Source: Dehalococcoidia bacterium (GTDB lineage: Bacteria > Chloroflexota > Dehalococcoidia > UBA3495). From it: a stretch of 40,349 bases of DNA. Position 1 is the stretch's first letter. The number at the start of each line of letters is the position of its first letter. The stretch covers positions 1 through 40,349 of the forward strand of contig JAPKDE010000003.1 in assembly GCA_028822675.1 (NCBI GenBank). Direction: 5' to 3'. Both the position numbers and the translations under genes were made by a program. The notes beneath the pieces are model-generated. The model had not been told where the DNA came from, did not search any database, and was given only the letters and a program-made list of their open reading frames with translations. Positions 1 through 40,349 of this stretch are shown here, piece after piece.

Positions 1-394
1 AATGTATTTTAGGGATTAGACAAATTAACACCCTCAGGCAGGTTCAATGGAATCCTAAGGATTAATTAGCACAAATATAAGGATTTCAACTTATCTGGTT
101 GCCCAGAACCAGTCGTTCAACAACGATTTGACGTTACAAACCCATTGATACCGACTGAATGAAAATAAGTATCATATTTATGAATGCTCACTAGATGCGT
201 ATTTTAGGTTACTGGTATTGCCTTTAGCAAGTCAACACTTTTACGCCTGAAACACTTTGCCCTAGACATAACCTGGAGATCTCGGAATAGAGGGAGGCGC
301 AGAGGACCGAAACTTTCCGCATCATAAAGAAAAGCTGGCCGATATTCGGGAATTGAGAATTATAGTAGAGGGTTAGCCTGGGGTGGGTCGAAAA
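1..394. other. Intergenic, no gene seen
   Basis: AT-rich stretch downstream of the 3' end of the PAC2 gene. I see no open frame with coding character, no tRNA-like fold and no clear intrinsic terminator. A small near-palindrome, AATCCTAAGGATT, lies near 51-63. Confidence 0.5.
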
Positions 395-1282
395 TTAACT
401 TGTCGGGTCTGTTGGAGGTCGGCGTTGCTCGCCTCGGAGAAAATTCTCTAAATCCCTGACCAACTCGGCAGGATCCGGAATCTCTATTGCAGCTACTGCT
501 TCGTCGTACTGCCCTTCCAGTTTGGCGACATAGGAGGCAATCTGTTCGTCTTTGGCCACGGCTTTTTCCACCTCTTCATTAAATATGCCGGCCGCAGACT
601 TTAACTCAGCTAGATCAAGGGGCAAGTTCAACAGCTTGAGCAGTATCTCAAGTAGTGTCGATCCCACCCTATGGTTGGGCGCAGCCTGCAGGTAATGCGA
701 GGTATGGCCCCAGATAGAGGTGTATTCCAGACCTTCTTCAATACAGGCGGCCATCACGGCAGAGCTGATTCCGGTGGGACCTTGGTAATTGGATGACCGA
801 ATGCCCTGTCCTTCCAAGAAATCGCTGAGTTTGGACTCACTGGCGGTTCCGCTGAGTCTGACTGGGCGTGTGTGAGGAACGGCGTCTAAAAGCGCGCCAA
901 TGTGGACCACTGATTCCACGCCGTGGTCCTTTGCCACCGTGGCCACGGTCTTGGCAAATGTACGCCACTTTAGATTGGGCTCAACCCCAACAAACACCAT
1001 GACATCGGAATCGGTGCTGGGATCCGTCAGGTACGAGAATTCGTTGGCGGGCCAGTGAATTCGACGTTGTCCGTCTCTGGTGCGGGAGGTATGCGGACGG
1101 GTCTGGGAGAAGTCATAGAATTCTTCCGGGTCAATCTCGGCGAATTTCTTGGACTTTAGTTTCCGCTGTAGGAACTTGATTGCGCTGGAGGCACCCTCGG
1201 CAGCGTCTGCCCAGCCGCTGAAAACGACAACCATGTGTTTCAGCCTTTTTGCCGGGGTCTCGTGGATGATTAAATGTTCCAT
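395..1282 (-). CDS. PAC2 family protein
   Basis: Predicted cytosolic protein of 295 residues of the PAC2 (proteasome assembly chaperone 2-like) family, whose bacterial members have no settled role. The N-terminal part (about residues 1-40) has the family's beta-strand followed by a GWADAAEGASSA turn. The middle has the VFVGVEPNLKW and VVHIGALLDAVPHTRPV segments. The C-terminal third is charged and helical, ending in a Pro-rich tail. The frame is open from a TTG at 1300, but the ATG at 1282 is preferred because GGGAAG lies 10 bases upstream and the family N-terminus begins at this point. It is the last gene of a five-gene minus-strand run and lies 123 bases after the flavin oxidase. Family assignment is from recognisable sequence; function is not known. 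Confidence 0.8.
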   Translation of the reverse strand: MEHLIIHETPAKRLKHMVVVFSGWADAAEGASSAIKFLQRKLKSKKFAEIDPEEFYDFSQTRPHTSRTRDGQRRIHWPANEFSYLTDPSTDSDVMVFVGVEPNLKWRTFAKTVATVAKDHGVESVVHIGALLDAVPHTRPVRLSGTASESKLSDFLEGQGIRSSNYQGPTGISSAVMAACIEEGLEYTSIWGHTSHYLQAAPNHRVGSTLLEILLKLLNLPLDLAELKSAAGIFNEEVEKAVAKDEQIASYVAKLEGQYDEAVAAIEIPDPAELVRDLENFLRGEQRRPPTDPTS

Positions 1283-1405
1283 AAATTTATTGCTTCCCAA
1301 TCATAATCAGCTGAAGAACCCGCCTGGAGATACTAGTTGGAGCCTGTGTCCGTCAATTTTTCGGACCAGTTTATTTTAAGTTAACCAGTTCAGCATATCA
1401 TCGAC

Positions 1406-2536
1406 TTACGGGTCGAATCTGTCGAGCCGGAAAAGGTCAATGTTGTGACTGGTTTCTCCGTTTTGCGCCAGGTCAGCCATGATTTCGCCGATCACACTGG
1501 CGAATTTGAACCCATGACCAGAAAATCCTGCGGCCACCGACACCTGGGGCTGGTCCGGCAGTAAACCAATCATGAACTGCTCGTCTGGAGTATTGGTGTA
1601 CATGCAGGTCTTGGTGTCCAATAGATTACCGGCGGCCAGGGGGAAATAGCGACTGGTAAACCCGCGTAGGATGGCTTCGTCTTCGGCGTGTACCTCGCGG
1701 TCCATGTCGTCCGGGTCCACTTTCTGAAGCAAATGATGGGCTTTCCCAATTTTAAATCCCGGAACACTGTAGTTGGGAAAGCCGTAATAGCGTCCCTCGT
1801 CAGTCCAGATGCCAAAAACCGGGAAATTCTCTGGAGTGAACAACTCGGGCCGCTCCGGCTGAAACCAACCCAGAACCTGCCGTTCAGGCACGGCGTATTG
1901 CGCTACGTGTGGGACTAGCTTGGCAGCCCAGGCACCGGCGGTAACCACCAATCTGGCTGCAGTGTAAGTGTCACGGTTGGTACGCACCTGAACATCATCC
2001 CCCTGGACTTCCCAGCCCAGCACCGTTTCGCCGCTGTGGATCTCCGCTCCAGCCTCTTCAGCCACCTGGGCGTGACTGGTGATGCACAGTTCAGGCAGCA
2101 AGAACCCGCCGTCTGCCTGGTAGACCGAGGATATACCTTCGGGGAACTGATAGCCCGGAAACCGTTTATTGACCTCTGTATTGTCGAGGATTTCGTAGGG
2201 AATCTGGTGCAGGTCGCAGGCCTCGATGGCACCCAAGTAGAAGTCACTATCCGGAGGGCCAGCACGCACCGACCCGGTGGTAACCACGAGGGTTTCACGA
2301 GCATTCTGTTCCAGCTCATGCCACAGTTCGTAGGCACGGCGAACCAATGGCACGTAGGAAGGGTGTTCTTGGAGGGTGTAGCGAATCATCCGAGAATGAC
2401 CGTGGGACGAGCCTAATTCGTGGGGAATCTCAAACTGTTCCAGGCCCAAGACCTTTAATCCGCGTTTGGCCAAGTGGTAAACGGCGGCACTTCCCATGCC
2501 GCCAACACCAATCACTATTGCGTCATAACCGGCCAT
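1406..2536 (-). CDS. FAD-dependent amine oxidase, monomeric sarcosine oxidase / N-methyltryptophan oxidase type
   Basis: 376-residue flavoprotein of the DAO/MSOX group, which oxidises N-methyl amino acids to an imine with release of H2O2. Seen: Rossmann GVGGMG at about residues 10-15, followed by the family motif GSSHGHSRMIRY near 42-53 and a C-terminal FAD motif AAGFSGHGFKFA. A cysteine in TKTCMYTNTPDE at about residue 311 aligns with the cysteine that binds FAD covalently in monomeric sarcosine oxidase (Cys315 there). The length fits the family (about 385). The frame opens at a TTG at 2548, but ATG at 2536 is better: GAGGG lies 12 bases upstream, while it would abut the TTG. The neighbours (aminotransferase, SMP-30) suggest amino-acid or amine catabolism. 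The substrate cannot be read from sequence. Confidence 0.85.
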   Translation of the reverse strand: MAGYDAIVIGVGGMGSAAVYHLAKRGLKVLGLEQFEIPHELGSSHGHSRMIRYTLQEHPSYVPLVRRAYELWHELEQNARETLVVTTGSVRAGPPDSDFYLGAIEACDLHQIPYEILDNTEVNKRFPGYQFPEGISSVYQADGGFLLPELCITSHAQVAEEAGAEIHSGETVLGWEVQGDDVQVRTNRDTYTAARLVVTAGAWAAKLVPHVAQYAVPERQVLGWFQPERPELFTPENFPVFGIWTDEGRYYGFPNYSVPGFKIGKAHHLLQKVDPDDMDREVHAEDEAILRGFTSRYFPLAAGNLLDTKTCMYTNTPDEQFMIGLLPDQPQVSVAAGFSGHGFKFASVIGEIMADLAQNGETSHNIDLFRLDRFDP

Positions 2537-2597
2537 GCTGTCTATCAACCCTCAGGAAATACTAATAGAACTTCAAAAAGACTTTAACGACCAGAGA

Positions 2598-3497
2598 TTA
2601 GTCCCTGGGAATAGCTGTGCCCGCGTTCTTCATACGCATGCTGAAGACAGAGGTACGGGCGGTGAACAGCATTGTGCGGTTGTCGCGTCCGCCCCAGGCG
2701 CAGTTGGCGGGTATTTCAGGAAGTATGATCGTGCCCAGATGGTTGCCCGACGCGTCAAAGATCCAAACCCCCTCTGAGCCGGTGCAATAAACGTTGCCTG
2801 CCACGTCTACTTTCATGCCGTCAGGCACGCCATCCTCGGCGGAATACATGTTGGCGAACACCCGGTTATTGCTCAGACTGCCGTCGGTCGCCACATCAAA
2901 AGCGCGAATCAACTGGTGCTCACACACCTGCTTCTTCTCTTTTTCTTCCAGACAACGACTGTCCAGGCGTGTGATTGCTACGTAGAGGGTCTTTTCATCC
3001 GGAGAGAATGCCAATCCGTTGGGGTATTCAGTCTCGGTTGTGCCGACAGACTGGGTGCCGTCGGGGCCGATTAGGTGCACACCACTGTAATCAAGCTCTC
3101 TTTCAGCGTCCGTGAGACGCCCGCCTGGATCGGTGAAATAGAGAGTCCCGTCAGAACGGCCAACAACGTCGTTGGGCCGGTTTAGACGTTTGCCGTCGGC
3201 GTGAGTGGCAATGGGTGTGTAGGATCCGTCAGCCTGGCGGCGCATAATCTGTCGATTATCACTCTCACAGATCACCATGTTGACCTGTTTGTCGAAGGTC
3301 ATCCCATTGGTACCGAAGCTGGGGTCTCGGAACGTCTCCAATTCACCACTTGTCGACATCTTGTGAATCTTCAATGACCGAATGTCCACGAATAGCCAGT
3401 AGCCGTCCGGATGCCAGAGAGGGCCTTCGGTAAATCCAAAGTCACCGGCCAGTTTCTCTGCCGGTGAGTCGGTGATATTCGCGATTTGGTCGGACAT
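2598..3497 (-). CDS. SMP-30 / gluconolactonase / LRE family protein
   Basis: 299-residue six-bladed beta-propeller of the SMP-30/gluconolactonase family, usually divalent-metal-dependent lactonases. Visible landmarks: the metal-ligand glutamate in FTEGPLWHPDG (about residue 24), the RPNDVVGRSDGTLYFTDP block near 107-124, YPNGLAFSPDEKTLYV with the ligand Asn near 160, and the DGVPDGMKVDVAGNVY block near 225 carrying the expected Asp ligand. It has no signal peptide, so it is probably cytosolic. A GGGAGAG ribosome-binding site precedes the ATG. It sits 58 bases after the aminotransferase and 61 before the flavin oxidase on the same strand, so co-transcription is likely. The exact lactone or ester substrate is unknown. 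Confidence 0.85.
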   Translation of the reverse strand: MSDQIANITDSPAEKLAGDFGFTEGPLWHPDGYWLFVDIRSLKIHKMSTSGELETFRDPSFGTNGMTFDKQVNMVICESDNRQIMRRQADGSYTPIATHADGKRLNRPNDVVGRSDGTLYFTDPGGRLTDAERELDYSGVHLIGPDGTQSVGTTETEYPNGLAFSPDEKTLYVAITRLDSRCLEEKEKKQVCEHQLIRAFDVATDGSLSNNRVFANMYSAEDGVPDGMKVDVAGNVYCTGSEGVWIFDASGNHLGTIILPEIPANCAWGGRDNRTMLFTARTSVFSMRMKNAGTAIPRD

Positions 3498-3555
3498 GGT
3501 TCTCTCCCACTAGTACAGGTGAATAGGATTAGTGCCGGATGCGTTAGTTAGGGAA

Positions 3556-4470
3556 TTACTCAAGGTGAGCCAGATATTGCCCTTCAAAATCCATCCCGGC
3601 CGTGTCGCTGAAGGCGTCCATCAGGCGGCGGGTAATCGGGCCTGGAACCTGACCGCCGGCGATGATGGTTTTATTGAACGAGGACACAGGCAATATGCAA
3701 AGACTGGTCGAGGTCAAAAATGCCTCATCAGCCACGTAGGCGTCATAGAGGTCTAGGTCCCGCTCTTCTACGGGCATGTCCAAGCCTCGCGCCAAATTCA
3801 TGGCCACTCCCCGGGTGATGCCTTCAAGCACGTTTTGGCCCTTGGGCGTGGCAACCCTTCCATCTTTAACCAAGAAAATGTTGGAACCACGGCCCTCCGT
3901 CAAGTTTCCAGACTCATCTAAGAGCACCGACCAGGCGTCGGGGTCGCTGGCGGCAGCTTCCAGATCGCCCATAATAAGGTTCAGATAGTTGTGCGTCTTG
4001 GCCCGTGGGCTGAGGAAACGGGGCGGCACTCTGGGCACGGATGGCGTGAAGATTGATGCGCCGTCCCGGTACAAAGAAGCTCGACGCGCAAAAGGAATCG
4101 GATGCGTCTCAATCAAGATGGTTGGTGTCATGACATCTTCGGGCAGGATCGGCTCGATGCCCCGGCTGATGCGCTGCATCACCCACATGTCCTGGCCTGG
4201 TGGCAATAAATTGTAATTGTGCTCTATCACCTGACGCGACCAGTCTTCCATCTCCGCTTGTTTAATCCCCACGTCTATACGCAAATAGCGCAAAGAATCG
4301 TAGAGCCGGTGTATGTGTTCCGGGAGGCGGAATGGCGTTCCGTTGAAGGTACGCGCGGCGTCAAAAACGGCGTCCCCGTAGAGGTAACCACGGTCCCTAA
4401 TTGAGATGCCAACTTGGGATTCGGGCTTCAATTCACCGTTGAAAAAGACAATGGGTTCGGCCTGTGCCAT
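3556..4470 (-). CDS. Class IV PLP-dependent aminotransferase (branched-chain / D-amino acid type)
   Basis: 304-residue fold-type IV aminotransferase. Evidence: N-terminal VFFNGEL and SIRDRGYLYGDAVFDAARTF segments; an arginine-rich helix HIHRLYDSLRYL; the Schiff-base lysine K158 in SPRAKTHNYLNLIMG; and the phosphate-binding region LLDESGNLTEGRGSNIFLVKDG followed by EGITRG. Family members are branched-chain aminotransferases (ilvE), D-amino acid transaminases and 4-amino-4-deoxychorismate lyases. The length and the KTHNYLN motif favour a BCAT-like transaminase, but the substrate is not decided. It lies 85 bases after the CMD gene and 58 before SMP-30. GAGG lies 9 bases before the ATG. Confidence 0.85.
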   Translation of the reverse strand: MAQAEPIVFFNGELKPESQVGISIRDRGYLYGDAVFDAARTFNGTPFRLPEHIHRLYDSLRYLRIDVGIKQAEMEDWSRQVIEHNYNLLPPGQDMWVMQRISRGIEPILPEDVMTPTILIETHPIPFARRASLYRDGASIFTPSVPRVPPRFLSPRAKTHNYLNLIMGDLEAAASDPDAWSVLLDESGNLTEGRGSNIFLVKDGRVATPKGQNVLEGITRGVAMNLARGLDMPVEERDLDLYDAYVADEAFLTSTSLCILPVSSFNKTIIAGGQVPGPITRRLMDAFSDTAGMDFEGQYLAHLE

Positions 4471-4555
4471 TTCAGGTACCTCTAATTGTTCTGGATCTTC
4501 TGATACTTCTGTAAAATCAGTGATTTACGCCTGGTTAAAGATCAAAACTAGCTGG

Positions 4556-4855
4556 TTACTTCTTGAATGCATTGGCGCCAGTCACCAAGGCCGGTAGCCC
4601 ACCCATCAAAAATGCCACGCCTACAGTCTCGGCAATCTCTTCTTCAGATGCGCCGGCAGCTCGGGCCCGATTGGCGATCGTTGTTACTCCGCCGCCGTGA
4701 CCCAACAGGGCGTCGCACAGCATGGTCATCAGGGTCTTGGTCTTGTTGGAAAGTGCGCCGTCGGGGAGGATGGCGTCGCGAGCATCCTCCGACACTTTCA
4801 GGATGTCGGGTGCGCCGCTCTTTAGTAGGTCTTGCCAGGAAGCCGGTTGGGTCAT
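4556..4855 (-). CDS. Carboxymuconolactone decarboxylase (CMD/AhpD-like) family protein
   Basis: 99-residue all-helical protein of the CMD/AhpD fold. The core reads DALLGHGGGVTTIANRARAAGASEEEIAETVGVAFLMGG, matching the family helix pair. The CxxC redox pair of AhpD is absent; only one cysteine (about residue 47) precedes the GHGGGV segment, so peroxidase-reductase activity is not supported. A strong CGGAGG ribosome-binding site lies 6 bases before the ATG. It is the first gene of the five-gene minus-strand run, with an upstream region of about 265 bases to the next terminator. Confidence 0.8.
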   Translation of the reverse strand: MTQPASWQDLLKSGAPDILKVSEDARDAILPDGALSNKTKTLMTMLCDALLGHGGGVTTIANRARAAGASEEEIAETVGVAFLMGGLPALVTGANAFKK

Positions 4856-5115
4856 GGTGAACCTCCGAAGTTATTACACGAATAGATTTATACACGAAAG
4901 CTAGCCCCGTATCAGTCGTTAGTCGTTCGTCCGATTAGTCATAGCTAGTACGGGATAAAACACGCTTGAAAACCCTGTGCTTGGCGTGCGCCGCCATAAT
5001 AGCACAGAGCATGGTAATCGAGGTTAAATATTGTCCAGTAACGATGACAAAATAAACGAGGGGTTGCGGCTGGTGAGCACCGGTTGGCGAGGTTGAAATC
5101 TCTAGCGGTTGGCAC
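4856..5115. other. Leader / promoter region of the 4855-395 gene run
   Basis: About 260 bases between the CMD start and the minus-strand terminator at 5116-5150. It is AT-rich near the gene, with TATAAAT at about 4887-4893 on the minus strand, which could serve as a -10 although no good -35 is visible. No gene seen. Confidence 0.3.
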
Positions 5116-5150
5116 AAAAAAGTGGCCGAAGGGGAGGGACCCTCGGCCAC
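5116..5150 (-). terminator. Intrinsic terminator (minus strand)
   Basis: Inverted repeat with arms 5122-5133 and 5140-5150 (GTGGCCGA-AGGG against CCCTCGGCCAC, one bulged A). On the minus strand it is followed directly by six T. No recognised gene ends just upstream, so it implies transcription through 5150-5490, either readthrough from the zinc-ribbon gene or a separate small RNA. Confidence 0.75.
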
Positions 5151-5165
5151 GAAGCCATTTTGCCG

Positions 5166-5190
5166 ATCCCGCGCAAAAATACGCAGGGAT
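5166..5190 (-). repeat. Hairpin upstream of the terminator
   Basis: ATCCCGCG (5166-5173) pairs with CGC-A-GGGAT (5182-5190, one bulged A) around an A-rich loop. With the terminator at 5116-5150 it forms a two-hairpin end typical of a small RNA or long 3' UTR. Confidence 0.45.
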
Positions 5191-5336
5191 AAAGCCTATG
5201 AGGAAGACAAAATAATGTAGCTAATTTTCCAGAGCCCTACGCCCGGATAGTTTCAATCTAAGATGAACGAATCTAAATAGATCCGCAAACCTTAAGGCTA
5301 GGCGGAAAATTTCAAACAAATCTAACCAAACTGAAA

Positions 5337-5383
5337 GCAGTCACCTAATACACACACCCCTACACAACACCTTAGGTGACTGC
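5337..5383. repeat. Perfect 12-bp inverted repeat
   Basis: GCAGTCACCTAA (5337-5348) and its exact reverse complement (5372-5383) flank a 23-base loop that contains no G on the plus strand. There is no clear T-run on either side, so it is a weak terminator at best. It may be a folded part of the RNA between the zinc-ribbon gene and the terminator at 5116-5150. Confidence 0.5.
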
Positions 5384-5470
5384 CACAGGCCAAATCTTGA
5401 CGGTGGGTCGAAAGCCGACTATTAGCTCGAATGAACTAGTTCGCCGTCTGACTGCCCGAAATCAGCGAAG

Positions 5471-5501
5471 AAGAAAAGCCGAAGGCCGCTGTTAGGCGGC
5501 T
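5471..5501 (-). terminator. Possible terminator overlapping the end of the zinc-ribbon gene
   Basis: On the minus strand GCCGC/GCGGC (5500-5496 with 5489-5485), or the overlapping AGCCG/CGGCT pairing, is followed by CTTTTCTTCTT. It includes the stop codon. The T-run is interrupted, so termination may be partial. Confidence 0.4.
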
Positions 5502-5632
5502 CCGATACGAAAAACCTTGGTGCCACATGACGGGCATGTACCCTGAGTGGCAGGCTTCCCGTTTTTCATAGTGATCTTTTCTGGGTTCTTAATCTCTTGC
5601 TTGCTTCGACACTTCACACAGTATGCTTCCAT
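5492..5632 (-). CDS. Small zinc-ribbon protein, DUF5679-like (46 aa)
   Basis: 46-residue protein that is easy to miss. It starts MEAYCVKC and contains two CxxC knuckles, C5-x2-C8 and C33-PS-C36, separated by a basic stretch with KNPEKITMKNGKPATQG. This matches the small single-domain DUF5679 zinc-ribbon proteins known in Chloroflexota and related phyla. Four cysteines should bind one zinc; the function is unknown (nucleic-acid binding is a guess from the basic charge). Start choice is firm: GGGAGGTG lies 6 bases before the ATG, and a TTGACA-17-TAAAAT promoter sits just upstream, giving a 5' leader of about 25 bases. It is transcribed divergently from the cobalamin operon. Confidence 0.85.
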   Translation of the reverse strand: MEAYCVKCRSKQEIKNPEKITMKNGKPATQGTCPSCGTKVFRIGAA

Positions 5633-5663
5633 AAGAAACACCTCCCATCGTTACGGTCTCGAC

Positions 5664-5692
5664 ATTTTAGCTTGGATGTTAAGACATGTCAA
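5664..5692 (-). promoter_or_regulatory. Consensus sigma-70 promoter for the zinc-ribbon gene
   Basis: On the minus strand TTGACA (5692-5687), a 17-base spacer and TAAAAT (5669-5664). It sits about 30 bases ahead of the ATG at 5632. This is one of the best promoter matches in the window, suggesting high constitutive expression of a tiny protein. Confidence 0.75.
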
Positions 5693-5730
5693 CATATAGT
5701 ATGCCAATTTCTTATATTATGGCAACTACT

Positions 5731-5758
5731 GAGACTAGCTAGTCTCATCTACATGTAG
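5731..5758. promoter_or_regulatory. Two adjacent perfect palindromes upstream of the histidine phosphatase
   Basis: GAGACTAGCTAGTCTC (5731-5746) is a perfect 16-bp palindrome. CTACATGTAG (5749-5758) is a second, 10-bp one, two bases later. They lie in the AT-rich divergent region 80-105 bases before the phosphatase start, where a repressor or activator dimer could bind. No specific regulator is identified. Confidence 0.4.
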
Positions 5759-5836
5759 TATGTGGAACATCCTAGAGACTTTATATAGAAGTATCTGTGT
5801 ACTTTCAAGTGCATCGTGTTTAGAATATCCACCAGA

Positions 5837-6469
5837 ATGGGAACATTATTAATAGTCCGTCACGGCGAAACCGAGTGGAACGCCGAAGGACGGATACAAG
5901 GCCACACTGACATAGGATTGTCTGAAAAGGGCGCGGAACAGGCACGTTCATTGGGGCAACGACTGGCGGACCGCCAAATTGATGTTGCCTACAGTAGCGA
6001 CCTTAAGCGTACCTCTGAGACTGCCAAACTCGCTCTGGGCGGACGCGACATCACGCTGAACGAAACCCCCAGACTTCGTGAGTACAATAAAGGGATATTT
6101 GAGGGCATGACCCTGTCGGAGATTCAAGAGAAATTTCCGGCGGAGTACCCCAAATACCTGGAAAAAGACCTGAGTTATGCGCCTGAGGGCGGCGAAACCA
6201 CCCGGGATGTAAGCACTCGTATGGCCAGTATCTTTTCTGAGATCAAGGCCAACCATCTGGACGAAACTGTGCTGGTTGTGAGTCACGGCGGTGTCCTCCG
6301 CGCGGCAATGGTCTCGTTGTTGGGCATGCCATTAGAGGGAAACTGGTCCTTCGTGTTTGGCAATTGCGGTCTGACCATGGTTGATACTTATACAGATAAC
6401 GCAGTCCTGCAACTCTTCAATGACACTTCCCATATAAATGGCACAGTGCATCAGGGGATGGCCAACTAG
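5837..6469 (+). CDS. Histidine phosphatase family protein (possible alpha-ribazole phosphatase)
   Basis: 210-residue phosphatase of the phosphoglycerate mutase/histidine phosphatase superfamily. The phosphorylated histidine is in LLIVRHGETEWN (RHG at residues 8-10) and the second catalytic His is in VVSHGGVLRAA near residue 151. The family ranges over PGM, fructose-2,6-bisphosphatase-like and CobC (alpha-ribazole-5'-phosphate phosphatase) enzymes. Its position as first gene before cobQ and cobU makes a CobC role in nucleotide-loop assembly plausible, but this rests on context. The frame is open from a GTG at 5816; the ATG at 5837 begins exactly at the conserved core and is preferred, although no clear ribosome-binding site precedes either. 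Confidence 0.85.
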   Translation: MGTLLIVRHGETEWNAEGRIQGHTDIGLSEKGAEQARSLGQRLADRQIDVAYSSDLKRTSETAKLALGGRDITLNETPRLREYNKGIFEGMTLSEIQEKFPAEYPKYLEKDLSYAPEGGETTRDVSTRMASIFSEIKANHLDETVLVVSHGGVLRAAMVSLLGMPLEGNWSFVFGNCGLTMVDTYTDNAVLQLFNDTSHINGTVHQGMAN

Positions 6470-6513
6470 TCTAGATGTCTGCCATAACAAGTCAAAAAAG
6501 GACAATAATCTAA

Positions 6514-8073
6514 ATGGCCGGACAGGTATTAATGGTTCAGGGCACTGCCTCCCACGTGGGAAAGAGTGTGCTGGTCTCTGCGTTTTGTCGCATCTTCCGC
6601 CAAGACGGGTACAACGTTGCGCCCTTCAAGGCCCAGAACATGTCCAACAACTCGTATGTGACTGCAGACGGTCTTGAGATTGGCCGCGCTCAGGCAGTCC
6701 AGGCTGACGCTGCCGGGGTAGAAGCCCGAGTTGAGATGAACCCGGTCCTGTTAAAACCAGAAGCGGACCACATCTCCCAAGTGGTCCTCATGGGTAAACC
6801 CCTGCTGACCGCCAAGGCTAGAGATTACTTTGGCCTTAAACCCCAACTATGGGAGGCGGTACACACGTCTCTGGACAGCCTGCGAGAGGATTTTGACATC
6901 GTGGTTATCGAGGGCGCCGGTAGCCCCGCTGAGATAAATCTCAAAAAGAACGAGATTGTGAATATGCGCGTGGCCCTCTACGCCAACGCTCCAGTCTTGC
7001 TCTGCGGCGATATTGACCGTGGCGGCGTGTTCGCGGCCTTGGTGGGTACCTTGGAGCTGCTGGAGCCTGAGGAACGGGCCATCATCAAGGGAATGATCAT
7101 CAACAAGTTCCGGGGCGACCCCAGCTTGCTGACCGACGGCATCACCTGGCTGGAAGAGAAGACCGGAATCCCCGTGGCTGGGCTGATCCACCACTACCGC
7201 GACATCCACATCCCCGAAGAAGACTCTGTCGCCTTGGATGATGCACCGAAAGCCACCCACCAGTCTGTGTTAGACGTGGTCGTGCTTCAGCTTCCTCATA
7301 TTGCCAACTTTGACGACTTTGATCCCATCTCACGGCATCCAGGCGTGGAACTTCGCTATGTGGAATCGACCGCCCAACTTGGCCGTCCCGACCTGATAAT
7401 CATTCCAGGCACCAAGACAACCATTCCTGACCTGGCTTGGATGAATGAACAGGGCCTGACTCAGGCGGTAAAAGACCTGCACGCTGGCGGTGCGGCGGTG
7501 GTGGGTATCTGTGGTGGCTATCAGATGCTGGGCACGAAAGTGAGCGACCCGGAGCATATAGAGTCGTCCATCACGGAGCTTGATGGCCTGGGTTTTTTGA
7601 ACCTAACGACCATCTTTGAAGGCAGTAAAGAAACGCACCGCATCAAAGGTCGCGTCTCTGAAACTACCGGTGGAGCCACCGGTCTGCTGGCCGGCGCGTC
7701 GGGCATGCCGGTTGCGGGGTATGAGATACATATGGGCCGAACTGTTGGTGAGGGCTTCTCGCCGCCGTTCCTGATCCAAGATCGCGCTGATGTACGAGTG
7801 AGTGGCGACGGGGACTTGGAGGGAGCAATCGACGCCTCAGGCAGCGTGATGGGCACCTACATCCACGGTCTGTTCCTTAACCCAGAGTTGCGGGGCGCCA
7901 TGCTCGCCGAGTTGGCCCGACGCAAGGGTGTTTCCCTCCCTGATGTAACTACCGAGAACAGCCTGGACCGCGAATACGACAAGCTGGCCGATTGGGTCCG
8001 CTCTAGCATTGATATGGATCTGATCTACAAAATGTCAGGTTTAAGCCGCGACTACAACGCGGCCAGACCCTAA
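6514..8073 (+). CDS. cobQ: Cobyric acid synthase CobQ
   Basis: 519-residue glutamine-dependent amidase that amidates four side chains of adenosylcobyrinic acid a,c-diamide in cobalamin synthesis. The N-terminal ATP-binding domain opens with the P-loop GTASHVGKS (10-18), followed by PFKAQNMSNNS and the NPVLLKPEAD motif near 76-85. The C-terminal class I glutamine amidotransferase domain has nucleophile C333 in VVGICGGYQMLG and the catalytic His in GTYIHGLF. Length is normal for CobQ (about 480-520). AAAAGGAC lies 12 bases upstream of the ATG. Its stop codon overlaps the cobU start (TAATG), indicating translational coupling. Confidence 0.95.
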   Translation: MAGQVLMVQGTASHVGKSVLVSAFCRIFRQDGYNVAPFKAQNMSNNSYVTADGLEIGRAQAVQADAAGVEARVEMNPVLLKPEADHISQVVLMGKPLLTAKARDYFGLKPQLWEAVHTSLDSLREDFDIVVIEGAGSPAEINLKKNEIVNMRVALYANAPVLLCGDIDRGGVFAALVGTLELLEPEERAIIKGMIINKFRGDPSLLTDGITWLEEKTGIPVAGLIHHYRDIHIPEEDSVALDDAPKATHQSVLDVVVLQLPHIANFDDFDPISRHPGVELRYVESTAQLGRPDLIIIPGTKTTIPDLAWMNEQGLTQAVKDLHAGGAAVVGICGGYQMLGTKVSDPEHIESSITELDGLGFLNLTTIFEGSKETHRIKGRVSETTGGATGLLAGASGMPVAGYEIHMGRTVGEGFSPPFLIQDRADVRVSGDGDLEGAIDASGSVMGTYIHGLFLNPELRGAMLAELARRKGVSLPDVTTENSLDREYDKLADWVRSSIDMDLIYKMSGLSRDYNAARP

Positions 8074-8648
8074 TGGCCTCCGACCTCTGCTTGGTGTTTG
8101 GCGGTGTGCGGTCCGGAAAAAGCGCCTTTGCTGAGAGCAGAGTGGCGTCGTTGGGCCAACTCAATGGCGGTTCGATTTTATACGTGGCCACCGGCGTGGC
8201 GGTTGACGATGAAATGAAAGAACGCATCGAACGCCACCAACAAACTAGGCCAGCAGACTGGTCAACCCTTGAGGAACCCACCAGGCTGGCGGGGCGGATG
8301 ATTGGATTGCTGGGGCAAGAACCGAGCCCCGGAGCGGTGATCATAGACTCGATTGATGTCTGGGTTGCCAACTTATTGATGGAACACGAATCCAAGTCCA
8401 AGCAAGCCATGGAAGAGATTGTCATCGCCGAGACCGATAAATTATTGGTGCTGACTGCTATGTCTGACCAGGCGTTTGTCATGGTCAGCAGTGAAGTGGG
8501 TATGAGTCTGGTGCCTGCTGAACCCCTGGGCCGTCGCTTCCAAGACCTTTTGGGCACGGTCAACCAACGCATCGCCGCCACTGCCACGGAAGTGCACCTG
8601 GTGGTTGCGGGCATACCATTGGAAATAAAATCCGGAAACGGGGAGTAG
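8073..8648 (+). CDS. cobU: Adenosylcobinamide kinase / adenosylcobinamide-phosphate guanylyltransferase CobU
   Basis: 191-residue bifunctional enzyme that phosphorylates adenosylcobinamide and transfers GMP to it, activating the lower face for nucleotide-loop attachment. Walker A is GGVRSGKS (10-17). The YVATG strand and RIERHQQTRPADW segment near 50-60 carry the His/Arg pair typical of the guanylylation site. AVIIDSIDVWVANLL is the Walker B region, and a VSSEVGMSLVP motif follows near 149. It is coupled to cobQ by a one-base overlap. The next gene starts 5 bases downstream, with its ribosome-binding site GGGGAG lying inside the last codons of cobU. Confidence 0.95.
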   Translation: MASDLCLVFGGVRSGKSAFAESRVASLGQLNGGSILYVATGVAVDDEMKERIERHQQTRPADWSTLEEPTRLAGRMIGLLGQEPSPGAVIIDSIDVWVANLLMEHESKSKQAMEEIVIAETDKLLVLTAMSDQAFVMVSSEVGMSLVPAEPLGRRFQDLLGTVNQRIAATATEVHLVVAGIPLEIKSGNGE

Positions 8649-8653
8649 AGCCC

Positions 8654-9601
8654 TTGGCAACTTCGCCATCAAACGATAACGGGCCAAATGGCAGCGCGCC
8701 AAACGGACACGAACCAGTGCTTTTGGGCACCGCCACTGTTCGCGCGCCCGGCGTCTGCGGTGAACTGGCCCAGGGCATCATCGACGGCAACCATTTTCTG
8801 GTGACCTGCCCAGTGGATTTCTACTCCAGAGTCAAAGTTGATATTTACTCGGGTGGCCACAGTATAGAAGTCCCGGAAAATTGCGAAAAGACCAGGGCTG
8901 CAGTCCGTCGCACGCTTTTGCAACTGAAAAATGCCAAAGTCCGTGCCAAGCTCACCATCAACAATCCCATTCCCCGTGGCAAGGGCATGGCCAGTAGCAG
9001 CGCTGACCTCGCGGCGGCGATCGCGGCCACCGGTCTGGCGTTGGGTCACGAGCTTACCTCCGAGCAGATCGCTAATATCGCCCTGTCCATTGAACCCACT
9101 GACGGCGTCATGATTCCCGGCGTGGCCCTTTTTGACCACCGTGCCGGGACCATTCACGAGAGCCTGGGCCCGCCTCCGCCCATGGAGATAGTGGCCCTAG
9201 ACCTAGGCGGTACGGTGGACACCGTGCAGTTCAACATGGTCGACCGCTTCCAACGCTGGAAGGCCGTCAACGAACAGACGACCGAAGCCCTGCGCTTGCT
9301 GCGAAAGGGGATTGCCGAACAAGACCCGGTTCTGGTGGGGCAGGGAGCCAGTATCAGCGCCGAAGCCAGCCAAATAGTGCTCTCCAAGCCACGTATTGGC
9401 GAAGTCAAAGCTTTTGCAGAGTCGGTTGGCGCAGTGGGAATCAATGTTGGCCACAGCGGCACCATTATGGGTGTGCTGCTGGATGCCCGTGAACGTCGCG
9501 GCGCATCGACCTTTCACAAGGCTAGAGAGGCATTCCCGGACGCCAACGAGGTTTATCATTTCCGACTAATGGGCGGCGGAGTCCAGCAGGTGAAAACCTG
9601 A
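8654..9601 (+). CDS. GHMP kinase, L-threonine kinase (PduX-like)
   Basis: 315-residue GHMP-superfamily kinase. The motif APGVCGELAQG (31-41) matches the PGSCGEL-QG signature of PduX-type L-threonine kinases, and the ATP loop is PRGKGMASSSADLA (107-120). The C-terminal GHSGTIMGVLLD motif is also typical. PduX phosphorylates L-threonine to the precursor of the aminopropanol linker of cobalamin, which fits its place directly after cobQ and cobU. The first 25 residues are an Asn/Pro/Gly-rich, probably unstructured extension. The start is TTG, supported by GGGGAG 8 bases upstream; no ATG is available before the conserved core. Kinase identity is strong; threonine as substrate is inferred from motif plus context. 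Confidence 0.85.
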   Translation: MATSPSNDNGPNGSAPNGHEPVLLGTATVRAPGVCGELAQGIIDGNHFLVTCPVDFYSRVKVDIYSGGHSIEVPENCEKTRAAVRRTLLQLKNAKVRAKLTINNPIPRGKGMASSSADLAAAIAATGLALGHELTSEQIANIALSIEPTDGVMIPGVALFDHRAGTIHESLGPPPPMEIVALDLGGTVDTVQFNMVDRFQRWKAVNEQTTEALRLLRKGIAEQDPVLVGQGASISAEASQIVLSKPRIGEVKAFAESVGAVGINVGHSGTIMGVLLDARERRGASTFHKAREAFPDANEVYHFRLMGGGVQQVKT

Positions 9602-9644
9602 CCCGCCGAATTCTAATCAGCACCAATAAACAATAAGGACCAAG

Positions 9645-10724
9645 ATGGCAGAATACAAAATAGCAGTGATTCCCGGCGATGGCGTTGGTCTAGAAGTCAT
9701 CGACGAAGGCAGAAAAGCCCTTGAGGCCGTGGCCAGTGTCACCGACGGACTCAGCTTTCAGTTCTCCGAGTTCCCCTGGGGCTCGGAGTACTACCGTGAG
9801 ACCGGCAACCTCATGCCTGAAGACGGTATTGAGACGCTGAAAGCCTTTGACACCATCTTGTTCGGTGCCGTTGGTGACCCCAACATTCCCGACCACATCA
9901 CCCTGCATGGCCTGTTGTTGCCCATGCGGCGTAGCTTTGACCAAGGCGTTTGTATCCGCCCAGCCTATCTCCATCCAGGCGTGGAATCGCCACTGACCGG
10001 CAAAAAGGCCGGTGACATCGATATGGTCATCTTCAGGGAGAACACCGAGGGCGAATACGCTCCTGTGGGTGGACGCCTATACGCTGGGACAGCCCATGAG
10101 ACGGTGGTCCAGACCAACATGTTCACCCGCCGAGGCACGGAGCGCATCATCCGGGCCGCGTTCGAGTACTGCGACCGGCGCAACAAGCCCAAAGGCAAGA
10201 AAGTAACCTCGGTGACCAAGTCCAACGCTCAGTCGTTCGGCATGGTCTTCTGGGATGAAGTATTTACTGAAGTGGCGGCCGATTTCCCGCATATCGAGAC
10301 AGAATCGCTGTTGGTTGACCGAGCCTGCATGGACTTGGTCCGCTGGCCTGAAGACTTTGACGTCATGGTGGCGTCCAACCTATTCGCCGACATCCTGTCA
10401 GACATCGCAGCGGTTGTGACTGGCAGTATGGGTCTGGCGCCCAGCGCCAACATCAACCCCGATCATGAATTCCCGTCCCTGTTCGAACCAGTGCACGGCG
10501 CGGCGTTCGACATCATGGGCAAGGGAATCGCCAATCCGTTGGCAACCGTTTCCGCCGTGGCCATGATGCTTGATCACTTCGGCGAGCAGGCAGCGGCCGA
10601 GCGTGTGGACAAGGCAGTGGCCAAATGCCTGGAACAACGCACAATACTGACCGTAGACCTGGGCGGCACCGCCTCCACCTCCGAGATGGGAGACGAGGCT
10701 GCACGGCTAATCCGCGAGGGCTAA
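9645..10724 (+). CDS. Isocitrate/isopropylmalate dehydrogenase family, tartrate or D-malate dehydrogenase type
   Basis: 359-residue NAD-dependent beta-decarboxylating dehydrogenase. It begins with AVIPGDGVGLEV and contains GAVGDPNIPDHITLHGLLLPMRRSFDQ. The GDP-x2-PDH and LPMRR-x-FDQ features mark the tartrate/D-malate dehydrogenase branch rather than LeuB. The catalytic Tyr region FRENTEGEYAPVGG and Lys region SVTKSNAQSFG are intact, as are the metal ligands in ASNLFADILSDIAA. Likely reaction: oxidation of a 2-hydroxy dicarboxylate (D-malate or tartrate) with or without decarboxylation. AAGGACC precedes the ATG. It continues the plus-strand operon 43 bases after the threonine kinase, but its functional link to cobalamin is not obvious. 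Confidence 0.88.
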   Translation: MAEYKIAVIPGDGVGLEVIDEGRKALEAVASVTDGLSFQFSEFPWGSEYYRETGNLMPEDGIETLKAFDTILFGAVGDPNIPDHITLHGLLLPMRRSFDQGVCIRPAYLHPGVESPLTGKKAGDIDMVIFRENTEGEYAPVGGRLYAGTAHETVVQTNMFTRRGTERIIRAAFEYCDRRNKPKGKKVTSVTKSNAQSFGMVFWDEVFTEVAADFPHIETESLLVDRACMDLVRWPEDFDVMVASNLFADILSDIAAVVTGSMGLAPSANINPDHEFPSLFEPVHGAAFDIMGKGIANPLATVSAVAMMLDHFGEQAAAERVDKAVAKCLEQRTILTVDLGGTASTSEMGDEAARLIREG

Positions 10725-10776
10725 AACAATTAGGTTTCTAAAAATCACCCGTAGACAATAAATTGGGAGAAGACAG

Positions 10777-11574
10777 ATGCCATACGTAGACCATTCAGGT
10801 GTAAAAATTCACTACCACGTTGAGGGAGACGGTCCTCCCCTAGTGATTCAACACGGGTTAACCAGCAGCCTGCAAAACTGGTACGCCTACGGCTATGTCG
10901 AGGAACTCAAAAAGGACTATCAGTTGATACTGGTGGACGCTCGCGGTCATGGCCGCAGCGACAAACCCCACGACCCGGCAGCTTACGACTTGGAACTCAG
11001 GGTCAGCGACATTTTGGCAGTTATGGACGACGTAGGCGTGGATAAGGCGCACTATTTGGGTTATTCCATGGGTGGGCGCATCGGTTTTGGTCTGGTGAAA
11101 CACGCACTGGGCCGGTTCCATTCGTTCGCCATCGGCGGCATGGGCGCTCACGTAGCCAACACCGATACCCCGCCCGAGAGCAGGATTGGTGTGCTTCGGC
11201 AGGGAATTGAAGCCTATGTGGCCAACGCTGAAGCCAACGAAGGCTTCAACGAAGGCCACATGGAAGCGGGACGGAAAGCAAGGTTGTTGGAGAATGACGC
11301 CGAAGCTCTGATCGCAGCTACTCTTGCGCCGATGGGCACAGACGGCATTGAAGAATTGCTGCCTGGTCTAAATCTGCCTTTCTTGATTTACTGCGGTGAT
11401 GCTGATGGGTTCTACCCGGCTGCCAAGGCCTCAGCGGAGGCGATACCGGGTTGCGTGTTTGTGACGCTGCCAGGTCTGAACCACGGCGAGGCGTCCCGGT
11501 CCAGTGAGCCGGTGCTGCCTCACCTGACTAAGTTCCTCAAAGAAGCGGCCAATAAAGTCGGCGCTGGGGCTTAG
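10777..11574 (+). CDS. Alpha/beta hydrolase
   Basis: 265-residue alpha/beta-hydrolase-fold enzyme. Oxyanion-hole segment VIQHGLTSS lies near 24-32, DARGHGRSDKP near 54-64. Nucleophile elbow GYSMGG has Ser97, the acid is probably D208 in YCGDADGFYP, and the catalytic His is H236 in LPGLNHGE. There is no signal peptide, so it is cytosolic. It resembles the esterase / lactonase / C-C hydrolase group (3-oxoadipate enol-lactonase-like) in length and layout, but the substrate cannot be assigned. GGGAGAAG lies 6 bases before the ATG. It lies between the dehydrogenase and the Gfo/Idh gene with gaps of 52 and 44 bases. Confidence 0.88.
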   Translation: MPYVDHSGVKIHYHVEGDGPPLVIQHGLTSSLQNWYAYGYVEELKKDYQLILVDARGHGRSDKPHDPAAYDLELRVSDILAVMDDVGVDKAHYLGYSMGGRIGFGLVKHALGRFHSFAIGGMGAHVANTDTPPESRIGVLRQGIEAYVANAEANEGFNEGHMEAGRKARLLENDAEALIAATLAPMGTDGIEELLPGLNLPFLIYCGDADGFYPAAKASAEAIPGCVFVTLPGLNHGEASRSSEPVLPHLTKFLKEAANKVGAGA

Positions 11575-11618
11575 CGGTCTCGAACAATCTGGGAATAATT
11601 AACTGAAGGGGTGCTGGT

Positions 11619-12662
11619 TTGGCCATTGGGTGGGGATTTATAGGAACAGGGAATTATCCCAATTCCCGGATCGCGCCGGCCGCCGCACTGGCTGAGAACA
11701 CTTCAATCGTCGCCGCTTACAGCAGGGACCAACAGCGGGCGGATGCCTTCGCCAAGACCCACGGCGCAGACGCTGCCTACACCTCGGTCGAGGCATTGCT
11801 GGCTGATTCTAGAGTCGATGTAGTATTCATCGCCTCCCCCAATAATCTCCACGCTGAATTCACCAAGCTAGCCGCCAAGGCTGGGAAGCACGTCTTGGTT
11901 GAGAAGCCAATGGCCACGACTGTCAGCGATTGCGTGGACATGATCAAGGCCTGTAAAGCCAACGGAGTCAAATTGGGAGTTGGCTTCCAACTTAGACACC
12001 ATCCGGGTCACATTGAGGCCAACAGGCTGATACGTGAGGGCGCACTGGGGCGCGTGGCGATGGCCCAGGGTCTGATCGGTTCTGGCACCAGAGGAGAGTT
12101 GCAGCGCGAGCTACGCTCGGGCCTGAGGGAGTGGTGGGAGTCTCCGGAAATGGTTGGCAACTCCAGCACCATGATTGGCTCCGGGGTTCACTGCGTGGAC
12201 GACCTAGAATTCGTAATCGGCCAGACAGTGGTAGAAGTGGCGGCAATCACCGACGGCCAGACGGCTGAGTCACCGTTGGAAAACATGGTGTCTTTGTCAC
12301 TGCGGTTCAGCGGTGGCGCCATTGGGGCAATGTGCTGTGGAAACAAAATGCCGGACGCCTTGAACGACGTGACGATTTACGGCAGCGACGGCCGGGTCAT
12401 ACTGAAAGATTCTTCCAGGCCGGCGTTTGGCGGCAGTTTGGAGGTAATCAGCGAGACTGTGAATAACACGGTTGATTACGAGCCGGACGCCCTGTCTCTA
12501 GCCAAGTGGCAGATAGAGGGTTTCAACCGGGCCATTGCCAACGATGAAGAACCGCAGGCTTCTGGGTTGGACGGCCTCAGATCGGTGCAAATCACCGAGG
12601 CCATGATTGAGTCGGTCAAAACGGGCCGAACGGTCAAAGTAGAGCCGATCCACATTAGCTAA
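11619..12662 (+). CDS. Gfo/Idh/MocA family oxidoreductase
   Basis: 347-residue NAD(P)-dependent oxidoreductase. The Rossmann motif GFIGTGNY is at 6-13. The family EKP motif is at 95-97 (HVLVEKPMATT), with the second-domain strand GVGFQLRHHPGH following. Family members oxidise or reduce sugars, inositols and related cyclitols. The start codon is TTG, supported by GAAGGGG about 11 bases upstream; the next in-frame ATG would delete the Rossmann strand. It is the last gene of the plus-strand run that begins at 5837. A short hairpin follows at 12676-12690 before the convergent gene. Confidence 0.88.
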   Translation: MAIGWGFIGTGNYPNSRIAPAAALAENTSIVAAYSRDQQRADAFAKTHGADAAYTSVEALLADSRVDVVFIASPNNLHAEFTKLAAKAGKHVLVEKPMATTVSDCVDMIKACKANGVKLGVGFQLRHHPGHIEANRLIREGALGRVAMAQGLIGSGTRGELQRELRSGLREWWESPEMVGNSSTMIGSGVHCVDDLEFVIGQTVVEVAAITDGQTAESPLENMVSLSLRFSGGAIGAMCCGNKMPDALNDVTIYGSDGRVILKDSSRPAFGGSLEVISETVNNTVDYEPDALSLAKWQIEGFNRAIANDEEPQASGLDGLRSVQITEAMIESVKTGRTVKVEPIHIS

Positions 12663-12675
12663 TCTGGGAAGCTGT

Positions 12676-12690
12676 GGCTCACCGTGAGCC
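12676..12690. repeat. Short hairpin between convergent genes
   Basis: GGCTCA-CCG-TGAGCC lies 14 bases after the Gfo/Idh stop. The stem is 6 bp and no T-run follows, so it is at most a weak terminator for either strand. Confidence 0.3.
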
Positions 12691-12699
12691 TAATCTGAC

Positions 12700-13323
12700 C
12701 TAGGTTGAACCCAACACCACGCTGACCATTCGCTTCTCCAGCGCTTGGCCCAACTGCTCAACGGGCCTAAGTCGGTCATGGTCACCAACGGCCCCGATGA
12801 AGACCACTCCCAACAAGCGTCCCACTCTGAAGTCCACCACGGTGGAAGAGATTAGACCATTGGTTCCCCCCTGCAATACGTGCAGGCCCACAGCCTCGTC
12901 GAAGAACCCCTGCGGCTCTAGCCTGGTGGCCGAGACCAATTGATGTCCCGGTCCCGAGCTTTCACCGATCTGGTCTTCAAAGTCCTTCAGGAAGATGTCG
13001 TGCATCCAGTAATGAACCGAATCAGGGGAGTCGAACAAATGGACCACTGAAGCTGCCATGAAGTCGAAACCGTCGGACATCGCCATGTTGGAAGTGGGTC
13101 CAAGCTCCCGCATCACGCCTGTGACGCGTCCGGCGTCAGAGAAACGGTCTGCAGTACTGCCTTCAAAGCCGTTTTCGGCCAGAGTGGCGTTATCCAAAGA
13201 ACCTTCACGGATAACCTGGTGTCCTTGGAAAAACTCTGGGAACCCAGTCTTCTCCAGAACCATTAAATCCAGGGCTCTTTCTCCCACGCTGTAGGTCGCC
13301 CGGTCAATCGAGAAACTTGTCAA
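12700..13323 (-). CDS. Hypothetical protein (207 aa)
   Basis: Not recognised. 207 residues, mixed alpha/beta. The C-terminal half contains a repeated strand pattern (STVVDFRVGRLLGVVFIGA, then a helix DRLRPVEQLGQALEKRMV). This resembles the tail of some secreted or lipoprotein-type domains, yet no signal peptide or lipobox is visible at this N-terminus, so the protein may have lost it or be cytosolic. The frame is open from 13362, but the TTG at 13323 is preferred because AGGAGA lies 6 bases upstream. The coding nature is supported by an uninterrupted frame with amphipathic periodicity. It lies convergent to the Gfo/Idh gene and directly downstream of the large hairpin at 13370-13412. Confidence 0.65.
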   Translation of the reverse strand: MTSFSIDRATYSVGERALDLMVLEKTGFPEFFQGHQVIREGSLDNATLAENGFEGSTADRFSDAGRVTGVMRELGPTSNMAMSDGFDFMAASVVHLFDSPDSVHYWMHDIFLKDFEDQIGESSGPGHQLVSATRLEPQGFFDEAVGLHVLQGGTNGLISSTVVDFRVGRLLGVVFIGAVGDHDRLRPVEQLGQALEKRMVSVVLGST

Positions 13324-13369
13324 TCCGGTCTCCTGTATTTTCGGCGCGCCCGCCGGACGCAACCAACTT

Positions 13370-13420
13370 AATCGATGGCCTGAGCTTGAAGTTCTATCTC
13401 AGGCCATCGATTTTATTTCC
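13370..13420 (+). terminator. Strong 15-bp hairpin with plus-strand T tail
   Basis: AATCGATGGCCTGAG (13370-13384) is exactly complementary to 13398-13412, loop 13 bases, followed on the plus strand by TTTTATTT. On the minus strand the tail is only ATTAAG. The strand with a good terminator is thus opposite to both flanking genes. It could end plus-strand readthrough from the 5837-12662 operon, or act as a hairpin between the two minus-strand genes. Confidence 0.6.
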
Positions 13421-13456
13421 TAGGGCTTTAACTTTAACCTAGGGCGTTAGCTTTAA
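13419..13456. repeat. Tandem 19-bp repeat, two copies
   Basis: Copies at 13419-13437 and 13438-13456 begin CCTAGGG and end CTTTAA, with two mismatches. They lie just after the hairpin, at the 3' end of the propeller gene (stop at 13462). Confidence 0.7.
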
Positions 13457-13461
13457 ATTGT

Positions 13462-14520
13462 CTAACCGCAGACCATTGGGTAAACGTGCAGATGGCGGGT
13501 CGCCTCTGCCGGGGTCCTGCTCTTGCTCCAATTCGACCCGCCGTCGGCGCTGCTGTAGACCTCACCGCTGTAGGCGGCGCAATAGATGTGGTCCGGAGCG
13601 GCGGCATCAATGGCAATTGCCATCATACGGCCGGGCACAGTCTCGCCCAAGTCCAGACGGTCGTAAGTCTCACCGGCATCACGGCTGCGGTAGAGAGCGC
13701 CCTCTTGGACGGTATCTGCAGGTGCGGCACCACCACCGGCTCCGGCGGCCAGATAGATGGTCTTGGGGTCGCCCGGTGCAACGAGCAGGTCTCGGCAGTA
13801 CGAACCACCAGGGAACATGTCTTCAAATTGCACGTGCTCCCAGCGAACGCCTTTGTCCCGACTGCGGAACATGGCGGTCTGTGTGGCAATGTGCACTGTG
13901 CCCGGGGCGGCAGCACTGACCTGTACGTGGTGCAGGTCCAGAGTGTTGTTCTTGAGATACGGGCCGTCAATCATTGAGACCCAGGTCTCGCCACCGTCAC
14001 GGCTGGCCAAGAGGCCGCCAACTTCTATGGCTGCGTAGATGTCGTTGGGGTCAGACGGGTCAAATGCCATGCCAATGACCCGCTTGGCAGTTGGCATCAT
14101 ATACGTAGTGATGTAAGGATAAATAACCCCGCTGGTGTCCATCATCTTCCAGGTGTCGCCACCGTCTTGGGAGCGGGAGATGGAGCAGGGTTCGTATCCG
14201 GCTAAAATCACGTTGGGGTTATCGGGGTGGATGATGAGTGACCAGACCTCGTTTCCGGGGGCTGCGTCATTCAGCGCCTCCCAAGTCTCGCCGCGATCCT
14301 TGGAGCGGTAAACGCCCTTGTCGGTGCCTGCGAAAACTATTTTGGGGTCATCTGGTCGGATGGCTAATGCACGTACTTGGGCTTGATCTGGAAGGCCTTT
14401 GGAGACGTCGGTCCATTCTTCTTCGCCGTCAGCGCGGCGGACTAAACCGCCTTCTCCAATGTAGTCGCCCTCTCCGCCAAGGCCAATATATACGTAAGTC
14501 CGGTGGTTTGTTGCTACCAT
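13462..14520 (-). CDS. BNR/Asp-box beta-propeller protein (sialidase / Ycf48-like fold)
   Basis: 352-residue propeller. Asp-box motifs (S-x-D-x-G-x-T/x-W) recur at SKDRGETW, SQDGGDTW, SRDGGETW, SRDKGVRW, SRDAGETY and SADGGSNW, giving about six blades. Such proteins are often annotated as exo-sialidase or photosynthesis-assembly-like; Asp boxes are structural and do not prove sialidase activity, and the sialidase Arg triad cannot be recognised. There is no signal peptide (start MVATNHRTYVYIG). GGAGG lies 7 bases before the ATG. It is transcribed divergently from the CoA-transferase genes. Confidence 0.8.
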   Translation of the reverse strand: MVATNHRTYVYIGLGGEGDYIGEGGLVRRADGEEEWTDVSKGLPDQAQVRALAIRPDDPKIVFAGTDKGVYRSKDRGETWEALNDAAPGNEVWSLIIHPDNPNVILAGYEPCSISRSQDGGDTWKMMDTSGVIYPYITTYMMPTAKRVIGMAFDPSDPNDIYAAIEVGGLLASRDGGETWVSMIDGPYLKNNTLDLHHVQVSAAAPGTVHIATQTAMFRSRDKGVRWEHVQFEDMFPGGSYCRDLLVAPGDPKTIYLAAGAGGGAAPADTVQEGALYRSRDAGETYDRLDLGETVPGRMMAIAIDAAAPDHIYCAAYSGEVYSSADGGSNWSKSRTPAEATRHLHVYPMVCG

Positions 14521-14550
14521 AAATGTACCTCCAGCCTTAATCCTGTTCGA

Positions 14551-14588
14551 GATTAAGATACACGAAATCCTGGGATTATCAATCCCGG
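14551..14588 (-). promoter_or_regulatory. Possible promoter and palindromic operator for the propeller gene
   Basis: On the minus strand TTGATA, a 16-base spacer and TATCTT lie about 35-65 bases before the ATG at 14520. The -35 overlaps the perfect inverted repeat GGGATT-ATC-AATCCC (14572-14586), which may bind a regulator. The promoter match is moderate. Confidence 0.35.
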
Positions 14589-14781
14589 CACTGTCTCAAA
14601 ATAGCCCCAAAAACACTGATCCGAATGCGGAATACTATTGATACGAGCCTTGGTCTAGCGCGACACACCAGTCTGCGGTAGTATTTAACACGCCAGCTAA
14701 GGGCCTGTTGTATGCGGCCGAGAGCCAATGACAACTGACGAATTAGACCCCGTTTCTTAAAGCCGAAGTTTAAAGGTATTC

Positions 14782-15480
14782 ATGAAGAACAAGATTTTTA
14801 AAACCATGGACGATGCCGTAGCGGACATCCCAGACGGCGTCACAATACTCAGCCCCGGATTCAGCGGCGTGGGCGTGCCTAGGAACCTGCTAGCTGCTTT
14901 AAATCGTCAGGGTGCCAAGGGCCTCACCGGCGTTTCCAATAACGCTGGGACAGTAGATGAAAATATCGACATTGGCACGTTGGTTGAAAACGGACAGATG
15001 AAGAAAATGATCTGTGCCTTCACCGCGTCCACTCACCCGTCCCAGGTCACACCGTTCACGCGAATGTACAACGACGATGAAATCGAGGCCGAGTTGGTGC
15101 CCCAGGGCACCCTGGCCGAGCGACTTCGCAGCGCTGCTGCCGGAATTGGTGGGTTCTTCACTCCAACGTCAGTGGGTACTGAACTGGCAGAGGGAAAAGA
15201 ACACCGCGAGATCAACGGTCGCATGCACGTTCTGGAATATCCATTGCCCGGTGACTACGCCTTAATCCGCTGTTGGAAGGCTGACACCGCCGGTAACTTG
15301 GTTTTCAGGCTGACCCAGCGTAACTTCAACCCACTGATGGCCATGGCGGCCAAGGTGACCATCGTTGAGGTGGAAGAGGACATTGTCGAGGCAGGTGAAC
15401 TTGACCCCGATTTGATTCACGTTTCGGGAATCTACGTTGACCGATTGGTGAAAATACCCGCAGACGGTATTTGGATTTAA
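14782..15480 (+). CDS. 3-oxoacid CoA-transferase subunit A (family I)
   Basis: 232-residue alpha subunit of a family I CoA-transferase, which moves CoA between succinyl-CoA and a 3-oxoacid or similar carboxylate. It starts KIFKTMDDAVADIPDGVTILSPGFSGVGVPRNLL. The family's GGF region appears as GFSGVGVP, and LVPQGTLAERLRSAAAGIGGFFTPTSVGT is the central motif. It pairs with subunit B, which starts 64 bases downstream. AAAGG lies 5 bases before the ATG. The upstream 260 bases are shared with the divergent propeller gene. The acyl substrate is not determined. Confidence 0.92.
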   Translation: MKNKIFKTMDDAVADIPDGVTILSPGFSGVGVPRNLLAALNRQGAKGLTGVSNNAGTVDENIDIGTLVENGQMKKMICAFTASTHPSQVTPFTRMYNDDEIEAELVPQGTLAERLRSAAAGIGGFFTPTSVGTELAEGKEHREINGRMHVLEYPLPGDYALIRCWKADTAGNLVFRLTQRNFNPLMAMAAKVTIVEVEEDIVEAGELDPDLIHVSGIYVDRLVKIPADGIWI

Positions 15481-15544
15481 TAAGCTGGATCTAAAAAGCT
15501 AGTAGCTTTCAGAAAATGCTGACGGCTTAAATACGGAGATAACA

Positions 15545-16219
15545 ATGGCTGAAAAAGTTAAATTGGAACGTCAGGCAATGTGTGACCGCCTGGCCATGGA
15601 ATTTCAAGACGGTTGGATCGTAAACCTGGGCGTGGGTATGCCCACCCTGTGTTCCAACTACTCAGATTCTAGCCGGGAGATAATCAACCACGCCGAGAAT
15701 GGTGTGATTGGTTACGGCCCGCTGGCCAAAGAAGGCGAGGAAGACCGCCATCTGGTCAACGCCGGCGGACAGAAAGTTACGCCTCTGCCGGGTATGGCCT
15801 GCGTGCACCACGCCGACTCGTTCATGATGATTCGCGGTGGCATGATTGACGTGACCGTGATGGGTGCCTATGAGGTTGCCGAGAACGGTGACTTCGCTAA
15901 CTGGCGCATCCCCAGTCGCAAGGGCGGCGGTATCGGTGGCGCAATGGACCTGGCTGCCGGTGCCAAGCGCGTATTCATCGCCATGGAACACACCACCAGA
16001 GACGGCGGCCCCAAACTGCTGAACAAGTGCACCCTGCCCATCACCGCCCCCGGTGTGGTCAAGATGCTGGTAACTGACCTAGGCCTGTTTGAGATTACTC
16101 CAAAGGGATTCATGCTCGTGGAGCACGCTCCAGGCTGGACCGCCGACGAAATTCAGGAACTAACCGAGGCCAAACTAATCATTTCAGACGACCTGAAAGA
16201 GTTCCGCTTTAGGGCTTAG
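15545..16219 (+). CDS. 3-oxoacid CoA-transferase subunit B (family I)
   Basis: 224-residue beta subunit that carries the active-site glutamate. E51 in NHAENGVIGYGPL occupies the position of the glutamate that forms the gamma-glutamyl-CoA thioester (SENG-type motif). Other landmarks are VNLGVGMPTL at the start and the KGGGIGGAMDLAAGAKRVFIAMEHTTRDG block near 120-155, typical of AtoA/ScoB/PcaJ. CGGAG lies 7 bases before the ATG. With subunit A it forms a two-gene operon closed by the terminator at 16245-16279. Confidence 0.93.
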   Translation: MAEKVKLERQAMCDRLAMEFQDGWIVNLGVGMPTLCSNYSDSSREIINHAENGVIGYGPLAKEGEEDRHLVNAGGQKVTPLPGMACVHHADSFMMIRGGMIDVTVMGAYEVAENGDFANWRIPSRKGGGIGGAMDLAAGAKRVFIAMEHTTRDGGPKLLNKCTLPITAPGVVKMLVTDLGLFEITPKGFMLVEHAPGWTADEIQELTEAKLIISDDLKEFRFRA

Positions 16220-16244
16220 AAGATCCGCACTGAGTTTATGTAAG

Positions 16245-16279
16245 AAAAGGCCCGGCTGCAAAGAGCAGCCGGGCCTTTT
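16245..16279. terminator. Bidirectional intrinsic terminator
   Basis: AAAAGGCCCGGCTGC (16245-16259), a five-base loop and the exact reverse complement (16265-16279), with A-run on one side and T-run on the other. It closes both the CoA-transferase operon (plus) and the SDR gene (minus). Confidence 0.92.
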
Positions 16280-16302
16280 CTAATTGAGTCAAACTGCTTC
16301 GG

Positions 16303-17052
16303 TTAAAAGAAGGCAGTTCCGCCGTTTACGTGTAGCGTCTGGCCGGTCATGAAGCCGCAGTCGTCGTTGATTAAGAACATGGCGGTGGCGGCAATGTCGT
16401 CCACTGTGCCCAGGCGGCGTACCGGGATGTTTGATGTTTCTTGCATCCCACCCTCGGGATACCAGGACATGTCTCTGGTGGTGTCGATCCGCCCCGGCGA
16501 GATGACGTTCACCCGGATGTTCTTGGGTCCAAACTCCGAAGCCAGTCCCCTGGCCAGCCCAATGATGCCCATCTTAGCGGCTGACACGTGGGCGCGAGTG
16601 GCCGATCCCACAAAAGCGCCGTCTCCAGTGAAAAACACCACTCGGCCGTATTCGTTCTTCTCCATGTGTGGCATGGCGGCGTGGACGCAGTAGAATGCCC
16701 CGTCCAGCACCACGCCTCGGACCAATTCCCAGTCCTCAAGCGTCAATTCGGTAAACGGTTTCTTGGGGCGAATGGCGGCGTTGCTCACCAGGATGTCCAC
16801 TCCACCGAACTGCTCAGCGGCGGCGGCGAACATACTGCTCACCTGCTTATGATCGGAGACATCTGCGACGTAGGGCAGCGCCTGCACTCCCAGCGCCCGT
16901 GCCTCGGCCGCCACAGATTCCACTTCTTCTTTATTACTCCGAGCGTTCACCACTACGTTGGCGCCCTCTGCGGCCAGTTTCAGGATGATGGCACGGCCAA
17001 TATTGCGGCCAGAGCCGGTGACCAGGGCTGTTTTGCCTTCTAATCGCTTCAT
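16303..17052 (-). CDS. SDR-family protein with atypical active site
   Basis: 249-residue short-chain dehydrogenase/reductase fold, FabG-like in length. The cofactor motif TGSGRNIG (12-19) and the SNAA motif (90-93) are present, and the C-terminus DDCGFMTGQTLHVNGG is typical. The catalytic YxxxK reads V156-SAA-K160, so the tyrosine is replaced by valine. The position of the catalytic serine (GRVVFFTG, about residue 143) is glycine. A conventional SDR proton relay is therefore missing. The codons were checked (CAC GTG TCA GCC GCT AAG) and show no frame disturbance. ATG at 17052 is preferred over the upstream extension to 17091 because GAGG lies 8 bases before it. It lies convergent to the CoA-transferase operon. 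Confidence 0.88.
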   Translation of the reverse strand: MKRLEGKTALVTGSGRNIGRAIILKLAAEGANVVVNARSNKEEVESVAAEARALGVQALPYVADVSDHKQVSSMFAAAAEQFGGVDILVSNAAIRPKKPFTELTLEDWELVRGVVLDGAFYCVHAAMPHMEKNEYGRVVFFTGDGAFVGSATRAHVSAAKMGIIGLARGLASEFGPKNIRVNVISPGRIDTTRDMSWYPEGGMQETSNIPVRRLGTVDDIAATAMFLINDDCGFMTGQTLHVNGGTAFF

Positions 17053-17126
17053 GGTGAAACCTCGGTTTAAGTGTCTAATTTCCGGTCTCAAGCACGCCTA
17101 GACACGGCCTGCGGCTGGTGGGCGAA

Positions 17127-17132
17127 ATTATA
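17127..17132 (-). promoter_or_regulatory. Extended -10 element for the SDR gene
   Basis: On the minus strand TGCTATAAT forms an extended -10 (TG-n-TATAAT) about 75 bases before the ATG at 17052. There is no good -35. Confidence 0.4.
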
Positions 17133-17195
17133 GCATGGGGCTGGTGGACTCACGGAGCAATCCCCGGTAGTAATCCATAAAGACCAATAACGTCG

Positions 17196-17201
17196 TATAA
17201 T
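17196..17201 (+). promoter_or_regulatory. Possible -10 box for the ABC transporter operon
   Basis: Perfect TATAAT, 81 bases before the start of the first permease gene, in the divergent intergenic region. A matching -35 is not evident. Confidence 0.35.
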
Positions 17202-17282
17202 CCGAAACTGTATGCCGATAATCAATATTAATTACAGACCGGGCGAACCAATCACCGGTGACTGGGAGGGCCGTTAAGTTTC

Positions 17283-20200
17283 ATGCCCCTGCTGTCCCTA
17301 GTCTCCTGGCTATTGCGCCGCCGACTGAGTCAGTCCTGGTTATTGTTGGCGGTTACCTCTTTTGGCATCCTGGCGTCGGTGACAATCATGTCCACCGGAG
17401 CCTTGTACTCCCGCGCTCTGGGTGAAGCTGGCCTGCGCCACGCAATATCCTCTTTCAGGCCCGAGGTTCACGACGCCCAAGTCATTGCGCAAAACCGGCC
17501 CCTGGGCTTGGGTGACTACCAGAAACTGGAGCAGCTGGTGGATGGAGTAGCCGAAGAGCGTTTGGGTGATTTGCATCTGAAAACCGAGCGATTTGGACGG
17601 ACCCAGGCAAATTTGATCCTGCTCGACTCGCCCACCGCGCCGATTCTCGGTTCTCCAGGAGGCCGGCCCTTCTTTCTCACTGGCTTCGAAGATCATACGG
17701 AGTTGGTCGAAGGGCGCTGGCCCGACCCCGATGCGTTAACAGACCCGAATAAGCAGGGCGATATCGAAACAGTCCTGGGGCCAGAAGCAGCCCGCAAGAT
17801 GGGCTACGACGTTGGCGACCGGATATTTCTGATTCCCCGCAGAGGCTCCTCGGAGCGAATCACATTCAAGGTTGTTGGTCTGGCTGAACCGATCGACCAT
17901 CGAGAAGAATATTGGATGGGCGCACCGATCTACTTCGATCTGCGGGCCGTTGGCGAGTCGGTGATTGTCCCTCTATTCGTCACCGAAGATGACTATTTCC
18001 AAGGCATCGGCGAGCGTTACCCGACCTTGGTGGGCGATTTTGGCTTCTACCTGTTCTTGGATGCAGCTTTTTTGACCGCCGACAATGCGAACCACGTTAA
18101 GGACCAGATTCTTGGCGTGGAGACCGATGTTAATAAGGTCTACCCACGCACATTAGTCCTGAGCCGCCTGGACCTGACAATCGAAGAGTTCGATAAAGCT
18201 CTGACGTTGGCCAGAATCCCGCTCTACTTGTACCTGTCTCTGGTTGTGGTGGTTGTGCTGTATTTCCTGGCGCTTATCACCGGGACACTGGGTCGCAGCC
18301 AAGCAGAGGAAGCGGGCCTGCTGCGTAGTCGCGGTGCCAGCATAGCGCAGGTAACCGGCGTGCTGGCGTTGGCGGAGGGCGTGGTGGTTGTCATTGCGAT
18401 GGTGGTAGGGCCTTTCTTGGCCTGGGCCGTCGTCAAGACACTGCTGCTGGACACGATAAATCCCGGAGGAGACATATCAGCACCCATTCCCTTAGGTTTG
18501 GCCGGGGATATGTTCTGGATGGGTGCCTTGGGAGGCGTGTTAGCCCTGGCGGTGCTACTGATCACGGCTACGGGCCGAGCCAAGATGGGTACGCTGGAAT
18601 CATTGCTTTCCAGAGCCAGGCCGCCATCTGTCCCTTTCCTGCACCGGTATTATCTGGACCTCTTAGCAGCGGTAATCGTGGCCATCATCTGGTTCCAGGT
18701 GCGCGGTCGCAACGGCTTTGTCGCCGAAGAACTATCATCCCAAGGGATAACTGTCGACCCAACATTGGTCCTTGGCCCAGTGCTGGGCTTGTTTGCTGCT
18801 GCGGTGCTGCTGCTGCGGATAATTCCTTTGATCGTCCGGTTGTTGGCCTGGTTGGGGACGCGCATCGGCCCCGCCTGGTTCCAGTTCTCGCTACTCCGTT
18901 TGGCCAGAGACCCCATTCCCCACGGCTCGTTGGCGGTAATCCTGATGCTGGCGGCGGCATTGGGGGTGTTTGGGGCCACCTTCCAGTCCAGCCTGTCGCA
19001 AGCGCAGAGCGATCAGGCACGGTACAGCGTGGGCGGGAACATGGTCTTGAGTGGACCAGCCCTGCCGATAGACGCTCCAGAAAAACTGGCCAGAGTGCCG
19101 GGCATTACAGCGGTCAGTCCAGTTTTCCGAGACTCGGTCACCCCTCTGGACGGTCCACGCGGCGAAAATGTGGAACTGCTGGCAGTAGACCCTCCAGCCC
19201 TGGCTAAAACCAGTTGGTTCCGGGACGATTTCTTTGAGGGCGGTCTACTAGAGATCAGCCGACTTCTCCGGCCCAGGCCATTTCCGGCCAGTCTTGTCGG
19301 CACCGGCATCCCATTGCCTGAAGATAGTGAGTCCCTGGGGATTTGGGTGGACAGCAATGCCCTGCTGGAACTTGACCTCAGGTCTGGCGTGAACCTGTGG
19401 GCCAGGCTGATGACGGCTACCGGCATCTACCGCAACATCGGCATGGGCGACATCTTGGAGACGGACAGCCCCGGTTCCTCAGGCGCTGAGATTGCCGATG
19501 TAAAAGCCGTTGACGGACGCTGGCGGCTGTTCAAAGGAGACATTCCTGAATATACCGCAGTCTCGCTGCCGCTGGAATTAGTCTCAATCTTCATCTCAAC
19601 CTCTCCCGCCAACAGATTGTCTGATGGGGCCATTCATTTGGATGATGTTACGGCTTTTGGTCCATCTACTGGCACTTTGCCAGCAGGTGTTGTACCAGCT
19701 GGTGTTGTAATAGAAGGGTTTGAGGGCGATTCACCGTGGGTGCCGTTGCTAAACCAGGATGAAATGCCGGACGTTGCTGAATCGTCTCGCTCAAGCGCAC
19801 GTAGCGGCGGGTCAGGCATGCGGTTTTCCTGGCAGGAGCCAATCTCCACCGGACAACGAGGTATCCACCTCCCGCCCGGACCATTTCCCATCCCGGCCAT
19901 CGGTGGGCCAGACTTCAGTTTGGGGCAGCAGATACGGATCAAACTGGGAGACTTGGCGGTGCCTGTCCGGTTTGTGGGTATCACCAGTCACTTCCCAACG
20001 CTAAAACCAGACCGGAGACCATTTGTGATCGTGGACCTGGCAGACTACCGAAAGTATGTTCGCCGGCTCCCTTTCAGCGCGATGGACCGGCCAGCCGAGA
20101 TGTGGCTGGCGCTGGATCCCGAGGCAGACCGAGAACAGGTCATCGCTGCGATACCGAGCCTGATACCTGGCTTGGTCTCCGTGCGTGACGCTGAAGTAGT

Positions 20201-20660
20201 GGCTGGGTTGGCCGAGCGAAACCCACTGGCCGGAGGCGGCTGGAACGGCCTGACTATCTTTAGCATGGTGGCCATTGGCATCGCTGTGCTGCTGACACTG
20301 ACCGTCCACGCGTTGGTGTCGGTCAAAACCGGGCGGATGGATCTGGCAGTTGTGCGCGTACTGGGGTTCTCGCGTCGCCAATTCATGCTGTCACTGGCTA
20401 CAGAGCGCCTGATCATCGCCGCAATAGCCATCGCCGCCGGCGCCGCCATTGGGTACTGGCCAGGGCTTCAAGTGTTGGAACTGGTTGACCTTACGCCTCA
20501 GGGGAACGCTCCGGTGCCGCCGCTCTTGCCTGCCGTGCAAGGCTGGCTGATGATGGGCGTGTTGGCCGGACTGGTGGCTGGCGTTGTGCTCTCGGTGGGA
20601 TTTGCCGTCGTGGCTGCGCGCCGACTAAACACCTCTGAAGTCCTGCGGGGTGGCGTCTAA
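17283..20660 (+). CDS. ABC transporter permease, giant FtsX-like, copy 1
   Basis: 1125-residue membrane protein with two FtsX/MacB-like permease modules. Predicted membrane segments: about 17-40, then a large extracytoplasmic domain, 313-337, 358-385, 409-430, 460-473, 495-525 and 550-568, a second large extracytoplasmic domain, and three C-terminal helices near 985-1010, 1043-1060 and 1087-1112. The second outer domain contains a jelly-roll-like part with DGAIHLDDV and VIEGFEG..W near 785-815, resembling carbohydrate-binding beta-sandwiches. FtsX-type permeases normally have 400-850 residues. Partners are the paralogous permease (one-base overlap) and two ATPases, so the four genes probably form one export or envelope-mechanotransmission complex. 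GGGAGG lies 13 bases before the ATG, so initiation may be inefficient. The substrate is unknown. Confidence 0.88.
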   Translation: MPLLSLVSWLLRRRLSQSWLLLAVTSFGILASVTIMSTGALYSRALGEAGLRHAISSFRPEVHDAQVIAQNRPLGLGDYQKLEQLVDGVAEERLGDLHLKTERFGRTQANLILLDSPTAPILGSPGGRPFFLTGFEDHTELVEGRWPDPDALTDPNKQGDIETVLGPEAARKMGYDVGDRIFLIPRRGSSERITFKVVGLAEPIDHREEYWMGAPIYFDLRAVGESVIVPLFVTEDDYFQGIGERYPTLVGDFGFYLFLDAAFLTADNANHVKDQILGVETDVNKVYPRTLVLSRLDLTIEEFDKALTLARIPLYLYLSLVVVVVLYFLALITGTLGRSQAEEAGLLRSRGASIAQVTGVLALAEGVVVVIAMVVGPFLAWAVVKTLLLDTINPGGDISAPIPLGLAGDMFWMGALGGVLALAVLLITATGRAKMGTLESLLSRARPPSVPFLHRYYLDLLAAVIVAIIWFQVRGRNGFVAEELSSQGITVDPTLVLGPVLGLFAAAVLLLRIIPLIVRLLAWLGTRIGPAWFQFSLLRLARDPIPHGSLAVILMLAAALGVFGATFQSSLSQAQSDQARYSVGGNMVLSGPALPIDAPEKLARVPGITAVSPVFRDSVTPLDGPRGENVELLAVDPPALAKTSWFRDDFFEGGLLEISRLLRPRPFPASLVGTGIPLPEDSESLGIWVDSNALLELDLRSGVNLWARLMTATGIYRNIGMGDILETDSPGSSGAEIADVKAVDGRWRLFKGDIPEYTAVSLPLELVSIFISTSPANRLSDGAIHLDDVTAFGPSTGTLPAGVVPAGVVIEGFEGDSPWVPLLNQDEMPDVAESSRSSARSGGSGMRFSWQEPISTGQRGIHLPPGPFPIPAIGGPDFSLGQQIRIKLGDLAVPVRFVGITSHFPTLKPDRRPFVIVDLADYRKYVRRLPFSAMDRPAEMWLALDPEADREQVIAAIPSLIPGLVSVRDAEVVAGLAERNPLAGGGWNGLTIFSMVAIGIAVLLTLTVHALVSVKTGRMDLAVVRVLGFSRRQFMLSLATERLIIAAIAIAAGAAIGYWPGLQVLELVDLTPQGNAPVPPLLPAVQGWLMMGVLAGLVAGVVLSVGFAVVAARRLNTSEVLRGGV

Positions 20661-23600
20661 TGATGCCAATGATCAGGTTTGCCTATGTTATGGCCGTGCG
20701 CCGAGCCGTGACTGGTTGGCGACTGGAGGCCGTACTCTTTGGCGGCATCCTTTTGGCTGTGGCCTTGATGGCCAGCGGAGTGATCTTTTCTGACCTGTTA
20801 TCCAACGCATCGTTGCGCCACGCATTGCAGGAGGCCACTCCCAAAGAGACCAACGTATCCATGAGGTCTTTTAGCAGCCAGGATGAGTCGTCAACTACCT
20901 CCGGACGACGTGCCGCTTATCAGGACCGGCTGAATTTTGCCCAAGAGAACGTCTCTTCAGTGCTATCGCCCTACATGGCGGAGGAAGCGTTGGTTTTGGA
21001 CACGGCTACCTTCTATTTTGAAGGGCGTCCCGGCATGGATGTGAACAACGACAGCCGACCCAGAGGCTCCGTGGTTTACATGTCCAGCTTTGGGACTGAC
21101 CGAGTCACACTGACTCAGGGATCCTGGCCAAGCGCAGATAATGCGGCGGAATCTGCAGACGTCCCAATGGAAGTAGTGGTGGATGGGCTGGGCCTGGATC
21201 TGCTGGGCATGGCAGTGGGCGATGTGGCGAGCATCTTCCCCGCCGCGTCCTACACCGACCCGCCGCGCTTGCCGGTGCGTATATCGGGCGTTTTTGAGCG
21301 AGTCAATCCCGATGACAAATTCTGGTATGGCGTCGATGACGACTTTAGCCTCAAGAACGACCGCTGGACCATCGTGCCCATGTTCACCAGCGAAGAGGCT
21401 GTCATCAACCGAGTGATTGGCCAATACCCAACGCTCTACACCGATGTCACTTGGTTCTATTATTTGGACCGGGAGAACCTGCGGGCCAACGACGTTCGAG
21501 ACCTACGAACAACACTTTTAAGGGTCGAGAATGGCATAAGATTCGAGCTTAAGAACTCCAGTTCATCCATTAGGTTGGACACGCTTCTAAGCGACTTTGA
21601 CGAGCAACTAATCCTGGCCAGGGTTCCTCTGTTCTTGGTGGTGTTCCTAATCACCGGGATTCTGCTCTATTACCTGGCTTTGGTGGCTGGGTTGATTGTC
21701 CGTTCCCGCTCCAGTGAGATTGCCATGCTCAAGAGCCGGGGTGCGACCACGACTCAGATTGGCATAATGGGCCTGGGAGAGGGTCTGCTATTAGGCATTC
21801 CGGCGGTGATCATCGGCCCGTTCCTAGCGATGCTCGTGGTCAAGGTGCTGGGCAACGTTTTCTTTGGGCTGGGCGGCGGGGCTGATGAAATCTCTGGGGT
21901 TCCGGTGGTTGTGTCTCAGGGTGCCATGATTCTAGGACTAATCGGCGGCGGGCTTGCCGTGTTGGTGTTCACTTTGGCCACCGTGGCGGCGGCTAGGCAC
22001 GGAATCATCGAAGCCAAACAGTCCGGCGCTCGCCCGCCAACGGCGTCATTCTTGCACCGCTACTACCTGGATGTCGTCGCCCTGGGTCTGATCCTGCTGA
22101 TCTGGTTCCAAGCCAGAAGCCGGGGCGCGTTCCTGATCCAATCGCCGGATAGTACCGAGTTGAAGCTGGATTTTGTTGGTCTGCTCATCCCCGCCCTATT
22201 ACTGCTGGCCGTTGGGTTGGTGGTGATGCGGGTATTCCCATGGTTTGCGCTGCTCCTGTCACGCCTGGCTGGGCCTGTTGCCCCTTCCTGGTTGGTGCAC
22301 TCCCTGCGGCACGTGGCCCGCGACCCAATAGTGCCTGGCATCCTAATCGTACTGCTGACTATGTCTACGGCTCTGGGTGTCATTGGCAGCGCCTTCAGTT
22401 CCACTCTGGAGCGCAGTCAAAAAGAACGCGCGCTATATTCGGCGGGGGCTGACCTGAGGGTACGGCATATCGGCGTATCCAGCGTAAAGCCTGGTGGTCG
22501 GTTTGCCGAAAACGTAGCTGAGAATTCGGCCGTGGTCAGTGCGGCTGATGTGTTCCGCACCAACGGGCAGATCACGTCCACTGGGTTCAGTGATCCAGCC
22601 GTTATTCTGGCAGTGGACTCTGCGAAAATTGCTGACGTTGCCTGGTTTAGAGACGACTTGGCCGATGGAAAGTCGATGAGTGACTTGGCTGAGTTGCTGG
22701 GAGACGGGCCGGAGGCTCCGCAAGGACTAGAGCTTCCTGACGACGTAATTGGCTTGTCTGCATGGGTGCAACCCACAGGGCTGGACGGCGGTGCGAACCT
22801 CTGGGCGAGACTGCGCGACGCCAACGGCGTTTACTTTGATACCTGGGTGGGAACCTTGGGAAACCAAGGCTGGAACAAGATTCAGTCAGACCTTTCACCG
22901 GTGATTGCGGCCGGACGCCGTCTCGTTAACGACACACGTCGAGGCACTCTTGTGCGGCCATTCACGCTGCAATCATTTCAGGTTACCAACCGCCTTGGCG
23001 GGTTTGGGTCTGACGGCCTGGGGGCCATCTTCTTGGGAAAGTTAGAGGCGGTGACCACCAGCGGGCCGGTCCTGCTGGCCGATTTTGAGTCGTCTGACGG
23101 CTGGTCCGTAGTCGAAGACTTCTCACGGCCTGGACTGTACGCATTGGAGACCAGCGGGTCGGCAGGGGGTGGACAATTTCCAGTATCGACACGCTTCAGT
23201 TGGGCCAGTGGCGGCGTTGGGCTGCGGGGTCTGAGGCCTGGCCCTACAGAAGCCCCAATAGCCGCGGTGGTTAACTCAGAGTTTTTGGAACTGGCCGATG
23301 CTGGTATGGGTGACGACGTGATTTTGGGACTGTCCACCTACTCGATTCGGGTGAACGTCGTCGGTGTGGCTGATTATTTCCCCACGCTGGACCCCGGAGA
23401 CAAACCGTTTGTGGTGTTGGATCTGGACAGTCTTGAGGCTGTGGCCAACCAACATAGCCCAGTCCCAATGGCCGGAGCCAATGAGATTTGGGTGAACCTG
23501 GAATCTTTCTCTGCGGACATGCCGGATGATTTCGATCAGACCGGTGCGGTTGGCGATGCCGATAATGTGGCCGCATTCATGCGAGAACTCGGGGTCAACA

Positions 23601-24094
23601 TCAGAGACGTTTATGACGCCGAGGAAATGGTGGTCTCCCGGGTCGACCAACCGCTAGTCAACGCCGGTTGGGGCGCGTTGCTAGTGTTGTTGTTCTTGGC
23701 GGTAGCCCTAGCCACGGGCTCAGGAGTGATGTTATTTTCGTTCCTGGACACTAAGGAGCGTCAGACAGAATTTGCCCTGCTCCGCACCCTGGGTTCCACC
23801 GGCGGCCAGATGCGGGGCATCGTGTGGTTTAATCTATTCCTCATCGTCATCTGCGGCGTGGCTCTGGGCACCTGGGTGGGCCAGTTGATCGGTTCAAGTC
23901 TGCTGCCGCTCATGGAACTGGCTGAAGAAGGCGAGCGTGTGACACCGCCCATGGCGTTTACGACCAATTGGCTGTCGCTTTTGGTGTCGTATTCGGTCCT
24001 GGCGGCAGTCACATTAGTAACTGTGATCTGGCTTGCCTGGTTGAGCGCCAAAATACAGGTGCAGCAGGTCCTCAGGATGGGAGACGCAGGATGA
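20660..24094 (+). CDS. ABC transporter permease, giant FtsX-like, copy 2
   Basis: 1144-residue paralogue of the preceding gene with the same layout: an N-terminal helix near 20-43, an outer domain, a helix cluster beginning near 321-346 with the cytoplasmic segment RSRSSEIAMLKSRGATTTQ, a second outer domain with GAIFLGKLEAVT and ADFESSDGWSVVED near 790-815, and three C-terminal helices after about 1010. The charged loop between helices (E-x-A-x-L-x-S-R-G-A) is the usual contact with the ATPase. It starts within the stop codon of copy 1 (TAATG). Its own stop overlaps a 24-residue open frame leading to the first ATPase. Presumed to heterodimerise with copy 1. Confidence 0.88.
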   Translation: MMPMIRFAYVMAVRRAVTGWRLEAVLFGGILLAVALMASGVIFSDLLSNASLRHALQEATPKETNVSMRSFSSQDESSTTSGRRAAYQDRLNFAQENVSSVLSPYMAEEALVLDTATFYFEGRPGMDVNNDSRPRGSVVYMSSFGTDRVTLTQGSWPSADNAAESADVPMEVVVDGLGLDLLGMAVGDVASIFPAASYTDPPRLPVRISGVFERVNPDDKFWYGVDDDFSLKNDRWTIVPMFTSEEAVINRVIGQYPTLYTDVTWFYYLDRENLRANDVRDLRTTLLRVENGIRFELKNSSSSIRLDTLLSDFDEQLILARVPLFLVVFLITGILLYYLALVAGLIVRSRSSEIAMLKSRGATTTQIGIMGLGEGLLLGIPAVIIGPFLAMLVVKVLGNVFFGLGGGADEISGVPVVVSQGAMILGLIGGGLAVLVFTLATVAAARHGIIEAKQSGARPPTASFLHRYYLDVVALGLILLIWFQARSRGAFLIQSPDSTELKLDFVGLLIPALLLLAVGLVVMRVFPWFALLLSRLAGPVAPSWLVHSLRHVARDPIVPGILIVLLTMSTALGVIGSAFSSTLERSQKERALYSAGADLRVRHIGVSSVKPGGRFAENVAENSAVVSAADVFRTNGQITSTGFSDPAVILAVDSAKIADVAWFRDDLADGKSMSDLAELLGDGPEAPQGLELPDDVIGLSAWVQPTGLDGGANLWARLRDANGVYFDTWVGTLGNQGWNKIQSDLSPVIAAGRRLVNDTRRGTLVRPFTLQSFQVTNRLGGFGSDGLGAIFLGKLEAVTTSGPVLLADFESSDGWSVVEDFSRPGLYALETSGSAGGGQFPVSTRFSWASGGVGLRGLRPGPTEAPIAAVVNSEFLELADAGMGDDVILGLSTYSIRVNVVGVADYFPTLDPGDKPFVVLDLDSLEAVANQHSPVPMAGANEIWVNLESFSADMPDDFDQTGAVGDADNVAAFMRELGVNIRDVYDAEEMVVSRVDQPLVNAGWGALLVLLFLAVALATGSGVMLFSFLDTKERQTEFALLRTLGSTGGQMRGIVWFNLFLIVICGVALGTWVGQLIGSSLLPLMELAEEGERVTPPMAFTTNWLSLLVSYSVLAAVTLVTVIWLAWLSAKIQVQQVLRMGDAG

Positions 24095-24165
24095 TTAAAT
24101 TAGGGACTTCCTGTATAGCCAAACCCAAAACAACCCAGGTTTTAGGCATGGGAGACAATACATGA
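24091..24165 (+). CDS. Possible 24-residue coupling ORF
   Basis: Starts in the ATGA of the copy-2 permease stop and ends in the ATGA of the first ATPase start, so both ends overlap by four bases. GGGAGAC precedes both the short ORF and the ATPase. It begins MIKLGTSC and ends GMGDNT. It has no recognised domain. It may only serve to couple translation across the gap, or be chance. Confidence 0.35.
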   Translation: MIKLGTSCIAKPKTTQVLGMGDNT

Positions 24166-25109
24166 CACAGTTGAGCGAATATCTGACCAATCAGAGCGGC
24201 AATCCCGGTCCGGTTCAGCAAGACGGCCCGTATATCAACTGCAATGACCTCTTCAAGATCTACAAACGCGCCGATCTGGAAGTGGTGGCCCTGCGCGGGT
24301 TGGACCTGACCGTGGAACCCGGGGAGCTGATTGCGATCATCGGGGCGAGTGGCAGTGGAAAAAGTACGTTGCTAAACATCTTGGCCGGCTTGGACCGTCC
24401 ATCTGCAGGTCAGGTTATGGTCGGCTCCAGAGATTTACTGGACGTGTCTGATAATGACCTGGTGATGTACCGACGCTCTGAGGTCGGTTTTGTCTGGCAG
24501 GCCACTGCCAGAAACCTGGTGCCCTACCTAACGGTGGGCGATAACATCGAACTGCCCATGGCTCTGACCGGCCAATCGGCCAAGGCTCGCCGAGCCTGGT
24601 CCAGTGAATTATTAGAATCCTTTGGCATCGCCGACAAGGCCAAACGGCTTCCCTACCAGCTGTCCGGCGGCGAACAGCAACGGGCCGCCATTGCCGTGGG
24701 CCTGGCCAACAAGCCGCCCCTGCTGCTGGCTGATGAACCCACCGGCGAGTTGGATACGGAAAACGCCGACAGTATCTTTGAGATGATTCGCGGTTTGAAC
24801 CGTGCCTACGGAGTCACGGTGGTCACCGTGACTCACTACGCCGGAGTCTCCCAGTTTGTGGACCGGGTTGTTCACATTCGAGACGGACGAATTGGTTCCG
24901 AGACTTTCCCCAGGCCGGATTACCGACGAGATGGCGACATGGTGCAGGATGAGTTCGTGGTGGTAGACCAGTCTGGGCGGCTTCAGCTTCCGCTGGAACT
25001 GGCCGACCGGTTTCGCAGCGGTGGTTTGGCCAAGATACAGGTTGAAGATGGTCAAATCATCATCGACCCGCCCAGCACAAACCCTCGGCAGACCCGCAGC
25101 CGTAGTTAG
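24162..25109 (+). CDS. ABC transporter ATP-binding protein with AbrB-like C-terminal tail
   Basis: 315-residue ATPase of the LolD/MacB type that pairs with FtsX-like permeases. Walker [10 protein letters not shown] (61-69), Q-loop Q113, signature LSGGEQQR (167-174), Walker [13 protein letters not shown] with D191/E192, and H-loop H225 are all intact. Residues about 262-303 form an extra domain: [20 protein letters not shown] followed by [15 protein letters not shown]. This has the pattern of a SpoVT-AbrB swapped-hairpin unit (hydrophobic strand, G-R-L-x-L/I-P, short helix, strands). Typical LolD-like ATPases end near residue 230-240. GGGAGAC lies 6 bases before the ATG. It follows the permease pair and precedes the second ATPase. 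Confidence 0.92.
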
Positions 25110-25114
25110 CAGCC

Positions 25115-25144
25115 GGATTTACCGGGCTTGGATTTACCAGGCTT
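25115..25144. repeat. Tandem 15-bp repeat, two copies
   Basis: GGATTTACC(G/A)GGCTT occurs at 25115-25129 and 25130-25144 with one difference, in the gap between the two ATPase genes. Confidence 0.7.
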
Positions 25145-25164
25145 GAAATATTAGGAGTTAAGCA

Positions 25165-25872
25165 GTGGTGGCTAGCGAACCAAATATAACGGCCAGGGTC
25201 GGCCCGGTGATTACAGCGGTCGGTGTCAGTCGTGTCTTCGGCTCCGGTGATACCGCCGTGACTGCTTTGGCCACCATTAATTTGACCGTGGAACGGGGTG
25301 ATTTTCTGGCGGTCACCGGTCGCTCCGGCTCCGGCAAGACCACATTGTTGAACCTGCTCTCCGGGCTGGACCGCCCCAGCTCCGGCACCGTCGAATTTGA
25401 CTGCGAAGACCTGGCTAAGTTGAAAGAGGCTGATATGGTTGATATGCGCCGGCACAAGATCGGTTTCGTGTTCCAGTCATTTGGGTTGATGCCATTGCTT
25501 TCGGCCCAGGAGAACGTGGAGCTGCCGCTGCACATCGGCGGAGTGTCATGGCGGGAACGCCGACAGCGGGCACACGACGCTCTGGAGGCTGTCGGCTTGG
25601 GCTCCAGGGCCAGACACCGCCCATTTGAACTGTCCGGCGGCGAACAGCAGCGCGTGTCCATCGCCCGGGCCTTGGTGACCGGGCCGGAGGTGGTGTTCGC
25701 CGATGAGCCCACAGGAGAACTGGACACCGCCTCCGCTCGTTCCATAGCTGAGACATTGGGTGAAGTCGCAGCATCCAGGCGGGCCACCGTCATTGTGGCC
25801 ACCCACGACCTCGACTTGGCCGCCACGGCCCAACGCCGCCTGGACCTGGTCGACGGCGCGATTGTGTTTTAG
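25165..25872 (+). CDS. ABC transporter ATP-binding protein (LolD/MacB type)
   Basis: 235-residue ATPase without extra domains. Walker A GRSGSGKTT (52-60), Q104, signature LSGGEQQR (156-163), Walker [13 protein letters not shown] (D180/E181) and H214 are intact, so it should be active. It starts with GTG at 25165, supported by AGGAG 7 bases upstream; a second GTG follows directly at 25168. It is the last gene of the four-gene transporter operon. Two ATPases for two permeases suggests either a heterodimeric ATPase pair in one complex or two related transporters. Confidence 0.92.
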   Translation: MVASEPNITARVGPVITAVGVSRVFGSGDTAVTALATINLTVERGDFLAVTGRSGSGKTTLLNLLSGLDRPSSGTVEFDCEDLAKLKEADMVDMRRHKIGFVFQSFGLMPLLSAQENVELPLHIGGVSWRERRQRAHDALEAVGLGSRARHRPFELSGGEQQRVSIARALVTGPEVVFADEPTGELDTASARSIAETLGEVAASRRATVIVATHDLDLAATAQRRLDLVDGAIVF

Positions 25873-25988
25873 CTAGCCCACGCCCATCGTCTTAGATTAG
25901 CTACTACCCTTCCCACAGACCCCGAGCCACCAAGTTATGGCCTACGTGTATACTCCGGTCACTGATACTAATTGGACTAGGAGTTGGC

Positions 25989-26324
25989 ATGTTTGTGCGT
26001 ATCTATACTGGCGATGATGGCCAGTCCCATTTGGAAGAGATGGCTGCCCCCGCAGAGGCGATTCACCGTATTCCCACCAAGCCCGGCGAAGACCTGGTGA
26101 TCCGGACCTCCACCGTGAACAGCTTTAGTGACTGGCATAACCCAACCCGCCGACAGTATCTGTTTGTCCTAGACGGCCAAATGGAAGTCTCAGTGAAAGA
26201 CGGCACCACCATGCTCTTCAACCCCGGCGATATGTTGTTGGCTGAAGACATGACCGGCCAAGGCCATGTTACCAAAGCCATAGACGGCACCTATACTTCG
26301 GTTTCAATGGGGATACCAGACTAG
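25989..26324 (+). CDS. Cupin-domain protein
   Basis: 111-residue single-domain cupin. The core reads SFSDWHNPTRRQYLFVLDGQMEVSV, then MLFNPGDMLLAEDMTGQGHVT, matching cupin motifs 1 and 2 (here H-x7-Y-x-F-x-L-x-G and PGD-x9-GH). Only part of the usual metal-binding His/Glu set is present, so metal binding is uncertain. AGGAG lies 7 bases before the ATG. It stands alone between the ABC operon and the flavin monooxygenase. Function unknown. Confidence 0.8.
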   Translation: MFVRIYTGDDGQSHLEEMAAPAEAIHRIPTKPGEDLVIRTSTVNSFSDWHNPTRRQYLFVLDGQMEVSVKDGTTMLFNPGDMLLAEDMTGQGHVTKAIDGTYTSVSMGIPD

Positions 26325-26378
26325 CCCCGTACTCTCGTCTACCTCTTGTCTAAATAGGCATCGCCACCCGTTTCACGC

Positions 26379-26406
26379 TTGACAGGGTTGGGCTGTTATC
26401 TATAAT
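26379..26406 (+). promoter_or_regulatory. Consensus sigma-70 promoter for the 26480 flavin monooxygenase
   Basis: TTGACA (26379-26384), a 16-base spacer and TATAAT (26401-26406), both hexamers perfect. It predicts a leader of about 65 bases. Confidence 0.8.
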
Positions 26407-26479
26407 GGCGATTAAATAGCCCCGTTGTTATTGCTAATCAGACTAGGCCAAAATCGAAACTGGAAAGGCGAAATTAACG

Positions 26480-27646
26480 ATGATTACAAAATTCGACAGC
26501 CTATTTGCCGGTCACGTAGACATGACCGACATTGGCTACGCCGGCACGGCGGTCAACGACAGGAAGTTTGATAACGAACACCTGATGACCGTTTACAGCA
26601 AAGCAGAGGCCATTGCCAAAGCCCTGGACGAGAACGGTTTTGACACCATGTGGATGGCGGAGCATCACTTTCAGCCAGAGGGCTACGAGTGCATCCCCAA
26701 CCTGATTATGCTCAACGTCCATCTGTCCCACTTGACCAAGAACCTGAGGTTCGGCTGCGGTTTCAATATCGCCCCCATGTGGCACCCCCTCCGCCTGGCT
26801 GAGGACTTCGCTACTGCAGATATCTTGACCAAAGGCCGGGTGACCTTCGGCGTTGGACGCGGCTACCACACCCGTGAGGTTGAGACCTTTGGTTCCGACA
26901 TCACCGACCAGGATGCCAACCGCGAGAAATTTGAAGAATCGGTGGACATCATCTTCAAGGCGTTTAACAACGAATCCTTCTCCCACCAAGGAAAGTACTA
27001 CACCCTGCCGCCCGAGGTGCCCTATCGTGGCTACACGCTCAAGGAGCTGACTCTGGTGCCCCGCCCGGCCACTCTGCCGGTTGAGTGCTGGCAGCCCATC
27101 CAAGGTGGCACGCAGAGGGCGTTGGACTTCATGGTCAAGCACGGTATCAAGGGCGTTCTTGGCGGCGGCGTTGCTGAAGGCGGCGTCATGGACGACATCA
27201 TGACCGGCTACCGAGACGCTTTGATCCGCGCCGGCAAGAAAGACGCCCAGCTGGGCGAGGGTCTGAGCGTTGGCTTCCACTTCCACATGGCTCCCACGGT
27301 GGAGCAGGCCATGCAAGAGGCCCAAGGCTTCTTCGAAGAGAACCTCAAAATGTTTGGTCCTCTGCGCTTGAGTCGAGGTATGACCGATGAGCAAATTGAC
27401 ATCATTGGTGATCCTCGTCGGGCACCTACTGGTGGACTGCCGACAATCCAGGAAGCCGTTAAGAAGCAGGCGTTCTTGGCCGGCCCACCGGACCGGATTA
27501 TTGAGCAGCTCAAGGCTGTGGAAGAGGCTTATCCTGCGCTCGAGCGGATCGGTATGAGTCACCCCATGGGCACACCCCAGAGCGTGATTACGGACCAGAT
27601 AGAATGGTTCGGTAAAGAGGTCATGCCCGCCTTCAAAGGGAAATAA
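26480..27646 (+). CDS. Luciferase-like (LLM class) flavin-dependent oxidoreductase
   Basis: 388-residue TIM-barrel monooxygenase of the bacterial luciferase superfamily, two-component FMN type. Landmarks: GFDTMWMAEHHFQPEGY near 54-70, FGCGFNIAPMWHPLRLAEDFATADILTKGRVTFGVGRGY near 92-130 (the LaeD...L..GR...GVG(R)G signature), and NREKFEESVDIIF. The length and the WMAEHHF motif favour the alkanal/alkane monooxygenase-like branch over the F420-type short LLMs. It has its own consensus promoter and a strong terminator, so it is a monocistronic unit. The substrate is not known. Confidence 0.9.
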   Translation: MITKFDSLFAGHVDMTDIGYAGTAVNDRKFDNEHLMTVYSKAEAIAKALDENGFDTMWMAEHHFQPEGYECIPNLIMLNVHLSHLTKNLRFGCGFNIAPMWHPLRLAEDFATADILTKGRVTFGVGRGYHTREVETFGSDITDQDANREKFEESVDIIFKAFNNESFSHQGKYYTLPPEVPYRGYTLKELTLVPRPATLPVECWQPIQGGTQRALDFMVKHGIKGVLGGGVAEGGVMDDIMTGYRDALIRAGKKDAQLGEGLSVGFHFHMAPTVEQAMQEAQGFFEENLKMFGPLRLSRGMTDEQIDIIGDPRRAPTGGLPTIQEAVKKQAFLAGPPDRIIEQLKAVEEAYPALERIGMSHPMGTPQSVITDQIEWFGKEVMPAFKGK

Positions 27647-27686
27647 TTCGTGAAAATCTTCTCAAGAAAAACCTCTAAAGAGAACT

Positions 27687-27722
27687 AAAAAAGCCGGTGG
27701 AGAAACTCTCCACCGGCTTTTT
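27687..27722. terminator. Bidirectional intrinsic terminator
   Basis: A-run, GCCGGTGGAGA, short loop, TCTCCACCGGC, T-run. It ends the 26480 gene on the plus strand and the SRPBCC gene on the minus strand. Confidence 0.92.
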
Positions 27723-27742
27723 CTTGTCTGTTGTGGCTTTGG

Positions 27743-28278
27743 CTAGCCGCCGAACATCTTTTTCAGCCATCCAAACATGCCACCGCCGCCCTCGGCGATT
27801 CCCTTTAGGTTGAGAACGGTTTGGTCCATACCGGTGCGGACGACGCCAGCGCGAACCTGCTCGTAGTTGTCGCGCTGGCCAATCATCATTTCGTGGCTGA
27901 GTTCCCCCATTCGACTTCAACTTCATGGGTGACCTTGGAACCAGTGCCTTCAGGAGCTATGTTGAACCACCACTGAATCCTGCGAACCTGCTCCGGGAGG
28001 GCCGGGTTCACAACCCAGGGAAATGACTTTGGCGTGTCAAACATAACCACAATTGAATCTGCGGTGAGGTCCATGGTGCTGCCATCGGCCATCACCACAG
28101 TCTCTTCAGCCATGATGTGGGTACCGAGGCCAACGGGGCCGGATGGCTTTTGAGTAGTCGTATTTAGTTCGTTGCTTCCGGCTAACTCGGCGTGTCTGGC
28201 CGGATTGCTGACAATGTCATAAATCTTTTGTGGCGAAGCGTTGATACTAATCTGTGATGTGTAGCTAAAATCTGGCGT
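27743..28278 (-). pseudogene. SRPBCC (polyketide cyclase / START-like) gene with frameshift and non-standard start
   Basis: Two minus-strand frames together give one SRPBCC-type lipid- or ligand-binding protein of about 178 residues. The first part (from 28278) reads SINASPQKIYDIVSNPARHAE and continues through MAEETVVMADG and IQWWFNIAPEGTGSKVTHEVEVEWG, then stops after NSATK. Removing one base in a run of five C (27903-27907) continues as ELSHEMMIGQRDNYEQ and ends LKKMFGG at 27743. No ATG, GTG or TTG lies in the first frame before the conserved domain; an AAGAGGG ribosome-binding site stands 7 bases before an ACG codon at 28278. The gene is therefore broken, or the run of C is a sequencing error and ACG is a rare start. 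An internal ATG at 28113 would remove the first half of the fold. Confidence 0.75.
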
Positions 28279-28500
28279 TTATTTTCCCTCTTAATCAGCC
28301 TATGTAATGCGCATCCAATTGCGGGCATCCCACTTGCGGCTAAGTTATATGTCAATATTCTTTATCAACTAATGCCATGGGGCGCACCTTTGGCTGTTTT
28401 TAAACCTAGCCGGAGAGCCCAGCGGCTCGAGGAGCGCTTGTCGCTGGTACAATCTTGGAATTCAGATTGATTCACTGATTTTGGAAAAAATGGAGGGGCG

Positions 28501-28824
28501 ATGGCAATATTTGAACTGCGTACCTACACCCTTTATGTGGGTAAGATGGGTGAAGCCATCAAACACTATTCCGAGGCTGGGTGGCCCGCATTACAGAAAG
28601 GAGGGTTCGACTCCAAACTAGTTGGTTATTTCACCAGCGATGTGGGTACCATCAACCAACTGGTCCACCTGTGGCGATTCGAGGACGACGCTGATCGCCG
28701 CGATTTCTGGTCCAGGTTATTTTCCGACGATGAGTTCATGGCGTTTGCCGGTAAGCTGCGGCCCCTGGTGATGACCCAAGAGGTAAAACTGATGCTGGAA
28801 GCCCCCTGGGGACCGCACCCGTAG
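28501..28824 (+). CDS. NIPSNAP family protein
   Basis: 107-residue ferredoxin-like alpha/beta-barrel protein. It starts IFELRTYTLYVGKMGEAIKHY and contains VGYFTSDVGTINQLVHLWRFEDDADR, the standard NIPSNAP opening and centre. Family members form dimers; the role in bacteria is poorly known. GGAGGGG lies 3-4 bases before the ATG. It sits between the divergent SRPBCC gene and the promoter of the UGSC pair. Confidence 0.9.
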   Translation: MAIFELRTYTLYVGKMGEAIKHYSEAGWPALQKGGFDSKLVGYFTSDVGTINQLVHLWRFEDDADRRDFWSRLFSDDEFMAFAGKLRPLVMTQEVKLMLEAPWGPHP

Positions 28825-28859
28825 TTTTAGCTTCGGACGTGGGCAAAACTGCGCCCTCG

Positions 28860-28888
28860 TTGACAGTGATTGAGCCCCAGATTACACT
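28860..28888 (+). promoter_or_regulatory. Sigma-70 promoter for the UGSC gene pair
   Basis: TTGACA (28860-28865), a 17-base spacer and TACACT (28883-28888), 48 bases before the ATG at 28937. The -35 is perfect; the -10 matches at four of six positions. Confidence 0.6.
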
Positions 28889-28936
28889 TCGAACAATCAT
28901 GTACCTGGTACCTACGAAGCAAATTTGAGAGCAAAT

Positions 28937-29980
28937 ATGGTTTCTTCTGACGCTGTTGATTTAACTAATGCCATTGAGTTGATGTTTGAGACTGGCTGGA
29001 CCGACGGTCTGCCAGTGGTACCGCCAACTGAAGGCCGAGTAAAGCAGTTCGTAGATTTCACTGGACGTGACGGCGACGAACTCATCGCCGAACTGCCTCC
29101 GCTGGGCGGAAAAGCGACTGTGGAACGCATTGCTGTTAACGCAGTGATGGCCGGTTGCCTGCCAGAGTATATGCCGGTGGTCATCACCGCTATCCAAGCC
29201 ATGATGGACGACCGGTTCAACCTTCGCGGTGTGATGTGTTCAACGGGCATCCACACGCCGTTGGTTATTGTCAGCGGCCCACTGGCCAAAGAACTGGACG
29301 TCAACGGCGGTTACAACTGCTTTGGCGCCGGTTGGCGGGCCAACGCGACCATTGGACGCGCAGTGAAACTGGTGTTGGTCAACCTAGGTGGGGCGATTCC
29401 CGGCGAGACCAACAAAGCCACCTTTGGCCACCCTGGCGCATATACCTACTGCGTGGCCGAGGACCAGGAAATAAACCCCTGGGAGCCACTGCACACCGAT
29501 GTTGGCCTGGACGCTTCAGATAGCGCTGTGACTGTTTTCCCTGCTGAAGCGCCCCACAACATCATGTATCACGACAATCAGCCACGAAACTTCCTGACAG
29601 TTCTGGCCGATACCATGTGCACCCTTGGCAACGTACAGATGTATGTCTCGGGAGATACCTTTGTCGTGATTGGCCCGGAGCACGCCCGCTTCCTCAGCGA
29701 TGGTGGTTGGCGCAAGCAGGATATCCGCCAATTTCTATTTGAACACGCCAGAAAATCGGTGCGGGAGCTGCGGCGCGGCGGACCGCCCCAGGGTGACGCT
29801 GACCGGGGGCACTTCTGGCCTCGATTTGTCGATGCCAATGACGAAGACCAAATGGTGCCGGTGGTACGCACCGCCGACCGAATTCACATCATGGTGGCGG
29901 GAGGCCGCGGTGGCCCTCACTCCGTCTACCTTCCAGGCTGGGGATCGCGCCGCGTAACGCGCAAAATAGAGCAACCCTAA
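28937..29980 (+). CDS. Hypothetical protein, partner of the UGSC selenoprotein
   Basis: 347-residue protein with no enzyme family that I can name. It opens ELMFETGWTDGLPVVPPTEGRV, followed by KATVERIAVNAVMAGCLPEYMPVVITA near 60-85, GGYNCFGAGWRANATIGRA near 128-146 and a C-terminal part with PRFVDANDEDQMVPVVRTADRIHIMVAGGRGG. I recall this segment set from proteins encoded beside, or fused to, UGSC domains; that is memory, not a search. It has no signal peptide or membrane helix. ATG at 28937 is preferred over the TTG at 28925 because GAGAG lies 5 bases before it. The UGSC gene starts 52 bases downstream, and a promoter lies just upstream. Confidence 0.75.
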   Translation: MVSSDAVDLTNAIELMFETGWTDGLPVVPPTEGRVKQFVDFTGRDGDELIAELPPLGGKATVERIAVNAVMAGCLPEYMPVVITAIQAMMDDRFNLRGVMCSTGIHTPLVIVSGPLAKELDVNGGYNCFGAGWRANATIGRAVKLVLVNLGGAIPGETNKATFGHPGAYTYCVAEDQEINPWEPLHTDVGLDASDSAVTVFPAEAPHNIMYHDNQPRNFLTVLADTMCTLGNVQMYVSGDTFVVIGPEHARFLSDGGWRKQDIRQFLFEHARKSVRELRRGGPPQGDADRGHFWPRFVDANDEDQMVPVVRTADRIHIMVAGGRGGPHSVYLPGWGSRRVTRKIEQP

Positions 29981-30032
29981 ATTCTGATTGAAGATTAGTT
30001 TGCCAGGTAACACCCTTTTCCAAGGAGAAATT

Positions 30033-30602
30033 ATGGTTAGCGCACCAACAGCAGACATAAAGGCTAGGCTAAGTGAGTTGGGCTTGCTCTCACCAATCGA
30101 CCCGAATGCCAATTCTCGGTGGAGCCCAGCCTCGCGTTTGGACTCTATCCACGGCAAGGTGGGCGGATTTCTAGGCAACCGCAAGGCCAATGCCAGCCTC
30201 TTGCTGCAAGGGGTTAAAGAATTGATGTACAAAGACTACGAGCTTAGGGATGGGATTGACGTCGACAAGTACGTGTATTCCCGGCCCGCCGCCGACGACA
30301 TAATCGACGATCTGGTTACCAAGTGCGACTTTGTTGTCACCTGTATCGCGGATTGAGGCTCTTGCACCGCGTGCAGTGTGCACGATGCGATGGCCTTGGA
30401 GAACCGGGGCGTGCCAACTATAGTCATTTGTACTGAGCCGTTCTTAAATTCAGCCTACCGCCACGCCAAAGTGTTTGGACGCCAAGGGTTTCAGCCCCTG
30501 GGCATCCCACATCCCTTGGGTGGCATCAACGCGGAGGCTGTATCTCAGCGGTCGGAAGAATTGCATCTTCAGATCATTGAAGCCCTGACCACTGGCGAAT
30601 AA
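30033..30602 (+). CDS. UGSC family selenoprotein (in-frame TGA read as selenocysteine)
   Basis: The frame from ATG 30033 meets TGA at 30354-30356 and continues in the same frame to TAA at 30602, giving 189 residues with selenocysteine at 108. The sequence around it reads VVTCIAD-U-GSC-TAC-S, so U108-GS-C111 is a UxxC redox motif followed at once by C111-TA-C114. The part after the TGA has full coding character (ENRGVPTIVICTEPF, GIPHPLGGINAEAV). This matches the UGSC-motif selenoprotein family known from marine metagenomes. A hairpin 14-28 bases after the TGA is a SECIS candidate. AAGGAG lies 6 bases before the ATG. Standard gene callers would report two fragments (30033-30356 and from about 30378). 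The thioredoxin-like redox role is inferred from the motif; the substrate is unknown. Confidence 0.88.
30354..30384 (+). promoter_or_regulatory. Sec codon and SECIS-like hairpin
   Basis: TGA at 30354-30356. Downstream CGTGCA (30370-30375) pairs with TGCACG (30379-30384) around loop GTG (30376-30378), whose first base is G. The loop starts 20 bases after the TGA, within the 16-37 base range of bacterial SECIS elements. An alternative, mutually exclusive stem TGCAC/GTGCA (30363-30375) puts the loop only 12 bases away. Confidence 0.6.
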
Positions 30603-30678
30603 CGCTAAATATAATTAAACAACAGGCAAACAATAGACGGAGAGCAATTTTGCTCCCGATTAAACAGAGGAGATATCA

Positions 30679-31566
30679 ATGGTTCGAGTAGGCGCAGACG
30701 TACGAGTTTACGAGCAGCTAGAGACGTGGGAGAAACTACCTGAGGGTTGGGTCCTAGGCCAAACGGCCATCGTGACCGACTCCCAAGACCGGGTCTATTT
30801 GTTCAATCGCGGCGATCATCCACTGATGGTCTTTGATCGTGACGGCAATTTCTTGAATTCCTGGGGCGAAGGCGATCTGCCCGACGCCCACGGCATGTTC
30901 ATAGATGCCGATGACAACCTCTATATGCCGGTTAAAAACAGCCATGTTGTGTTGAAGTACCGGCCCGATGGCAATCTGTTGATGACCATGGGTGAGTGGG
31001 ACAAACCCTCTGACACCGGTTGGTCCGGCAGCGTTACTGACCTAGCCAAACAGGCGGCAGGCCCATTCAACCGACCCAGCGACATTGCTCTGGACGCAGG
31101 GGGAGACCTGTACATCTCCGATGGCTACGGGAATGCGCGTGTTCATAAGTTCACCGCCGACGGCAAGTTGCTCTTTTCCTGGGGCGAACCGGGCAAGACC
31201 GGACCCGGAGAGTTCCACGTCCCCCACGGCATTTGGGTACACACCGATGGCCGGGTATTTGTGGCTGACCGGGAAAATAACCGGATCCAAATATTTGATG
31301 CCGAAGGCAAATACCTGGAAGAATGGGGCGGCTTGGCCCGACCCTGTGACATCTACATAGATCAGGACAATATCATTTACGTGCCGGAACTAGACGGCTT
31401 CATGAGTATCTTGAGCATCGACGGCGATATCATCTCCACTTGGGACAGCCCCTTGGATGCCGGTATGGGCAATGGAGCCCACGCCGTTTGGGTGGACTCC
31501 CACGGAGATCTCTATGTGAACCAAAACGTGGAAGGCCATCGCTTGGTCAAATACATCCGCCAGTAA
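30679..31566 (+). CDS. NHL-repeat beta-propeller protein
   Basis: 295-residue six-bladed NHL-type propeller, similar to the peptidylglycine alpha-amidating lyase / tripartite-motif NHL group. Repeats are visible as GQTAIVTDSQDRVYLFNRG, AHGMFIDADDNLYMP, RPSDIALDAGGDLYISDGYGNARVHKF, PHGIWVHTDGRVFVADRENNRIQIF and AHAVWVDSHGDLYVNQN. There is no signal peptide. GAGGAG lies 8 bases before the ATG. It stands 76 bases downstream of the selenoprotein on the same strand and may be in the same transcript. The function is not determinable; propellers of this type often act in ligand binding or as lyases. Confidence 0.87.
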   Translation: MVRVGADVRVYEQLETWEKLPEGWVLGQTAIVTDSQDRVYLFNRGDHPLMVFDRDGNFLNSWGEGDLPDAHGMFIDADDNLYMPVKNSHVVLKYRPDGNLLMTMGEWDKPSDTGWSGSVTDLAKQAAGPFNRPSDIALDAGGDLYISDGYGNARVHKFTADGKLLFSWGEPGKTGPGEFHVPHGIWVHTDGRVFVADRENNRIQIFDAEGKYLEEWGGLARPCDIYIDQDNIIYVPELDGFMSILSIDGDIISTWDSPLDAGMGNGAHAVWVDSHGDLYVNQNVEGHRLVKYIRQ

Positions 31567-31593
31567 GCAAATTGCCTCATCTCTGTTGTCCTA

Positions 31594-31686
31594 GTGGAAA
31601 TCTGGCGGCCTTTGTTAATCGTGTTGATTGTCATCGTCGGATTAGCGGTCTCTGGATTTTGGCTGGCCCGGCGTAGGCGTAGGTGA
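31594..31686 (+). CDS. Possible 30-residue single-pass membrane microprotein
   Basis: GTG-started frame beginning MEIWRPLLIVLIVIVGLAVS, then GFWLARRRRR and a TGA. It has one hydrophobic helix followed by five arginines, the layout of a tiny inner-membrane protein with a cytosolic basic tail. No convincing ribosome-binding site is seen, so it may be chance. It lies between the NHL protein and the second flavin monooxygenase. Confidence 0.35.
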   Translation: MEIWRPLLIVLIVIVGLAVSGFWLARRRRR

Positions 31687-31734
31687 TAAAACCTGCTTAG
31701 AGCATGAAGATTTAGGAATACTGAGGAGCGAACA

Positions 31735-32631
31735 TTGGAAGTTGGAGTAATCTTCCCCCAGACGGAGATTGAACCAGACCCGTCAGCGATCAAGGACTTT
31801 GCCCAAGCTGCAGAAGACATGGGTTACGCCTATATCTTCATTGCTGATCACGTCTTGGGCGCCGACCCGGCCCACCATGATTTTCCAGCGCTGCGCACCT
31901 ACAACCATAAATCAGTGGTGCACGAAATTATGACACTGATGGGCTACCTCTCAGCAGTCACTGAGCGGGTTGGTCTGGCCACCGGAATTCTGATCCTGCC
32001 GCAACGCCAAACGGTGTTGGTGGCCAAGCAGGCGGCCGAGGTGGACGTGCTTTCCGGAGGGCGGCTGCGCCTGGGCATTGGCGTTGGCTGGAATACCGTG
32101 GAATACGAGGCTCTGGGCGAGGATTTCCACAACCGCGGCGCACGCAGCGCCGAGCAAATCGAGGTCATGCGCGCCCTCTGGACTCAAGATGTGGTTGATT
32201 TCCACGGCAAGTGGCACAACATCAGCCACGCTGGTCTTAATCCCCTGCCGGTTCAGCGTCCGATTCCCATCTTCTTGGGGGCAGGCAGCTCATCTACTCC
32301 GACCATTGCTGAGCCTGTATTGAAACGTGTGGCCAGGCTGGCCGACGGCTGGTGTCCCAACTTCAACCCGGACGATATGGGCAAAGCTTATGTGGAAAAA
32401 GTCCACGGCTACATGCGGGATATGGGCCGCGACCCCAGCAAATTGGTGCTAGACGGCAGACTTCGCGTCAGCGGCAAACAACCGGAAGACTGGATGGATG
32501 AAGCCAAGGCATGGCAGGAACTGGGTGCAGGCTATCTGTCGATTGAAAACCGCCAAGGCGGACTGACCACGGCTGGCGAGCATATAGAAGCCATGCGCCG
32601 CTTCAAAGACGTCACAGGGCTCAAGTTCTAG
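31735..32631 (+). CDS. LLM class F420/FMN-dependent oxidoreductase
   Basis: 298-residue luciferase-like TIM-barrel enzyme, F420-dependent-type length. Landmarks: MGYAYIFIADHVLG near 23-36, RVGLATGILILPQRQTVLVAKQAAEVDVLSGGRLRLGIGVGWN near 79-120 (LAKQAAEVDxLSGGRLxLGIGVGWN signature) and EYEALGEDFHNRGARSAEQIEVMRALW. TTG start with GAGGAG 6 bases upstream. Short LLMs with this signature are often F420-linked, but cofactor use is inferred. The thioesterase gene follows 70 bases downstream. Confidence 0.9.
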   Translation: MEVGVIFPQTEIEPDPSAIKDFAQAAEDMGYAYIFIADHVLGADPAHHDFPALRTYNHKSVVHEIMTLMGYLSAVTERVGLATGILILPQRQTVLVAKQAAEVDVLSGGRLRLGIGVGWNTVEYEALGEDFHNRGARSAEQIEVMRALWTQDVVDFHGKWHNISHAGLNPLPVQRPIPIFLGAGSSSTPTIAEPVLKRVARLADGWCPNFNPDDMGKAYVEKVHGYMRDMGRDPSKLVLDGRLRVSGKQPEDWMDEAKAWQELGAGYLSIENRQGGLTTAGEHIEAMRRFKDVTGLKF

Positions 32632-32701
32632 ACCGTATTTCTAGCCTACGTTTTCTAACTACTTTTTGGAGAGAATTTTCCGTTGCTGCGGAGTCTGATC
32701 G

Positions 32702-33157
32702 TTGACTAAATTTGAGCCCAGAGACCCGGACTTTGTCGCCAAGGTCCGTGAGAGTTTTAATCGCCAGACATCCATGCAGACCTTGGGTGCGGTGCTGGGT
32801 AGTATCGAGCCTGGTTTGGTGGAAATTGAGATGCCCTTTCGGGCAGACCTCACCCAGCAGCACGGCTTTGTTCACGGCGGAATAGTCACGGCTATCCTGG
32901 ATAGCGCCTGCGGGTATGCCGCTTTTAGTCTCAACTCCCCAGACACTACAGTCCTGACCGTGGAGTACAAGGTCAACTTTGTGGCTCCGGCCAAGGGTGA
33001 TCGGTTTATGGCGCGCGGCGAGGTGGTGCGGCCCGGCGCAACCGTGACCGTCTGCAAGGGAGACGTTCTGGCATACGACGGCGACGAAGAAAAGCTGGTG
33101 GCCACCATGCTTATGACCATCATGACCATGCCCGACCGACCTGACCTGGCGGGCTAA
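32702..33157 (+). CDS. PaaI-like hotdog-fold thioesterase
   Basis: 151-residue single hotdog domain. The active-site motif is QQHGFVHGGIVTAILDSACGYAAFS, with HGG at 58-60 and the catalytic Asp position at D67. VLTVEYKVNFVAPAKGDRFMARGEVVRPGATVTVC is the second half. Such enzymes hydrolyse acyl- or aryl-CoA thioesters, often releasing CoA from dead-end intermediates. TTG start with GGAG 9 bases upstream. It ends convergent to the alcohol dehydrogenase gene 38 bases away. Confidence 0.9.
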   Translation: MTKFEPRDPDFVAKVRESFNRQTSMQTLGAVLGSIEPGLVEIEMPFRADLTQQHGFVHGGIVTAILDSACGYAAFSLNSPDTTVLTVEYKVNFVAPAKGDRFMARGEVVRPGATVTVCKGDVLAYDGDEEKLVATMLMTIMTMPDRPDLAG

Positions 33158-33195
33158 ACCACCCGCCAAGCCCAAGGCCAGAACACCCTTGGCAG

Positions 33196-34278
33196 CTAGT
33201 CGAACATCATGACGCTGCGGGCAACCGACCCTTCTTTCATGTATTTGAAGGCCTCGTTTACGTCTTCAAGCTTGAGGCGTCGGGATACCAGTTCGTCCAG
33301 CTTGAGCCGACCTTGCAAGTAGAAATCTACGTAGCGAGGCATATCCACCCGGAAATGGTTCGACCCCATGCTGCTGCCCTGGATGCGCCGTTCCCGCAGG
33401 AAAGCCGAGCCGTCCAGCTCAATCTTCACGCCTTGGGGAATCATGCCAATGATGGTTGCGGTGCCACCGGCCCGTAGTATCCCAAACGCCTGTTCCGCCG
33501 TTTCCTTCTTGCCGATGGCCTCAAATGAGTAGTCCACTCCGCCATTGGTCAGGTCTTTCACCTTGGATTCAACGTCGCCACTGGAGGCGTCTATCACATC
33601 GGTAGCCCCAAATTCGCGGGCCAACGTCAGTTTGTCTTCCACGCCGTCAATGGCGATGATGCGTAAGGCACCGGCCAGTCTGGCTCCCTGGATGGCATTC
33701 AGCCCCACACCGCCGCAGCCAATGACTGCCACGGTGCTGCCCGGCTCCACCTTGGCGGTGTTCATTGCCGCTCCCAGTCCGGTGGTAGCGCCGCAGCCAA
33801 TTAAGGCCATCTGCTCAAAGCCGATGTCCTGTTCAATCTTAACCAGCGAATTCTCGTGGACGAGCATCATCTCGGCGTAGGCACCCAGATTGGCAAACTG
33901 GGTCACCGGCGCGCCGCTTTGGCTCAGCCTCGGAGTTTCATCCGGGCCACGCACCAATCCGGTGCGGGAGCAAAGTACTGGCCGCCCGGTTGTGCAGCGC
34001 TCGCATTGGCCGCAGAAGACCGAAAGGCAGCAGATTACCCGGTCGCCGGGGGACACGTAGTCCACCTGGCTGCCCACGGCCTCTACAGTTCCGGCGGCTT
34101 CATGGCCTAATACCACCGGCATGACCGTGGCGTAGAGACCCTCCACAAAATGCAGGTCGCTGTGGCAGACGCCGGAGGCACGGGTGCGCACCAAAACCTC
34201 CCTGGGGCCGGGCAGGGCCACGTCCACTTCTTCCATCTGCAAAGGTTGGTTCACTTCATGCAAAACAGCTGATTTCAT
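33196..34278 (-). CDS. Zinc-dependent alcohol dehydrogenase (MDR, class III-like)
   Basis: 360-residue medium-chain dehydrogenase. Catalytic zinc ligands are C38 (GVCHSD), H59 (GHE) and C162 (LIGCGATTG). The structural zinc site is C89, C92, C95 and C103 (CGQCERCTTGRPVLC). The NAD-binding GCGGVG is at 187-192 with an acidic residue at the end of the next strand (IIAID), favouring NAD. The layout matches the Zn-ADH/formaldehyde-dehydrogenase-like group. No glutathione partner is seen, so class III is only by overall similarity. It is transcribed alone on the minus strand. Its end is convergent with the thioesterase. Confidence 0.92.
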   Translation of the reverse strand: MKSAVLHEVNQPLQMEEVDVALPGPREVLVRTRASGVCHSDLHFVEGLYATVMPVVLGHEAAGTVEAVGSQVDYVSPGDRVICCLSVFCGQCERCTTGRPVLCSRTGLVRGPDETPRLSQSGAPVTQFANLGAYAEMMLVHENSLVKIEQDIGFEQMALIGCGATTGLGAAMNTAKVEPGSTVAVIGCGGVGLNAIQGARLAGALRIIAIDGVEDKLTLAREFGATDVIDASSGDVESKVKDLTNGGVDYSFEAIGKKETAEQAFGILRAGGTATIIGMIPQGVKIELDGSAFLRERRIQGSSMGSNHFRVDMPRYVDFYLQGRLKLDELVSRRLKLEDVNEAFKYMKEGSVARSVMMFD

Positions 34279-34363
34279 GGCCTGTCACTCCTTAAGGGGT
34301 TGTTGGGTGAATTCGTAATATAGCACGCCTGTCCACCCTCAAGGCGAAGCAGGAATTAGAATA

Positions 34364-35695
34364 CTAAACGGTTACGCCAGTGAAGTTGAAACTTGCTAGC
34401 TTCAGGGCTGGCACCCTGGTCGCAAAACCAACCTCGTTAAGAATCAGCTTCGACTCGCGGCCAACCAACTCCACGCCAGCCAGAGCATCCACATAAGACT
34501 GGGTGAAACGAAGGTCTTTTACGGGGTGGGTAATCTGACCGTTTTCGATCATAAATGTGCCGTCACGGGTCATTCCCGTCAGTACACAGCCCTTGGAGTG
34601 TGCCAGACGGGTGTAGAAGAACCGGGTGATGTAGATGCCCCGGTCGGTGGAACCGATCAAGTCTTGGAGGGATGAGTCGCCTTCCTGCATAAACAGGTTG
34701 CTGGCAATGGGCGCTCCGGTGAAGTAGGCCTGGTGTCCCGTAGAGACGACACCGTCTTTGCCGGCCGTGTATGAATTGTGCACCGGGGTGTTAACAACTC
34801 CTGCGGTGATGACATCCACGCGCCGACGTGGCACGCCTTCAGCGTCAAATGGCAACGGCCAGCCCTGGGTGGCAGAACCGTCGTCCCAGATAGTCACACT
34901 GGGACTCATGACCTGGTCGCCGATGATGTCATTCATCCAGCTTCGGCCTTCCTGTACCGCCTGTGCGCCCATGCCGTACATGCTTAGGGCTTCAAGAATG
35001 TCGTCCACGGCGTAGGTGTCCAGCACCACTGGATAACACCCCGGCTCAATGGCCACCGGATTGCGTCCGTCCACCGCCTTGGACACGGCTTCCCGACCCA
35101 GCGCCTCAGTGTCCATGTCGGCCAGTCGCCAACCGCCGCCCTTGGCCCAGCCAGCCGAGTCGTCGCTCATAGTGTTGATGATCAACCCGGCAAACGTTCC
35201 AGCGTGGTAGGCGCGCGTTCCGTGGTTGCTGACCACTGCAATCTCCTGCACACCCGTCCGGCAGGCTCCAGATACGTTCAGGTCATGCTCTTTGCCCTGT
35301 AGGCAGACCCCGTGTACGATCTTGGCCCTAGTATCCGGGCTACAGAAGGCTGTGGCCTCGTCCCAACTCTCGACCGTGGCCGCATCAGACGCTTGGGGCA
35401 GACCCATGAAATTGCTGTCTTCCGGCATGAGCTGAGCGTTTTGGTGGGCTGATTCCACGGCTTTGCGGATACCAGAGTCGCTCAAGTCGTTGGTCGTTGA
35501 CCTACCCAGGCGTTTGCCGACGACCGAGCGGACGTTCAAGACCACGTTGCCGTGGGACACGTTTTGGTGGATTGCCCCGCCGGCAAAGCGGGATAGGCTC
35601 AGGTCTTGGGCGTTGAGATAGATATCGGTCTCTTGGGCCTTGGAGTAACCAAGGGCCTTGTCCAGAAGGGCCAGAGCGGCCTCTCGACCCAGCAT
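34364..35695 (-). CDS. TldE/PmbA-type metallopeptidase subunit
   Basis: 443-residue partner of TldD. TldD/TldE heterodimers are zinc peptidases that degrade unstructured peptides and mature some peptide natural products. The TldE subunit lacks the zinc motif, and none is seen here. Family landmarks: ETDIYLNAQDLSLSRFAGGAIHQNV at the start, VVLDTYAVDDILEALSMYGMGAQAV in the middle, and DRGIYITRFFYTRLAHSKGCVLTGMTRDGTFMIENGQI near the C-terminus. The frame extends to 35803, but ATG at 35695 is chosen because it overlaps the tldD stop by one base (TAATG) and matches the family N-terminus. Confidence 0.9.
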   Translation of the reverse strand: MLGREAALALLDKALGYSKAQETDIYLNAQDLSLSRFAGGAIHQNVSHGNVVLNVRSVVGKRLGRSTTNDLSDSGIRKAVESAHQNAQLMPEDSNFMGLPQASDAATVESWDEATAFCSPDTRAKIVHGVCLQGKEHDLNVSGACRTGVQEIAVVSNHGTRAYHAGTFAGLIINTMSDDSAGWAKGGGWRLADMDTEALGREAVSKAVDGRNPVAIEPGCYPVVLDTYAVDDILEALSMYGMGAQAVQEGRSWMNDIIGDQVMSPSVTIWDDGSATQGWPLPFDAEGVPRRRVDVITAGVVNTPVHNSYTAGKDGVVSTGHQAYFTGAPIASNLFMQEGDSSLQDLIGSTDRGIYITRFFYTRLAHSKGCVLTGMTRDGTFMIENGQITHPVKDLRFTQSYVDALAGVELVGRESKLILNEVGFATRVPALKLASFNFTGVTV

Positions 35696-37161
35696 TACTT
35701 CATCACCCCTACTTGGATGTTTCTGAACCTGGCCGGGGCCGCTCCGTGGCCCGTGTGGCCGATCTGTCCCGGTTGCCCCTTGCCGCAGTTGGGGATTCCC
35801 CACATTGTCCAGAGCTTGTCGTTGCAGACGGCGTCGCAGGAGTTCCAGAACTCGGGCGTGATGCCGGTGTAGGTGCAGTTGCGCAGCATCTTTCCCAGCT
35901 TGCCCTTCTTAATCTCGTAGCCGATCTCCGTGCCGAACTGAAAGTTGAAACGCCGGTCGTCAATGGACCATGACCGGTTCATCTCCATCATGATGCCGTC
36001 TTCGGTGTCGGCGATCAGGTCGTCAAACTCCCAGTTTCCCGGCTCCAGGCTCACATTGGTCATGCGAATCAGGGGAATTCGGTTCCAGGATGCGGCCCGC
36101 ATGGAACCGTTGGGTTTTAGTCCCAAGTCCAGACCTGCAGCGGTCTCCCGGGAGGTCAGGTATCCGGTGAAACGCCCATTCTCGACCACTGGCGTGGATT
36201 GGGCCGGGACACCCTCGTCATCCCAGCCGTAGGAGCCCAGGCCTGGCAGACGCACGCTATCTGCTGTGATGTTCACGTGTTCTGAGCCGTACTGGAAGTT
36301 GTTGAGTTTGTCGGTAGTCAGGAACGACGTTCCAGCGTAGGCGGCTTCTGAGCCAAGGACCCGGTCCAGTTCGATGGCGTGGCCGCAGGACTCGTGTATC
36401 TGCAGTCCCAACTGCGACGCGCCGACGATTAGCGTGGTGACCCCTGACGGACATTGGTCCGCCGACAGCAATGCCACAGCCTCGGTGGCGATACGCTCCG
36501 CGTTGCCGGCCAAGTCCATGGCGTCGACAAACTCCCAGCCTGCGCAGCCCTGTTGCCGCATTGACTGGGGATAGGAACGCCGCTGCACTTCGCCGTTGCC
36601 CCTCGCGGTGGCCATGATACCGCCACCGGCCTCATAGATGGTCTGCTCCACGTGGGCGCCCTCGCTATTGGCGAAAGTCTTGTGCTCTTTTATGAAAATT
36701 AGGTTGCCGGTGCGGGCGGAAATGCCCTTCACCGAGCCCATGCGCTGGTCGGCTTCCAGCAGCAGCCCAAGTTTGTCTTCCAAGGAGATTGTGAACGGGT
36801 CAACCTGGATGGGCGTGGTATAAACGCCCCGGCTGGTGACTGGCGGGCCCAGGGACACTGATCCGTTGCCTGTTTCGGTCGAAGCTTTGGCTATCTCTAC
36901 TGCCAGGCTAGTTATGCGGTCTACCTCAGCAGCCGAGACGATGTTGGTGGAGGCGAACCCCCAAGATCCGTTCACCAGAACCCGCACGCCGATGCCAATG
37001 GACTCGTCGTTACTGAGGGTGTCCACTGCGCCGGAGCGGACGACAAACCGCTCTTGGTTGGTATCAACCAGCCTCACATCGCAGTAGGATGCGCCCTGTG
37101 CTGATGCCAAGTCCAAGGCCCTGGATAAGAAATCATCCATGGGTGTGTATTTCTCCGCCAT
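35695..37161 (-). CDS. tldD: TldD-type metalloprotease subunit
   Basis: 488-residue zinc peptidase subunit. The zinc site is HExxxH at H256-E257-x3-H261 (LQIHESCGHAIELDR); the fourth-ligand cysteine is probably in GIPNCGKGQPGQ near residue 462. Other family segments are DVRLVDTNQERFVVRSG and ESIGIGVRVLVNGSWGFAST at the N-terminus and TGYLTSRETAAGLDLGLKPNGSMRA. It is translationally coupled to the downstream tldE-type gene by TAATG. No obvious ribosome-binding site precedes the ATG. Substrates are unknown: there is no peptide natural-product gene next to it, so general peptide turnover is the default. Confidence 0.93.
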   Translation of the reverse strand: MAEKYTPMDDFLSRALDLASAQGASYCDVRLVDTNQERFVVRSGAVDTLSNDESIGIGVRVLVNGSWGFASTNIVSAAEVDRITSLAVEIAKASTETGNGSVSLGPPVTSRGVYTTPIQVDPFTISLEDKLGLLLEADQRMGSVKGISARTGNLIFIKEHKTFANSEGAHVEQTIYEAGGGIMATARGNGEVQRRSYPQSMRQQGCAGWEFVDAMDLAGNAERIATEAVALLSADQCPSGVTTLIVGASQLGLQIHESCGHAIELDRVLGSEAAYAGTSFLTTDKLNNFQYGSEHVNITADSVRLPGLGSYGWDDEGVPAQSTPVVENGRFTGYLTSRETAAGLDLGLKPNGSMRAASWNRIPLIRMTNVSLEPGNWEFDDLIADTEDGIMMEMNRSWSIDDRRFNFQFGTEIGYEIKKGKLGKMLRNCTYTGITPEFWNSCDAVCNDKLWTMWGIPNCGKGQPGQIGHTGHGAAPARFRNIQVGVMK

Positions 37162-37985
37162 TTAAGCAAGTGGTATTGAGTGATATTGCAATTGGAACAA
37201 AGATTAGCAGACATTCTAAAATAAATCCGCGTGTCTTGAGCGCAATCCCACCCTAAGCCATCATTCCCGATTGCACGGAAAAATGGAGATGGGCGTGGAG
37301 GACACAGTGAGTCACCATTCCTCCCGGGTTGTGAAGGCCCTCTCTGGTTGAGTACGGTTGATGCGAAGCAGGTGGTTCGACAGGCTCACCATGAGCGGAG
37401 GGTGGGTAACGCTGACGCTTCGCACCCCGTCTTTCCCGCGAAGGCTGGAATCCAGAAACACTATTCGAGATGGACGTATCTGCGGTGGGCTACCTGGATT
37501 CCGGCCTGCGCAGGAAAGACGGGGTTGGATGTTGCAGGGATGATGCAGTAACCCCGCTCATCCGGAGCCTTTCGAAGGACTTGCATGAATGTGACTCAGA
37601 AAATTCATCTTTGAACCTAATTACATGCTACTTTGACCAGCTTGACGGTGAAGAATTTCAAGTGCCCCAGTCGGTTACCAGAAGCCTGTCGACCAAGGCC
37701 GTAAAAGATAGCGCTCCGTTGGTTATCAACGATTGTTCTTCGTTTTGATTGTGGGTTATCAAGTGATTGGGACATTGGGATTCAACCGGGCGTCTGGTTC
37801 GTTTTCACAAAAAGACTTGGCCAATGATCGAACCAGGTCTTTTCTCAATCCTTTGGCTAACCTAGTGCTTGAGAAGCCAATCTCCATTTACAACCTGGAG
37901 CAAGCCCTGGGCACAGTTGCTGAGATGGAGCTGCCCCGGTCGTAGCAAGTCTTGCAATGACCGAGACGCCCCTCTGGCTGGGTAT
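37162..37985. other. Long intergenic region with repeat element, no supported gene
   Basis: About 820 bases between tldD and the third flavin monooxygenase gene. It holds the nested inverted repeat at 37370-37578. The rest has short open frames on both strands without family matches or coding texture; 37733-37945 (plus, 70 codons, TTG start) is the best of them but has no ribosome-binding site and no recognised domain. A decayed gene or element is possible. Confidence 0.5.
37370..37578. repeat. Nested inverted-repeat element (REP/MITE-like)
   Basis: Inner arms 37425-37455 and 37494-37524 (31 bases, starting CCCCGTCTTTCC, 28 matches) enclose a 38-base loop. Outer arms contain TTCGACAGGCTCACCATGAG (near 37377-37396) and CTCATCCGGAGCCTTTCGAA (near 37557-37576), roughly complementary. 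Both sequences belong to repeat types common in environmental bacterial genomes (CATTCCCGCG..GGAATCCAG-like and CTTGTCGAAGG-like). There is no transposase, so it is a non-autonomous element. Confidence 0.75.
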
Positions 37986-38861
37986 CTACAGCACCGCTTC
38001 CGCAACCCGTTCTATAGCCTCGTGGGCAGATTTCTCGTCGGTGGTATTGAGCATGTGCACCACGCGGTTGGCCCCAGAGTCGGCAAATCTGCGGTTCATG
38101 TCTCGGTCGTGCGGGGCATCCCACATGGTGATATTCAGGGCAGAATGATCTCGGCCCCTTTGGGTCATCAGTTCTTCAATGTGCTTGCGCGCTCCAGAGA
38201 GTTTACCCGGGTCTTCATACTGAGACGTATTCCGGGCTCGAGGTAGCCAGCCGTCTCCGTAACGAGCGATACGCCGAGCGGCGCTTTCCAGCTCTCCCCC
38301 CACGAATATCGGCGGATGGGGTTTTTGTACCGGCTTGGGTGCGCAGACCAAGGGCGGAAAATCGATGTACTCTCCGTGGTACTCGGTAATCTCAGTGGTC
38401 CACAGTTCTTTCATAACGTCTATGTATTCCCTGGTTTGTTTCCAGCGGTGGGGAAAATCCACGCCCAGTATCTCTGATTCACCCCTCAACCAACCAGCGC
38501 CAATTCCAAATAGGAACCTGCCGCCGGATATTTGATCCAGAGTGGCAACCTCTTTAGCCAGGCGGATGGGGTTGCGTTCTGGCACCAGACAGATGCCGGT
38601 TCCCAATTTGATCTTCTTGGTAACCGTGGCCGCCCCGGCCAGAAATATTAGCGGGTCCACAATCTGGTTGATGCCGCCTTCAGCGTAGAACTTGGGAATT
38701 CCGCCCTGTCGGCCAATGGCTGGTTGGACTTTGAAATCAACTGGAACTACCCCGTGCTCCGGCGCCCAGAGTGACTCAAAGCCAAGATCCTCCACCTTGC
38801 GGGCCAGGTCAATAGTATTGAAATCGTGCTGTGTCATTAGCAAGGCAATGCCGATATCCAT
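37986..38861 (-). CDS. LLM class F420/FMN-dependent oxidoreductase
   Basis: 291-residue luciferase-like TIM-barrel enzyme, third of its superfamily in the window. Landmarks: LGFESLWAPEHGVVPVD near 27-43, KIKLGTGICLVPERNPIRLAKEVATLDQISGGRFLFGIGAGW near 82-123, and GVDFPHRWKQTREYIDVMKELW. The LAKEVATLDxxSGGRFxFGIGAGW block marks the F420-dependent group. GAGG lies 8 bases before the ATG. Its leader is made of short CCAAT/CCAAC repeats (38884-38956). Confidence 0.9.
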   Translation of the reverse strand: MDIGIALLMTQHDFNTIDLARKVEDLGFESLWAPEHGVVPVDFKVQPAIGRQGGIPKFYAEGGINQIVDPLIFLAGAATVTKKIKLGTGICLVPERNPIRLAKEVATLDQISGGRFLFGIGAGWLRGESEILGVDFPHRWKQTREYIDVMKELWTTEITEYHGEYIDFPPLVCAPKPVQKPHPPIFVGGELESAARRIARYGDGWLPRARNTSQYEDPGKLSGARKHIEELMTQRGRDHSALNITMWDAPHDRDMNRRFADSGANRVVHMLNTTDEKSAHEAIERVAEAVL

Positions 38862-38883
38862 GTTATGCCTCTGAAATTATTGT

Positions 38884-38956
38884 TGGTTGGGTCCGGTTGG
38901 CTTAGGTCCGGTTGGATTGGATTGGATTGGATTTGGTTGGGTTCAGTTGGCTGAGC
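38884..38956. repeat. Low-complexity TTGGA/TTGGT repeat tract
   Basis: Repeated GGTTGG and TTGGA units, including four consecutive TTGGA units and two copies of GGTCCGGTTGG, directly upstream of the flavin monooxygenase start (5' leader on the minus strand, G-poor and C/A-rich in RNA). Confidence 0.75.
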
Positions 38957-38960
38957 CCAA

Positions 38961-38998
38961 ATAAAAAGTCCTCCGTAACGTTGCAGCAAAGGAGGACT
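38961..38998 (-). terminator. Intrinsic terminator of the ferredoxin gene
   Basis: AGTCCTCC (38967-38974) and GGAGGACT (38991-38998) form an 8-bp stem, followed on the minus strand by TTTTTATTT. It lies 87 bases after the ferredoxin stop. Confidence 0.8.
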
Positions 38999-39084
38999 CT
39001 AATAAGCAACCTGACCCGAACTTAACGCAGGCCCCTCAGTTGTGGGACAGTTTGAATCTGTGGCTGATTCTAAGAGAAAAAACA

Positions 39085-39309
39085 CTAAGGGAAAAGCTGC
39101 TCACCAGTGTCAGCGTCGGTGACAGTTATTGCGGCCACCGGGCAGTTCTCGGCAGCTTCCAGAATCAGTTCTTCGGTATCGCCGTCCGGGTTGGCCGGAG
39201 CTGCTTGCCGGTCATCGTTCAGCTCAAATGCCTTGGTGGCGATGGTTACACACATTGCGTTGCCCACACAAACGTCGTGGTCAACAGACACCGTAATCTT
39301 TCTTGCCAT
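39085..39309 (-). CDS. Ferredoxin, three-cysteine [3Fe-4S]-type
   Basis: 74-residue electron carrier. Cluster motif C14-x5-C20 ... C56-P; the position of the usual second cysteine is N17. This is the pattern of [3Fe-4S] ferredoxins that serve cytochrome P450s and some other oxygenases. The acidic composition is typical. ATG at 39309 is preferred over the TTG extension to 39327 since MARKITVSVD is the normal start. It has its own terminator at 38961-38998. A partner oxygenase is not next to it; the flavin monooxygenases nearby do not normally need it. Upstream lie a 9-bp inverted repeat, a 12-bp direct repeat and two structured elements. Confidence 0.9.
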   Translation of the reverse strand: MARKITVSVDHDVCVGNAMCVTIATKAFELNDDRQAAPANPDGDTEELILEAAENCPVAAITVTDADTGEQLFP

Positions 39310-39356
39310 GGCGCTTATACCCCGCAAATAGAAAGTTGAAGCCAGAGTGTTCTGAT

Positions 39357-39394
39357 ATTCCAGGCTGTGAAACTGGGGGAACTGTGCCTGGAAT
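39357..39394. repeat. 9-bp inverted repeat upstream of ferredoxin
   Basis: ATTCCAGGC (39357-39365) and GCCTGGAAT (39386-39394) flank a 20-base loop, 48 bases before the ferredoxin ATG. It is either an operator or a leader hairpin. Confidence 0.5.
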
Positions 39395-39442
39395 GCGGCC
39401 TCATTGCCAGGATGGGCAAATTCTAACAGGGGGGAAATAGGC

Positions 39443-39468
39443 GGTCAACCAATCGTGGTCAACCAATC
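39443..39468. repeat. 12-bp direct repeat
   Basis: GGTCAACCAATC at 39443-39454 and again at 39457-39468, 14-base period, next to the first structured element. The spacing suggests a protein-binding site. Confidence 0.65.
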
Positions 39469-39470
39469 AA

Positions 39471-39559
39471 TGAGGTCACAGCGCGGGGGTCTTCACCGGA
39501 GCCAGGAACTCTGGTTGGGTGAGACGCCGCCCACGCACTACAACGGGAGTGTTGCCGTT
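39471..39559. ncRNA. Candidate structured RNA element, copy 1
   Basis: Nested stem: P1 GCGCGGG (39481-39487) with CCCACGC (39530-39536), one C/A position; P2 TCACC (39493-39497) with GGTGA (39518-39522); P3 CCAG (39502-39505) with CTGG (39511-39514). Between P2 and P3 lie GGAG and TTG. A second hairpin AACGG/CCGTT follows at 39542-39559. Strand undecided: the C/A position becomes G-U if the RNA is made from the minus strand. It shares about 70-75% identity with copy 2. I cannot match it to a known RNA class. Confidence 0.5.
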
Positions 39560-39623
39560 TAACCCCACTTGGGCCGCCGAAAAGGGCTCGGCAGTCCTCC
39601 GGGTAAGCTTGGCCGTTTTTTCT

Positions 39624-39726
39624 TGAGGTCCGAGCGTGGGTGAATTTCATCGGAGCCAGGCAAATCTGGTTGGATGATCTGCCACCCACGCGTTATGGGA
39701 CGAGCAAGTCGGTCTGTCTCCGACTT
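39624..39726. ncRNA. Candidate structured RNA element, copy 2
   Basis: Same architecture as copy 1: P1 GCGTGGGTG (39634-39642) with CACCCACGC (39683-39691), nine perfect pairs; P2 TCATC (39647-39651) with GATGA (39673-39677); P3 CCAG (39656-39659) with CTGG (39666-39669); identical internal loop GGAG/TTG. P2 differs from copy 1 by a compensatory C-G to T-A change. A 7-bp hairpin AAGTCGG/CCGACTT follows (39706-39726). It lies between the response-regulator stop and the ferredoxin gene, so a ferredoxin leader or stand-alone RNA are both possible. Confidence 0.5.
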
Positions 39727-39794
39727 TATTTCTGTAATATCTGACTCACGGCGTCGTACGTTTTGGTCCAGCACCGGGTTAATTGGTTCCGGGA

Positions 39795-40349
39795 CTAGCC
39801 GACTGCGTCGTACTCCATCGATAAAGGGACTTTATGAATTTGGTTCACAAACACTTGGATGGCCGTCATGCGCCGGTCCAAGGTTGTCCCTCCTAGTAAT
39901 CCAAATTTTTCATAGATAGATTCTGACTGTCTTTCAACGTTTGCCCGGTCCAAGTGGAGCGTGGCGCAGACCCGGTCGTCGCTGTAGCCCTCGGCCATCA
40001 GGCCCAGCAGGTCTTGTTCCTCACCACAGAGGTCGGTATCCAGCAAATCAGAGTGTTTGCAGAATAGCCGAGCCATTCTCTGAACGATACCCGAGTCCAA
40101 GATCGTCTGGCCTTGATGGACGGCTTCAACAATGCGAATGAGTCCGGTGATGTCAGAAAGGGAATACTTGAGTAGGTAGGCTTTTTTCTCAACGCCGTAA
40201 CGCATCAGATCGGCAACAAATGCCAGGTCGTCGTAGGCAGAGATGACCACAATGCTGGTCTTGGGTTTATTCCGACGAATCTCATGGGCTGCTTGAATCC
40301 CGTCTACCTTGGGCATACGGACGTCTAATATTGCTACGCCGGGACGGGT
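39795..40349 (-). CDS. LuxR/NarL-type response regulator (5' end outside window)
   Basis: Partial gene: 184 codons to the stop at 39795, open at the window edge. The receiver domain is entered at its phosphorylation strand, AILDVRMPKVDGIQAAHEI, with the acceptor Asp encoded near 40325; the Lys/Ser switch region reads VVISAYDDLAFV and GVEKKAYLLKYS. The C-terminal part (about the last 70 residues) fits a LuxR-type helix-turn-helix: EEQDLLGLMAEGYSDDRVCATLHLDRANVERQSESIYEKFG. It is divergent from the usual LT-x-RE-x-EVL consensus, so DNA-binding may be altered. The cognate sensor kinase is not in the window. An apparent internal start at 40316 is not the real N-terminus. Confidence 0.85.
   Translation of the reverse strand, partial: TRPGVAILDVRMPKVDGIQAAHEIRRNKPKTSIVVISAYDDLAFVADLMRYGVEKKAYLLKYSLSDITGLIRIVEAVHQGQTILDSGIVQRMARLFCKHSDLLDTDLCGEEQDLLGLMAEGYSDDRVCATLHLDRANVERQSESIYEKFGLLGGTTLDRRMTAIQVFVNQIHKVPLSMEYDAVG

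Follow-up and report, generated by a model that had tools for sequence, protein, structure and literature searches.

In component B of glycine, sarcosine and betaine reductase a selenolate attacks an activated substrate, and D-proline reductase (PrdA/PrdB) has a small selenoprotein subunit with UxxC that depends on a larger one. The UGSC selenoproteins were described by Zhang and Gladyshev in 2008 (PMC2398784), whose accessible text counts 255 forms with Sec and 21 with Cys in ocean metagenomes and reports a fusion of UGSC to a domain called Unknown_1. Excerpts of the same paper and of PMC9402790 place UGSC among the most abundant selenoproteins of ocean metagenomes. The functions of its selenoprotein group are called largely uncharacterised in the sections available to us of a 2026 review (PMC13188914); the first-pass annotation of the DNA studied here had assigned the family no function. 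Expansions of FMN/F420 monooxygenase paralogues are described for SAR202 in the consulted part of PMC5395668, where 'selen' occurs only in an author name. UGSC genes that are split at the TGA can escape gene-family counts. A literature search, with most subscription journals outside it, returned no paper that joins SAR202 and selenoproteins or UGSC and Chloroflexi, although two combine SAR202 with selenocysteine and eight Chloroflexota with selenoproteins. With UGSC known since 2008, what is unexpected to a specialist is its near-constant unnamed partner and the scale of its expansion.

The window, i.e. the whole stretch of 40,349 nucleotides of Dehalococcoidia DNA that was analysed, contains a UGSC gene presented as two open reading frames (Table 1). 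The frame is interrupted solely by the TGA and ends with TAA; the read-through product has the motif U108-G-S-C111-T-A-C114. PF24696 (UGSC) covered residues 19 to 186 of this product with an E value of 4.7e-43 and 147.7 bits against a cut-off of 25, and the part before the TGA alone was matched with an E value of 2.2e-10. The NF041046 model 'UGSC family (seleno)protein', which matched 35 of 35 aligned UGSC members at E<=1e-3, scored 128.8 bits and passed its cut-off of 125. Both the single frame through the TGA and the family name given in the first-pass annotation were thus confirmed. The Sec position, the Gly and Cys111 were invariant in the 35 aligned sequences. The annotation had also pointed to a CxxC overlapping the UxxC. 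It is present in the window, but other paralogues have Trp, Gly or Arg instead of C114 and the CxxC is therefore not general. The gene adds a new member to a known, uncharacterised family of selenoproteins.

Table 1. Positions of the UGSC gene, its elements and the surrounding genes within the window.
Feature	Position	Strand	Description or evidence
UGSC-family selenoprotein gene	30033..30602	+	189 residues with Sec108, TAA stop; read-through translation
Selenocysteine codon, in-frame TGA (U108 of UGSC)	30354..30356	+	TGA conserved at the motif
Ribosome binding site of the UGSC gene, AAGGAG	30022..30027	+	direct sequence; 5 nt before ATG
Hairpin CGTGC-AGTGT-GCACG, probable bacterial SECIS element	30370..30384	+	TGA+14 to +28; pairing in 70 distinct sequences
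Partner gene, 347 aa	28937..29980	+	just upstream of the UGSC gene; pairing with UGSC in relatives
NHL-repeat beta-propeller protein, next downstream	30679..31566	+	PF01436, E 2.9e-17; cluster at +1 in 9/49 anchors
F420-dependent LLM-class oxidoreductase	31735..32631	+	TIGR03619, 251 bits, cut-off 166.9
4HBT-fold thioesterase	32702..33157	+	PF03061, E 1.2e-14; 4HBT cluster near 10/49 anchors
Second LLM-class (luciferase-like) monooxygenase, upstream	26480..27646	+	PF00296, E 1.3e-41
Third LLM gene of the window	37986..38861		
NIPSNAP-domain protein, between LLM gene and partner	28501..28824	+	PF07978, E 1.8e-20
Candidate-linked ABC export cluster, upstream of the UGSC region	17283..25872	+	PF02687, PF00005
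FtsX-type permeases, 1125 and 1144 aa	17283..20660, 20660..24094	+	PF02687
Two LolD-like ATPases, after the FtsX permeases	24162..25109, 25165..25872	+	PF00005

A search with one genome per species yielded 12 loci of close relatives from MAGs titled Dehalococcoidia, SAR202 or Chloroflexi. Their UGSC proteins were 67 to 95% identical, the nearest (L001) being 95% identical to that of the window, and homologues did align across the TGA: all 12 loci had it at the same codon, followed by a homologous downstream frame. The 95% identity places the window in or close to this lineage. The whole genomes of these relatives contained 92 PF24696 places, 6 to 12 per genome. Every one of the 92 had an in-frame TGA without any other stop; in one there were two TGAs. 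The codon at the motif was TGA in 71 of 71 extracted genes (70 from relatives plus that of the window) and Cys in none; after one copy with an identical core was merged, 70 distinct genes were left, 69 of relatives and the window's. A wider sample of the class gave a UGSC match in 61 of 197 genomes with '1 TGA' in every match listed. Cys occupied the Sec position in 21 of 21 aligned database proteins, which were chosen long enough to span the site so that TGA is impossible there. Among 18 plasmid-borne UGSC genes that were read, 12 had Cys, 4 TGA and 2 Met. Thus homologues with Sec and others with Cys at residue 108 exist.

The consensus for a bacterial SECIS calls for a stem-loop suitably spaced behind the TGA and having G/U in its loop. 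A stem of this kind, with a loop starting with G 20 bases after the TGA, had been proposed for the window. Its five pairs were formed in 70, 70, 68, 70 and 70 of the 70 distinct sequences, i.e. in 348 of 350 cells (99.4%), the sequences being related so that independent events are fewer than the cells counted. Sliding the 3' partner by 1 to 6 bases lowered the pairing to 9 to 87%, the 87% belonging to a slide of -4. An optional sixth pair, A-T in the window and some pair in 63 of 70 sequences, leaves a GTG loop with its start 20 nt after the TGA, as proposed; 64 of 70 sequences had G at +20 and all 70 had T at +21. In pair 3 T-A is replaced by C-G or wobble pairs, in pair 5 C-G by G-C. Pair 5 is made up of the third bases of codons 114 and 116 and was C:G in 48, G:C in 22 and T:G in 1 of 71 genes. 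The codon for Val116 was GTG in 43 of 43 cases after a codon ending with a pyrimidine and GTC in 4 of 4 cases after TGG; this difference is silent, and base pairing explains it best. Among 13 orthologues a single codon was used for 2 of 5 invariant residues within 112-119 compared to 1 of 82 elsewhere (Fisher p 0.008, with small numbers). Of the plasmid forms, 11 of the 12 with Cys were used and kept 37 of 55 pairs, and four with TGA, three of them near-identical, kept 20 of 20. A search of Rfam gave nothing in the window at gathering scores. We conclude from the aligned sequences that the stem is real and covarying and probably constitutes a bacterial SECIS element.

The presence of such a gene had implied that the lineage inserts selenocysteine. 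In the genomes of the 12 relatives SelA was found over cut-off in 10, SelB in 10 and SelD in all 12, while a tRNA-Sec of 64 to 67 bits was present in 9, which bears out the implication. Weaker tRNA-Sec scores occurred in every genome including 14 controls and mean little. SelA also passed its cut-off in 8 of 9 further genomes with UGSC. The absence of SelA from two and of full-length SelB from two of the 12 relatives is perhaps due to incomplete assemblies. As a side observation, SelD itself carries an in-frame TGA in 12 of 12 SAR202 genomes. SAR202 genomes (L115-L134) also harbour two probable further selenoproteins whose frames contain a TGA: a GrdB that has UGTS, and a GrdB-like family of shorter proteins that has UPxC.

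These data bear on the view that translation simply ends at the TGA, the frame behind it being a gene of its own or what is left of a decayed one. Database homologues seem to favor it, because all those listed (120 of 254) are pieces of 104 to 112 aa, called up to the TGA, and the read-through is a prediction from the sequence. Yet, a decaying or separate frame does not agree with 92 of 92 places that have the TGA and no other stop, with a TGA that falls on the motif in all 71 genes checked, with the conservation of the downstream frame, with the compensating silent changes of the hairpin, with the Sec machinery of the relatives and with Cys instead of TGA in other phyla. We consider an ordinary stop hardly credible and regard it as ruled out by the 92 in-frame TGAs together with the silent changes in the hairpin. 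That the two open reading frames are one selenoprotein gene is practically certain.

A degenerate pattern of TGA and hairpin, matched exactly, occurred 59 times in G039, a Chloroflexi MAG of 5.0 Mb, and 24 times in G040 (2.7 Mb). As controls, the reversed pattern gave 0 exact matches, as did six UGSC-negative genomes. When one mismatch was allowed, the numbers were 85 and 29, with one match in the UGSC-negative genomes. An all-frame search with the UGSC profile then identified at least 101 genes of G039 whose motif contains the TGA, a lower bound since the search covered the 471 kb around pattern matches. The largest pairwise identity of these genes was 81% and the median 28%; thus the copies are not strain duplicates. 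They are distributed over 35 contigs, two contigs of 350 to 359 kb carrying 14 genes each, and the stretches around them have 58 to 63% G+C. One SelA was present in this genome. Five hairpin pairs were formed in 80 of the 101 genes and four pairs in 6. Fourteen of the 15 others belong to a UGxC-TPA subgroup, and RNA folding puts a hairpin in another register for most of these. The pattern did not match once in genome G058 despite PF24696 at 16 or more places there, and it caught about half of the UGSC genes in several other genomes. Hence the element varies. Outside the 101 genes, G039 has a UGSC-family gene with UGTU, i.e. two in-frame TGAs in the motif (G039:C101, L202).

The accessible text of the 2026 review (PMC13188914) names 57 and 63 genes as the largest bacterial selenoproteomes and warns about mixed MAGs; an earlier figure, taken from part of PMC5029168, was at least 39 selenoproteins. 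As counted from the assembly, at least 101 genes of UGSC alone in one Chloroflexi MAG exceed the bacterial maximum of 63, subject to the quality of the MAG. If this holds true, some Dehalococcoidia genomes contain the largest selenoproteomes known. They would have escaped notice since annotation cuts the genes at the TGA, and the copy numbers point to selenoproteomes being larger than estimated wherever this happens.

The gene just upstream of UGSC turned out to code for a regular companion. Among the 70 distinct UGSC genes, 6 were fused to a partner protein of about 350 aa and 61 had it as their neighbour on the same strand. With a six-frame search 67 of 70 were thus paired and 3 had no detected partner; a simple ORF caller gave 56 of 70. 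Two of the three genes lacking a partner are near a contig end, and the third is degenerate (UGSW, second TGA) beside a partner remnant of 58 aa. Of the 101 genes in G039, 96 were paired, 56 by fusion and 40 by adjacency, and 5 had no detected partner. Because the 70 genes and those of G039 were loci chosen around UGSC, a whole-genome scan for the partner served as a control. The 12 genomes contained 103 partner places, of which 92 were near a UGSC place on the same contig, as compared by hand. The 11 others comprised three fragments that were short or at contig edges, seven members of what seems to be one orthologous group and one place about 4 kb off. Of the six UGSC-negative genomes five lacked the partner, and the sixth showed just a short match of 29 positions with an E value of 5e-4. 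On plasmids, the partner was present in 12 of 12 records with a UGSC match (Paracoccus, Acidovorax, Variovorax, Arthrobacter, Embleya and haloarchaea) and in 12 further records. Of eight of the latter that were examined, four had an adjoining UGSC-like gene and two the fused form; a Haladaptatus plasmid had a partner without an annotated UGSC beside it. The fused proteins are single chains of 570 to 600 aa with UGSC followed by the partner, a classic sign of two proteins acting together. Thus UGSC and its partner are very probably a two-part protein. Going by the 11 of 103 places that lie apart and by the Haladaptatus plasmid, the association of the partner with UGSC is not a strict one.

The seven UGSC-free partner genes had similar scores and are located at G001:C55:2561-3595, G002:C4:28330-29361, G003:C182:20260-21291, G005:C36:23701-24732, G008:C205:37960-38994, G009:C60:53427-54461 and G010:C28:33537-34571. 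At L074:7835-8176 a UGSC copy with UGSW and a second TGA, near a short partner remnant, is probably decaying.

Alignment of 22 partners revealed common DG.P...PT (DGxP..PT), MAGC, RA and W positions, the latter including W182. The same 22 members compared with Pfam and NCBIfam gave no match below an E value of 0.02. A sequence search of solved structures yielded no relative of the partner (best E value 0.07), and no similarity to GrdB was detected. A query with a single partner matched at least 7998 of 7999 scored candidates, indicating that the partner family is very large.

The genes around the pair were compared at 49 anchors, 10 of them plasmids, with short loci left out. A protein cluster that includes the LLM genes of the window was near 20 of the 49, two LLM genes flank the pair in the window, and a third one lies further downstream. 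Monooxygenase paralogues are characteristic of SAR202 according to the consulted part of PMC5395668. One may thus suppose that UGSC and its partner are a redox or selenol protein of an oxidative pathway, reducing for example a hydroperoxide, flavin or lactone product of the adjoining LLM monooxygenases without reductive cleavage. On the other hand, other UGSC subfamilies adjoin a TPP enzyme and a glyoxalase, malate synthase and an aminotransferase, a PLP enzyme and an MFS transporter, an IMPDH-like protein or a flavin reductase. Thus LLM proteins are no constant companions of UGSC, and the function is not readable from the neighbourhood in the window alone. We consider a role in an oxidative pathway possible but rather unlikely. 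Further downstream, a pair of PmbA/TldD metallopeptidase genes occupies 34364-37161 of the minus strand, the two ORFs overlapping by 109 bases.

Sec near Cys is a good ligand for soft metals. UGSC might accordingly bind or transfer a soft metal, selenide or an organometal with the partner as acceptor, as proposed for the SAO selenoprotein system; an action on organometals has been suggested for other selenoprotein operons in the available sections of PMC13188914. Yet, the neighbours scanned, a small sample, included neither a metal-transport nor a mercury-type family, and metal binding would leave about 100 diverged copies in one genome unexplained. We regard this function as very unlikely.

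On plasmids a trxB scoring over cut-off was near the pair in Roseovarius, where the pair has the Cys form and the gene order is partner-UGSC-trxB, in Arthrobacter, there together with an annotated trxA, and in Variovorax SRS16. Two more of 20 plasmid loci had a TrxB-like protein below cut-off near the pair, while three of the 20 were without annotation. Thus trxB accompanies the pair in a small number of loci, which do not include any from SAR202. Two plasmid loci, L107 (5281-7005) of Sporomusa termitida and L108 (5323-7008) of Vibrio europaeus, carry fused UGSC-partner proteins with Met in place of Sec or Cys. These fusions adjoin genes for aconitase X and DUF126, and the Met indicates that some family members do something else.

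The fold of UGSC was predicted with AlphaFold2. The model of the window protein (pLDDT 88, pTM 0.81) is an alpha/beta domain in which Sec108 follows directly after a strand (100-106) at the start of a helix (109-124). The structure matches listed were flavodoxin-like, CheY-like, lumazine-synthase-like and other generic alpha/beta folds; a flavodoxin-like fold is predicted from the model. A sequence search of solved structures identified no relative of UGSC, the best E values of 0.019 and 0.018 belonging to unrelated names. For a model of the fusion protein (pLDDT 81.6, pTM 0.82) no convincing structure match was obtained, the partner half being barely probed.

A thioredoxin-like fold had been suggested for UGSC in 2008 in the part of PMC2398784 at hand. 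UGSC would then be a disulfide oxidoreductase, a UxxC/CxxC redox protein with the partner as its client, and the UxxC motif as well as the thioredoxin reductase nearby in some genomes would fit. The predicted alpha/beta domain with Sec between a strand and a helix does not support the fold, nor do the structure matches listed, all of them generic. Furthermore, conservation does not extend to the second Cys of the CxxC. Going by the model and the matches listed, we consider the thioredoxin fold unlikely and a client-type oxidoreductase improbable.

Similarity to GrdB was found around the Sec residue. TIGR01917 (GrdB) matched 10 of 35 UGSC members at E<=1e-3 with a best value of 2.6e-6, the other 25 falling short. 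When UGSC was compared with GrdB of SAR202 by hhalign, Sec was aligned on Sec with an E value of 1.1e-4 and a probability of 56%; with a wider GrdB-like set the probability was only 26%. Because the window protein reached 20.5 bits with TIGR01917 and missed the cut-off of 602 by far, the link to GrdB is a lead, not membership. At the level of aligned residues the Sec region of UGSC weakly matches that of GrdB and may be related to it.

For the pair observed in these genomes we infer the following chemistry, substrates and electron donor. The partner would hold an activated small organic substrate, and UGSC as the small subunit would present the Sec selenolate for an attack on it, modelled on component B of glycine, sarcosine and betaine reductase. 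Cys111 would resolve the selenenyl-sulfide, and thioredoxin with thioredoxin reductase would restore the selenol. Each paralogue might act on a different substrate by common chemistry, which would explain why 6 to about 100 diverged copies are found beside different catabolic enzymes. Evidence that counts against a reductase comes from the dissimilarity of the partner and GrdB, from the UGSC-free partner genes, from the Met-form fusions of plasmids and from the neighbourhood in the window, where LLM monooxygenases, the NHL protein and the thioesterase read as oxidative catabolism. Overall, we slightly favor a substrate-specific, thioredoxin-fed selenol reductase, formed by the UGSC gene with its conserved TGA and the partner, as the best explanation. 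The narrower proposal of a GrdB-like reductive chemistry fed by thioredoxin is drawn by analogy and stays tentative. The chances appear evenly balanced that UGSC and its partner represent an unrecognised system of substrate-specific selenol reductases, which diversified in Dehalococcoidia like the FMN monooxygenases and would give some genomes the largest selenoproteomes.

Given the near-constant partner, the natural fusions and the neighbouring thioredoxin reductases, the function could be tested with two defined proteins. Moreover, the copy numbers suggest that an abundant lineage of the sea and the subsurface may break down refractory organic matter with the help of selenium chemistry as well as that of flavin.

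With the UGSC family of 2008 (PF24696, NF041046) the locus shares the motif, and both models were matched. What goes beyond the available text of PMC2398784 is the stand-alone neighbouring partner, the near-constant pairing and the copy numbers per genome; Unknown_1 of that paper may be the partner described here. The likeness to GrdB (TIGR01917, PF07355) is a weak, position-correct match around Sec. However, GrdB is one longer chain, of 446 codons in two SAR202 frames, whereas UGSC is devoid of the N-terminal part of GrdB and its partner has no similarity to GrdB. D-proline reductase resembles the pair in combining a small UxxC subunit with a larger partner, yet the partner of UGSC has no significant match in NCBIfam or Pfam. 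A parallel is offered by the monooxygenase expansions of SAR202 as described in the consulted part of PMC5395668, which occur in the same lineage and likewise consist of many anciently diverged catabolic paralogues.
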